This document shows, in pieces, positions 1 through 37,931 of a stretch of 37,931 nt of DNA; positions within the stretch are counted from its first letter, which is position 1; each line of letters starts with the position of its first letter. The notes beneath the pieces were generated by a model. It saw only the letters and a list, made by a program, of their open reading frames with translations. It had not been told where the DNA came from and did not search any database. Made by a program: the position numbers and the translations under genes. The stretch comes from a virus. Location: the IMG/VR virus record IMGVR_UViG_3300031784_002381, positions 1 to 37,931 of that record; one strand, written 5' to 3'.

Positions 1-41
1 TCCACACCTCTATTTATGTACAACTCACGAGGCTTAGTCAT
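1..41 (-). CDS. Partial ORF, 5' end only, runs off the window
   Basis: An ATG lies 3 bases after the glutaredoxin stop codon and opens a frame (MTKPRELYINRG...) that is still open at the window edge. Tight spacing and the shared direction suggest it belongs to the same operon. Only 13 codons are visible, so no function can be given. Confidence 0.45.
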   Translation of the reverse strand, partial: MTKPRELYINRGV

Positions 42-43
42 AA

Positions 44-280
44 TTATAGAACTGAAAGTTCTTTTAGGTACTTGATAGTATCATTACAACCACCTAAAAC
101 TTTGTTGTCCATAACAACTTGTGGAAAGGTACTTCCTTCACCAAATTCTGAATAAAATTCTTCTTTAGTAAAGTGTTTGTCTAAAGTATAAACAACAAAT
201 TCTTTACCACAAAGTTCTAGAACTTGTTTAATTTTATAACAATAAGGACATTCAGGTTTAGAATATACAGTAAACTTCAT
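44..280 (-). CDS. Glutaredoxin
   Basis: This is a 78-residue thioredoxin-fold protein that would reduce disulfides at the expense of glutathione. The dithiol active site CPYC is at residues 11-14 after a first beta strand. The cis-proline motif TFP is at 51-53 and a GGCND glutathione-binding turn is at 63-67. The length is typical of class I glutaredoxins. Phages of this type often carry one, with ribonucleotide reductase as the presumed client; that role is inferred. The gene ends 2 bases before the next start. Confidence 0.93.
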   Translation of the reverse strand: MKFTVYSKPECPYCYKIKQVLELCGKEFVVYTLDKHFTKEEFYSEFGEGSTFPQVVMDNKVLGGCNDTIKYLKELSVL

Positions 281-306
281 TTTTTGTTGTTGATATTTTG
301 TAATAT

Positions 307-447
307 TTAGAGTTCTATTTCATACTCATTTGTGTAATCATACACTCTATCTGCAATTAAGTCAATCTGTATTTGAATACCTTTTACGTCTTCTTCAATC
401 ACATTAATTTTTTTAAAGAGGAGATCAATTTTTTCTTCTAAAGTCAT
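307..447 (-). CDS. Small hypothetical protein, 46 aa
   Basis: The ORF begins at an ATG sharing one base with the stop of the upstream 69-aa gene (TGATG), a sign of translational coupling. The product is acidic and predicted to be mostly helical, with Leu/Ile heptad-like spacing (residues 3-33) that could form a short coiled coil. A GAGGAG stretch lies inside its own 5' end rather than upstream. No recognised domain. Confidence 0.55.
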   Translation of the reverse strand: MTLEEKIDLLFKKINVIEEDVKGIQIQIDLIADRVYDYTNEYEIEL

Positions 448-656
448 CACTCCTCCATTGGATGGCCTTTACGCCAAGTAGATGTGTTAGGAGGATCACA
501 CTTTGCATCCCAAGACCTAACAAGCAATTCTGTAAAGAGTTCCATTTTATCTGGATGGACTGAAGCCGGATTTTGATTGATTGCATTTTTAAGTGCTACC
601 AACTCGTTCCATTCGGAATCTGTCAGAGAACCTGTTTGAAAATTGGAATGAGTCAT
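447..656 (-). CDS. Hypothetical protein, 69 aa
   Basis: It starts at an ATG preceded by a strong ribosome-binding site (GAGGAGG, 3 bases before the start). The protein is soluble, with the pattern L-T-D-S-E-W-N-E-L-V near residues 11-20 and helical segments to about residue 50. No catalytic motif is visible. It looks like a conserved small cyanophage protein, and its function is unknown. It is coupled to the 46-aa ORF downstream. Confidence 0.75.
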   Translation of the reverse strand: MTHSNFQTGSLTDSEWNELVALKNAINQNPASVHPDKMELFTELLVRSWDAKCDPPNTSTWRKGHPMEE

Positions 657-751
657 AAACCTCCTCGTTTGTGTTTAAATTCTAACACAACGCCCATCAA
701 TATCTATGATAGTTAATAATGTTTTTATATTTGATTTACAAGCAGTAACAA

Positions 752-985
752 TTACATTCCAAAAGGGCCCCAACGACCCCTCTTACTATCATCATCTCCG
801 TTCATCCTTTCTTCCAATTTATCAATTAATTTATCTGCAGAAATGAGATTATCAATATCCATAATCATATCTGCAATATGTTTACCGACGAAAGGTTTTT
901 CTTGGCGAGCAGCATACGCAAGAGCATTACGCAAAGATTGTTCGGCTTCTTTTAAACTTGTTTCTACAGATTCACTTAGTGCCAT
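752..985 (-). CDS. Hypothetical protein, 77 aa
   Basis: This is a charged, largely helical small protein (helices about 8-60) with a basic, glycine-rich tail ending near GRWGPFGM. No known domain. Its start overlaps the end of the upstream 56-aa ORF by 14 bases, so it is probably co-translated. Function unknown. Confidence 0.75.
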   Translation of the reverse strand: MALSESVETSLKEAEQSLRNALAYAARQEKPFVGKHIADMIMDIDNLISADKLIDKLEERMNGDDDSKRGRWGPFGM

Positions 986-1142
986 TTAGTCTATCCTCAC
1001 ATTTAGTATAAAAGGTTCCATTTACATAACAAGACTTACCTGGTTCATAATATTTTATTACAGGTGTTTGTATCCTTGGATATTCTACCACATTTTTTAC
1101 ATGACAGAAAAGATTGTATCCACAAATAAGAGCTTCAATCAT
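972..1142 (-). CDS. Small Cys-containing hypothetical protein, 56 aa
   Basis: The ATG at 1142 overlaps the stop of the 286-aa gene by one base (TGATG). The product has four cysteines (residues 7, 13, 39 and 48) that could pair or bind metal, a hydrophobic start (IEALICGYNLF), and a basic C terminus. No family is recognised. The tight coupling on both sides is the main reason to believe it is real. Confidence 0.6.
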   Translation of the reverse strand: MIEALICGYNLFCHVKNVVEYPRIQTPVIKYYEPGKSCYVNGTFYTKCEDRLNGTK

Positions 1143-2002
1143 CAGCACTCATCCATTCCAAGTGATTTAGTAACTTTGCGAAGAGTATAAGAACCATTAT
1201 TATTATCTACCCACTCAACTTGATCTCCTTCTTTAAGGTTTGCAGCTTCTAGAAGATCATCTGGAAAATTTACATAATAGTCATCCACACCATCAATTAC
1301 TGATTGTTGAACGGGAAGTAACCACTTCTTTACTTTATCTTCCTTGATCAAAACTCGTTCAGTTTCTCCAGGATTGCGAGCATAAACTGTCTTCCCTCCA
1401 TCTGGAGACTCATAAATTTTCCCACTGAAGGGGTTCAACCGACTTGGATCATTTCGGTCATAATCATAGTAATATTTGGAGTATTCTCCATCAAGTTTTG
1501 CTCGTTTATCGTAGTACTCAGCTTCTCTTAGATTATATTCACGACACTTTTCTTTTTCCTGATCCGATGATGCTTTGTCACACATCTCATTCAGTTCTTC
1601 TTCGGTATAACGAAGTGCTTCCATATCACTATGTCCCCATGGGGGCATACAGTCATCTTTACTTACACTACTTACCGTCGAACCTTTGTATTCTTCTGGA
1701 TAATAATTCTCTTCCCAGAAAGAAGTCCAAGACTTTTTACATTCTTCAGATGAATCGTCCTTATCACAACTGAAAACTTTATTCAGATGAGTCTCATATT
1801 TGTTACTCTGACTATTACCATTTAGAAGAACAAGTAATTCATTACAACGATTTGCATTAATTGTGAAGTGATTATATTGTTCTTCAACGACACCTTTGAT
1901 TACATCATAGATTTCCTGTGGGGTTGCTTCAGAAGAAGACAAAGAATCATACATCCAATTTTCAAGATTCTCAAGAGAATACTTCTTATAGTCAAAGTCC
2001 AT
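1142..2002 (-). CDS. Hypothetical protein with C-terminal AbrB/MazE-like segment
   Basis: The protein has 286 residues. The first 200 or so are acidic, rich in Tyr, Glu and Ser, and contain several cysteines; no enzyme motif is seen there. Residues 240-275 (DDYYVNFPDDLLEAANLKEG, then D-x-V-E-W and L-R-K-V) match the swapped-hairpin AbrB/MazE/SpoVT pattern in which a proline-containing strand precedes an L-x-x-G-D turn. That family binds DNA or acts as antitoxin; here it may instead be a small beta-fold module of unknown role. Its start overlaps the upstream gene by 11 bases. Confidence 0.8.
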   Translation of the reverse strand: MDFDYKKYSLENLENWMYDSLSSSEATPQEIYDVIKGVVEEQYNHFTINANRCNELLVLLNGNSQSNKYETHLNKVFSCDKDDSSEECKKSWTSFWEENYYPEEYKGSTVSSVSKDDCMPPWGHSDMEALRYTEEELNEMCDKASSDQEKEKCREYNLREAEYYDKRAKLDGEYSKYYYDYDRNDPSRLNPFSGKIYESPDGGKTVYARNPGETERVLIKEDKVKKWLLPVQQSVIDGVDDYYVNFPDDLLEAANLKEGDQVEWVDNNNGSYTLRKVTKSLGMDEC

Positions 2003-2171
2003 CGGTCAAGTCCTTGATTGCTTGTTCCATAATAATCTTAATTTGATCATCTGTCAAGTCATTTAGCCAAGACCATCGTTCATCGTTTTTATCCCACTCA
2101 AAAGCAAAAGAGCCGTCATCATTTTGGATAATATTTAATCCACTGGGATGTATAGGAGTATTTTCAGTCAT
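1992..2171 (-). CDS. Small hypothetical protein, 59 aa
   Basis: The ORF overlaps the amidinotransferase stop by 8 bases and the 286-aa gene start by 11 bases. The product is acidic and Trp-rich (F-E-W-D-K-N-D-E-R-W-S-W-L-N) with a C-terminal helix D-L-T-D-D-Q-I. This pattern is typical of a conserved short cyanophage protein. Function unknown. Confidence 0.7.
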   Translation of the reverse strand: MTENTPIHPSGLNIIQNDDGSFAFEWDKNDERWSWLNDLTDDQIKIIMEQAIKDLTDGL

Positions 2172-3132
2172 CTCTTTCTAAATCTAAAGTTACACAATGG
2201 AAACACCCACTTAAAGTTCTTGAGTGTCTCATAGGAAGCATGGCACAATCTATACCATATTTTTCTAACTCTTTTCTTGTTGGTTCTTGATGTTCTTCTA
2301 AAACAACGAGATTAGGATTGACACTAAAAAGATTCATGTTAATCCATGTTGAGGCATGATTATAACCTGGATAGTATCCAATGTCAACAGGTTCTGGGCA
2401 CCAAATTACATCCCAATTTTTAAATGGTGCAGGAAGAACATCTTTACTCTTAATCCTTTCTGGATTAGCCAATAATAATCCCTCTCTTAGAAATGCAATT
2501 GTTGTGTCAATGTGCATATAACTATACACACCTTGAAGTAAATGAACTTGAATGTCTGGACCCAAAACTTGTTGAAGTTTATTCGCACCAGAAATGTTTC
2601 CACTATTAGAAACTAGATATAAAACATGATCATTAGCCCTAATAATATTGGCAGCATCAAAAGCAGGAGAGTGTTCAGTGAGTGCTAAAACATCTTTATT
2701 CCCTAGACATTCATCATTATACAATTTGTCATCATAGGTACAAGTTAATGGAACTAATCCATCAAAATGATGAGCGATTGAACCAAAATTATACCTCCTA
2801 GCCTTTAGGGGCATTGGAGTTGCAAAATAGTTATTTCCATGGATGAATATACAATCTCTGGGACAGAAATTATAATATCCTGTTGGTTCACTATGAGGTC
2901 TTACTACATCTACTCCCTCTTGTCTTAAGAAGTTTGCGAAGATTTCTAGATCTTCATTAGCTTCTTGTATAACTTGATCAGGATATAATCCTGACTTTAC
3001 ATCGGAAACATCTTCACGATCTGCATAGTTAATCAATCTCAGACTACGATCCATTTCAGGCACTCTTGCATAATCTGCAATACCCACAATAACCTTTTTT
3101 AATCTTCCCCACTCATTAGTACTATTGTTCAT
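2164..3132 (-). CDS. Amidinotransferase (glycine/inosamine amidinotransferase family)
   Basis: The 322-residue protein belongs to the guanidino-modifying superfamily, which transfers the amidino group of arginine to an amine. Visible motifs are RDCIFIHGN (92-100), FDAANIIR (158-165, catalytic Asp159), HID (catalytic His207) and the catalytic Cys313 in FHCVTLDLER. These match the Asp-His-Cys triad of arginine:glycine amidinotransferase and StrB1. The next gene starts inside its end by overlap, and the upstream oxygenase overlaps its start by 11 bases. Acceptor substrate unknown; an amino sugar is plausible given the DegT-like and GT25 neighbours. A second, divergent copy lies at 16397-17287. 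Confidence 0.9.
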   Translation of the reverse strand: MNNSTNEWGRLKKVIVGIADYARVPEMDRSLRLINYADREDVSDVKSGLYPDQVIQEANEDLEIFANFLRQEGVDVVRPHSEPTGYYNFCPRDCIFIHGNNYFATPMPLKARRYNFGSIAHHFDGLVPLTCTYDDKLYNDECLGNKDVLALTEHSPAFDAANIIRANDHVLYLVSNSGNISGANKLQQVLGPDIQVHLLQGVYSYMHIDTTIAFLREGLLLANPERIKSKDVLPAPFKNWDVIWCPEPVDIGYYPGYNHASTWINMNLFSVNPNLVVLEEHQEPTRKELEKYGIDCAMLPMRHSRTLSGCFHCVTLDLERDD

Positions 3133-3628
3133 TTAATACTCCAGTTACTTGAATTGCATATCTATCTTTCATACTGAAATTATAAAATGCATGGATTTCA
3201 TCATAGTTCCAGTAAAAACAATCACCAGCCTTCCAATCACAGTAACAAGTATCTTTCACTTGCAAAATTTGGCCTGGAGAATTATCTTCCAACATAACCA
3301 TACATCTAATAACATTTTCAGATCCTATGTTATTAATTTCTAGATATTTACCAAAAAGATCTGTATGAAGAGGTAGATATTGTCCTGGTTTAAAATAATT
3401 TACTGCTGCGCCAACTTTATCTAAAAAATAAAATTGAGGAATGATATATTCCTCAACGCACTTTGGCATTGGATCTGGTTGTTGGTACTTGTATATAGAT
3501 AATTTTTCCTCACTGTGACCAGAACTTAAATATTGGTTAACCAACTCTTCATCTTTATGTGTAGACAAAACGTAGTCTAGATTATAAAAATCTTTGATAT
3601 TCCAATTAGGTTTTATATGATTTAACAT
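3122..3628 (-). CDS. 2-oxoglutarate/Fe(II)-dependent oxygenase, putative
   Basis: The protein has 168 residues with a jelly-roll oxygenase pattern. HTD at 88-90 and H146 (DEIHAFYN) would bind iron, and R156 (KDRYAIQVTG) would bind 2-oxoglutarate. The spacing resembles aspartyl/asparaginyl hydroxylase-like members. It overlaps the amidinotransferase start and the mini-aminotransferase stop, so it is part of one operon. Substrate unknown; hydroxylation of a cassette product or a host protein are both possible. Confidence 0.85.
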   Translation of the reverse strand: MLNHIKPNWNIKDFYNLDYVLSTHKDEELVNQYLSSGHSEEKLSIYKYQQPDPMPKCVEEYIIPQFYFLDKVGAAVNYFKPGQYLPLHTDLFGKYLEINNIGSENVIRCMVMLEDNSPGQILQVKDTCYCDWKAGDCFYWNYDEIHAFYNFSMKDRYAIQVTGVLNEQ

Positions 3629-4212
3629 TTAAACACAGACATGTCAGGTAAGTGTGGGTAATCTAGATAAGTCCATTTTTTAGGTTGTTTATCACGAACT
3701 TCATTAAACCTAAAAGAACCCAAGATAGCTGTCTCTGGAGTCATATAATAATGATAACCTACGGTATCAATGTCTTGTTTAGCCCAAGGCTTAGAAACAT
3801 CTCTACCATCGTAAGACATTTTCTTTAGTATATCATAGTCATTTTTGTTTTGCAACAGAATCATTCCACCCCTACCAACACTAAGATGTTTTTTATACTG
3901 GAAACTAAGGCACATGTAGGTGTCAGGAATATAACTATTTTCTTTCCATAGTACAGCAGCGTCAATAATATTTGAATTGCCTAGTTGATAATAATCTTCC
4001 CAGTCTTCATTTCTCCATGTCCAATTCAATTCCAATTTCATTAAAGTCATTGGAATAGAAACATAAGTGTTAGTTGGAATAGTCAAATTATTGCATGAAG
4101 TATGTCTAAGACATAATTCTATTGCATGTGTACATGAGTCTACAGCTACAGCATATGGGGCTGAGAAATATTCTGCGACTTTGTTTTCAAACTCATTTAC
4201 TTTTTCAAACAT
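3622..4212 (-). CDS. Miniature DegT/DnrJ/EryC1-type aminotransferase
   Basis: This is a 196-residue PLP-enzyme-like protein; the family normally has about 370 residues. The start is FEKVNEFENKVAEYFSAPY, typical of sugar aminotransferases. Asp84 (IIDAAVLW) would contact the PLP nitrogen, and Lys108 in SFQYKKHLSVGRGG is the PLP lysine position. The C-terminal small domain is largely missing, yet the ORF is intact and overlaps both neighbours, so it looks like a shortened functional form rather than debris. It could make an amino sugar for the adjacent GT25 enzymes. The ATG at 4212 is preferred over the TTG 9 bases upstream. Confidence 0.82.
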   Translation of the reverse strand: MFEKVNEFENKVAEYFSAPYAVAVDSCTHAIELCLRHTSCNNLTIPTNTYVSIPMTLMKLELNWTWRNEDWEDYYQLGNSNIIDAAVLWKENSYIPDTYMCLSFQYKKHLSVGRGGMILLQNKNDYDILKKMSYDGRDVSKPWAKQDIDTVGYHYYMTPETAILGSFRFNEVRDKQPKKWTYLDYPHLPDMSVFKC

Positions 4213-5056
4213 ACTTATCAATGTCGGGTTCTCTAGGTGTTATAACTCTATCATTTGGTTTTCCATACATGAAAAACTCTTCTAATGTATAATCATCTCT
4301 CAGAACGGTCCACCATTTCTTATAAGCCTTCCTAGCAAGAACTAAATCAGGTCTATCAGATCTTACATAATTTACCGAATAACTACCAATATCTGGATTT
4401 ACACTTATCAAAGGCATTGAATAAGTTCTTCCACTATGTATTAGGAAATAATCTATAGTTACATTAGGTATATCTAGTCCTATCGACCATTTCCAATTTG
4501 AAATTTTATGAGCAAGATTATACTTTTCATCTACACAAAAAAGTCTTATTAATTTTTCTGCGTAACTTCTTCTTATCAATGCAGCTCCACTATCATGTCC
4601 AGACAATATTGGATGTAGATAACATGGAATAATTTTTTCATTTTCAAAACCCAGTTGAATACAATCCCAATCGAAAGGAATGTTATTCATCAAGTATTCC
4701 CAATCAAAATGCCAATAATCAATATAACTTAAATCATAATCATCTTCCATTAAGATAACATATTCTTCAATTGTATTTTCCAACCAACTTTTGAGCATAT
4801 CAATAGTGGAAAGAGCAGTAGCTACTTCTATTAAATGTTGTCTCCACCTTTTACATGTTGAAATATCATTCAGTATTACTTTACTTTTCCATTCATCAAA
4901 ATTTTGAAGTTGATAACTAGAAGCAGAAAACCTTTTAAAGTTACTAATTTTATATTTTTCGTATTGTTCTTCAGTATATTGTTTTCTATCAGGTCTTTCG
5001 TCAAGATTTAAATAATAAATCGTTGGCAATCCTTTAAGTTTATCTTTTAAATTCAT
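4205..5056 (-). CDS. GT25-like glycosyltransferase
   Basis: The 283-residue protein begins with the family pattern YYLNLDERPDRK (14-25) and carries the metal/nucleotide motif EDD at 104-106 (ILMEDDYDL). These are features of family 25 transferases that add sugars to LPS or collagen. The central block W-D-C-I-Q-L-G-F is shared with the two genes that follow on the sequence. It overlaps the aminotransferase and sits one base from the next GT25 gene, forming a three-gene tandem. Donor and acceptor unknown. Confidence 0.88.
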   Translation of the reverse strand: MNLKDKLKGLPTIYYLNLDERPDRKQYTEEQYEKYKISNFKRFSASSYQLQNFDEWKSKVILNDISTCKRWRQHLIEVATALSTIDMLKSWLENTIEEYVILMEDDYDLSYIDYWHFDWEYLMNNIPFDWDCIQLGFENEKIIPCYLHPILSGHDSGAALIRRSYAEKLIRLFCVDEKYNLAHKISNWKWSIGLDIPNVTIDYFLIHSGRTYSMPLISVNPDIGSYSVNYVRSDRPDLVLARKAYKKWWTVLRDDYTLEEFFMYGKPNDRVITPREPDIDKYV

Positions 5057-5057
5057 A

Positions 5058-5858
5058 CTATAACTTTATTAATAGATCGTTTTTATTGACAGAATCTATA
5101 GACATTATATCACATATATTGTAGTTTGTACTCTTATTTTTCCACCAATCTAAAACAACTTCATCAGACTTTTTAGCTAGATGGTTTGGTTTATCCAAAT
5201 AACCATCACTTATAAAATGAGAATTCGATATGAAGAGGGGTAGGGAATAAGTAACGCCTATTTGATATGGAACAAAATCACCAGATTGATAATGATACTT
5301 TGGCCATTTTTCACTTAATCCATAGTTTGTATAAAATTTAAAGAATCCATTGTCATAGTGCAATCTTATCATTTTCTCTGCATAAGATCTTGTTATCATA
5401 AAACAAGTTGCAGCATGATTGTTCTTAGTCCACTTCGATAAGAACATTGGAATATACCTCTCGCCTATGATATGAAATTGAATGCAATCCCAATTACAAG
5501 GAAGTTTGTTAAAGATATCTTTCCAATTAAAGTCCCAGTATTCTACCGTATCAAATGATAGATCATCCTCTATCATCATACAAACTTCAGATGTATTTGA
5601 GTTATACCAATCCACAATACTCTGTATCCTATTCAATAATACAGAAAGAAATTGCGGTTGAGTTAAAATATCATCCGCAATTATTTTTGACTTCCACTCA
5701 GAATAATTTTTTGGGTCATAACGTGAGGCAGAAATTCTAGTATAATTTTTAATATTATACTTTCTAAACTGATTTTCAATATACAGCTTTCTTTCTACTC
5801 TATGATCCAAATTCAAGTAATAAATTGGAGGAATATCTTTTAATTTCGATTCAGTCAT
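5058..5858 (-). CDS. GT25-like glycosyltransferase, second copy
   Basis: The 266-residue paralogue has YYLNLDHRVERK (13-24), EDD at 97-99 (MMIEDDLSF) and the shared W-D-C-I-Q-F block. It is shorter at the C terminus than its neighbours and more diverged. It overlaps the upstream copy by 4 bases (ATGA). It is probably part of the same glycan assembly line, perhaps with a different sugar specificity. Confidence 0.85.
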   Translation of the reverse strand: MTESKLKDIPPIYYLNLDHRVERKLYIENQFRKYNIKNYTRISASRYDPKNYSEWKSKIIADDILTQPQFLSVLLNRIQSIVDWYNSNTSEVCMMIEDDLSFDTVEYWDFNWKDIFNKLPCNWDCIQFHIIGERYIPMFLSKWTKNNHAATCFMITRSYAEKMIRLHYDNGFFKFYTNYGLSEKWPKYHYQSGDFVPYQIGVTYSLPLFISNSHFISDGYLDKPNHLAKKSDEVVLDWWKNKSTNYNICDIMSIDSVNKNDLLIKL

Positions 5859-6637
5859 TCAACAACCGGTACAGTCATTAGATGATCATATTTTTTACCG
5901 TATGTGAAAAAATCCTTTAGGGTAAAATCATCTCTATTGTTTTTCCACCAATTATAATAAAGATCTCTACAAATGAAATGATGTTTCTTTGGAATCTCAT
6001 CTAGATTTGGGTTTTGTGTAATCAAAGGAATCTGATATGTCTTACCAACAAATCCAAAAAACTGATCTAATCCTAGACATCTATAAAAATATTCTGGACC
6101 ATAGTTATGGATAAAGGAATATTTTCCCTTGATCGTGTGGATATCGATTAACTTTTGTGCAAAGTGTCGATTTATTAATACTGGTCCATAAAAACTATGG
6201 CTTGTTTTTGGGTGCAGAAAGAATGAAATATAATTATGAGATTCAAATCCCAATTGAATACAGTCCCAATCATATGGAAGATGAGTCATTAGATATTTCC
6301 AATCAAAATGCCAGTATTCTATTAGGTTCAGATCATAATCATCTTCAAACAAAATAAGATATTTTTCATTCGTATTCTCTAACCAATGTCTAACCATTTC
6401 CAATGTGGAAAGATTTATACAAACCTTTAAGTAGTCTTGTTCTTTGTATATTTCACTTTTATAAACAAGACTTTCCCACTCTTTAAAATTCTCCGGATAA
6501 AAAATACCTTCAGAAAATCTAGTTACATTTGAAATTTCCCATTTATCGAATTGGGATTCCATGTATTCTTTTCTTTCTGTTTTACTATCAACATTTAGAT
6601 AGTATATGGTAGGAAGTCCTTTAAGTTTTTCAGACAT
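5855..6637 (-). CDS. GT25-like glycosyltransferase, third copy
   Basis: The 260-residue paralogue has YYLNVDSKTERK (12-23), EDD at 98-100 (ILFEDDYDL) and the central W-D-C-I-Q-L-G-F block also found in the 283-aa copy, to which it is clearly closest. Its start overlaps the stop of the double-oxygenase gene by 8 bases. Role inferred: glycosylation of host LPS or a phage component. Confidence 0.86.
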   Translation of the reverse strand: MSEKLKGLPTIYYLNVDSKTERKEYMESQFDKWEISNVTRFSEGIFYPENFKEWESLVYKSEIYKEQDYLKVCINLSTLEMVRHWLENTNEKYLILFEDDYDLNLIEYWHFDWKYLMTHLPYDWDCIQLGFESHNYISFFLHPKTSHSFYGPVLINRHFAQKLIDIHTIKGKYSFIHNYGPEYFYRCLGLDQFFGFVGKTYQIPLITQNPNLDEIPKKHHFICRDLYYNWWKNNRDDFTLKDFFTYGKKYDHLMTVPVVE

Positions 6638-7838
6638 ACCAAGTTATAATAGAATATCTTGTTCCTGAAGTAACAGGCATAACTTCATGCGGATACATAA
6701 AGTTTGATGGGAAGAGAATGGCGTCTCCCTTTTTAGTCTTAATAACTATCTCTCTATCAAAAAATGCAAATTCACCACCCTCATAATCATCATTCAAACT
6801 GAATGAACAACTAATTGCTCTTTGTTGTAATTTAAATGAATCTGTATGTTGAATATAAAATTGACCTTCTTTATATCTGAGTAGATCATATCCAGTATCT
6901 ATATCTACATTTGCATCAGGAAATTTTTCTTTATACTTCTGAAGGGCTTGTGAAGCGGAAAGAAAGAAATCTGAATCAAGTTGTTTTCTATATTGTGTAT
7001 TGTACTGTAAGGTATTTTCTTCACTAATATTCAATACTGAACAACTTCTAACGTTTGGATTTACTTCACCACCGCCGACACTTGTATCTTTCCATAAGTC
7101 ACAATCTTTATATTCAGATATAATTTTATTACAAAGTTCATCTGATACTAAAGAATCTAAAACAACAATAAAATCTTCTAGCTTTGTTTGACTTCTAATA
7201 CTAGGTTTAACTATAAGTTCTGGAGTTTTTATAATTTTACTTTCTTCTAAAGTTTTTTCAACTTTATTTCCATGTTGATCACAATTTATCCCTAAATGAC
7301 TTTTATCAAAATAACTATTAACTCTATTTCCACGACTGAAAACATAATGCAGGAATACTTGTGTGTACCATTCACCATCATATTCATCTCTCCAGTGAGG
7401 TGCATCGCATCCCATATACAGTAATGCATCTCCAGGAGACAACATAATATTATGTTTATCACTATTGGGAGTTTCAATCCAAATTAACCACGGCCGATCA
7501 CTACCTAAGTTAACAGTCAATGATACTTCACATTGATCTTTATCAGTGTGTTTTTTTAAAACACTGCCCTTTCGATAAGTTCTGGCATAAGAATAAGTAG
7601 GCAATACAGTTTCCCCACAGATTTTACTAATCTCTGGAGTTTTTTCACAAAGAAGTTCTAAGAAAGAAATATAATTGTATACCGAGGACGAGTTTAAAGC
7701 CTGATCGTCACCAAGTACATTATTTTTATCACAGAAAGAATTAAACTCATCTGATAAACTTTTAGATCTTTTAATGTCTATAAAATTTTTGACAACAAGA
7801 TAATTGTTTACCTTGATGGAAGGATTTAGATTATTCAT
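6630..7838 (-). CDS. Two-domain 2OG-Fe(II) oxygenase
   Basis: The 402-residue protein holds two oxygenase domains in tandem. Domain 1 (about 10-170) has HTD at 97-99 and H148 (APHWRDEYDG). Domain 2 (about 220-402) is prolyl-4-hydroxylase-like, with YIQHTDSF (His331, Asp333), H384 (YPHEVMPV) and the 2OG arginine R394 (SGTRYSIITW). Both iron triads look intact, so both domains may be active. The linker of about 50 residues is polar. The ATG at 7838 is chosen over an upstream TTG. It is the first gene of the GT25 run. Substrate unknown. Confidence 0.88.
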   Translation of the reverse strand: MNNLNPSIKVNNYLVVKNFIDIKRSKSLSDEFNSFCDKNNVLGDDQALNSSSVYNYISFLELLCEKTPEISKICGETVLPTYSYARTYRKGSVLKKHTDKDQCEVSLTVNLGSDRPWLIWIETPNSDKHNIMLSPGDALLYMGCDAPHWRDEYDGEWYTQVFLHYVFSRGNRVNSYFDKSHLGINCDQHGNKVEKTLEESKIIKTPELIVKPSIRSQTKLEDFIVVLDSLVSDELCNKIISEYKDCDLWKDTSVGGGEVNPNVRSCSVLNISEENTLQYNTQYRKQLDSDFFLSASQALQKYKEKFPDANVDIDTGYDLLRYKEGQFYIQHTDSFKLQQRAISCSFSLNDDYEGGEFAFFDREIVIKTKKGDAILFPSNFMYPHEVMPVTSGTRYSIITWYV

Positions 7839-7854
7839 AACAAACAAAAAAATT

Positions 7855-8391
7855 TTAAATTTCTTTTAACAACTCTTCAATATCGTAATAAATTTGATCC
7901 TCTTCCGATACTTCATTGTCTACAGACTCAAGTTCTTCGTAGTTTATATCACCAACCACCAAATCAGATTCAGAAGCTTCTTCTACACTTTGATTTTCAA
8001 AGTCTTCAGCCATTACATCAATTTCAACTATTTCCTCTTCCTCTTCTTCTTCCAAAATATAATCTAGAGCCATTAGATCATCTAAGTCACCATATCCTTC
8101 ATACTGAGAAAAATTGCGAACTTCCATCAATGCTTTTTGTTCTTCCAACCACAATTGATGTTCTTCTTTTTTCTTTTGCCATAACTCTATAGATTGTTCC
8201 CAAACACCCAACTCTGTAATTTCGATATTCGGATCTTGAGTAACCAACTCTACACTACCATGATCACCATACCACTGAACAGCGTGTACAGCTACACCAT
8301 TGATTTGGGGAACCCAACTCATATCAATGTCAGAATAATACTCACCGTCTATGTAAACAGTTCTATCACTTGGAATTATCGTCAGTCTCAT
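7855..8391 (-). CDS. Acidic hypothetical protein, possibly tail-fibre associated
   Basis: The 178-residue protein has an N-terminal segment (residues 1-60) with a strand-rich pattern ending in HAVQWYGDHGSVEL, a style common in small proteins next to tailed-phage fibre genes. A charged helix follows (about 65-95). The last 80 residues are extremely acidic, including an 8-residue run of E with one break near 118. It overlaps the 121-aa gene by 26 bases and lies beside the fibre-tip genes. A chaperone or adhesin role is a guess. Confidence 0.75.
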   Translation of the reverse strand: MRLTIIPSDRTVYIDGEYYSDIDMSWVPQINGVAVHAVQWYGDHGSVELVTQDPNIEITELGVWEQSIELWQKKKEEHQLWLEEQKALMEVRNFSQYEGYGDLDDLMALDYILEEEEEEEIVEIDVMAEDFENQSVEEASESDLVVGDINYEELESVDNEVSEEDQIYYDIEELLKEI

Positions 8392-8731
8392 TTTCTTCTC
8401 CGAAAGGCAATCCTGTTTGAGTCAATGGAGTTACATTGACAGGAACAAAGTTTTGATTCATTAATCCTTGTATATATATTTCCCTATTCGTTTCGTTAGC
8501 CTTAACAACTTCATTTCTAAATGACTCTACAGCAGCTCCAGTAGATCTTTGTTGTTGAGAGTTTTCTATTGTAAGCATTGGCATCCATGAAACAGCGCAT
8601 CCCCAGTGATCAACATCTTCACCAGTATTTGGATTCATACCTCTAACATGCATATACCAAGCACATTTATTTTCAATGCAATCTTTTTTGATTAAAGGGC
8701 AGTATGTCCCAGGTTCAGTCTTTTTAAACAT
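8366..8731 (-). CDS. Cys-rich hypothetical protein, 121 aa
   Basis: The N-terminal half has four spaced cysteines (C11, C18, C23, C45 region in DHWGCAVSW) with flanking His and Trp, consistent with a bound Zn or Fe-S centre. The middle (S-Q-Q-Q-R-S-T-G-A-A-V-E-S-F-R-N-E) looks like an amphipathic helix. It resembles a conserved phage protein of unknown role rather than a known enzyme. It precedes the acidic protein and follows the fibre-tip genes. Confidence 0.78.
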   Translation of the reverse strand: MFKKTEPGTYCPLIKKDCIENKCAWYMHVRGMNPNTGEDVDHWGCAVSWMPMLTIENSQQQRSTGAAVESFRNEVVKANETNREIYIQGLMNQNFVPVNVTPLTQTGLPFGEENETDDNSK

Positions 8732-8769
8732 ATAAGATCAGTCCACGAATACAATAATTATACCAAAAA

Positions 8770-9291
8770 TTAGGATAAAGAACAAATTATAACATCAATA
8801 TATTGAACTCTAAAATCTATACTTGCTGAAAAAGGAGCTGTACCGCTCCATGGGTGTGAGTGAGCCCCACCATTAGGTACGGGGTTAGCTCCACTATTGG
8901 GGAAATTTCTTGTCCAACCTCCACCAGAGGCAACATCACCGCCACCAGGAGTTAATCCTATGGATCCACCATTAGCATGAGTGTGCGAAGGTAGTTGTGC
9001 TGTCGTAAGAGTAGTATCCCCTACAGTTCCAGTAATAGTAACTGTAGTAGTAACAGGTTTTAAACTATTAGGGAAAGCAGATGAAAAAGCAGTAGTACCT
9101 CCAGAACCACCACCAGTACCAGAAACGACTCTTAAAGCCTTATCGTTTTGGGTCGTTACTTGAGCCCATCCAGTAGGGGCAGATGCTTGGAAAAAAACCG
9201 ATACGCTACTCTGAGGCACTATTCCATATTTGGAATTTAGTGATGTACCGTCACCAAACGTTATTCCAGTTGTTGTTAATACTGCTGCCAT
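8770..9291 (-). CDS. Tail fibre/collar-type tip protein 1
   Basis: The 173-residue protein is Gly/Ser/Thr-rich with two HxH motifs: HTH at 103-105 (LPSHTHANGG) and HSH at 144-146. It ends with VQYIDVIICSL. This layout matches collar-domain and fibre-tip proteins in which HxH motifs bind metal along the fibre axis, as in T4 gp12 and gp37. It likely contacts the host surface. The N-terminal T-T-x-G-I-x-F segment may attach to another fibre protein. A late-promoter-like AATAAATA lies 34 bases upstream. Confidence 0.86.
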   Translation of the reverse strand: MAAVLTTTGITFGDGTSLNSKYGIVPQSSVSVFFQASAPTGWAQVTTQNDKALRVVSGTGGGSGGTTAFSSAFPNSLKPVTTTVTITGTVGDTTLTTAQLPSHTHANGGSIGLTPGGGDVASGGGWTRNFPNSGANPVPNGGAHSHPWSGTAPFSASIDFRVQYIDVIICSLS

Positions 9292-9324
9292 TATACTATT
9301 ATCCGACTAAGAGATATTTTAAGT

Positions 9325-9332
9325 TATTTATT
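9325..9332 (-). promoter_or_regulatory. Late promoter-like motif for fibre-tip gene 1
   Basis: The minus strand reads AATAAATA here, one base from the T4 late promoter consensus TATAAATA. It ends 34 bases before the ATG at 9291, fitting a structural gene expressed late. The equivalent motif precedes the paralogue. Confidence 0.5.
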
Positions 9333-9881
9333 TTATCCATCAAAACTACACATGATGATGTCAATATATTGAACACCGACACTTAGACCCAAACTACCAA
9401 TTGGACCAGATCCTGTAAATGGATGGGTGTGAGTTTGATCTGATCCACCTGAACCTGTTGCTGGTGAATTTCTTGACCAACCAGTTCCAGCTCTAACATC
9501 TCCACCAGTATATGAACCATCTGGGTTTTGAGGGTTAATAGTTAAGGATACTTCACCACCATTGGAGTGGATGTGGGAAGGAATTTGACTTGTAACTAAA
9601 GCAGGTCCAGGTTGAATTCCACTGGTAGGTGCAGTTACTGTTCCAGTTAAAGCTACAGTAGGGGAAAATACCGTAGTAAAATTTGTAGTTCCACCAGAAC
9701 CTGCACCCGTACCCGAAACAACTCTTAAAGCTTTATTATCTTGTGTTATTATTTTGGTCCATCCAGTAGGTGCAGCTGCTTGAAAGTATGACCAAACTGT
9801 TGAAGTTGGAAAAAGTTGTCTCCTAGAATTTAATTCATTTCCAGCAGAGAAAAATATTCCATTAGTAGTTAATATAGCCAT
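9333..9881 (-). CDS. Tail fibre/collar-type tip protein 2
   Basis: The 182-residue paralogue of the neighbouring fibre-tip protein shares P-T-G-W, K-A-L-R-V-V-S-G-T-G and Q-Y-I-D-I-I-M-C-S. HxH motifs are HIH at 103-105 and HTH at 151-153. The variable middle (110-145) differs most from copy 1, as expected for receptor-contacting loops. A GGTAGATAT leader and an AATAAATA motif lie upstream. Which copy is used, or whether they form a heterotrimer, cannot be told. Confidence 0.86.
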   Translation of the reverse strand: MAILTTNGIFFSAGNELNSRRQLFPTSTVWSYFQAAAPTGWTKIITQDNKALRVVSGTGAGSGGTTNFTTVFSPTVALTGTVTAPTSGIQPGPALVTSQIPSHIHSNGGEVSLTINPQNPDGSYTGGDVRAGTGWSRNSPATGSGGSDQTHTHPFTGSGPIGSLGLSVGVQYIDIIMCSFDG

Positions 9882-9910
9882 ATATCTACCTTAGTTTGAC
9901 CATAATCAAA

Positions 9911-10114
9911 TTATTTATTATTGCTTCTTGGTTTGGAACATTCATTGCAATAGTATGAATAACCATCTCGAAAATACTTGACAACTTCAAAGTTTTCTTT
10001 TAATGATTTTTCAATTCCACACTTATCACAAATCCTTGTCTTTTTTTGTAGACTTTCGGATTCGTTTGAGCTCTTTGAGTTCCATCTTAATATTTTTGTA
10101 AGCAGTGTCAGCAT
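9911..10114 (-). CDS. Small zinc-ribbon-like protein, 67 aa
   Basis: Two CxxC pairs, CDKC (29-32) and CNEC (56-59), separated by a charged strand-loop, form a typical one-zinc ribbon. The start ATG is 8 bases after GGAGG, so translation initiates inside the upstream 59-aa gene and the two share 89 bases in different frames. The first 25 residues are thus constrained by that gene and look unstructured. DNA or RNA binding is possible but unproven. Confidence 0.65.
   Translation of the reverse strand: MLTLLTKILRWNSKSSNESESLQKKTRICDKCGIEKSLKENFEVVKYFRDGYSYYCNECSKPRSNNK
9912..9919 (-). promoter_or_regulatory. Late promoter-like motif for fibre-tip gene 2
   Basis: The minus strand reads AATAAATA, ending 30 bases before the ATG at 9881 and overlapping the stop of the zinc-ribbon gene. 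It matches the motif upstream of the paralogous fibre gene in sequence and spacing. Confidence 0.5.
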
Positions 10115-10205
10115 CTAATTTGCCTCCCATTTCCATCGCTATGATGACATCGACTCTTGTACCAAAGTGTGCTAAAGCTTTTTCAAAGTCATCTAGTTCA
10201 TACAT
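10026..10205 (-). CDS. Small hypothetical protein, 59 aa
   Basis: The product begins MYELDDFEKALAHFG, continues with a helical segment containing E-M-G-G-K-L-D, and ends in a Lys/Arg-rich helix. It looks like a conserved small cyanophage protein. It overlaps the coiled-coil-like gene upstream by 8 bases and contains the start of the zinc-ribbon gene. Function unknown. Confidence 0.7.
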   Translation of the reverse strand: MYELDDFEKALAHFGTRVDVIIAMEMGGKLDADTAYKNIKMELKELKRIRKSTKKDKDL

Positions 10206-10467
10206 TGTTGTCAGTCCATTTTTCAGCAGTCAATATATCTATACGAGCATCAACAGCATCAATAGAGTTTGTAATTTCGTATAGAGTATTTGTAGTCTCA
10301 ACATTCTCATCTTCAAGTTTACGAACGTCAAAAATGAGACTAGTGTACCTGTCCTCCAGTTCAGATACTCTACGTTGAAGATCAACTAGAAGATCTGTTA
10401 AAGAGTATTTTTCTCCTGTAATTTCATCAATAACAAATGTGTGATTTGTAAAACTATAATCATTCAT
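10198..10467 (-). CDS. Conserved-type hypothetical protein with coiled coil
   Basis: From the ATG at 10467 the product has 89 residues. An N-terminal strand-rich piece (FTNHTFVIDEITGEKYSLTD) is followed by a heptad-like helix (L-L-V-D-L-Q-R-R-V-S-E-L-E). An in-frame ATG at 10527 would add 20 basic residues and overlap talC by 8 bases; the later start is preferred because the recognisable part begins there. Coiled-coil structural protein is a guess. Confidence 0.65.
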   Translation of the reverse strand: MNDYSFTNHTFVIDEITGEKYSLTDLLVDLQRRVSELEDRYTSLIFDVRKLEDENVETTNTLYEITNSIDAVDARIDILTAEKWTDNNV

Positions 10468-10519
10468 GATTTTTTTCCAAACAGATTGAAATTTTAGAGA
10501 AAACTTATCAATATAATAT

Positions 10520-11173
10520 TTAAACATTAATACTATCCCAATCCTTTTGGAAGATATCAAGTCCTTCACGAGTAAGAACACTTTCATACATTTTATCAAA
10601 GATTGATGAAGGAATAGTTACAATATCAGCTCCCTCACGATAACACAACGCAACTACTTCTGGACTACGAACTGATGCGGCCAAAATTTGCGGAACAGAA
10701 GTATCATAACAGTTATCATAAATCATACGAATACTCTTAATCAACTCAAGTCCATCAAATCCATTATCAGTCAAGCGTCCTACAAAAGGAGAAACATAAG
10801 TTGCACCAGCCTTTGCAGCAAGAACAGCTTGAGATGCAGAGAAGATGAGAGTTACGTTAACTGTTGCACCAATACTACGAAGTTGTCTACAAGCTTTAAG
10901 TCCTTCTACAGTACAGGGAACTTTTATTGTAACGTTATCAAGTTGCAAATATGGTTGAGCTTGCTCGACCATACCTTCACATGTATTCGAAACTACTTCT
11001 GCAGAGATAGATTCAAACTCAGAGAAAGATTCTGAAATACTTTTAATAACTTGATATGGATCTTTACCACTCTTTTTAATTAGAGTTGGATTGGTGGTAA
11101 CTCCATCAATCAATCCTGTGACATACTTATCAGAAATTTCTTCAAAATTTGCAGTATCCAAAAATATTTTCAT
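10520..11173 (-). CDS. talC: Transaldolase (TalC type)
   Basis: The 217-residue protein is a short transaldolase/fructose-6-phosphate aldolase-like enzyme. Key marks are FLDTANFEEI (4-13), GVTTNPTL (24-31) and the Schiff-base lysine K84 in TIKVPCT, with G-A-T-Y-V-S-P-F-V-G-R later. Cyanophage TalC is thought to push host carbon through the pentose phosphate pathway, supplying NADPH and ribose for nucleotide synthesis. GGAG sits 6 bases before the ATG at 11173, which decides the start over a TTG 12 bases upstream. Confidence 0.95.
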   Translation of the reverse strand: MKIFLDTANFEEISDKYVTGLIDGVTTNPTLIKKSGKDPYQVIKSISESFSEFESISAEVVSNTCEGMVEQAQPYLQLDNVTIKVPCTVEGLKACRQLRSIGATVNVTLIFSASQAVLAAKAGATYVSPFVGRLTDNGFDGLELIKSIRMIYDNCYDTSVPQILAASVRSPEVVALCYREGADIVTIPSSIFDKMYESVLTREGLDIFQKDWDSINV

Positions 11174-11190
11174 AATAATCTCCAAAAAAT

Positions 11191-11412
11191 TTACAGTATT
11201 CCAACTTCTTTTAGGTATCTTCTATATGCCATAAATCTGCGAAGAGAAGGTTGCCCTGGAATAGGGCCTAAACTTTCACAGATTTCACAATAACATAACC
11301 AATCATACCACGGAGTTGTTGGATCCAGAGCTGGGTGTGGACTCCTTTGTGTGTAGTTCTTTAAGGAGTTGAAGAAGTTCTGGAGTTTCGTCCCATTCCC
11401 AAATTGTTCCAT
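11191..11412 (-). CDS. Hypothetical protein, 73 aa, overlapping frame
   Basis: The last 40 residues (T-P-W-Y-D-W-L-C-Y-C-E-I-C-E-S-L-G then L-R-R-F-M-A-Y-R-R-Y-L-K-E) look like genuine protein with three clustered cysteines and a basic helix. The first 35 residues lie in a frame that overlaps the 45-aa ORF and look less protein-like. No ribosome-binding site precedes the ATG at 11412. The true start may be later, or this may be reached by frameshifting from the 45-aa ORF. Confidence 0.5.
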   Translation of the reverse strand: MEQFGNGTKLQNFFNSLKNYTQRSPHPALDPTTPWYDWLCYCEICESLGPIPGQPSLRRFMAYRRYLKEVGIL

Positions 11413-11440
11413 CTTTTTGTGTGTAAGTTCTTTTAGTCAT
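11303..11440 (-). CDS. Small hypothetical protein, 45 aa
   Basis: The ATG overlaps the stop of the upstream membrane protein by 4 bases (ATGA). The N-terminal TYTQKDGTIWEWDETPE is a plausible small domain, followed by a Leu-rich helix. The last 10 residues are Ser/Asn-rich, as expected for read-out after a frame change. Possibly the first part of a longer protein continued by the 73-aa frame. Confidence 0.6.
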   Translation of the reverse strand: MTKRTYTQKDGTIWEWDETPELLQLLKELHTKESTPSSGSNNSVV

Positions 11441-11583
11441 AGTTTTAGATGTTTAAATAACTCTACAAAATTTGCATGTCCCTTATATAATACACCACCT
11501 ATAATTATTAAGTCAAGCAAAAAAAGAATAACTAGGACAATTACAAGTGGTACTGTATTAGATTGCGGGTGTTGGTTGGTCAT
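11437..11583 (-). CDS. Small single-pass membrane protein, 48 aa
   Basis: A strongly hydrophobic helix spans residues 12-34 (VPLVIVLVILFLLDLIIIGG), preceded by a polar N terminus and followed by a short basic tail. Both ends overlap neighbouring genes, which supports translation. No family recognised; likely inner or thylakoid membrane. Confidence 0.65.
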   Translation of the reverse strand: MTNQHPQSNTVPLVIVLVILFLLDLIIIGGVLYKGHANFVELFKHLKL

Positions 11584-11785
11584 TAGTATTTAATTCTATA
11601 TAAATGTCCTGACTATCATTCCAATGTCTAATTACTCCCGCAACAATAAAACAATTTGTAATTAGGTATGTGATAAAAATAAAAGTTCTTATCCAAGCAA
11701 CAAGGTCAGACTCTTTATCGCACTTAGATGCCTTTTCCCCAAGAGCTTTTGCCCACCATCTCCATATAGTCTTTTTTCTTTTCAA
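11558..11785 (-). CDS. Small membrane protein, 75 aa
   Basis: A basic N terminus (MKRKKTIWRWWAKALGEKA) leads to one membrane span at about 32-52 (TFIFITYLITNCFIVAGVI) and a polar tail. The pattern looks conserved in cyanophages. Both ends overlap neighbours. Function unknown. Confidence 0.75.
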   Translation of the reverse strand: MKRKKTIWRWWAKALGEKASKCDKESDLVAWIRTFIFITYLITNCFIVAGVIRHWNDSQDIYIELNTNDQPTPAI

Positions 11786-11994
11786 AGTTTTCCTCCAACA
11801 AAACTTTCATATTTAATTTCTGTTTCAGAAAACCCTTCCTGTTTTTGTTTTAGATACCACCGAGTTGCATTAATACAATTTTCCTTTGTCAGTGAGGTTA
11901 TAATACTCTTACCATCTCTATCGTAAGAGTCCCATGTACCCCACTTGCGTTCTTCTACTCGAAACGCATCGTCAATCCACTCAAAATTTTCCAT
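11782..11994 (-). CDS. Hypothetical protein, 70 aa
   Basis: The ATG at 11994 is used rather than the TTG 9 bases upstream. The product begins MENFEWIDDAFRVEERKWGTW, a Trp-rich soluble fold, followed by two short helices. It is of conserved cyanophage type with no known function and overlaps the downstream membrane-protein gene by 4 bases. Confidence 0.75.
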   Translation of the reverse strand: MENFEWIDDAFRVEERKWGTWDSYDRDGKSIITSLTKENCINATRWYLKQKQEGFSETEIKYESFVGGKL

Positions 11995-11999
11995 AGTTA

Positions 12000-12173
12000 T
12001 CAAGAATTTACAGTCAACTCGTAATCTTTTTTATTAAGTTTATGTCTAGTAAGATACTTATCTAGATGTTCTTTACATTCAAACCAACAGGTTCTTTTGT
12101 CTTTACCCTCCTTTACATCAAGTCTATACGGAAAAGATTCGTAAGGAAATTTTTCATTACTAGAAATGGCCAT
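12000..12173 (-). CDS. Small basic hypothetical protein, 57 aa
   Basis: Lys-rich small protein with CWFEC (29-33) and the segment Y-L-T-R-H-K-L-N-K-K-D-Y-E-L. It begins one base overlapping the stop of the cupin-like gene. The high charge and Cys pair could suggest nucleic acid or metal binding, but nothing proves it. Confidence 0.65.
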   Translation of the reverse strand: MAISSNEKFPYESFPYRLDVKEGKDKRTCWFECKEHLDKYLTRHKLNKKDYELTVNS

Positions 12174-12646
12174 TATTCTCCGAGGGTATGAATCACTGGT
12201 TTTTCGTGTGCAAGAATGCGATACAGTTCTGCATCCTGAGCGGCAGAAATTGGAACAAATTCGGTCTCAGGGTTGAAGTCTTCGTCACGAATTGCCTGAT
12301 TGATGACGATTGAACCTTCCTCACCAGAATATGAGCGATGATAGGTCATCTTTGGAATCACAAGAGCACCAGAACTACGATTCAGGTGAACAATATGATA
12401 TGGATACCTCCAAGTTGGATTCACAAGTTCAAAGGTTCTGATTCCAGACAGTACACGATTGTGGTCAATCTGTTGATAGTGAATATAAAATTGTTTTGCA
12501 CCGACAACATCATCAGGTGGAGAAATTGCAGGACCTGTATGAACAACAAGGTCTTGTGCATTTGAGTTTTCTACTGAAATATCATAGAAGACAACCGAAT
12601 CTGTCTCACGGAAAACCCTGTGTTTTTTGAAAGATACTTCGCTCAT
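12173..12646 (-). CDS. Cupin-like protein, putative
   Basis: The 157-residue protein is beta-rich, with a central block (Q-F-Y-I-H-Y-Q-Q-I-D-H-N-R, S-G-I-R-T-F-E-L, H-I-V-H-L-N, L-V-I-P-K-M-T-Y-H-R-S) resembling a jelly-roll with histidines placed as in cupins such as sugar ketoisomerase/WxcM-like proteins. Its sugar-active relatives would suit the glycan gene context, but metal ligands are not certain. It is a conserved-looking phage protein. Confidence 0.7.
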   Translation of the reverse strand: MSEVSFKKHRVFRETDSVVFYDISVENSNAQDLVVHTGPAISPPDDVVGAKQFYIHYQQIDHNRVLSGIRTFELVNPTWRYPYHIVHLNRSSGALVIPKMTYHRSYSGEEGSIVINQAIRDEDFNPETEFVPISAAQDAELYRILAHEKPVIHTLGE

Positions 12647-12671
12647 GATTGATTATATAATAATGTTTTGT

Positions 12672-13550
12672 TCATAAACTTACATAAGATTTAGACATTT
12701 TTTTCCATTGCATTTCTGGAGAATTTAGATCATACAAAAAATTAGTTCTTTCAAATGTTCTTATTTTGAGATCTTCTTGTTGAATAAAATTAAAAACTTT
12801 TTCACTGACTTTTAAATTTGGTATTATTTTTGTTAAATACGAAACATGATCAATAGGTGGAGGATGTAAATCATACTTGTACCTATATCTACCGCAATCA
12901 TTCTTTTTTATTTTTACTCCAGGCCAAGTAGTTGAATTATACTGCACTGTTAGGAAATCTGGTTCTATTTCATTTAATAGATCTTTATATAAATCTAACA
13001 CGTCAGATGTATCCAATACTACATCATCTAGAGAATTGTAAGAATGACAATTAGTTGTTTTTTTGATAATAGGCATATGACTCAACATCAAAAAGTCCGA
13101 ATCAATGTAATTTAAAAAATTAAAAGTTAATGATATTAATCCAAGATCTCTAATTAGAAATCCTCTATAATCGACATAATTTTTAATATATTGTAAATCA
13201 TACAATCCGTCATGAATAGAATTGTATATGTTTCCACAACACTGCCATTTTCTATTAATATATCGGTCTTCACGATTTACTGTAGTCCACATTACTATTA
13301 TCAAATCTTTATTGTTAAAATGAAATCTTTGATTCATTTCAGCAACTTGATTTGATATAAATGCGTTTCCGGCTCCAGGAGATCCAAAATTATAATATTT
13401 TGGAATGTGAAGTCCGATAACGTCAGCCCAAGTTGGCCAAAAATAGTCAGTCATACTACATCCAAAAGAAAAGAATCTCTCATACTTATTAAAGTTTAGA
13501 TGATCTATTTTTGGCACTTTAATAAAAATAATTTTTATATTATTTAACAC
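12672..13550 (-). CDS. SGNH/GDSL-type hydrolase, putative
   Basis: In the 292-residue protein the nucleophile motif FSFGCSMTD (27-35, Ser32), the block NFGSPGAGN (54-62, Asn62) and the C-terminal D-L-H-P-P-P-I-D-H-V-S-Y-L (227-239) match blocks I, III and V of SGNH esterases. Such phage enzymes can deacetylate or trim surface sugars. The start used is GTG at 13550, overlapping the membrane-protein gene by 11 bases; no clear ribosome-binding site is seen and another GTG 11 codons in is an alternative. Confidence 0.75.
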   Translation of the reverse strand: MLNNIKIIFIKVPKIDHLNFNKYERFFSFGCSMTDYFWPTWADVIGLHIPKYYNFGSPGAGNAFISNQVAEMNQRFHFNNKDLIIVMWTTVNREDRYINRKWQCCGNIYNSIHDGLYDLQYIKNYVDYRGFLIRDLGLISLTFNFLNYIDSDFLMLSHMPIIKKTTNCHSYNSLDDVVLDTSDVLDLYKDLLNEIEPDFLTVQYNSTTWPGVKIKKNDCGRYRYKYDLHPPPIDHVSYLTKIIPNLKVSEKVFNFIQQEDLKIRTFERTNFLYDLNSPEMQWKKMSKSYVSL

Positions 13551-13710
13551 ATTTTACTTGGATATCCACAGACTTTGTGGCATTAGACATCTCACGATAA
13601 CCCATACCAACATACACCTGACCACTCACTACGGCAATGGCCATGATTCCCCAAAAAATATAGTACCATTTAGATTTTACTTGGTGATGTTTAAGTAGAT
13701 CTTTTTCCAT
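13540..13710 (-). CDS. Small single-pass membrane protein, 56 aa
   Basis: A basic N terminus (K-H-H-Q-V-K-S-K) is followed by a hydrophobic helix at about 15-37 (W-Y-Y-I-F-W-G-I-M-A-I-A-V-V) and a short polar tail with one Cys. The gene lies just after the radical SAM stop. Function unknown. Confidence 0.68.
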   Translation of the reverse strand: MEKDLLKHHQVKSKWYYIFWGIMAIAVVSGQVYVGMGYREMSNATKSVDIQVKCVK

Positions 13711-13717
13711 AATTATC

Positions 13718-14755
13718 TTAAGTATTTGGATTAAGTATTCTTGGTTTGATTAGACCTTGATTCTTTAACTGATTATAATTTCTAACCCACTTATTAACAT
13801 TAACATCAATAGTACAATGACAATATTTTTTATTACAAATGACAGGCATAGTCGGCCATTTTATTTGTTCAAACTCATCTATATTTCCAATGGGTCCACC
13901 AATACCACAATTAGCTAGATATATCTGTCCAGATGAATTTACAAATAAACTTTTCAATCCAACTTCACAAACATATCCTTCAAAATTAGTCATACCACAA
14001 TTAATAAATTCTATTGAATTTATATTGTTATTTGGGTCATCTAACAAAATAGATCCATCTTCAAATTGAAAATCGGATGTTATTTTTAGAATTTCCTGTT
14101 TTCCCAAATGTTTTAGTATCTTTTGGTGGGGTTTTGCAGCTTCATCAGTATGAAACCAATCTAATTGATCTTTTGTGTAGATATGAGTTTCTTTATGTTT
14201 ACTACCCCAATCCATAATTCTAACTGGTTCCAAAAAGCAAGTATCAATATCTTTTAATGAATTGAAAACTTCTATACAATGATCCCACTTAGAAGGAAGC
14301 ATCATTAGTCGCACAGTTACGAATGTGTTTAAACTTGCAGCAATTACTTTTTCTTTAAAATCTTTAACAGGAAATTCTGGGTGGTATGAAAAACAAACAT
14401 ACTTTAAATACTTTGAAATATCTTCCCAATATTCTATTGGTTTAAATGCATTACTAGTTGTACCTATAGTATGACCATTAGAATTAAAAAACTTTACCAA
14501 CTCAGGAAAAAAGTGACTAATACTTGGCTCACCACCAGTAACTGAACAATGAATTTTTGGATACTTTTCGAATAATAATTCTAAGAATTTTTTTGCATTC
14601 TCCCATTTATAATGATGACCTTTACCTGAGTTTAATTCTGGTAAACAATATGTGCATTTATTATTGCATATATTATTAATCATCCATGTCAAATGCATCA
14701 AAGATGAATCTTTTTGAATTACTCGAATAATTTTTTTATCCTTTAATTCAATCAT
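13718..14755 (-). CDS. Radical SAM enzyme with SPASM-like C terminus
   Basis: The 345-residue protein has the 4Fe-4S motif CNNKCTYC (Cys30, 34, 37) and GGEPS (74-78) for SAM binding. The C-terminal part carries Cys253, 263, 283, 307, 312 and 314, as expected for auxiliary clusters of SPASM/twitch proteins, which modify peptides or sugars. It overlaps the upstream 64-aa gene by 8 bases. Substrate unknown; a sugar or peptide tailoring step in the surrounding cassette is possible. Full-length and apparently intact. Confidence 0.88.
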   Translation of the reverse strand: MIELKDKKIIRVIQKDSSLMHLTWMINNICNNKCTYCLPELNSGKGHHYKWENAKKFLELLFEKYPKIHCSVTGGEPSISHFFPELVKFFNSNGHTIGTTSNAFKPIEYWEDISKYLKYVCFSYHPEFPVKDFKEKVIAASLNTFVTVRLMMLPSKWDHCIEVFNSLKDIDTCFLEPVRIMDWGSKHKETHIYTKDQLDWFHTDEAAKPHQKILKHLGKQEILKITSDFQFEDGSILLDDPNNNINSIEFINCGMTNFEGYVCEVGLKSLFVNSSGQIYLANCGIGGPIGNIDEFEQIKWPTMPVICNKKYCHCTIDVNVNKWVRNYNQLKNQGLIKPRILNPNT

Positions 14756-14942
14756 ATAAATTTTGTTCTTGTTGTACTCTATCTATATGATGATAGATGG
14801 TTGAGTTTGAATATTGAAATTCTTTGAACCGTTGGGGTTTTTTCTTTTGCATTGTTATGAGCATGTTGATCCAGTCGTAACGTTTATCCACAGACCAACC
14901 ATACCGACGTTCATCGTGAAATAAATCAAAAATTGAAATCAT
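14748..14942 (-). CDS. Hypothetical protein, 64 aa
   Basis: Small soluble protein with the aromatic, basic pattern F-H-D-E-R-R-Y-G-W-S-V-D-K-R-Y-D-W near residues 8-24. Conserved cyanophage style. It shares one base with the stop of the 63-aa gene upstream and overlaps the radical SAM gene by 8 bases. Function unknown. Confidence 0.72.
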   Translation of the reverse strand: MISIFDLFHDERRYGWSVDKRYDWINMLITMQKKKPQRFKEFQYSNSTIYHHIDRVQQEQNLYD

Positions 14943-15133
14943 TATTTTAAATAGTTAGGTTTTTCAGTATCAAATGTCGTCCATTTTGCATCTTTCATTC
15001 TAAGACACATTAACAAAGTTTGATGTTCACGATCATATAATTCCCAGTCTCCCTTACACTTGGCAAAATATCGTCTTCGATAGGCACAACACCAAACATT
15101 ATAATAAATTTTTGACTTCTCAGAAAGAGCCAT
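14942..15133 (-). CDS. Hypothetical protein, 63 aa
   Basis: Small basic protein rich in Tyr, Arg and Cys (V-W-C-C-A-Y-R-R-R-Y-F-A-K-C). No known domain. It overlaps the upstream 84-aa gene by 14 bases. Function unknown. Confidence 0.68.
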   Translation of the reverse strand: MALSEKSKIYYNVWCCAYRRRYFAKCKGDWELYDREHQTLLMCLRMKDAKWTTFDTEKPNYLK

Positions 15134-15374
15134 TTCCTAAACACTCAAAACAAACACTATTAAATTTACCTTCGACTCCACGAAGAATAAGTTTAGTGTG
15201 AGAAGATTTTACAATCATTTTCTCAACATAATAAATTCCACCATAGATAAGAAGATTTTCTGGATCAGTATTATTACCCCACATAACTTGTTCTCGGGTG
15301 CATCCAGTAAATTTTACAAAGTCTCCTTCCTTGATTTCTCTAGAAATATATTTAATTTTTCGGAGGTCTTTCAT
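15120..15374 (-). CDS. Hypothetical protein with SH3-like pattern, 84 aa
   Basis: The sequence E-I-K-E-G-D-F-V-K-F-T-G (14-25), later Y-Y-V-E-K, L-I-L-R-G-V-E-G-K-F, has the alternating strand pattern of a small SH3-like barrel. Two Cys sit near the C terminus (V-C-F-E-C). Conserved cyanophage style; function unknown. It overlaps the upstream membrane-protein gene by 4 bases. Confidence 0.75.
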   Translation of the reverse strand: MKDLRKIKYISREIKEGDFVKFTGCTREQVMWGNNTDPENLLIYGGIYYVEKMIVKSSHTKLILRGVEGKFNSVCFECLGNGSF

Positions 15375-15622
15375 TTTACTACGGTTGTTTGAGTTTTGGG
15401 TTGTGTTTTTACTTTAGTCGGATCTTCATAGGGAACTTTACCATTTTTCTCATACATTAAAATGTCGTACTTAAATTTACATTCATGAGGCCTTTGATTA
15501 CAGAGAATCAAAGTGTCTTCTACAGAACGATAAGATCCAGTAGAAGATCCAATAGAACCACCAATTAAAATGGATAATCCGAAGATTCCAATGTTTTTAA
15601 TGGTAACAATACGATCAATCAT
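15371..15622 (-). CDS. Small membrane protein, 83 aa
   Basis: A hydrophobic helix at about residues 10-30 (I-G-I-F-G-L-S-I-L-I-G-G-S-I-G-S-S) anchors the protein, followed by a soluble tail with two Cys (L-C-N-Q-R-P-H-E-C) and a Lys/Thr-rich C terminus. The ATG at 15622 is preferred; an in-frame ATG at 15646 would add 8 residues, and neither has a clear ribosome-binding site. Function unknown. Confidence 0.7.
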   Translation of the reverse strand: MIDRIVTIKNIGIFGLSILIGGSIGSSTGSYRSVEDTLILCNQRPHECKFKYDILMYEKNGKVPYEDPTKVKTQPKTQTTVVK

Positions 15623-15680
15623 GTTCAGAATATATGTTTCCCACATTCTACCACACTTTTGATTTTATGCAAGGTGGGTG

Positions 15681-16397
15681 TCAGTTGACTTTGGGCTTTC
15701 CAATCCATCTAGCTTTCTTACCACTAGAAAAATTATATTCAAATATAGGTCGTGACTCTACATTTACTTCAATAAAAAACGCACAAACAACTCTAAGTTT
15801 ATCAGAAGCTTTGAACGAATGCCATGTCACATCTTTTTCTGGACAAAATAAAATAGAAGAGTTTGGTTTCCACTCTACTATTTTTTGTACATCATCTTCA
15901 GATTCAATAGAGTGTAGTATTGTTCCTATGTTATTTTCTGGTGAGAGATAAACTATAAAAGTTATAATTTTTCTACTAACATCATCATGCGGAGGAAACC
16001 AATTATAAGGAAAATCTAAGTTGATGTTTGCCTGAACAAAAACTTCTTGTTCTGGTGATGGTTTTCTACTATTAGGATACCTATCAAGGATAGACTTAGA
16101 TAACTTTAAAAAATCTTGAGCAACATCAAATAATACTTCAACCACATCTTCGGACACTCCGCACTTAATTAAATCCAGAATATCAAGTACGGCTCCTCCA
16201 GGTGAAGTCCTAGCATCAAAAAATATCTTCTCCTTAAGAAAAGAATTTTTTTGAATATTTTCTTTAGTTAAAAGGAATCTTGGTATCGTCTTTAAAACTT
16301 CAAAAGATTTTTGATCTATAGTTTGTTCTATGATCTGATGAGGCCAAGGTTCTTGTAATATTTGACCTCCAACAATAGGTTCCTCATTTAACAACAT
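15681..16397 (-). CDS. 2OG-Fe(II) oxygenase, putative
   Basis: In the 238-residue protein, H137 and D139 in PPHDDVSRK, H193 in VTWHSF and R202 supply the iron triad and 2-oxoglutarate anchor of the prolyl-hydroxylase-like fold. The strand I-I-T-F-I-V-Y-L-S-P-E-N-N supports this. The ATG overlaps the amidinotransferase stop (TGATG), so the pair is coupled, mirroring the oxygenase and amidinotransferase pairing at 2164-3628. Substrate unknown. Confidence 0.85.
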   Translation of the reverse strand: MLLNEEPIVGGQILQEPWPHQIIEQTIDQKSFEVLKTIPRFLLTKENIQKNSFLKEKIFFDARTSPGGAVLDILDLIKCGVSEDVVEVLFDVAQDFLKLSKSILDRYPNSRKPSPEQEVFVQANINLDFPYNWFPPHDDVSRKIITFIVYLSPENNIGTILHSIESEDDVQKIVEWKPNSSILFCPEKDVTWHSFKASDKLRVVCAFFIEVNVESRPIFEYNFSSGKKARWIGKPKVN

Positions 16398-17287
16398 CAC
16401 TCTTCTCGTAGGTAGTCAAATGTCATACAATGTAGTCCCCCATCCCACAAATACCTATGCCTAAAGGGAACAATGATTGGTTCAACATTATGTTTTTCCA
16501 GAAACTCGAAAACTTGTTTGTTATATCTAGTAACCATTAGATGTTCTGAATCTAATTGAAGAGCATTAACATCAAAAAAAGTTTCTGGAGAATATCCTAC
16601 CCAATCTTTATACTCATACGGAATTTGATTTGGGGACCAAACAAATTTATCTTTGGTCATATCCATAGCCTTAATGTCTTGAGTATTGTGTTCCAAGTAC
16701 AAAATATCCCACCCAGGAAAACAATGTTCCAAGTTACGACCTTGAGGTGTAGATATGATTACACCTTCTTTTACAACCACAAAGACTCCATCTGTGTGTC
16801 GTTCGATATTAAAATCCCTACAAGAAAATCTTTCATAAATACATTCCACTTCAGGATTTGCATTTTTAAAGTAATCGAATCTCTTTCTCGTCCATGCAAC
16901 TGCATCAAAATAAACTCGATCAGCTCGGATAACACTAGGAGCACAAAGATTATCTAACGTAATATAGTTACTTCTATGATCTAACAACTCCAACCAATCA
17001 ATGATATTTTCTTCATATCTAGGACCAACATACAACTTATTATTAATATATTGTAGGTGATCTCTTGCATGTAGTAGTTGAGGTTTTTTTGTTACATCTG
17101 GATTTTTATATGTCGGTCTTTTAACTACAACACCAAATGTTTCCAATACTTCTGAAAAGTTTTTTAGATCTTCTTCAGTTTCATCAAGAATTTCTTTGAT
17201 AAAAGAATCTTCAACGAGATCGGACGAGTAGGCCCTACCCACCCAACATTCTTTAAGTTTGTTATATTCTGGAAAATATTTACTCAT
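16397..17287 (-). CDS. Amidinotransferase-family protein, second copy
   Basis: The 296-residue protein is a divergent relative of the first amidinotransferase. It has A-R-D at 74-76, an Asp-containing strand near 118-128, the catalytic His164 in RHTDGVFVV and catalytic Cys287 in GGLHCMTFD. Motif spacing fits the amidinotransferase/arginine deiminase superfamily. It is the first gene of its minus-strand unit, with a promoter overlapping that of kdsA. It could act on a different amine acceptor, or hydrolyse a guanidino compound; the two cannot be separated by eye. Confidence 0.85.
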   Translation of the reverse strand: MSKYFPEYNKLKECWVGRAYSSDLVEDSFIKEILDETEEDLKNFSEVLETFGVVVKRPTYKNPDVTKKPQLLHARDHLQYINNKLYVGPRYEENIIDWLELLDHRSNYITLDNLCAPSVIRADRVYFDAVAWTRKRFDYFKNANPEVECIYERFSCRDFNIERHTDGVFVVVKEGVIISTPQGRNLEHCFPGWDILYLEHNTQDIKAMDMTKDKFVWSPNQIPYEYKDWVGYSPETFFDVNALQLDSEHLMVTRYNKQVFEFLEKHNVEPIIVPFRHRYLWDGGLHCMTFDYLREE

Positions 17288-17289
17288 TG

Positions 17290-17298
17290 TGATATAAT
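17290..17298 (+). promoter_or_regulatory. Extended -10 promoter for kdsA
   Basis: TGATATAAT on the plus strand is a perfect -10 with the TGn extension. It ends 24 bases before the kdsA ATG. No good -35 is visible, as usual for extended -10 promoters. Confidence 0.55.
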
Positions 17299-17308
17299 GT
17301 CTTTAGAA

Positions 17309-17317
17309 ATTATAACA
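17309..17317 (-). promoter_or_regulatory. Extended -10 promoter for amidinotransferase 2
   Basis: The minus strand reads TGTTATAAT, again a perfect extended -10, ending 22 bases before the ATG at 17287. It faces the kdsA promoter, with the two -10 elements only 10 bases apart. Confidence 0.5.
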
Positions 17318-17321
17318 TGAA

Positions 17322-18056
17322 ATGAAATTATTTGCAGGTCCTTGTGCTCTAGAATCCGGAGAGGTTTGTTTTGAAGTTGCAAAAACAATTTCAAAATACA
17401 TCCCAAAACACGTAGACTTTTACTTCAAAACTTCTTTCGAGAAAGCAAACAGATCAAGTCATAATAGTTTTACTGGAAAAGGTTATGGATACGCAATGGA
17501 CGTATTCTCAGAACTCAGAACGTCTGGGTATAAAATTATCACTGACATACACTTACCAAATCAAGTAGATTTATTTCATGATTATGTAGATGCATTCCAA
17601 GTTCCAGCATTTTTGTGTAGACAGTCGGAACTATTAGAAGCTGTTGCAAAAAGTGGAAAACTAGTAAATGTAAAAAAAGGACAATTTATTTCTCCTAGAA
17701 ATGCAATTCTTCTTGGAGAAAAGATGGAATCGTATGGTTGTGAAGATTTTTATATTTGCGAAAGAGGAAGTTGTTTTGGATATGACAACTTAGTAGTAGA
17801 CTTTAGAACAATTGATATTCTTAAGAATGCAGGATTCAAAGTATGTTTTGATGCAACACACTCTACTCAGGAAGGAGGAGACTCTGTTACAAGTGGAAAC
17901 TGGAAGTATGCAGAAAAATTGTCCAAGAGTGCTCTCGTTTGGGGAACTGATGCACTGTTTGTAGAAGTGCATCCTAAGCCCTCTGAGGCACTCTCAGACA
18001 AGGATTGTCAGATTCCTTTATCAGAGTTTCCGAACTATCTCTCTAGCGTCTTCTAA
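17322..18056 (+). CDS. kdsA: KDO-8-phosphate synthase
   Basis: The 244-residue enzyme condenses phosphoenolpyruvate and arabinose-5-phosphate into Kdo-8-phosphate. Hallmarks are AGPCALES (5-12), KTSFEKANRSS (36-46) and the later D-A-T-H-S-T-Q. It is slightly shorter than bacterial KdsA (about 280). It is one of only two plus-strand genes here and converges on kdsB, overlapping its 3' end by 36 bases. Together they would supply CMP-Kdo for lipopolysaccharide or another surface glycan. Confidence 0.95.
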   Translation: MKLFAGPCALESGEVCFEVAKTISKYIPKHVDFYFKTSFEKANRSSHNSFTGKGYGYAMDVFSELRTSGYKIITDIHLPNQVDLFHDYVDAFQVPAFLCRQSELLEAVAKSGKLVNVKKGQFISPRNAILLGEKMESYGCEDFYICERGSCFGYDNLVVDFRTIDILKNAGFKVCFDATHSTQEGGDSVTSGNWKYAEKLSKSALVWGTDALFVEVHPKPSEALSDKDCQIPLSEFPNYLSSVF

Positions 18057-18722
18057 GTCTTCTGGGGTGTCTACAGAAAACACATCATGTTCTGTTTCAT
18101 AAGAAAAAACAGAAACATCATTATCAAGAAACCGTAGTTGTTCCAACCTCTCAGTCTCTTCCAACTGGGAGGTTTTTAATTGACTAAAATTCTCTAAAAA
18201 ATTTCTAGTGTATCCATATATTCCCATATGAATTTTTAGTTGATCAGTTCCAATAGGATGTCTACTAAAATATAGAACTTTTCCAGATTGACTAGTAACT
18301 AATTTTGGTTTATCTTGAGACTTTCCGTACTTACTATTTTTATCATATAGTTTATACGGAGTAACAACATCATAATTTTCTTTAAGGAGATGCTCATTCA
18401 TTTCCAAAATAGCTTCTGGTGAAATGAATGGTTGATCACCTTGAACATTAATAATTTTTTCTCCAGGAATAGATGTCATCACATTAGAAATGCGTTCTGT
18501 TCCACTAGAGGCTTCGGCTTGTTGTAAGACTACTTTCACTTTAGTGTCTCTAACAGACTCATAAACTTCAAAACTATCTGTGATTACATAAGTTTCCAGA
18601 CCAGTAATCATACACTGGTTTACCACTCTCTGAATTAAGGTTTTACCTCCAATATCAGATAAAACTTTCTTCGGTAAACGAGAACTTTCAATTCTTGCAG
18701 GAATAACAATAGTAGCGTTCAT
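18021..18722 (-). CDS. kdsB: CMP-KDO synthetase
   Basis: In the 233-residue nucleotidyltransferase, P-A-R-I-E-S-S-R-L-P-K-K (8-19) binds CTP, SSGTER is at 72-77 and NVQGDQPFI (92-100) carries the metal-binding Asp. It activates Kdo as CMP-Kdo. The 3' end overlaps kdsA tail to tail, and the start overlaps the upstream 56-aa ORF stop by 4 bases. The kdsC phosphatase and a Kdo transferase are not in the window and would come from the host or another part of the genome. Confidence 0.94.
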   Translation of the reverse strand: MNATIVIPARIESSRLPKKVLSDIGGKTLIQRVVNQCMITGLETYVITDSFEVYESVRDTKVKVVLQQAEASSGTERISNVMTSIPGEKIINVQGDQPFISPEAILEMNEHLLKENYDVVTPYKLYDKNSKYGKSQDKPKLVTSQSGKVLYFSRHPIGTDQLKIHMGIYGYTRNFLENFSQLKTSQLEETERLEQLRFLDNDVSVFSYETEHDVFSVDTPEDLEDAREIVRKL

Positions 18723-18889
18723 AGATTATCATTAATTGTTTTATATTTAATTCTCTGGAATTCTTCTACTATTTCAAGAATTCTGCGAGAAGTTTTTTTA
18801 GCAGAGTCTTCATTCCAACTTTCATTAGAAACATTTAATAGATATATTTCATTAGAAATTGCGTCAATAACTTTATCATAGTTTGTCAT
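18719..18889 (-). CDS. Small hypothetical protein, 56 aa
   Basis: Helical, charged small protein (I-S-N-E-I-Y-L-L-N then R-R-I-L-E-I-V-E-E-F-Q-R-I). Its start overlaps the 79-aa membrane-protein gene by 14 bases and its stop overlaps kdsB by 4. No known family. Confidence 0.62.
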   Translation of the reverse strand: MTNYDKVIDAISNEIYLLNVSNESWNEDSAKKTSRRILEIVEEFQRIKYKTINDNL

Positions 18890-19115
18890 TATTGAACTCC
18901 TTATGTAACTCTTCAGCGATTTTCATAGCTCGTCTCCACATCATATACTTTACTATTGGATTACGAGGGTTATGAATTAACCACCATTTAGTTTTCTCAT
19001 ACTGAAACCTAAGAAGTTTAGTTGCAAGATCAACCAATCTAGCAACACTTGAATCGGTTACAATAAAATATGCAGCAAGTGCAAATAAGAAAAACCAAAA
19101 ATAGTAGTATTCCAT
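18876..19115 (-). CDS. Small membrane protein, 79 aa
   Basis: The N-terminal hydrophobic helix (residues 2-20, Y-Y-Y-F-W-F-F-L-F-A-L-A-A-Y-F-I) is followed by a long basic, Trp-containing helical part (Y-E-K-T-K-W-W-L-I-H-N-P-R-N-P). This layout is typical of a conserved cyanophage membrane protein. Function unknown. Confidence 0.78.
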   Translation of the reverse strand: MEYYYFWFFLFALAAYFIVTDSSVARLVDLATKLLRFQYEKTKWWLIHNPRNPIVKYMMWRRAMKIAEELHKEFNNDKL

Positions 19116-19116
19116 T

Positions 19117-19314
19117 TTACTCCCAACGAAGTGTTTTTAAATACTCAAGGACAGTTTCTCTAACATCCATAAGTTCATGGAAGCACTTCTGATCATGTGC
19201 AGCCTGTCTAAGTTCATTGTCAGGTTTATGGACACTTTCAATAAACAAATCTAGACCCCGATTCCACTTATCCTGTTTAGATTCAGCATCATAAATGTAA
19301 TAAGTTTCTTTCAT
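19117..19314 (-). CDS. Hypothetical protein, 65 aa
   Basis: Soluble, helical protein beginning MKETYYIYDAESKQDKWNRG, with a C-terminal helix D-V-R-E-T-V-L-E-Y-L. An in-frame ATG at 19380 would add 22 residues but overlap the 53-aa gene by 47 bases, so 19314 is preferred; neither start has a good ribosome-binding site. Conserved-looking, function unknown. Confidence 0.68.
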   Translation of the reverse strand: MKETYYIYDAESKQDKWNRGLDLFIESVHKPDNELRQAAHDQKCFHELMDVRETVLEYLKTLRWE

Positions 19315-19333
19315 TTTTTTAGTTGCAATAGGA

Positions 19334-19495
19334 CTATTCAAAAGATTGTCGATAAAAATCTTCTTTAATAATTTGTGCATCTTGATTTTCTGGATGTTTT
19401 TCCAAGTACATTTTCATGGCTTTATAAACAATCCTTTGTTCTGGGATAGTAAAGTACAACACTCTGTTGATAGCCGAAACCCGAACATCAGTCAT
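19334..19495 (-). CDS. Small hypothetical protein, 53 aa
   Basis: GGAGG precedes the ATG at 19495 by 7 bases. The helical product (T-D-V-R-V-S-A-I-N-R-V-L-Y-F-T) ends in a charged tail. It overlaps the upstream 46-aa ORF by 4 bases. Function unknown. Confidence 0.65.
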   Translation of the reverse strand: MTDVRVSAINRVLYFTIPEQRIVYKAMKMYLEKHPENQDAQIIKEDFYRQSFE

Positions 19496-19632
19496 ACTAC
19501 TTCCTCCAAACCTTCTATGTTAGAAACGGGTACTTCATAATCAGCAATTCTGTAATAATGTTCACCTTCTCTTTGACCAAGATACTCAATATCACTACAA
19601 GAGTACTCACGCATCCATGCTTGTAGTCGCAT
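19492..19632 (-). CDS. Small hypothetical protein, 46 aa
   Basis: The product contains R-E-Y-S-C-S-D-I-E-Y-L-G-Q-R-E-G-E-H-Y-Y-R-I-A-D-Y, a credible compact strand-rich fold. In-frame ATGs at 19638, 19632, 19618-region and 19614 are all possible; 19632 is chosen arbitrarily as no ribosome-binding site decides. It is the first gene downstream of the tRNA. Confidence 0.5.
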   Translation of the reverse strand: MRLQAWMREYSCSDIEYLGQREGEHYYRIADYEVPVSNIEGLEEVV

Positions 19633-19663
19633 GTGCATTAAATCTGATCGACTCGGAACGTTC

Positions 19664-19690
19664 ATAACCAAGTTTTAAACTCTCGGTTAT
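19664..19690 (-). other. Inverted repeat downstream of tRNA-Ala
   Basis: A 9-bp stem (one G-U pair) with a 9-base loop lies 42 bases past the tRNA 3' end in the transcribed direction. No U-run follows, so it is more likely a processing or stabilising hairpin than an intrinsic terminator. A smaller 5-bp hairpin is at 19706-19720. Confidence 0.4.
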
Positions 19691-19731
19691 TCTATAGTAT
19701 TTAACCACTTCGGTCAAGTGAGATTTTAAAA

Positions 19732-19804
19732 TGGAGAATAGGGGACTCGAACCCCTCACCCCTGCCGTGCAAAAGCAGTGCTCTACCAAATGAGCTAATT
19801 CCCC
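19732..19804 (-). tRNA. tRNA-Ala (anticodon UGC)
   Basis: All four arms fold: acceptor GGGGAAT with ATTCTCC (one G-U), D arm GCTC/GAGC, anticodon arm CTGCT-TTTGCAC-GGCAG giving UGC, and T arm AGGGG-TTCGAGT-CCCCT. Length 73 with discriminator A; the CCA end is not encoded. Cyanophages often carry a few tRNAs matching AT-rich codon use; only this one is in the window. Confidence 0.93.
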
Positions 19805-19812
19805 AAAGAATC

Positions 19813-20127
19813 TCAAGATTCTTGAGACAGAAATTCAACTTCGGTCTTCCATTTAAATCCTGGAGTATCCCAAGTTTGATTATTATTTAGAATTTTATTA
19901 GAATTATCCTCAGATTCCTCAGTATTTTTTAATGAAGATATATCTTCTATTGTATTTCCTTGATAAAGTTTATTTAATTTTTCTTTACTAGGAAAATACT
20001 TTAAAAGGTACTTAGCATTTAATTTAATTTTTTCAGGAACATCTGTCAACTTTTCTAGATTTGCAAGATCTTCAAGAAAAGCTCTAGTAGCAATAAGTGA
20101 ATTATGTTCTTGATGTGGCAAAATCAT
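19813..20127 (-). CDS. Hypothetical protein (BPSL0761-like pattern), 104 aa
   Basis: The start ILPHQEHNSLIATRAFLEDL and the later V-P-E-K-I-K-L-N-A-K-Y-L-L-K-Y-F-P-S resemble the small BPSL0761-type family of unknown function. The C-terminal 45 residues are polar and low in complexity. It lies just before the tRNA. Confidence 0.72.
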   Translation of the reverse strand: MILPHQEHNSLIATRAFLEDLANLEKLTDVPEKIKLNAKYLLKYFPSKEKLNKLYQGNTIEDISSLKNTEESEDNSNKILNNNQTWDTPGFKWKTEVEFLSQES

Positions 20128-20129
20128 AA

Positions 20130-20285
20130 TTATCTTGAATACTGTTCAATAATGAATAATACCTCATTCAGGTATTTGTCGGCAAGTTCTTTCTCGCCAG
20201 GATATCTATCTTCTTTGATCAACTTGTTTTTTAAATTGATCACTCTGACCTTAATCTCTTCTTTAGTCAGTTCATTTCTTGGCAT
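20130..20285 (-). CDS. Small hypothetical protein, 51 aa
   Basis: Helical charged protein (M-P-R-N-E-L-T-K-E-E-I-K-V-R then Y-P-G-E-K-E-L-A-D-K-Y-L-N-E-V). It ends 2 bases before the next gene's start. A conserved-looking small cyanophage protein of unknown function. Confidence 0.65.
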   Translation of the reverse strand: MPRNELTKEEIKVRVINLKNKLIKEDRYPGEKELADKYLNEVLFIIEQYSR

Positions 20286-20309
20286 AAAAAAGTTCCAATG
20301 CGTTCTTAT

Positions 20310-20513
20310 TTATTCTTTATTTGAATCATTATTATGTTTTTTAGAACAAGCACTTCTAGCCCAAGCACGACTCAAACTATTAACATGAGAACATGACTTT
20401 CCCTTCTGACCGCAATGAGGGCATATTGCATCAGGTGGGTCCGCAATATATCCTTCCGGTGTATACACTTTGTTTTTCAAATTCTCCGATTGTTTATGTT
20501 TTCTGGGATTCAT
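20310..20513 (-). CDS. Small Cys-rich hypothetical protein, 67 aa
   Basis: CPHCGQKGKSCSH (31-43) gives three Cys and a His positioned for zinc binding, after Y-T-P-E-G-Y-I-A-D-P-P-D. The C terminus is basic. The start overlaps the 102-aa gene stop by 4 bases (ATGA). Function unknown; a small DNA-binding role is possible. Confidence 0.72.
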   Translation of the reverse strand: MNPRKHKQSENLKNKVYTPEGYIADPPDAICPHCGQKGKSCSHVNSLSRAWARSACSKKHNNDSNKE

Positions 20514-20818
20514 ACCCTCACAGGTTCTGCTTGTCTGTCTGGAAGCTTAATTTGTGGTAGTTTTTCTGGTTCTTTTACTTCCCAAGAACCCCCAACACCA
20601 CCATCCATATTCACCACAATCTCATTCGTTGGCAATGCCTTTGGAATCTCAATATCAATCACTGGACTCATCAGTGTTTTGTTTTTTATAATTTCACGAT
20701 TTGGTCCGTCTAAATGCATCATCATTCTTGCATCTTCAAAATTACCACAATCACAGATTTTCTTATGAGTCCTTCTTTCTCTTACTGTGAAATAATCTTC
20801 ATCGTTGTACTTGTTCAT
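20510..20818 (-). CDS. Hypothetical protein, 102 aa
   Basis: CDCGNFEDARMMMHLDGPNR (22-41) is the most striking part. It is followed by I-V-I-D-I-E-I-P and Gly-rich M-D-G-G-V-G-G-S-W. Conserved cyanophage style without a known domain. It shares a base with the 69-aa gene stop. Confidence 0.74.
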   Translation of the reverse strand: MNKYNDEDYFTVRERRTHKKICDCGNFEDARMMMHLDGPNREIIKNKTLMSPVIDIEIPKALPTNEIVVNMDGGVGGSWEVKEPEKLPQIKLPDRQAEPVRV

Positions 20819-21027
20819 TAATTAAATCCTTTAGACTTACTTTTTTCTTTTTGTTTATCCAGAACTTCCACATGACTTAGAAACTGTTCTGGAGTTTGCC
20901 ACCATTCTTTCCGAAGATCCTCAAAGTTATCAAAAATAGAACACTTTTTATTAGAATAAACTAATTTATAATCATGTCTATCATAGGGATGATCTGAAGT
21001 TTGTTGAAAGTTTTTTGGAAGATTCAT
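20818..21027 (-). CDS. Hypothetical protein, 69 aa
   Basis: Contains H-P-Y-D-R-H-D-Y-K-L-V-Y and D-N-F-E-D-L-R-K-E-W-W, a strand-then-helix pattern, with a Lys/Ser-rich tail. It looks like a conserved small cyanophage protein. Function unknown. Confidence 0.73.
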   Translation of the reverse strand: MNLPKNFQQTSDHPYDRHDYKLVYSNKKCSIFDNFEDLRKEWWQTPEQFLSHVEVLDKQKEKSKSKGFN

Positions 21028-21121
21028 TACAATTATTTTCTTTTTTAGAAGGTCTGTAAAGTTGAGGCCAAGTGTCTCGAATAATTTCTGACAACTTATA
21101 AGGAGTTTCAGAAGAAATCAT
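20981..21121 (-). CDS. Small hypothetical protein, 46 aa, overlapping frame
   Basis: ORF with a credible N terminus (S-E-T-P-Y-K-L-S-E-I-I-R-D-T-W-P-Q-L) that overlaps the 69-aa gene by 47 bases at its Ser-rich end. The start has only a weak ribosome-binding site. Kept because the region would otherwise be empty. Confidence 0.45.
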   Translation of the reverse strand: MISSETPYKLSEIIRDTWPQLYRPSKKENNCNESSKKLSTNFRSSL

Positions 21122-21126
21122 TTTTT

Positions 21127-21294
21127 TTAAAATCTACCAGGAGTATACTGCATTCCTTCCAGAAGTTCTTCCAACATTGCTCCATATTCTTTAAATCTTT
21201 TATCTCCAGCAATAAAACATCTTTGCCTCATCCAAAGAGCATCCGCAAGTAGTTTGATCTGGTCTTCTGAAAGTGATAGAGTTTTCATAGTCAT
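21127..21294 (-). CDS. Small hypothetical protein, 55 aa
   Basis: GAAAGG precedes the ATG at 21294 by 7 bases; a second in-frame ATG follows 2 codons later. The product is helical (L-S-E-D-Q-I-K-L-L-A-D-A-L-W-M-R-Q-R) and ends G-M-Q-Y-T-P-G-R-F. Function unknown. Confidence 0.65.
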   Translation of the reverse strand: MTMKTLSLSEDQIKLLADALWMRQRCFIAGDKRFKEYGAMLEELLEGMQYTPGRF

Positions 21295-21306
21295 AGTGCA
21301 ACCTTT

Positions 21307-21387
21307 CTATGTATTAGAGTTTTGGGTTATAGACATTATAAACATAAAAACTCCAAAGAGAATAAAAAGTGTGAGAATCAAGATCAT
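21307..21387 (-). CDS. Possible tiny membrane peptide, 26 aa
   Basis: The frame encodes an almost wholly hydrophobic helix (I-L-I-L-T-L-F-I-L-F-G-V-F-M-F-I-M-S-I) with a short polar tail. Its ATG comes directly after the T-tract of the psbD terminator, so it would be made only by read-through or from another promoter. No ribosome-binding site is seen. Small photosystem subunits have this size, but no match is recognised. Confidence 0.25.
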   Translation of the reverse strand: MILILTLFILFGVFMFIMSITQNSNT

Positions 21388-21414
21388 AAAAAAAGGAGTT
21401 CAGAGAACTCCTTT
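21388..21414 (-). terminator. Intrinsic terminator after psbD
   Basis: A 9-bp stem with 5-base loop (GGAGTT/AACTCC core) is followed on the minus strand by seven T. It lies 9 bases past the psbD stop. Confidence 0.85.
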
Positions 21415-21422
21415 ATTTATTT

Positions 21423-22484
21423 TTAGAGTGCGTTTCCGCGAGGTAGAACTTCCTCTGGGAACACAAACTGTTCGTGAGGTTGATCTACTGGAGCCATCCA
21501 GGCACGTAGTCCTTCATTTAGAAGAATATTCTTCGTATAAAAGGTTTCAAACTCAGGGTCTTCTGCAGCCCTTACTTCCTGACTTACGAAATCATAAGCA
21601 CGGAGATTGAGAGCGAGACCAATAATGCCAATAGAAGATGTCCAGAGCCCCATAACAGGAACGAAAAGCATAAAGAAATGAAGCCAACGCTTATTGGAAA
21701 AAGCAATACCAAAGATCTGCGACCAGAAACGGTTAGCCGTGACCATAGAGTAAGTCTCTTCCTCTTGGGTAGGTTCAAATGCCTTAAAAGTGTTTGATTG
21801 TTCACCATCTTCATAAAGTGTGTTTTCTACTGTTGCTCCGTGAATAGCACAGAGAAGTGCTCCACCCAGTATACCAGCAACTCCCATCATATGGAAGGGG
21901 TTGAGAGTCCAGTTGTGGAAACCCTGAAGAAACAGTAGGAAGCGGAAGATGGCAGCGACCCCAAAGGAGGGAGCAAAGAACCAACTGGATTGACCCAGTG
22001 GGTACATCAGGAAGACGCTGACGAATACAGCGATAGGACCAGAGAATGCGATTGCATTATAAGGACGAATGCCCACTAGACGAGAGATCTCAAACTGACG
22101 CAACATGAAACCTATAAGAGCGAAGGCTCCGTGGAGCGCCACAAAAGGCCAGAGTCCCCCAAGTTGGAACCACCTGACGATATCTCCTTGAGCCTCAGGG
22201 CCCCAGAGAAGAAGAAGAGAATGACCCATAGCATCTGCTGGAGTACTAACTGCCGCAGTAAGAAAGTTTGCACCCTCAAGATAGGAGGATGCAAGGCCAT
22301 GAGTGTACCAACTCGTAACGAAAGTTGTCCCAGTAAGCCAACCACCAAGAGCAAGATAAGCTGTGGGAAAAAGAAGAAGTCCAGACCAGCCAACAAAAAC
22401 GAAACGGTCTCTTTTAAGCCAGTCATCGAGTACATCGAACCATCCCCGTTGTGAAATAGGTTGTGAAAGTGTTGAAGAAGTCAT
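21423..22484 (-). CDS. psbD: Photosystem II reaction centre protein D2
   Basis: The 353-residue protein is nearly identical in length to host D2. It has five membrane spans, [14 protein letters not shown] near the first span, [12 protein letters not shown] with chlorophyll and iron ligands, and the end [12 protein letters not shown]. It would pair with D1 to sustain PSII while host synthesis stops. AAGGAGG sits just before the ATG. GC content is visibly higher than in neighbouring phage genes, as expected for a host-derived gene. Confidence 0.98.
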
Positions 22485-22505
22485 AGCCTCCTTAGTTATT
22501 TCTCA

Positions 22506-22539
22506 TATTTATCTTAACATTACTTAACAAGGAAGTCAA
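22506..22539 (-). promoter_or_regulatory. psbD promoter region: sigma70-like plus late-like motif
   Basis: On the minus strand TTGACT (22534-22539) and TAAGAT (22511-22516) are 17 bases apart, a fair sigma70 promoter. Overlapping it is GATAAATA (22506-22513), a T4-late-like motif also present upstream of psbA. The two could give early and late expression. The predicted leader is about 20 bases. Confidence 0.55.
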
Positions 22540-22552
22540 TGAGTGTTTGTAC

Positions 22553-22675
22553 TCATCCCCAGTAAATCTGCCCGAGGGTGAATAAGACAAATACAAGAAC
22601 AGTAAATACCATCATACCTACACCTGCCCAGATGACCCAGGAAGGCATAGGTTCGTAGTTGTGATTATGAGACAT
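22553..22675 (-). CDS. Small membrane protein between psbA and psbD, 40 aa
   Basis: A single hydrophobic helix (residues 13-35, W-V-I-W-A-G-V-G-M-M-V-F-T-V-L-V-F-V-L-F) follows a His/Asn-rich start (S-H-N-H-N-Y-E-P-M). The size and topology resemble small photosystem subunits, but none is recognised. The ATG follows directly on the psbA terminator T-tract, as with the 26-aa frame after psbD. Confidence 0.55.
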   Translation of the reverse strand: MSHNHNYEPMPSWVIWAGVGMMVFTVLVFVLFTLGQIYWG

Positions 22676-22700
22676 AAAAAAAGAGGGTTGTTACACCCTC
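22676..22700 (-). terminator. Intrinsic terminator after psbA
   Basis: A 6-bp stem (GAGGGT/ACCCTC) with 6-base loop is followed by seven T on the minus strand, 27 bases past the psbA stop. Confidence 0.85.
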
Positions 22701-22726
22701 CAATTATATCAGTTATTCAGTTTTTA

Positions 22727-23809
22727 TCAACCAATCGCAGGTGCGGTGAGAGCAACAGGAGTGTTCTCAGCAGCAGCAAGATCGAGAGGGAAGTTGTGAG
22801 CGTTACGCTCGTGCATCACTTCCATGCCCAGACCAGCACGATTGAGCACATCTGCCCAAGTGTTGATCACTTTACCTTGACCATCAACGATGGACTGGTT
22901 GAAGTTGAAACCGTTGAGGTTGAACGCCATCGTAGATACGCCCAGGGCAGTAAACCAGATACCGACAACAGGCCAAGCAGCAAGGAAGAAGTGTAGCGAA
23001 CGAGAGTTATTGAAGGAAGCATATTGGAAGATCAGTCGTCCGAAGTATCCGTGAGCGGCAACGATGTTGTAGGTCTCTTCTTCTTGTCCGAACTTGTAAC
23101 CATAGTTCTGAGACTCTTGCTCTGTCGTCTCGCGGACAAGGGAAGACGTAACCAGACTTCCGTGCATAGCACTAAACAGAGAGCCACCAAATACCCCAGC
23201 AACCCCAAGCATGTGGAACGGATGCATAAGGATATTGTGTTCTGCTTGGAAGACGAGCATGTAGTTAAACGTACCCGAGATTCCAAGAGGCATTGCGTCA
23301 GAGAAGGAACCTTGACCGAAAGGATAAACAAGGAACACCGCAGAAGCAGCAGCAACAGGAGCAGAGTAAGCAACGCAAATCCAGGGACGCATACCAAGAC
23401 GGTAAGAAAGTTCCCATTCACGACCCATGTAAGCATAGATACCAATCAGAAAGTGGAAGACGACCAGTTGGAATGGTCCACCGTTGTAAAGCCACTCATC
23501 TAGGGAAGCAGCTTCCCAGATGGGATAAAAGTGCAGTCCAATAGCATTGGACGAAGGAATTACAGCACCAGAGATGATGTTGTTTCCGTACATGAGTGAA
23601 CCAGCAACGGGTTCACGGATACCATCAATGTCCACTGGGGGAGCACCGATGAATGCGATGATGAAACAAGTTGTAGCAGCAAGTAGGCAAGGAATCATGA
23701 GGACTCCAAACCAACCGACATAAAGACGGTTATCGGTTGATGTAACCCAATTGCAAAACTGTTCCCAAATATTCGATTGTGATTGTTGACGTGAAAGTGT
23801 AGCAGTCAT
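22727..23809 (-). CDS. psbA: Photosystem II reaction centre protein D1
   Basis: In the 360-residue D1, visible marks are the helix set, [18 protein letters not shown] with Tyr161 and Asp170 equivalents, and [11 protein letters not shown]. The C terminus L-D-L-A is followed by a 15-residue extension ([15 protein letters not shown]) for processing. Residue 131 is Glu (GREWELS), equal to position 130 of host D1, the state linked with high-light D1. No intron or homing endonuclease interrupts it. The ATG at 23809 is chosen over a frame extended 9 codons upstream. Phage D1 replaces the rapidly damaged host protein during infection. Confidence 0.99.
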
Positions 23810-23823
23810 TGTTTTTTTTAAAA

Positions 23824-23965
23824 ATAGTAGGACCATCAGGGAAATGGTGGTGATACTATGTTCCCGCCACCCTCAGGCAGGATATGAGAGACGTTTTTAT
23901 ACTCCCCATAGGTCTCGGTTAGTGGGAGTTCGACAATGTTACGAGAACTTTTGGTTTCGTAACAT
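23824..23965 (-). promoter_or_regulatory. Structured psbA leader with four hairpins
   Basis: Between the likely promoter and psbA lie four nested or consecutive inverted repeats: 9 bp at 23936-23944/23957-23965, 6 bp at 23901-23906/23924-23929, 6 bp with one G-U at 23863-23868/23876-23881, and 6 bp at 23824-23829/23854-23859 enclosing a 5-bp stem at 23832-23836/23844-23848. The 9-bp stem would lie at the extreme 5' end of a transcript from the GATAAATA motif, where it could protect the mRNA. No clear ribosome-binding site precedes the psbA ATG. Confidence 0.5.
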
Positions 23966-23969
23966 TTGT

Positions 23970-24788
23970 TTACCTATTTATCATACTACGGGTTCCCATG
24001 GGTGTCAAGGGCCTTGGGCCCCAATCAACGTTGTCATCCATTACATACTCAACATTGTCCAAAACCAACCTATCCAAAAGATTTTGATAGTCACTAAAAG
24101 TCAAACACTTTGTAGTCATTATAACAGGATACATTCTTTTCCAAAGATCAAAATCATTTTCCCTTAAAGTCAAAAAAACTCCTGGTTCTGGTTTATCTTT
24201 TAACTCTAGTTTCTTATATTCTTCATAGGCTATTTCAATGCCAATAATTCTCTGAATATCTTTCCTATAAAAATCTAAAAACAAAGTAGAATTACTCAGA
24301 TCAATATCTTTCCAACTATCATTATTGACGATATCACTAACCAAATCCGAAAGATTATGGTTCGATTCTGGGTCATCTTTAGTTCTATTAAAAATTACAT
24401 CAACTTTTTTGTCTGGGAAGTAATTAGAAATTATTAAAACTCTACCTGCACCAGAACATATATGAGTTAAATTTACGTCGGAAACAATAGGAAATCTAAA
24501 AGATTGTTCCGTTAAAAGGGCTTTATATAGATGAGGCAACTTTGTAAAATTACTTATCTTACAATGTTTGCAGGATTCCTCAAAAGTTTTATAAGGTCCA
24601 TACTTTATTTTTAAGACTAATTTTATAAAATCACACAGATAATCCTCAGTAAAAATCTGAGGAACGTTTATAGATTTTTTGTAGACATAAGAAATCTGGA
24701 TATCTTTTGGATCTATTTCTCGATACTTAGAAATAGCCCAATAACTAGGATCACAATATTTCTCGTAACATAAAATATTTTTTATCAT
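23970..24788 (-). CDS. Paralogous family protein, ParB/Srx-like box (most diverged)
   Basis: The 272-residue protein of unknown function belongs to the five-member local family. It shares F-T-K-L-x-x-L-Y-K near 81-89, R-F-P-I-V at 98-102, the box G-A-G-R at 113-116 followed by N-Y-F-P, then W-K-D-I-D-L-S near 160. It lacks the MYDIKYF start and the KKLYTWK end of other members. Several extra cysteines sit at 7, 12, 52, 73 and 76. It overlaps the next family gene by 4 bases and its 3' end contains the psbA late-like promoter. Confidence 0.85.
   Translation of the reverse strand: MIKNILCYEKYCDPSYWAISKYREIDPKDIQISYVYKKSINVPQIFTEDYLCDFIKLVLKIKYGPYKTFEESCKHCKISNFTKLPHLYKALLTEQSFRFPIVSDVNLTHICSGAGRVLIISNYFPDKKVDVIFNRTKDDPESNHNLSDLVSDIVNNDSWKDIDLSNSTLFLDFYRKDIQRIIGIEIAYEEYKKLELKDKPEPGVFLTLRENDFDLWKRMYPVIMTTKCLTFSDYQNLLDRLVLDNVEYVMDDNVDWGPRPLTPMGTRSMINR
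23975..23982 (-). promoter_or_regulatory. Late promoter-like motif upstream of psbA
   Basis: The minus strand reads GATAAATA, one base off the T4 late consensus, identical to the motif in the psbD promoter. It would start transcription about 4 bases before the 9-bp leader hairpin. Confidence 0.45.
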
Positions 24789-25654
24789 ATTAAAACTTCA
24801 GTCTCCGAAATTATATTATCTAATAATTTTAGATAATCTTTTTCTTCATTAAGATTAGAATTAATTATTAATTCATAAATTGTTTTCCAGACAATATCCT
24901 TAGATAAAATCTTATCATAAAAATTTTTGTTATTTTTATTAAATTCTATACCTTCAATGTAGTAAATATCTTTCATCTTACCAAACATTTTGGCATGGCC
25001 ACGTTGAAGTTCTTTTCCTATAATTATATCTACATAATCAAATTCAATATTTGATTTCAGTTGAATGTGATTACAGAGATCTTCAATTGTGTTAAAACAA
25101 ATATCTCCTCTTGATTTCCCGTTAACTTTATCACTTATGGCATAGTCTACTCTAATATCTGGAAAATATAAATGACCCAATAATGCCCTAGAAACTCCAG
25201 TTATTTGATATAGTTTTATATTATCATTTAAATCATAAACAGATGTCATTAAAAAAGGCATCATAAATTTACCAAAATTTTTAAGATCTCGATAAAGATA
25301 TGGTAATGTCATCAAAAAAGATCTCATAAAACCCGTCTTATCGGTGATACAAGTTTCATGAGGAAATCTAGTAGGCACAATATAATTGGAACCCATAGAA
25401 TACTGCATAGTTTGTTCGAAGTATTCAGATATTCCATATTTTTCTGAATTACTTTTCACATCATTTATATCGGTAACAAAAGTATTCCACGATCTATTAA
25501 AAACTATTGGAGAAATCTTAACGTTTTCTATGTAGTTTACTCGGATTTCTCTATTTGATATCTCTTCAAGATGTTCTTCTATGTCAGGATCAATATCATC
25601 AAATATTTTGTTCTTAGAGCTATCATTAAATTGATAATAATAATTGATATTCAT
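24785..25654 (-). CDS. Paralogous family protein, degenerate box
   Basis: The 289-residue family member has the hydrophobic segment and M-M-P-F-L at 131-135, but the box reads G-V-S-R at 153-156 (others have G-x-G-R). L-Y-F-P follows at 162-165. The loop after it is expanded with many charged residues. The C-terminal YTWK motif is absent. This may be an inactive or specialised copy. It overlaps both neighbours by 4 bases, so all four minus-strand copies are translated as one unit. Confidence 0.85.
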   Translation of the reverse strand: MNINYYYQFNDSSKNKIFDDIDPDIEEHLEEISNREIRVNYIENVKISPIVFNRSWNTFVTDINDVKSNSEKYGISEYFEQTMQYSMGSNYIVPTRFPHETCITDKTGFMRSFLMTLPYLYRDLKNFGKFMMPFLMTSVYDLNDNIKLYQITGVSRALLGHLYFPDIRVDYAISDKVNGKSRGDICFNTIEDLCNHIQLKSNIEFDYVDIIIGKELQRGHAKMFGKMKDIYYIEGIEFNKNNKNFYDKILSKDIVWKTIYELIINSNLNEEKDYLKLLDNIISETEVLI

Positions 25655-26460
25655 TTAAATTTCCAAGTATATAATTTTTTAGTTAGAGAAAGATTATCAA
25701 AAATTATTTGATCCAATAAAACTACAAGATCATTGTAGTTATTGACATCAAAATTGATAATGGATTCTTTAATACTATTCCAAAGTTCTATGTTTGCACT
25801 TTTTTCAATAAAAGATTCGGGTATTCTAGCTTTATAATTATTGAAATAATCTTCGTCAGTAATGTCTATTGATTTAATATAATACAAATCCTGAAAATTT
25901 TCAATAGTCATAATAATAACTTTGTTGGATAAATCAAAATCTTTCCAATATCGATTTTCTAAAACTGAATCTATAAACCTATGACAAATTTCTTCAGACC
26001 CTACCCCGTAATCTGAAGAATGAACTGAGATATCAAATTCAAATTCTGGAAAATATCTATATGCAATAAGTGCTCTACCATGTCCACCAGCTTGTAATTG
26101 ATTCTTAGATCTCAAAGTATGTGGAGTGTAGATGAATGGGTACATGTAAGACTTATGTTCGATCAAATCCAAGTAAAGGTATCCCAACTTTGTGAATATA
26201 TCAAAATATATTGGCTCAAAAATTCCAGGGGGACCACCATATGGAACTCCATTTACATATTCTTTTTCATAAGAAGAATCAACATATGTCTTTTTCACAT
26301 CCAAAACATCACTCATAAAGACTTTGAGAGATTCATTAAACCTGTCCTCAACAATCTTTTGGTTTCTACGATATTCAAAATTCATTACCTTTAATGGATT
26401 TGTTTTAGAAAAAAACAATCTCTCACCGGTAACGTCATCAAAATATTTTATATCATACAT
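25651..26460 (-). CDS. Paralogous family protein, ParB/Srx-like box
   Basis: The 269-residue canonical family member starts MYDIKYFDDVTGERL and has K-L-G-Y-L-Y-L-D (91-98), MYPFI (106-110), the box GGHGRALIAYRYFP (125-138), then D-Y-G-V-G-S-E-E, Y-W-K-D-F-D-L-S and the C-terminal KKLYTWK. The pattern of a Y-P-[IF]-[IV] strand, a polar loop, G-H-G-R and a helix resembles box II of ParB/sulfiredoxin-fold domains. This is a proposal from pattern only; catalytic residues are unproven. Confidence 0.87.
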   Translation of the reverse strand: MYDIKYFDDVTGERLFFSKTNPLKVMNFEYRRNQKIVEDRFNESLKVFMSDVLDVKKTYVDSSYEKEYVNGVPYGGPPGIFEPIYFDIFTKLGYLYLDLIEHKSYMYPFIYTPHTLRSKNQLQAGGHGRALIAYRYFPEFEFDISVHSSDYGVGSEEICHRFIDSVLENRYWKDFDLSNKVIIMTIENFQDLYYIKSIDITDEDYFNNYKARIPESFIEKSANIELWNSIKESIINFDVNNYNDLVVLLDQIIFDNLSLTKKLYTWKFK

Positions 26461-26463
26461 AAC

Positions 26464-27258
26464 TCATTTCCATGTATAAAGTTTTTTAGCAAGAGGTAGA
26501 GTATCAAATATTACGTGGTCAAGTATTTCAAAAAATCCATCAATATTATTTTGAAGTTTATAATTAATGATCACATCTTTCATGCGGTGCCATATTTCTA
26601 TCTTACAAGAGTTTTCCAGAAAATAATCTGGTCTAATATTCTGAAACGTTTGATAGTAATTATCGTCTACGAATTCTATAGACTTAATAAAAAATAAATC
26701 TCTATCATTCAATTTATAGTCTTCAACATTTTCAATATTGAGAATTATTGTTTTATCCGAAATATCAATATTTTTCCAATATGTTCCGTTCTTAACTTTG
26801 TCCACAAAATCTTGCATTAATTCTTCCGACCCTATCCCAAAACTGGTTGAGTTAACAACGAAATCAAAAGTTTTCTCTGGAAAATATCTCCAGGCCAATA
26901 ATGATCTACCATGACCAGATTTAATAACATCATCGTTTAGAACGATAGGATACATAAAACTCTTCTCAAGAAGAAGATCCAGATACAAATAAACTAATTT
27001 AGTAAATCTATCAAAGTAAACTTTATTTTGTCGTTGACCTTCTAATCTTTCGATATATGAAATCTCACTACAAAATGGTCCATCCATATCCCTACACTCT
27101 AAGACATCCTCCATAAAAACTCTGAGGCCATCTTTATACATTTCCTTTGTTATTTTTTCACTTTCTCTATATTCAAATCCCATTATTTGTAAAGGATTTT
27201 CTTCCGTAAATATTAATTCCTCTCCCGACTGATCATGAAAATATTTTATATCATACAT
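26464..27258 (-). CDS. Paralogous family protein, ParB/Srx-like box
   Basis: The 264-residue canonical member starts MYDIKYFHDQSGEEL and has TKLVYLYLD (86-94), MYPIV (102-106), SGHGRSLLAWRYFP (114-127), F-G-I-G-S-E-E-L and KKLYTWK at the end. It is closest to the copy at 25651. The ATG at 27258 is chosen; a longer in-frame extension would run into the glycosyltransferase gene. It overlaps the GT8-like gene stop by 8 bases, tying the family to that enzyme. Confidence 0.87.
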   Translation of the reverse strand: MYDIKYFHDQSGEELIFTEENPLQIMGFEYRESEKITKEMYKDGLRVFMEDVLECRDMDGPFCSEISYIERLEGQRQNKVYFDRFTKLVYLYLDLLLEKSFMYPIVLNDDVIKSGHGRSLLAWRYFPEKTFDFVVNSTSFGIGSEELMQDFVDKVKNGTYWKNIDISDKTIILNIENVEDYKLNDRDLFFIKSIEFVDDNYYQTFQNIRPDYFLENSCKIEIWHRMKDVIINYKLQNNIDGFFEILDHVIFDTLPLAKKLYTWK

Positions 27259-27916
27259 TTGACATCTCTCCAAAATATTTTTTCCAAATTTCAGAATACT
27301 CACAATCTCTATAATTTTCAAACCAAGGACCACCCTCAGTATAATGTAATGCTTTTGGATTACCCTCCTTATACCAACCAACTAACCAATTCCATTCCAA
27401 AGGCAACTCCCCAATCTCATCATCTTTTAGCCAAGTAAATCTATGCAGTTCTTGAGGAGATAACTTATTAACGGTTTCTACATTTAGATTTTTATTGGAT
27501 GGATGATTACAGTTCCACAAAATAAGAGAACTCCAGTTCTTTCTGGGATAATTCACTTGCAATTGTCCATCCATTTTAATTTTATTTATTGGGTTGTATT
27601 CGTGTTTGACAACTAAAACTGCATACTTATCGTCTCTGAATTTAAACAGTTCTTCTATATCAGATAGCCATAAAAAATCACAATCACAAAAAACAGACCA
27701 ACCAGAATAATTAGATAAGTGTGGAGTTAAAAATCTTGTATATGAAAATTCAGTTGAGGATGGCTCATCAAAAGGTCTATAATAACAACCAGATGATCTT
27801 AAATCCGATTGTATTAAAGGTATAACTTCTACCTTAGATTGATGTTTTATAAGACTATATTTACAAACCTGATATGCAACATCTTCTCTAGAATCATATC
27901 CAATAAAAACTTTCAT
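27251..27916 (-). CDS. GT8-like glycosyltransferase
   Basis: The 221-residue protein begins MKVFIGYDSRED (Rossmann-like start) and has the DxD motif DCD at 78-80 (VFCDCDFLWLSD) and HYTEGGPW at 191-198, as in family 8 and related retaining transferases. It would use a nucleotide sugar with a divalent metal. It is the first gene of the operon holding four family proteins and is divergent from the fifth, so its role may be linked to theirs. The ATG at 27916 replaces an upstream TTG. Confidence 0.85.
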   Translation of the reverse strand: MKVFIGYDSREDVAYQVCKYSLIKHQSKVEVIPLIQSDLRSSGCYYRPFDEPSSTEFSYTRFLTPHLSNYSGWSVFCDCDFLWLSDIEELFKFRDDKYAVLVVKHEYNPINKIKMDGQLQVNYPRKNWSSLILWNCNHPSNKNLNVETVNKLSPQELHRFTWLKDDEIGELPLEWNWLVGWYKEGNPKALHYTEGGPWFENYRDCEYSEIWKKYFGEMSNV

Positions 27917-27933
27917 TACCAATAATCAATCTA

Positions 27934-27939
27934 TATAAT
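27934..27939 (+). promoter_or_regulatory. -10 element for plus-strand family gene
   Basis: TATAAT on the plus strand ends 22 bases before the ATG at 27961, the same spacing as the kdsA promoter. The -35 is not recognisable. Confidence 0.45.
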
Positions 27940-27960
27940 TTAATTATTCTATTATTTAAC

Positions 27961-28764
27961 ATGTATGATATAAGGTATTTTGATGATGATAGAGGAAATG
28001 AAATAGAATTGCCGTCAAAGATAATGAGATTTAAAACTGAATCTCAAAGAGTATTGCCAAGTAATATTTTAATAGACTCCTATAAATCCTTCAAAGATAA
28101 TATGCAACAAGCGATAGAAGATTATGAGACATTCTTTAATACCGATGAGTATGAAGATAGAACAAATGAAAAGTTTTCTATAAAAATACAAAAATTTACA
28201 AAATTAGTTTACTTGTACTTGGACTATTGTGAAGATGATTGTTTTATGTATCCTTTTATTCTTGTGAAAGATCCTACAACCACAAATGAAGACAAATGGA
28301 TTTCAATGGCAGGTCAAGGTCGAATACTAATTAAATGGAAATATTTCCCAAAATCTTTTAGTGATGTATCATATCATTCTATTGATTATGGAATAGGATC
28401 AGATGATGTAATAAAAGAATATATTGATTATGTTAAAAACACAAAATTTTGGAAAGACAAAGATATCTCAGATAAAACTATAAGGATAACATTTGAAAAA
28501 TTTAATGCAAGAGAAAAAATTTATAATATAAAACATTTAGAATTTGCACCTAAAGAATACTACAATAACTATAGAATGCAAAGACCAGATTATTTTTTAG
28601 AGAATGTTTGTGATTTGGAAATATCAAAAAACATAAAAAATCTTTTCTTAAATTCTGGGATACAAAAAGATTCTCCAGCTTCAGATTATATACAACTACT
28701 AGATGACTTTATTAAAACAAGCACGAATATTGCTAAAAGAAAATATACCTGGAAAATGACATAA
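27961..28764 (+). CDS. Paralogous family protein on opposite strand
   Basis: The 267-residue family member, divergent from the GT8-like gene, has MYDIRYFDDDRGNEI, TKLVYLYLD (80-88), MYPFI (96-100), AGQGRILIKWKYFP (117-130), D-Y-G-I-G-S-D-D, F-W-K-D-K-D-I-S and the tail K-Y-T-W-K. The N-terminal extension differs from the minus-strand copies. It has its own promoter and ends at a palindromic terminator, so it may be regulated separately. Function unknown. Confidence 0.87.
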   Translation: MYDIRYFDDDRGNEIELPSKIMRFKTESQRVLPSNILIDSYKSFKDNMQQAIEDYETFFNTDEYEDRTNEKFSIKIQKFTKLVYLYLDYCEDDCFMYPFILVKDPTTTNEDKWISMAGQGRILIKWKYFPKSFSDVSYHSIDYGIGSDDVIKEYIDYVKNTKFWKDKDISDKTIRITFEKFNAREKIYNIKHLEFAPKEYYNNYRMQRPDYFLENVCDLEISKNIKNLFLNSGIQKDSPASDYIQLLDDFIKTSTNIAKRKYTWKMT

Positions 28765-28790
28765 AAAAAGAGAGGAGAATTCTCCTCTCT
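28763..28790 (-). terminator. Palindromic terminator between two convergent genes
   Basis: A perfect 22-bp palindrome (28769-28790, centre GAATTC) with seven T on the minus strand ends the peroxiredoxin operon. It may also slow plus-strand transcription, but the plus side lacks a T-run. Confidence 0.82.
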
Positions 28791-28796
28791 AAAATA

Positions 28797-29330
28797 TCAG
28801 ACTACTACAGGAGTCTTTGATTTTACATATGAAAGAACTTTGTCTGGAGTAGAATATTCATATGGATCGGTATCCGCATTATCTCGTTTACCATCTTCCA
28901 TAAACAACTGTTCAATTACTCCGTCATTAATGACAGCAGCGTATCTCCAAGAACGTAGGGCAAATCCCAAATTACGTTTTTGAACTAACATGTCCATGCC
29001 TTGAGTGAATTCACCATTACCATCTGGAATCAGTTTAACTTTCTCGATTCCTTGATCTTTGGCCCATGCATTCATTACAAATGCATCATTAACGGAAAGA
29101 CAATACACTTCGTCAATACCAGCTTCAATAAATTCAGAGTAGTTTTCCTCAAATCCAGGAAGTTGATATGCACTGCATGTAGGAGTAAATGCACCAGGAA
29201 GTGCGAACAACACTACTTTTTTTCCACCGAAGAGTTCTTCAGTAGATCGAGTTACAAATTCACCATTTTCGCGGAACATGAAGTTCACAGATGGAATATT
29301 TACGATTTCTTCAGGAATTAGTTGGGGCAT
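28797..29330 (-). CDS. Peroxiredoxin (Prx5/type II-like)
   Basis: The 177-residue protein has the peroxidatic motif PGAFTPTCS (45-53, Cys52), with R-S-W-R-Y-A downstream as the conserved arginine region. It would reduce hydrogen peroxide or alkyl peroxides using glutaredoxin or thioredoxin; the glutaredoxin at the start of the window is a possible donor. Last gene of the hli-ferredoxin operon. The ATG at 29330 gives the family's usual start ([10 protein letters not shown]); it overlaps the previous gene by 20 bases. Confidence 0.92.
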   Translation of the reverse strand: MPQLIPEEIVNIPSVNFMFRENGEFVTRSTEELFGGKKVVLFALPGAFTPTCSAYQLPGFEENYSEFIEAGIDEVYCLSVNDAFVMNAWAKDQGIEKVKLIPDGNGEFTQGMDMLVQKRNLGFALRSWRYAAVINDGVIEQLFMEDGKRDNADTDPYEYSTPDKVLSYVKSKTPVVV

Positions 29331-29595
29331 GATTATAAGGGTGTTTTTGTTTAAGTTCAGGATTTGGTTGTGAAGGAACAACTGGGTTCCTTGATTTGTT
29401 TTTAATTACAATAAATGCATCATTTTGATAGGATACAGTTCCAAAGGGTTTTGCCCATTTTGGATTTGCATCTGGGTGAGTAGCAGTTCCTGTGACTGCA
29501 ACTCCGCCAATCTCTACAGAGATTTCATCATCAGCAGTCCATTCTAATTTTTGAAGAGCAATGGAGAGTTGCCCCAACCAGTCAGCACTTCTCAC
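29311..29595 (-). CDS. Hypothetical protein, 94 aa, GTG start
   Basis: Starts at GTG overlapping the ferredoxin stop by 4 bases (GTGA), after AGGAAGAG. Residues 20-60 suggest a small beta domain ([13 protein letters not shown]), and the C terminus is proline/asparagine-rich. It lies between ferredoxin and peroxiredoxin, hinting at a redox role. Family not recognised. Confidence 0.7.
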
Positions 29596-29885
29596 AGATT
29601 CTCTTCCTGTTCAGTCAGAATCACACAATCGCTGGTGGGGTATGCAACACAAGTGAGTACCCAACCCTCAGCAATCTGATCATCATCAAGAAACGATTGT
29701 TCCTCGTTATCTACAGTTCCACTAATCAGTTTGCCAGCACAAGCAGAGCAAGCACCTGCTTTACAAGAAGAAGGAAGGTCTACACCTGCTTCTTCAGCAG
29801 CTTCAAGAATGTATTGGTCATCAGGACACTGAATAACAGTTTCGGTGCCATCAGGAGATTGGAGAGTAACGTTATAAATTGTCAT
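29592..29885 (-). CDS. petF: Plant-type 2Fe-2S ferredoxin
   Basis: In the 97-residue protein the cluster ligands are Cys41, Cys46, Cys49 (CKAGACSAC) and Cys79, the standard arrangement. It would carry electrons from photosystem I to NADP reductase, pigment reductases or ribonucleotide reductase. Negative surface residues surround the cluster. Overlaps the next gene by 4 bases. Confidence 0.96.
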
Positions 29886-29942
29886 GAAGTTAATTTGAGT
29901 TACTTGTAGAGTTTACCAAAAATTTTTTAATCAGTCAACTAG

Positions 29943-30062
29943 TCACCAAATACCAGGAATGATTTGACCAGTAGTGAGATAAGTACCAACAGCAATGACG
30001 AAACCGAGCATTGCCAAACGAGCATTGAGGATTTCTGCCTCAGGGGTAAAACCAAATTTCAT
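29943..30062 (-). CDS. hli: High-light-inducible protein, short form (39 aa)
   Basis: The core chlorophyll-binding motif E-I-L-N-A-R-L-A-M-L-G (10-20) and one membrane span (19-31) are complete in 39 residues, among the shortest Hli forms. A GGAGAAC lies 4 bases upstream of the ATG. Likely protects photosystems from excess light alongside the 64-aa Hli. Confidence 0.9.
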   Translation of the reverse strand: MKFGFTPEAEILNARLAMLGFVIAVGTYLTTGQIIPGIW

Positions 30063-30074
30063 TTTTGTTCTCCT

Positions 30075-30260
30075 TTATTTTACTTTAGAATAGATAGAAG
30101 TTTCACCATAATCGCGGTGAGTTTTATAACCAACAACTGCACCCTTTGTATTCATCAAAGCGGGCATAAAAGCAATTGTAAAAAATACTGCTGGTGCTCC
30201 AATAAAGAGAGCAGCAACGATTACATAATAAGTCAGCAGTTCAATTAGTGAGTGTTCCAT
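30075..30260 (-). CDS. Small membrane protein in hli operon, 61 aa
   Basis: One long hydrophobic helix (about 5-36, L-L-T-Y-Y-V-I-V-A-A-L-F-I-G-A-P-A-V-F-F-T-I-A) is followed by a basic, Tyr-containing tail (V-V-G-Y-K-T-H-R-D-Y-G-E-T-S-I-Y-S-K). The ATG at 30260 is chosen over the TTG at 30263 and overlaps the 28-aa ORF stop (TGATG). Probably thylakoid or plasma membrane; family not recognised. Confidence 0.68.
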   Translation of the reverse strand: MEHSLIELLTYYVIVAALFIGAPAVFFTIAFMPALMNTKGAVVGYKTHRDYGETSIYSKVK

Positions 30261-30346
30261 CAATAAGTTTCAGAAAGTTTTTCTACAGAAACTGCCAACA
30301 GTACGAAGAATGCGACAGAGGTAAGAGTAAAGATTAATTCAGTCAT
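30260..30346 (-). CDS. Tiny membrane peptide in hli operon, 28 aa
   Basis: A single short hydrophobic stretch (L-I-F-T-L-T-S-V-A-F-F-V-L-L-A-V-S-V) with the tail E-K-L-S-E-T-Y. Both ends overlap neighbouring genes as TGATG, which is strong evidence of coupled translation. Size matches small photosystem subunits but no match is recognised. Confidence 0.58.
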   Translation of the reverse strand: MTELIFTLTSVAFFVLLAVSVEKLSETY

Positions 30347-30540
30347 CAGAAGATACCGAAGAAAAGTTTACCTGTGAGAGAATAAGAAATAGCCCCAGCA
30401 ATAATGCCGAGCATAGCCCAACGTCCATTGTACTTCTCCTTTACTTGGTTAGGTGTATCCATACCATAATTTTCGTAGTACATGGTAGGTTCTTTCGCCC
30501 ACATATTTTGTTGGCCGCGATCATTAGTTGTTACAGTCAT
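30346..30540 (-). CDS. hli: High-light-inducible protein (64 aa)
   Basis: Has the Hli/CAB motif E-K-Y-N-G-R-W-A-M-L-G (35-45) and one membrane span (44-62). The 30-residue N terminus is polar. It binds chlorophyll or carotenoids and dissipates excess light during infection. Directly behind the strongest promoter in the window. The ATG at 30540 is chosen over a frame extended 20 codons upstream. Confidence 0.95.
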   Translation of the reverse strand: MTVTTNDRGQQNMWAKEPTMYYENYGMDTPNQVKEKYNGRWAMLGIIAGAISYSLTGKLFFGIF

Positions 30541-30567
30541 TGCACATTCGTTAAGAATTGTTACACA

Positions 30568-30596
30568 ATTATATAGGAAAAAGAAAGGGGTGTCAA
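30568..30596 (-). promoter_or_regulatory. Consensus sigma70 promoter for the hli-ferredoxin operon
   Basis: On the minus strand TTGACA (30591-30596) and TATAAT (30568-30573) are separated by exactly 17 bases: a perfect match. It would start RNA about 20 bases before hli and should be read by host RNA polymerase early in infection. It overlaps the porin terminator. Confidence 0.85.
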
Positions 30597-30603
30597 GCAC
30601 CCC
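30578..30603 (-). terminator. Terminator after porin, overlapping the hli promoter
   Basis: A GGGGTG/CACCCC stem (6 bp, 5-base loop) at 30587-30603 is followed by TTTCTTTTT on the minus strand. The -35 box lies in the loop and 3' arm, and the T-rich tail is the promoter spacer. Confidence 0.75.
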
Positions 30604-30636
30604 CCGTAGTCATTTATACTTAATTTTGTTAGGAGA

Positions 30637-32106
30637 TCAGAACTTAAAAGTAGTCTGAATCACACCACCCCAGTTAGAGGAGTTGTCGGCAAGACGTTGG
30701 TTATCACTTCCGTAGATGATTGCAGGAGTGACACTGATGTTATCCGAGACTTGATACTTGTAGAAGATTTCAAGCATCGTTGATTTCTCAAGGTTCTCAC
30801 CAGTAGGTGCCTGACCGATAGCAACACCAGCGGAATTACCACCAACAAACACATCTTCCCACTGAAGACCAGCAAACCAAGACTGGCTATCAGTAGCATC
30901 GCTAGGAGTACCACTTACAGTATTCCATCCATAACCAGCGGAAATAGAAGGAACAATACCCGATTTCTGAGGTTGCCAGTAAGCGTTCAGAGCATAACCA
31001 TTAGAGGTTTGACCAGGAACCAGAGTACCAGAAGCACCATTCAGACCGTTATAGGTGCGAACACGAGTTCCTTCAGTACCATAACGGTAACCAAATGCAG
31101 CACCCCAGTTAGTACCACGATAACCAATTTGTGCAAGAGTATTCAGAGCACCAGTCTCATCAAATACTCCAGTCTCACTATCGTTACCACTTTGAGCAAC
31201 GTAGTTTACACCAGCAATAAGACCTTTCTTACCATACTGAGCACCGAAACCAGCACCAGTTGCTTTGTTATAAACACCAGGAGTACCAGCAACAGCAAAG
31301 AAGTCAAGAATACCAGACTTATAAGCAGAAGGCATCCAAGCAATCTCAGTGTTACGAACTGCGGCACCTGCAGTCAGAGTTGCTTTGTTATTAAAAGCAG
31401 GGAATGAATAATACAGACGATCGATAACTACATTGTTACCAACTTCACTGGTAGTGTTGTCTGCTTTATCCAGTTTGAACAGAGAAGAACTAGAACCGAA
31501 AGGATCGCCACTGAAGTTGGATGAGCGCAGACGGGTACGGAGCAGATCCTTACCAGTAAATGAAGTATCCAGATTCAGGCGAAGATCGTAGTTGAATGCG
31601 GTGCGGGTTGTATCACCACCTTTGGTACGATAGTCATCAACACCACCAAGAACAAAGTTTGCTTCACCACGAAGTTTAGTAGTAGTAGAGAATTGAGTTG
31701 CCCCAAGAGAACCAACCACTCGTTCTAGTCCATCTACACGACCTTGAAGAACGGTCAGTTCATCACGGAACTCATTAGCAAGACGCTTGAGTTCATCAGT
31801 TTGTTCAGTTACACGGTCAAGACAGGCATTCAGAAGTGCGGCTGCTTCATAACGAGTCATTGCACGGCCACCACCAAAGGTTCCGTTTGCATAACCAGCA
31901 ACACAACCATAACGTTCTACAAGGTTGCTGAGTGCTTGATATGCCCAATCAGTGGGTTGCACGTCAGAGAGTTGTTTGATGCTTGAGACTTGTTCCGAGG
32001 AAGTATACTGGTTGACTGCTGCCATATTGAGGTCTGCGGCATTCGCAGCAACAGGAGCAACCATACCCAGAGCAACGGGTGCAAGCATCAGTTGTTTGAG
32101 TTTCAT
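30637..32106 (-). CDS. Cyanobacterial SLH-domain porin
   Basis: The 489-residue outer membrane protein has a signal peptide (1-24, ending VAANA before ADL) and an SLH domain at about 42-105 (L-S-D-V-Q-P-T-D-W-A-Y-Q-A-L then G-Y-A-N-G-T-F-G-G-G-R-A-M-T-R-Y-E-A). A short coiled coil follows (100-135), then an OprB-like beta barrel ending in T-T-F-K-F with the terminal Phe signal. Family members in cyanobacteria take up iron or small solutes and bind the cell wall by the SLH part. Higher GC than its neighbours suggests recent acquisition from a host. It could change nutrient uptake or the phage-receptor profile. Confidence 0.94.
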   Translation of the reverse strand: MKLKQLMLAPVALGMVAPVAANAADLNMAAVNQYTSSEQVSSIKQLSDVQPTDWAYQALSNLVERYGCVAGYANGTFGGGRAMTRYEAAALLNACLDRVTEQTDELKRLANEFRDELTVLQGRVDGLERVVGSLGATQFSTTTKLRGEANFVLGGVDDYRTKGGDTTRTAFNYDLRLNLDTSFTGKDLLRTRLRSSNFSGDPFGSSSSLFKLDKADNTTSEVGNNVVIDRLYYSFPAFNNKATLTAGAAVRNTEIAWMPSAYKSGILDFFAVAGTPGVYNKATGAGFGAQYGKKGLIAGVNYVAQSGNDSETGVFDETGALNTLAQIGYRGTNWGAAFGYRYGTEGTRVRTYNGLNGASGTLVPGQTSNGYALNAYWQPQKSGIVPSISAGYGWNTVSGTPSDATDSQSWFAGLQWEDVFVGGNSAGVAIGQAPTGENLEKSTMLEIFYKYQVSDNISVTPAIIYGSDNQRLADNSSNWGGVIQTTFKF

Positions 32107-32136
32107 AAAGATTTGTTTTTAGTACTAAACTACAAA

Positions 32137-32161
32137 AAGTCTTAACAATTTCGTAAGACTT
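32137..32161 (-). other. 5' leader hairpin of the porin mRNA
   Basis: An 8-bp perfect inverted repeat (AAGTCTTA/TAAGACTT) with a 9-base loop sits at the predicted transcription start, so the porin RNA would begin with a hairpin. No ribosome-binding site follows near the ATG. Confidence 0.5.
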
Positions 32162-32166
32162 GAGAT

Positions 32167-32195
32167 ATACTATAACCTTTTTTTCGTTTTGTCAA
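32167..32195 (-). promoter_or_regulatory. Porin promoter
   Basis: The minus strand has TTGACA (32190-32195) and TAGTAT (32167-32172) with a 17-base spacer. A 10-bp inverted repeat (32172-32181/32201-32210) encloses the -35 box and the end of the upstream gene, and may be an operator or a weak terminator. Confidence 0.65.
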
Positions 32196-32206
32196 CTAAG
32201 AAAAGG

Positions 32207-33004
32207 TTATGGAGTTGGTTGTTGAGCTTCTGAAGTTCTTCCTAGATATGGATCATAATCCATCAATCTATCCAATTCCAAATCAGAACCTCTAGTTTTC
32301 CACAAATCAGTCAATCCATTATGACTTCCCCTGTGGAATATTTCAATATGTTCTGGATGAATAGAAGAACCCAGTTCAATTTTATAAAGAAAAATTGGAA
32401 TAGAAAATGTATTACCTGAGTTATAAATTAAATCATCAGCAACAGCTCTAGGTTTAATTTGATAATCAAGTTTATACTTATCTCCACGGCAGTGGAACCT
32501 TACGATTTTTTCCGCATGATGACGAGTAATCATGTAGCAAGCGGTTGAAAAATCATTTACAAATCTTTTGTGTAGATTTACATGCAGAGTTCCTGGACAA
32601 ATGATAGCAAGTTGAACTACATCATAATCATACGGAACTCTAGCAAAAAATTGACTCCAAGTAAAACTCCAATGATGGACTGTACTTAGATCGATGTCAT
32701 CTTCCATGACAACACAATATGGGGAATCAGAATTTTCAAGAAAATGTTTGAGTATTTTAAGATGAGATGTTACGCAACCGATTTCTCCAGAACTCATATT
32801 TTCTGGATAACGGCCATGAATGATGTCACTTAGATCATCATCTCTACCATCGTATGCAGAGATTCTCTCATAGTTTTCAATTTCCCAATACTTAAATTGA
32901 TCCTCCATGTACTCTTTTCTATCTGGTTGACCATCAAGATTCAAGTAATAGACAGGTCCAATTCCCTTAAGTTTGTAAGCAGCTTTATTCTTGTCCAAAG
33001 TCAT
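32207..33004 (-). CDS. GT25 glycosyltransferase (canonical)
   Basis: The 265-residue protein has YYLNLDGQPDRK (19-30), the GT25 signature S-S-G-E-I-G-C-V-T-S-H-L (71-82) and EDD at 101-103. This copy keeps the signature that the three tandem copies at 4205-6637 have lost, so it is the likeliest to be a standard LPS-type transferase. Its stop codon is part of the inverted repeat at the porin promoter. Donor probably UDP-galactose or a related sugar. Confidence 0.92.
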   Translation of the reverse strand: MTLDKNKAAYKLKGIGPVYYLNLDGQPDRKEYMEDQFKYWEIENYERISAYDGRDDDLSDIIHGRYPENMSSGEIGCVTSHLKILKHFLENSDSPYCVVMEDDIDLSTVHHWSFTWSQFFARVPYDYDVVQLAIICPGTLHVNLHKRFVNDFSTACYMITRHHAEKIVRFHCRGDKYKLDYQIKPRAVADDLIYNSGNTFSIPIFLYKIELGSSIHPEHIEIFHRGSHNGLTDLWKTRGSDLELDRLMDYDPYLGRTSEAQQPTP

Positions 33005-33012
33005 TGTTCAAA

Positions 33013-33867
33013 TCACATTACAATCCAGTTTTCAGGATAAAGATCTTTAGTATCTTTATCGGAATATGCAGGTCCAAACCAATTCTTGGGAGCAACTACT
33101 TTACCGGACCCGTTTTGCAACCAAGCGCCCCACCAAGACAGTGTTGAGTTAGCGGTGATTCCACCCTTACAGTTAGCCATAATACAAAGGTCAACATAAG
33201 GAGTATAGGATCCATCTGGATATTTTTCTTCAGGAGTAGAAACATAGAATCTATCTGGTTTAAAGAGTTCTTGTTCCATAACCCACTCCGGAGAATCCGA
33301 GACAACAACAACTTCTTGATCATCTGGGAAAAGTTTTAGAGCTTCTTCATAATATTCCAGAGTTTGTGGAGGATGCATAGAAGAACATTCGGTATAAGCC
33401 CACTTAAATCCTCTAGCATCAACCAAATTAGGATCACCACGACGAACGTGTAGGAAAATAGGATCTTTAAGTTCTGAAAGAAATCCCGTAACTGGTTCTA
33501 AAAGATCATCATGGAACGTAAAGTCTTTACGAATATCTTGTTCAATGTGTTTGAAATACTTTTCAGACTGAAAGAATCCATGAATAGAGACATCATTTGG
33601 ACAAAGTTGTAGAAGTTCTTCATCAAAATGGAAATGTTTTTCCATGACGATAGGAGCGAATCCACGATCCAAAATATAAAGGTTTGTGGATTTCACACTA
33701 TCAAGAGTAAAACAATTAGCTAAACTATAATTATCAACCCTTGGTACTTTATATGGAGGAATACACCAATCATATCCTTTATTAGCAGCTATACCACGAA
33801 GAGCTGCATATTGAAACATTTGGTTCCCTAGACGACCAATGTTACCCAATTCATTAAACGCTAACAT
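33013..33867 (-). CDS. GT11 fucosyltransferase-like protein
   Basis: In the 284-residue protein GRLGNQMFQYA (11-21) and HVRRGD (140-145) are the GDP-fucose binding marks of alpha-1,2-fucosyltransferases, and N-S-T-L-S-W-W-G-A-W-L lies near 235. Complete and canonical. Its start overlaps the GT2/GT7-like gene by 14 bases. It probably adds fucose or a similar deoxyhexose to a surface glycan. Confidence 0.92.
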   Translation of the reverse strand: MLAFNELGNIGRLGNQMFQYAALRGIAANKGYDWCIPPYKVPRVDNYSLANCFTLDSVKSTNLYILDRGFAPIVMEKHFHFDEELLQLCPNDVSIHGFFQSEKYFKHIEQDIRKDFTFHDDLLEPVTGFLSELKDPIFLHVRRGDPNLVDARGFKWAYTECSSMHPPQTLEYYEEALKLFPDDQEVVVVSDSPEWVMEQELFKPDRFYVSTPEEKYPDGSYTPYVDLCIMANCKGGITANSTLSWWGAWLQNGSGKVVAPKNWFGPAYSDKDTKDLYPENWIVM

Positions 33868-34675
33868 CTAATTGTTTCCTCCTTTCTGCGATATAAGATT
33901 GTTGTTGATAATAAGAGAATAGTTTTTGAGAATCCCAAGTTCTAATGTTTTGCCAAAGATTATGATTATCCATAAATTTGGGATTGTGATAATGTGAATT
34001 AAAAGTTCTACCATGTTCAAAGTGGTAGACATCTCTATTTACTCTGCCAACTTTTCGACCAAATGCATTTAGTCTATAGTAAAATTCACAATCTTCTGCA
34101 CCCCAAGAAATAAAATTTTCATTCCAGAATCCAATTTCAATCTCAGTTTGTCGTTTAATCATTTGACCCCAACCAATGGAAGAAGCAACTCTAAATTTAG
34201 ATTCTTCCAAAACACTAAAATCAAAATTAGAATCTAAAAATTGATTGAAAGTATTTTCAGAATAGTTTACAGCCCACTGATAAACACCACACCCAAATGG
34301 ATATACTGCATCTGCAGTTCCATCTTTGATGTATGCATATGCAATTTCGTAACTAGATTTTGGTAATACAATATCTACATCATGATTATAAACGATCTCA
34401 GTCTCAGAAGCAACTAAAAGATCGTTGAGAATTCTAGTTTTATGGAAAAACTTATCATCATTCTCTTCAAAGATATGTGTTAAATTATCAACTGCAACAT
34501 ACTTTTTAATTACAGGTAGAGCCCTGAACTTAAAATGAGAATGTGTATCGACTTCTTTTATAATTACTTTGGACTCTGGGAAATTTTTTAAGAGATAAGT
34601 AACGGAAGTAATTACATTTTTTAGTCTATCTTCAGACTCAATTCTACATGGTAGAAGAAATGTTAAATCTTTCAT
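33854..34675 (-). CDS. GT2/GT7-like glycosyltransferase
   Basis: The 273-residue protein has the DxD motif DVD at 99-101 (YNHDVDIVLP) and W-G-A-E-D-C-E-F-Y-Y-R-L (191-202), the acceptor-side motif of beta-1,4-galactosyltransferase and chondroitin synthase-type enzymes. It is likely an inverting transferase using UDP-Gal or UDP-GalNAc. Overlaps its neighbours by 4 and 14 bases in the fucosyltransferase operon. Confidence 0.9.
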   Translation of the reverse strand: MKDLTFLLPCRIESEDRLKNVITSVTYLLKNFPESKVIIKEVDTHSHFKFRALPVIKKYVAVDNLTHIFEENDDKFFHKTRILNDLLVASETEIVYNHDVDIVLPKSSYEIAYAYIKDGTADAVYPFGCGVYQWAVNYSENTFNQFLDSNFDFSVLEESKFRVASSIGWGQMIKRQTEIEIGFWNENFISWGAEDCEFYYRLNAFGRKVGRVNRDVYHFEHGRTFNSHYHNPKFMDNHNLWQNIRTWDSQKLFSYYQQQSYIAERRKQLDVSV

Positions 34676-35568
34676 GATTCAGCGGGTATTGGAGATGGAT
34701 CGTTGTGAATTTTGATCCACCTTTCAGGGATCATGTCTTTCATATTGTAATGAGCGTAAGCAGGCCCAAACCAAGGATCTGGAGCAACGACTTTACCAGA
34801 ATCTCCTTGTAACCAAGCTCCCCACCAACTCAGAGAAGAATTAGCAATAATTGCACCTCCACATAGACTCATGAGGCAGAGATCGATGTAGGGGACGGCC
34901 GCACCATCTCCGAAGGTTTCATAGGAAGAGTCGGAGAAGTGGAACCTATCTCCCTGCAACCAAGATTGACGTTTACACCAATCAATAAGATCTGAAACAA
35001 CAATCACATTCTTGTCTTCTGGAAACTCTTTTAAGGCTTGAATATAATAATCTTCTTTACAGAGTGGGTGATATTCCTGCACCATTTGATAAGACCACTT
35101 CTCACCTCTCCTACCAGTGAGATTGGGAGAACCACGGCGAACATGAAGAAAAATACAGTTATCTCTTCCACCAAGGCTGTCAACAAATTCTTGACAAGGT
35201 TCTAAGTAGTCTTTTTTGAAAACAAAATCTTCACGAATAGATGAAGCAATTGACTCAAAGTATTTTTCTGTTTGAAAATTACCAGAAAAATTTGTATTAT
35301 CTTCACAATTATTGAAGATCTCTTCATTGAAGTGCATGTCCCTATACTCTACAGTTCTGTAGAAGGGTTCTCCAGTATTCTTACTTAGATCACAATTAGT
35401 AAGTTCAAAGGCATCAAACAACCCATAATTGTCTAAACGATCTGCGTCTGGAGGTGGAATAATCCAATCAAATCCACGATTGGAAGCAAGTCCACGAATA
35501 AATGCGTATTGAAACATTTGATTTCCGAGGCGCCCCTCATTACCAAGTCCTTTAAATGATACAGCCAT
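34672..35568 (-). CDS. GT11-like protein with altered HxRRxD motif
   Basis: The 298-residue paralogue has GRLGNQMFQYA (12-22), but the second motif is HVRRGS (142-147): the Asp of HxRRxD is replaced by Ser. N-S-S-L-S-W-W-G-A-W-L near 245 is intact. The enzyme may have changed donor use or lost activity. It has a longer Gly/Arg loop after the motif than its neighbours. Its start shares one base with the next GT11 gene's stop. Confidence 0.88.
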   Translation of the reverse strand: MAVSFKGLGNEGRLGNQMFQYAFIRGLASNRGFDWIIPPPDADRLDNYGLFDAFELTNCDLSKNTGEPFYRTVEYRDMHFNEEIFNNCEDNTNFSGNFQTEKYFESIASSIREDFVFKKDYLEPCQEFVDSLGGRDNCIFLHVRRGSPNLTGRRGEKWSYQMVQEYHPLCKEDYYIQALKEFPEDKNVIVVSDLIDWCKRQSWLQGDRFHFSDSSYETFGDGAAVPYIDLCLMSLCGGAIIANSSLSWWGAWLQGDSGKVVAPDPWFGPAYAHYNMKDMIPERWIKIHNDPSPIPAES

Positions 35569-36428
35569 TACTTACTCCACTCTTGAATAATCCAACGATC
35601 AGGAACAATGTCCGAAGTATCTAGGTGAGTCATTGCAGTACCAAACCATTTCTTAGGATCTGGAGCAATTACTTTACCTCGATCATTTTGCAACCATGCT
35701 CCCCACCAGGAGAACGATGAGTTTGCAATGATAGCACCAGAACAAAGACTCATCAGACACAGATCAACCTGCGGTAGAAGAGTGTTTTGCATTTTTCCAG
35801 TACCATCAATAGTACGATATGTATATCTACCATTACTATCATTAAACAAGAAACGATCTTGTTTAAAAAATTCTTGAGACTTACACCACTCCATATCGTC
35901 AGTAAAAACGAAACAAGGAGTGTCCTCAGGAAATTCTTTCAACGCATCTTCAAAAAATTGTATCGGGAGGATGGGATGATACTGTTCTCTTCCGATATTA
36001 TCACTCTGGCGAATATGAAGGAAAATAGGGCTAGAAGGTAAACTATCAATATACTCCTGGCAAGGAGTGAGATAGTCTTCTCTAAATGTGAAATCTTCAC
36101 GGATTTCTTTTGCGATGTGACTGAAATATTTTTCAGTTTGGAAATATCCATCAAGACTCACATTGTCTGGACATTCTTCAAAAAACTCTGGAATAAAACA
36201 GTGATCATTCTCTTGTATGTATTCACCATTAACAAATCCAATGTTGGATTCATTAACATTTGTCAATTTAAATGTTTCAAAGAGACCATAATTATCTTTA
36301 TGATCATAAGTATCTGGAGGAATAACCCAGTCGTATCCTCGTTTTGCAGCAATACCTCTGAGTGCTGCATATTGGAACATCTGATTTCCTAGACGCCCGT
36401 TACTTCCTAGCCTATTATATCCAATCAT
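35568..36428 (-). CDS. GT11 fucosyltransferase-like protein, third copy
   Basis: The 286-residue paralogue has GRLGNQMFQYA (11-21) and HIRQSD (138-143), which keeps the His, first Arg and Asp of HxRRxD but not the second Arg. N-S-S-F-S-W-W-G-A-W-L is near 250. It shows a long insert with acidic residues after the first motif. It overlaps the dehydrogenase stop by 4 bases (ATGA). Confidence 0.9.
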   Translation of the reverse strand: MIGYNRLGSNGRLGNQMFQYAALRGIAAKRGYDWVIPPDTYDHKDNYGLFETFKLTNVNESNIGFVNGEYIQENDHCFIPEFFEECPDNVSLDGYFQTEKYFSHIAKEIREDFTFREDYLTPCQEYIDSLPSSPIFLHIRQSDNIGREQYHPILPIQFFEDALKEFPEDTPCFVFTDDMEWCKSQEFFKQDRFLFNDSNGRYTYRTIDGTGKMQNTLLPQVDLCLMSLCSGAIIANSSFSWWGAWLQNDRGKVIAPDPKKWFGTAMTHLDTSDIVPDRWIIQEWSK

Positions 36429-37570
36429 AGTTTAATTGCAAATGTATTAATTGTTTCTGGTGGCTCACCAAAGTGTATTTTATCACCATATAGATTGGTT
36501 AACAAGACTTCAACCTGTTTAATGATGTGTGGGTTATCGGATACATAGACTTCATATCCAGCTTCTAAAAGATCCAAACAAAGTTTATATTGTTGACTTT
36601 CAGTTAAAATATCAGTCCCTCTCTTATAAGAAATATATTCAAAATGGAATGGGAGATTTTCTGTATTTTTATTAATGAAATAACCTTTCAAGAATTTAGA
36701 ATGTTCATTATTGAAATCATCAGTGGTTGTCCCTAGATTATATTTCAATCCCAGTTTTTCTGCATATTTACCAAAAGCTCTATTGTCCCTAGGTAAACAA
36801 GGTCCACCAAATCCAAATCCATATTTCAGATATTTACTACCAATTCTAGTGTCGCTAGCAATAGATGAAAGAACTGTCTCAATTTCATCTTCGAGACCAG
36901 AAAGAACAAGGACTTGTCCTATCATATTTGCAAAACTAATTTTAGTAGTCATATAACAGTTAATTGCAATCTTAACTATTTCCGCAGAAGTAGCTGACAT
37001 TACAGAAATAACTGGTTTATTCACTTGAATTTTTTTATAAATTTGAGATAGAACTTCTAAAACTTCAGAGTTATCTCCACCAAGTAGAACCATATCCGCA
37101 TGAGTTAGATCCCTAATAATAGATCCCTGTGCAATGAATTCTGGATTGTAAATAACACTTACACCATAAGACTTAAGTTGTTCTTGGAATCTCGAACAAT
37201 CTCCAGGATTAGTAGTGCATCCAACTACAAGAGTTTTTCCTTGAACATTTTGACTTTCTTGGAAGTCACGAATGACGTTCCATACAGAACTAACATCGTA
37301 GGAGCCATCATCTAAAGATGGAGTAGCAACTAAAGTAAAAATAATGTCACATTCACTAATGACTTTTTTATTATCAGTAGTCGCTTCTAGATACTTAGCT
37401 TGTTTTAAATGTTCTTGTACAAATGGTTCTGTACTAGAAATAATTTTTTTATTGAGGTTTTCTACATAATCCTCACGAATGTCAGAAACAAGAACATCAT
37501 ATCCTGCATTTTCCATTAGAAGTGCAAGACAGATTCCTAGTCTTCCCGCTCCAATTAGTCCGATTTTCAT
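36425..37570 (-). CDS. UDP-glucose/GDP-mannose dehydrogenase family protein
   Basis: The 381-residue oxidoreductase has the NAD-binding GLIGAGRLG (4-12), I-Y-N-P-E-F-I-A-Q-G-S (140-150), Lys210 and Asn204 in the N-C-Y-M-T-T-K helix, and the catalytic Cys258 in GFGFGGPCLPRDN. It oxidises a UDP- or GDP-hexose to the uronic acid in two NAD-dependent steps. It heads the glycan operon and would supply a uronate donor. It is slightly shorter than typical UDP-glucose dehydrogenases. Confidence 0.93.
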   Translation of the reverse strand: MKIGLIGAGRLGICLALLMENAGYDVLVSDIREDYVENLNKKIISSTEPFVQEHLKQAKYLEATTDNKKVISECDIIFTLVATPSLDDGSYDVSSVWNVIRDFQESQNVQGKTLVVGCTTNPGDCSRFQEQLKSYGVSVIYNPEFIAQGSIIRDLTHADMVLLGGDNSEVLEVLSQIYKKIQVNKPVISVMSATSAEIVKIAINCYMTTKISFANMIGQVLVLSGLEDEIETVLSSIASDTRIGSKYLKYGFGFGGPCLPRDNRAFGKYAEKLGLKYNLGTTTDDFNNEHSKFLKGYFINKNTENLPFHFEYISYKRGTDILTESQQYKLCLDLLEAGYEVYVSDNPHIIKQVEVLLTNLYGDKIHFGEPPETINTFAIKL

Positions 37571-37931
37571 AGCTTAAATGTTGGAATAGATTCCATTTTG
37601 TGTTTATTTTGAATGTGAAACTTTTGATATACATTGATCGCATTTGTTTCTTCCTCATTATGGAACATAGGATCTTCTGACAATCCTTTTTCCATAACCC
37701 ACTCAAGTAAAGAGTAAGAAGTTCCAATTTGATCTTCATCTGTTCTACCATCATCCCACAAACCATCAGTGGGTGCTGCAGAAATAATTCTTTCATCAAT
37801 ACCCAGATGTTCTCCAAGCATCCATACTTCAGTTTTATAAAGATCTGCAATAGGTGCAATATCTACACCACCGTCCCCATATTTAGTATAAAATCCTACA
37901 CCATAATCTTCAACTTTATTTCCAGTACCAA
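37567..37931 (-). CDS. nadE: NAD synthetase, 3' part (truncated by window edge)
   Basis: The C-terminal 121 residues are present: G-T-G-N-K-V-E-D-Y-G-V-G-F-Y-T-K-Y-G-D-G-G-V-D, I-A-P-I-A-D-L-Y-K-T-E-V, and P-T-D-G-L-W-D-D-G-R-T-D-E-D-Q-I-G are classical NadE motifs. The 5' half lies beyond the window. It amidates nicotinic acid adenine dinucleotide with ATP, sustaining NAD for phage metabolism and the dehydrogenase next door. Its stop overlaps the dehydrogenase start by 4 bases. Confidence 0.9.
   Translation of the reverse strand, partial: GTGNKVEDYGVGFYTKYGDGGVDIAPIADLYKTEVWMLGEHLGIDERIISAAPTDGLWDDGRTDEDQIGTSYSLLEWVMEKGLSEDPMFHNEEETNAINVYQKFHIQNKHKMESIPTFKL

Follow-up and report, generated by a model that had tools for sequence, protein, structure and literature searches.

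The ParB-CTPase fold has recently been shown to be a versatile NTP-binding module (PMC12704722), and the same source describes a Box I made of a helix plus loop and a Box II carrying GxxR. It also reports that fusions to domains of DNA methyltransferase type are frequent among phage ParB-like proteins and that SerK (TK0378) and SbnI, free serine kinases with the ParB fold, lack an HTH. Here we describe a family of proteins encoded within a 37,931 nt window (the whole stretch of viral DNA analysed, IMG/VR record IMGVR_UViG_3300031784_002381) which appears to be a ParB/sulfiredoxin (Srx) branch escaping the PF02195 model; a literature search found no description of a branch of the ParB-CTPase fold in a glycan-gene setting. 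The best reading of the family is as a new branch of this fold, so far seen only in viruses. The fuller proposal, that its members bind a nucleotide or phosphate and serve glycan assembly together with a GT8-like glycosyltransferase, perhaps as phosphotransferases, we put forward tentatively with a probability of about 0.4. The family is relevant to the changes that large cyanophages make to the surface of the host or of the virion, and such ParB/Srx-type proteins may be a new kind of enzyme helping to decorate the sugar coat. Whether NTP is bound through the G-x-x-R and what is modified are questions testable with the isolate S-SCSM2R on Synechococcus WH7803.

Five paralogs around a GT8-like gene

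The family genes surround a GT8-like gene (27251-27922, minus strand). Four follow it on the same strand: member 1 (26464-27258, 264 aa, box GHGR at residues 115-118, window 26905-26916), the first gene after it; member 2 (25651-26460, 269 aa, GHGR), a duplicate of member 1 seen in the window only; member 3 (24785-25654, 289 aa, GVSR), the most divergent; and member 4 (23970-24788, 272 aa, GAGR). Member 5 (27961-28764, 267 aa, GQGR) lies on the plus strand, divergent from the GT8-like gene with a gap of 38 nt. The original prediction of five related ORFs at these positions is borne out and they are true paralogs, as a profile of 16 relatives from outside the window (alignment A6) recovers all five with E values of 1e-62 to 4e-24 (Z=40000), the best value among 1000 shuffled window proteins being 0.31. 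BLASTP comparisons within the window (dbsize 1e6) matched member 1 with member 2 (E 6e-75, 46% identity), member 5 (7e-47, 36%) and member 4 (9e-16, 28%), and member 3, 22% identical to member 1, with member 2 (2e-11). A chance motif as the explanation of this likeness is ruled out by homology over most of the length. Searches of the five ORFs against Pfam, PHROGs, NCBIfam and PADLOC returned nothing significant; PHROGs gave scattered single-member matches (best E 0.02), and a PDB sequence search using a ten-row alignment (A1) returned one chance match only.

The shared features hold in a somewhat looser form than was first proposed. YFP is present in all five copies. The Y-P strand occurs in members 1, 2 and 5 and is replaced by F-P-I-V in member 4 and M-P-F-L in member 3, and the G-x-G-R box is sound as a general pattern but reads G-x-[GSC]-R across 26 family sequences, in which the third place is G in 22, S in two and C in two. 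Invariant in all 26 are the strand proline and the G and R of the box. Divergence does rise roughly with distance from the GT8-like gene, as had been suggested, except that member 4 is farther off yet less diverged than member 3. In the tree members 1 and 2 share a branch (97/96), member 4 groups with SSCSM2R_263 (S263; 100/99) and member 5 with the first array gene of the IMG/VR contigs L028 and L090 (84/96). In six ortholog pairs from these two viruses dN/dS was 0.10-0.29 (0.12 for GT8), indicating purifying selection on those orthologs.

All relatives found belong to cyanophage-like viruses. Five copies lie in S-SCSM2R, one of them overlapping the GT8 3' end, two IMG/VR contigs hold six and seven, and three fragments hold single copies. 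A scan with a motif pattern that fits 15 of 27 known member sequences gave matches on five IMG/VR contigs only, all already known, and subgroup alignments used in further scans brought in no additional virus. The genes around GT8 in phage Mosig (seven), CcrColossus (three) and a Manatee Spring phage (one) are not members (best E 0.081), and SSCSM2R_34, annotated as ParB-like, scores with neither the family nor a purpose-built ParB profile. A single weak C-terminal match (E 9e-4) among 386 cyanobacterial genomes of the phylum of Microseira wollei was judged to be chance; its frame runs opposite a longer, glycine- and asparagine-rich ORF.

Predicted fold and its nearest structures

AlphaFold models were made of member 1 (pLDDT 90.5, pTM 0.88) and of member 3, the most divergent window copy (pLDDT 72.8), a test set beforehand for the proposed ParB/Srx fold, and both point to a ParB/Srx-like core, so that the refuting outcome named in advance did not arise. 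The model of member 1 runs from helix 83-98 through strands 105-108 (YPIV) and 111-114 to helix 116-125 and strand 131-136, the order given for Box I and Box II in the architectural part of PMC12704722, and after the core come a beta-hairpin and a C-terminal part made of helices. GHGR sits at the start of helix 116-125, so that the G and R of the P motif, conserved in 26 of 26 sequences, are placed at the N-terminal end of the helix following the second strand. ParB, Noc or human Srx fill the first nine of the 18 VIA structure rows for this model (Z 4.0-2.6), and in total 10 rows are of ParB/Srx type and eight are unrelated proteins. For the model of member 3, 21 entries have Z>=2, and the titles of at least 18 of them name Srx, ParB/Spo0J, KorB, PadC, Noc, SerK or SbnI; 2hwj in this list is of unclassified kind. 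These comparisons concern predicted structures only and all Z-scores lie between 2 and 4, below 5. We conclude that a ParB/Srx core with G-x-x-R at the P-motif place is probable for the two modelled copies, while for members 2, 4 and 5 the same fold is suggested by their homology to them.

Other searches call for caution over the fold. Foldseek gave no significant match for either model (best E 0.14 and 0.35, with many pyruvate kinases listed), hmmscan with ParB_N (PF02195) found nothing either for the window's five proteins (threshold E<=10) or for the five S-SCSM2R proteins (E<=1), and the purpose-built ParB profile gave the family negative scores. The ParB_N HMM likewise matched in none of eight records. 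An hhalign comparison with ParB found the right register at a weak score that nine of 300 column shuffles equalled.

The family shares with the PF02195 domains the predicted order helix, loop, strand, strand, G-x-x-R, helix, strand and the P-motif G and R, both invariant, but differs in its extra N-terminal helix, its C-terminal hairpin plus helices and its occurrence in tandem arrays within glycan regions. No conserved motif resembling Box III was seen by eye in the alignment of 26. In the ParB domains compared box position 3 is mostly Arg, whereas the family has mostly Gly there, and its position 2 carries neither the Glu of ParB nor the Cys of Srx, so the catalysis of characterised members is not implied. 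SerK and SbnI resemble the family in matching the model of member 3 (5x0b Z 3.0, 6nr6 Z 2.5) in chain length (241 and 254 aa in these entries) and in having no HTH, but a PDB sequence search detected no sequence similarity to them.

Glycan setting, proposed function and alternatives

The partner gene is a clear member of the GT8-like phage glycosyltransferases of phrog_28018 (E 3e-55), with Pfam Glyco_transf_8 under the cut-off (E 0.018). Its DxD corresponds to D80-C-D82, both aspartates being invariant in 17 GT8-like sequences. A PDB search with these 17 gave weak matches to WbbM (E 0.034) and a GT8 (E 0.25), and with two sequences a lysozyme only (E 0.038). One family copy overlaps the GT8 3' end in each of the five family-bearing viruses that yielded a GT8-like gene (the window, by 8 nt, S-SCSM2R, L028, L090 and L094), and there are several copies per single GT8 gene. 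A GT8 search of eight records, namely six member-carrying IMG/VR contigs, S-SCSM2R and the large cyanophage S-SRM01, which has no members, found the gene in five. The idea that the proteins form a functional set is consistent with this repeated overlap, with copies common to several viruses and with the low dN/dS in one virus pair. Among 18 phage records with the phrog_28018 enzyme the family occurs in S-SCSM2R only, and among 80 IMG/VR GT8 loci in L028 only. Seven proteins encoded after GT8 in other phages included GT61 twice and radical SAM/SPASM once. Guilt by association with GT8 is weak in part: the remaining four proteins have no Pfam match, at about 20 of the 80 loci (counted by eye) the next gene encodes a small protein of about 90 aa, and in the 6.6 kb of L094, which has GT8 and one member, no other glycan gene was recognised.

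The wider surroundings are rich in glycan genes. The window holds KdsA (17322-18056, plus strand, 70% identical to SSCSM2R_265, annotated KdsA) and a KdsB-like gene (18021-18722, minus strand, named from its sequence and its synteny with SSCSM2R_264), a context of CMP-Kdo synthesis, together with GT25-like, GT2-like and aminotransferase genes. KdsA/KdsB, an amidinotransferase and 2OG oxygenases lie beside the S-SCSM2R copies. A second operon in S-SCSM2R and L092 consists of a HisC/CobD-like PLP enzyme, a radical SAM/SPASM gene and a family member, the last two overlapping by 4 nt in both viruses and present also in L093. HisC and CobD act on O-phosphorylated substrates.

In the mechanism we propose the G-x-x-R P motif would bind a nucleotide or a sugar or amino-acid phosphate, and the chemistry would most likely resemble that of SerK and SbnI, with a phosphoryl group passed to a small molecule or sugar. 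Each copy, presumably a product of tandem multiplication that seems also to have affected other glycan genes of the region, would act on a different acceptor in glycan assembly together with the GT8-like enzyme, the target being the host's LPS-like coat or the phage's own fibres. The second operon, in which a PLP enzyme of HisC/CobD type is paired with a member, fits this chemistry. Unlike SerK and SbnI, the family is surrounded by glycan genes. The specific version, in which five to seven phosphotransferases, each with its own sugar or amino-acid acceptor, phosphorylate the glycan built by the adjacent GT8-like enzyme, is rather doubtful; if true it would give the ParB/Srx fold a new enzyme class beyond the reach of PF02195-based surveys and the phage a combinatorial code by which a surface glycan is remodelled in the course of infection.

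The members might instead be non-catalytic partners binding a nucleotide or nucleotide sugar, each complexing the GT8-like enzyme and setting its acceptor or donor specificity. We consider this unlikely: the GT8 overlap in five viruses, the several copies per GT8 gene and the lack of conservation at known catalytic box positions speak for it, but three of the five S-SCSM2R copies do not lie beside GT8, copies 268 and 270 alternating with 2OG oxygenase genes and copy 40 standing behind a radical SAM gene, about 63 kb off by the shorter way round the circular genome and 181 kb by the longer. That the paralogs are themselves acceptors, glycosylated by GT8 and delivered or built into the virion, is very improbable given a compact alpha/beta fold modelled with confidence, an invariant box of phosphate type and the lack of significant matches of members to structural-protein families, even though fibre-like ORFs follow the L090 array (by eye), a long tail fibre gene is annotated a few genes after copy 40 and the third gene after the L094 member matches a virion structural family (E 7e-12).

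The ParB/Srx likeness could be a mere common alpha/beta arrangement in an unrelated fold, as the low Z-scores, the share of unrelated rows for the first model and the negative Foldseek and HMM searches would allow; we think this quite improbable, since two models of proteins about 22% identical both rank ParB/Srx entries at the top and GxxR falls at the predicted P-motif place in the register that hhalign also gives. A DNA-acting ParB-like role in partition, anti-restriction or as a nuclease draws on the fold class and on the methyltransferase-type fusions reported in PMC12704722. It is a remote prospect, as Pfam shows no HTH, dimerisation or nuclease domain in ten members, no ParA-like gene was noticed by eye beside the arrays and the neighbours are largely glycan genes; a classical ParB is rejected on the missing HTH and C-terminal dimer domains and on a box that is not GERR. 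Least probable of all is sulfiredoxin-like repair of the peroxiredoxin encoded at 28797-29381. This gene adjoins member 5, an annotated peroxiredoxin lies three genes from the first S-SCSM2R copy, and Srx heads the structural matches of the second model (1xw3, Z 3.8). The catalytic Cys of sulfiredoxin, however, is the second place of G-C-H-R and this place is never Cys in the 26 family sequences, which are also about twice as long as Srx; five to seven copies would be odd, and inspection by eye of the ORFs listed near the members of L094, L090 and L092 recognised no peroxiredoxin.

Gene starts, junctions and signals

Member 1 most likely starts at the ATG at 27258 (MYDIKYF), whereas the mechanical ORF list has it begin at a TTG farther upstream (27381); for the GT8-like gene a TTG start is listed and an ATG at 27916 is possible too. 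Co-translation of four members with the glycosyltransferase agrees with the coordinates, the 8 nt overlap of GT8 and member 1 being followed by a gap of 3 nt before member 2 and by overlaps of 4 nt at each of the next two junctions. A promoter of its own for member 5 found no support in a scan for sigma-70-like sites, which counted 37 in 23600-29500 against 35.7 in shuffles. A hairpin scan found four terminator-like sites where 2.0 were expected, among them one at 28769-28790, between member 5 and the peroxiredoxin-like gene, with nine pairs, a 4-nt loop and a minus-strand T run.

A five-member family and its distribution

The five proteins encoded at 23970, 24785, 25651 and 26464 (minus strand) and 27961 (plus strand), named by left coordinate and lying with a GT8-like gene (27251-27922, minus strand) within 23970-28764, had been proposed to be paralogs, and BLASTP within the window, a shuffle control and a profile from which the window's own sequences were left out agree in showing that they are homologous. 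26464, 25651 and 27961 are close to one another and 23970 and 24785 more divergent. The four minus-strand members lie downstream of the GT8-like gene with overlaps or a 3-nt gap at the junctions, coordinates that fit their predicted co-translation with it; a promoter scan gave no support for the separate promoter suggested for 27961.

No significant match to any of the five window proteins was found in Pfam, PHROGs, NCBIfam or PADLOC. Six tblastn queries (E ≤ 1; 50,697 phage records), one being this phage's own protein, each found only Synechococcus phage S-SCSM2R, which carries five copies (SSCSM2R_40, 262, 263, 268 and 270), all annotated as hypothetical and with no significant match in Pfam or PHROGs. 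Within IMG/VR, members occur on six contigs beyond the window record: 3300031951_009861 has the same five copies as the window, its 26464 protein 100% identical, 3300030099_004448 (238.9 kb) has six, 3300020439_001565 seven, and 3300030433_002216, 3300010296_001488 and 3300017917_000541 one each. A motif scan of all IMG/VR, with a per-sequence sensitivity of 15/27, recovered five of the six and hit no further contig, and no credible member was found in 386 cyanobacterial genomes. A literature search, with most subscription journals outside its reach, yielded no description of the family and no paper on S-SCSM2R; as far as found, the fold proposed below is known, the family is new and the glycan setting is new for the fold.

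In a tree of 26 family sequences, with eight inner branches open and very long rows for SSCSM2R_268, 24785 and SSCSM2R_262, some groups are common to different viruses. 23970 pairs with SSCSM2R_263 (support 100/99). In L028 and L090, the contigs with six or seven copies, the last array genes group with SSCSM2R_270 (96/94) and the first with 27961 (84/96, not starred). 26464 and 25651 form a window-only pair (97/96). Some of the copies seem to predate the divergence of these viruses, with duplications later. In the one virus pair compared, L028 and L090, the window copies having no close ortholog for comparison, dN/dS by our own Nei-Gojobori count is low, at 0.097 to 0.293 for six ortholog pairs and 0.118 for the adjoining GT8, and all six shared copies look maintained, including the one with G-x-C-R.

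Conserved box and predicted fold

Across the 26 sequences (about 25 independent, SSCSM2R_40 and the copy on fragment L093 being nearly identical) P104, G115 and R118 are invariant in 26464 numbering; Y92 is kept in 25, D132 and L88 in 24 each, T86 in 23 and K87 in 21. The third position of the box (GHGR, residues 115-118) is G in 22, S in two and C in two. Its second position is variable, with Cys or Glu in none of the aligned sequences; the family lacks the box residues catalytic in sulfiredoxin (Srx) and ParB. It fits the "orphan" pattern of ParB-fold proteins described in PMC12704722. The 112-aa SSCSM2R_34 (4927-5265 of the S-SCSM2R locus), annotated as a ParB-like CTPase, has G-V-H-R and adjoins a 2OG oxygenase; it matches neither our own ParB profile nor the family.

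AlphaFold2 modelled 26464 with confidence (pLDDT 90.5, pTM 0.88) and 24785 less well (pLDDT 72.8). Foldseek against the PDB gave nothing significant for 26464, with a ParB N-domain in the first row (E 0.14) and pyruvate kinases in many others, and a BFVD search returned several phage ParB/Srx proteins, all insignificant (E 0.07 and up). VIA-align, a re-examination of Foldseek's own list, placed ParB, Noc or Srx in the first nine entries (Z 4.0-2.6; 10 of 18 overall). For 24785, 18 of the 21 entries with Z ≥ 2 are titled Srx, PadC, ParB/Spo0J, KorB, Noc, SerK or SbnI, and two of the other three, 1vk1 and 4ovb, are presumably ParB/Srx-like. A profile-profile comparison with 25 ParB_N domains aligns YPIV...IKSGHGR on PIVV...IIAGERR. 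Column shuffling gave a score as high in 9 of 300 trials for the core and in 14 of 300 for the full comparison; the register is right and the strength weak. On their own the structural Z values would be unconvincing. What makes the originally predicted ParB/Srx fold probable, in our estimate (roughly 85%), is that this superfamily heads the lists of two divergent queries and that the box falls where it should.

Gene neighbourhoods and possible role

Looked for in cyanophage genomes, the arrangement beside GT8 recurs in S-SCSM2R, L028, L090 and the fragment L094, and wherever both genes are found, the window included, a member overlaps the end of the GT8-like gene. These are the five of eight searched records with GT8. 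The other three, where it was not found, are the fragments L092 and L093 and the 241-kb cyanophage S-SRM01, to which none of the tblastn queries with the family gave a hit. S-SCSM2R and the window also have KdsA/KdsB, an amidinotransferase, a 2OG oxygenase, psbA and psbD in common. Among 80 GT8 loci, out of at least 533, a member was present in L028 only. The next gene was otherwise varied (of seven scanned, two GT61, one radical SAM/SPASM and four without Pfam match; by eye, a small protein of ~90 aa in about 20 loci and none found in about 20), so the neighbourhood backs a glycan role only in part. In other phages a GT8-like gene is followed by GT61 (L020:4824-5852, L024:5897-6934) or, in Pelagibacter phage Mosig (L275:4004-6909), by a gene for a hypothetical protein of 276 aa and another annotated as a sulfotransferase.

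S-SCSM2R (7384-9789) and L092 (5234-7642) share a three-gene operon of a HisC/CobD-like PLP enzyme, a radical SAM/SPASM protein and a family member; L093 (1-1193) has the last two genes, the contig beginning there. The operon is close to fibre-like genes in S-SCSM2R and L093. The L092 PLP enzyme matches hisC (E 3e-28) and CobD (E 2e-25), each under the cut-off, and among the matches listed in the phage collection its only close one is S-SCSM2R (98%), 10 others reaching at most 28%. HisC and CobD act on phosphorylated substrates. Among the structural matches, SerK converts free serine and ADP to O-phosphoserine (PMC5120207) and SbnI is named a serine-kinase homolog in PMC12704722. The case that members may be phosphoryl transferases comes mainly from this operon and these kinases and is circumstantial.

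We infer the ligand, reaction and target as follows. Most likely, an NTP, NDP or sugar phosphate would be held by its phosphates at G-x-x-R, and acceptor choice would lie with the variable loops and the C-terminal part. GT8 and the members would act in sequence on one glycan or stay together through coupled translation. The target would be either the host envelope or the phage fibres; there are fibre-like genes close to both the L090 array and SSCSM2R_40. The T4-like cyanophage S-SCSM1 has many cell-wall and 2OG oxygenase genes and, in the accessible part of its description, no ParB (PMC9602691).

Gene content of the window virus

The 37,931-base record is a T4-like cyanophage with psbA, psbD and many glycan genes. 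Its psbA/psbD region has 83-87% identity over 56-58% of a 4-kb query to the best matches listed, every one of them a Synechococcus phage. A tRNA-Ala is present, as is a PhotoRC-II RNA (23848-23941, 79.3 bits) upstream of psbA, inside an unlikely plus-strand ORF (23844-24167). A full-length SomB-type iron uptake porin (30637-32106; NCBIfam por_somb E 3e-82; SLH and OprB domains) has 71.6% identity to that of the reservoir cyanophage S-SRM01; six phage records match it, with full cover only in both S-SRM01 records. The top NCBIfam match of a radical SAM protein (13718-14755) is prokaryotic viperin (E 8e-7), at 28.5 bits far below the cut-off of 180. A DegT/DnrJ/EryC1 aminotransferase match (3622-4221; 199 aa against a 360-position profile) is either a truncated enzyme or a compact version typical of phages, and SSCSM2R_305 is close to it in size. 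The glycan region has other apparent tandem paralogs within 4205-6637 and 33013-36428. Three genes are GT25-like, of which the one tested matched at E 3e-4, under the cut-off, and two were identified by eye. Three more are GT11-like, judged by eye and from their synteny with S-SCSM2R, and a GT2-like gene lies in between.
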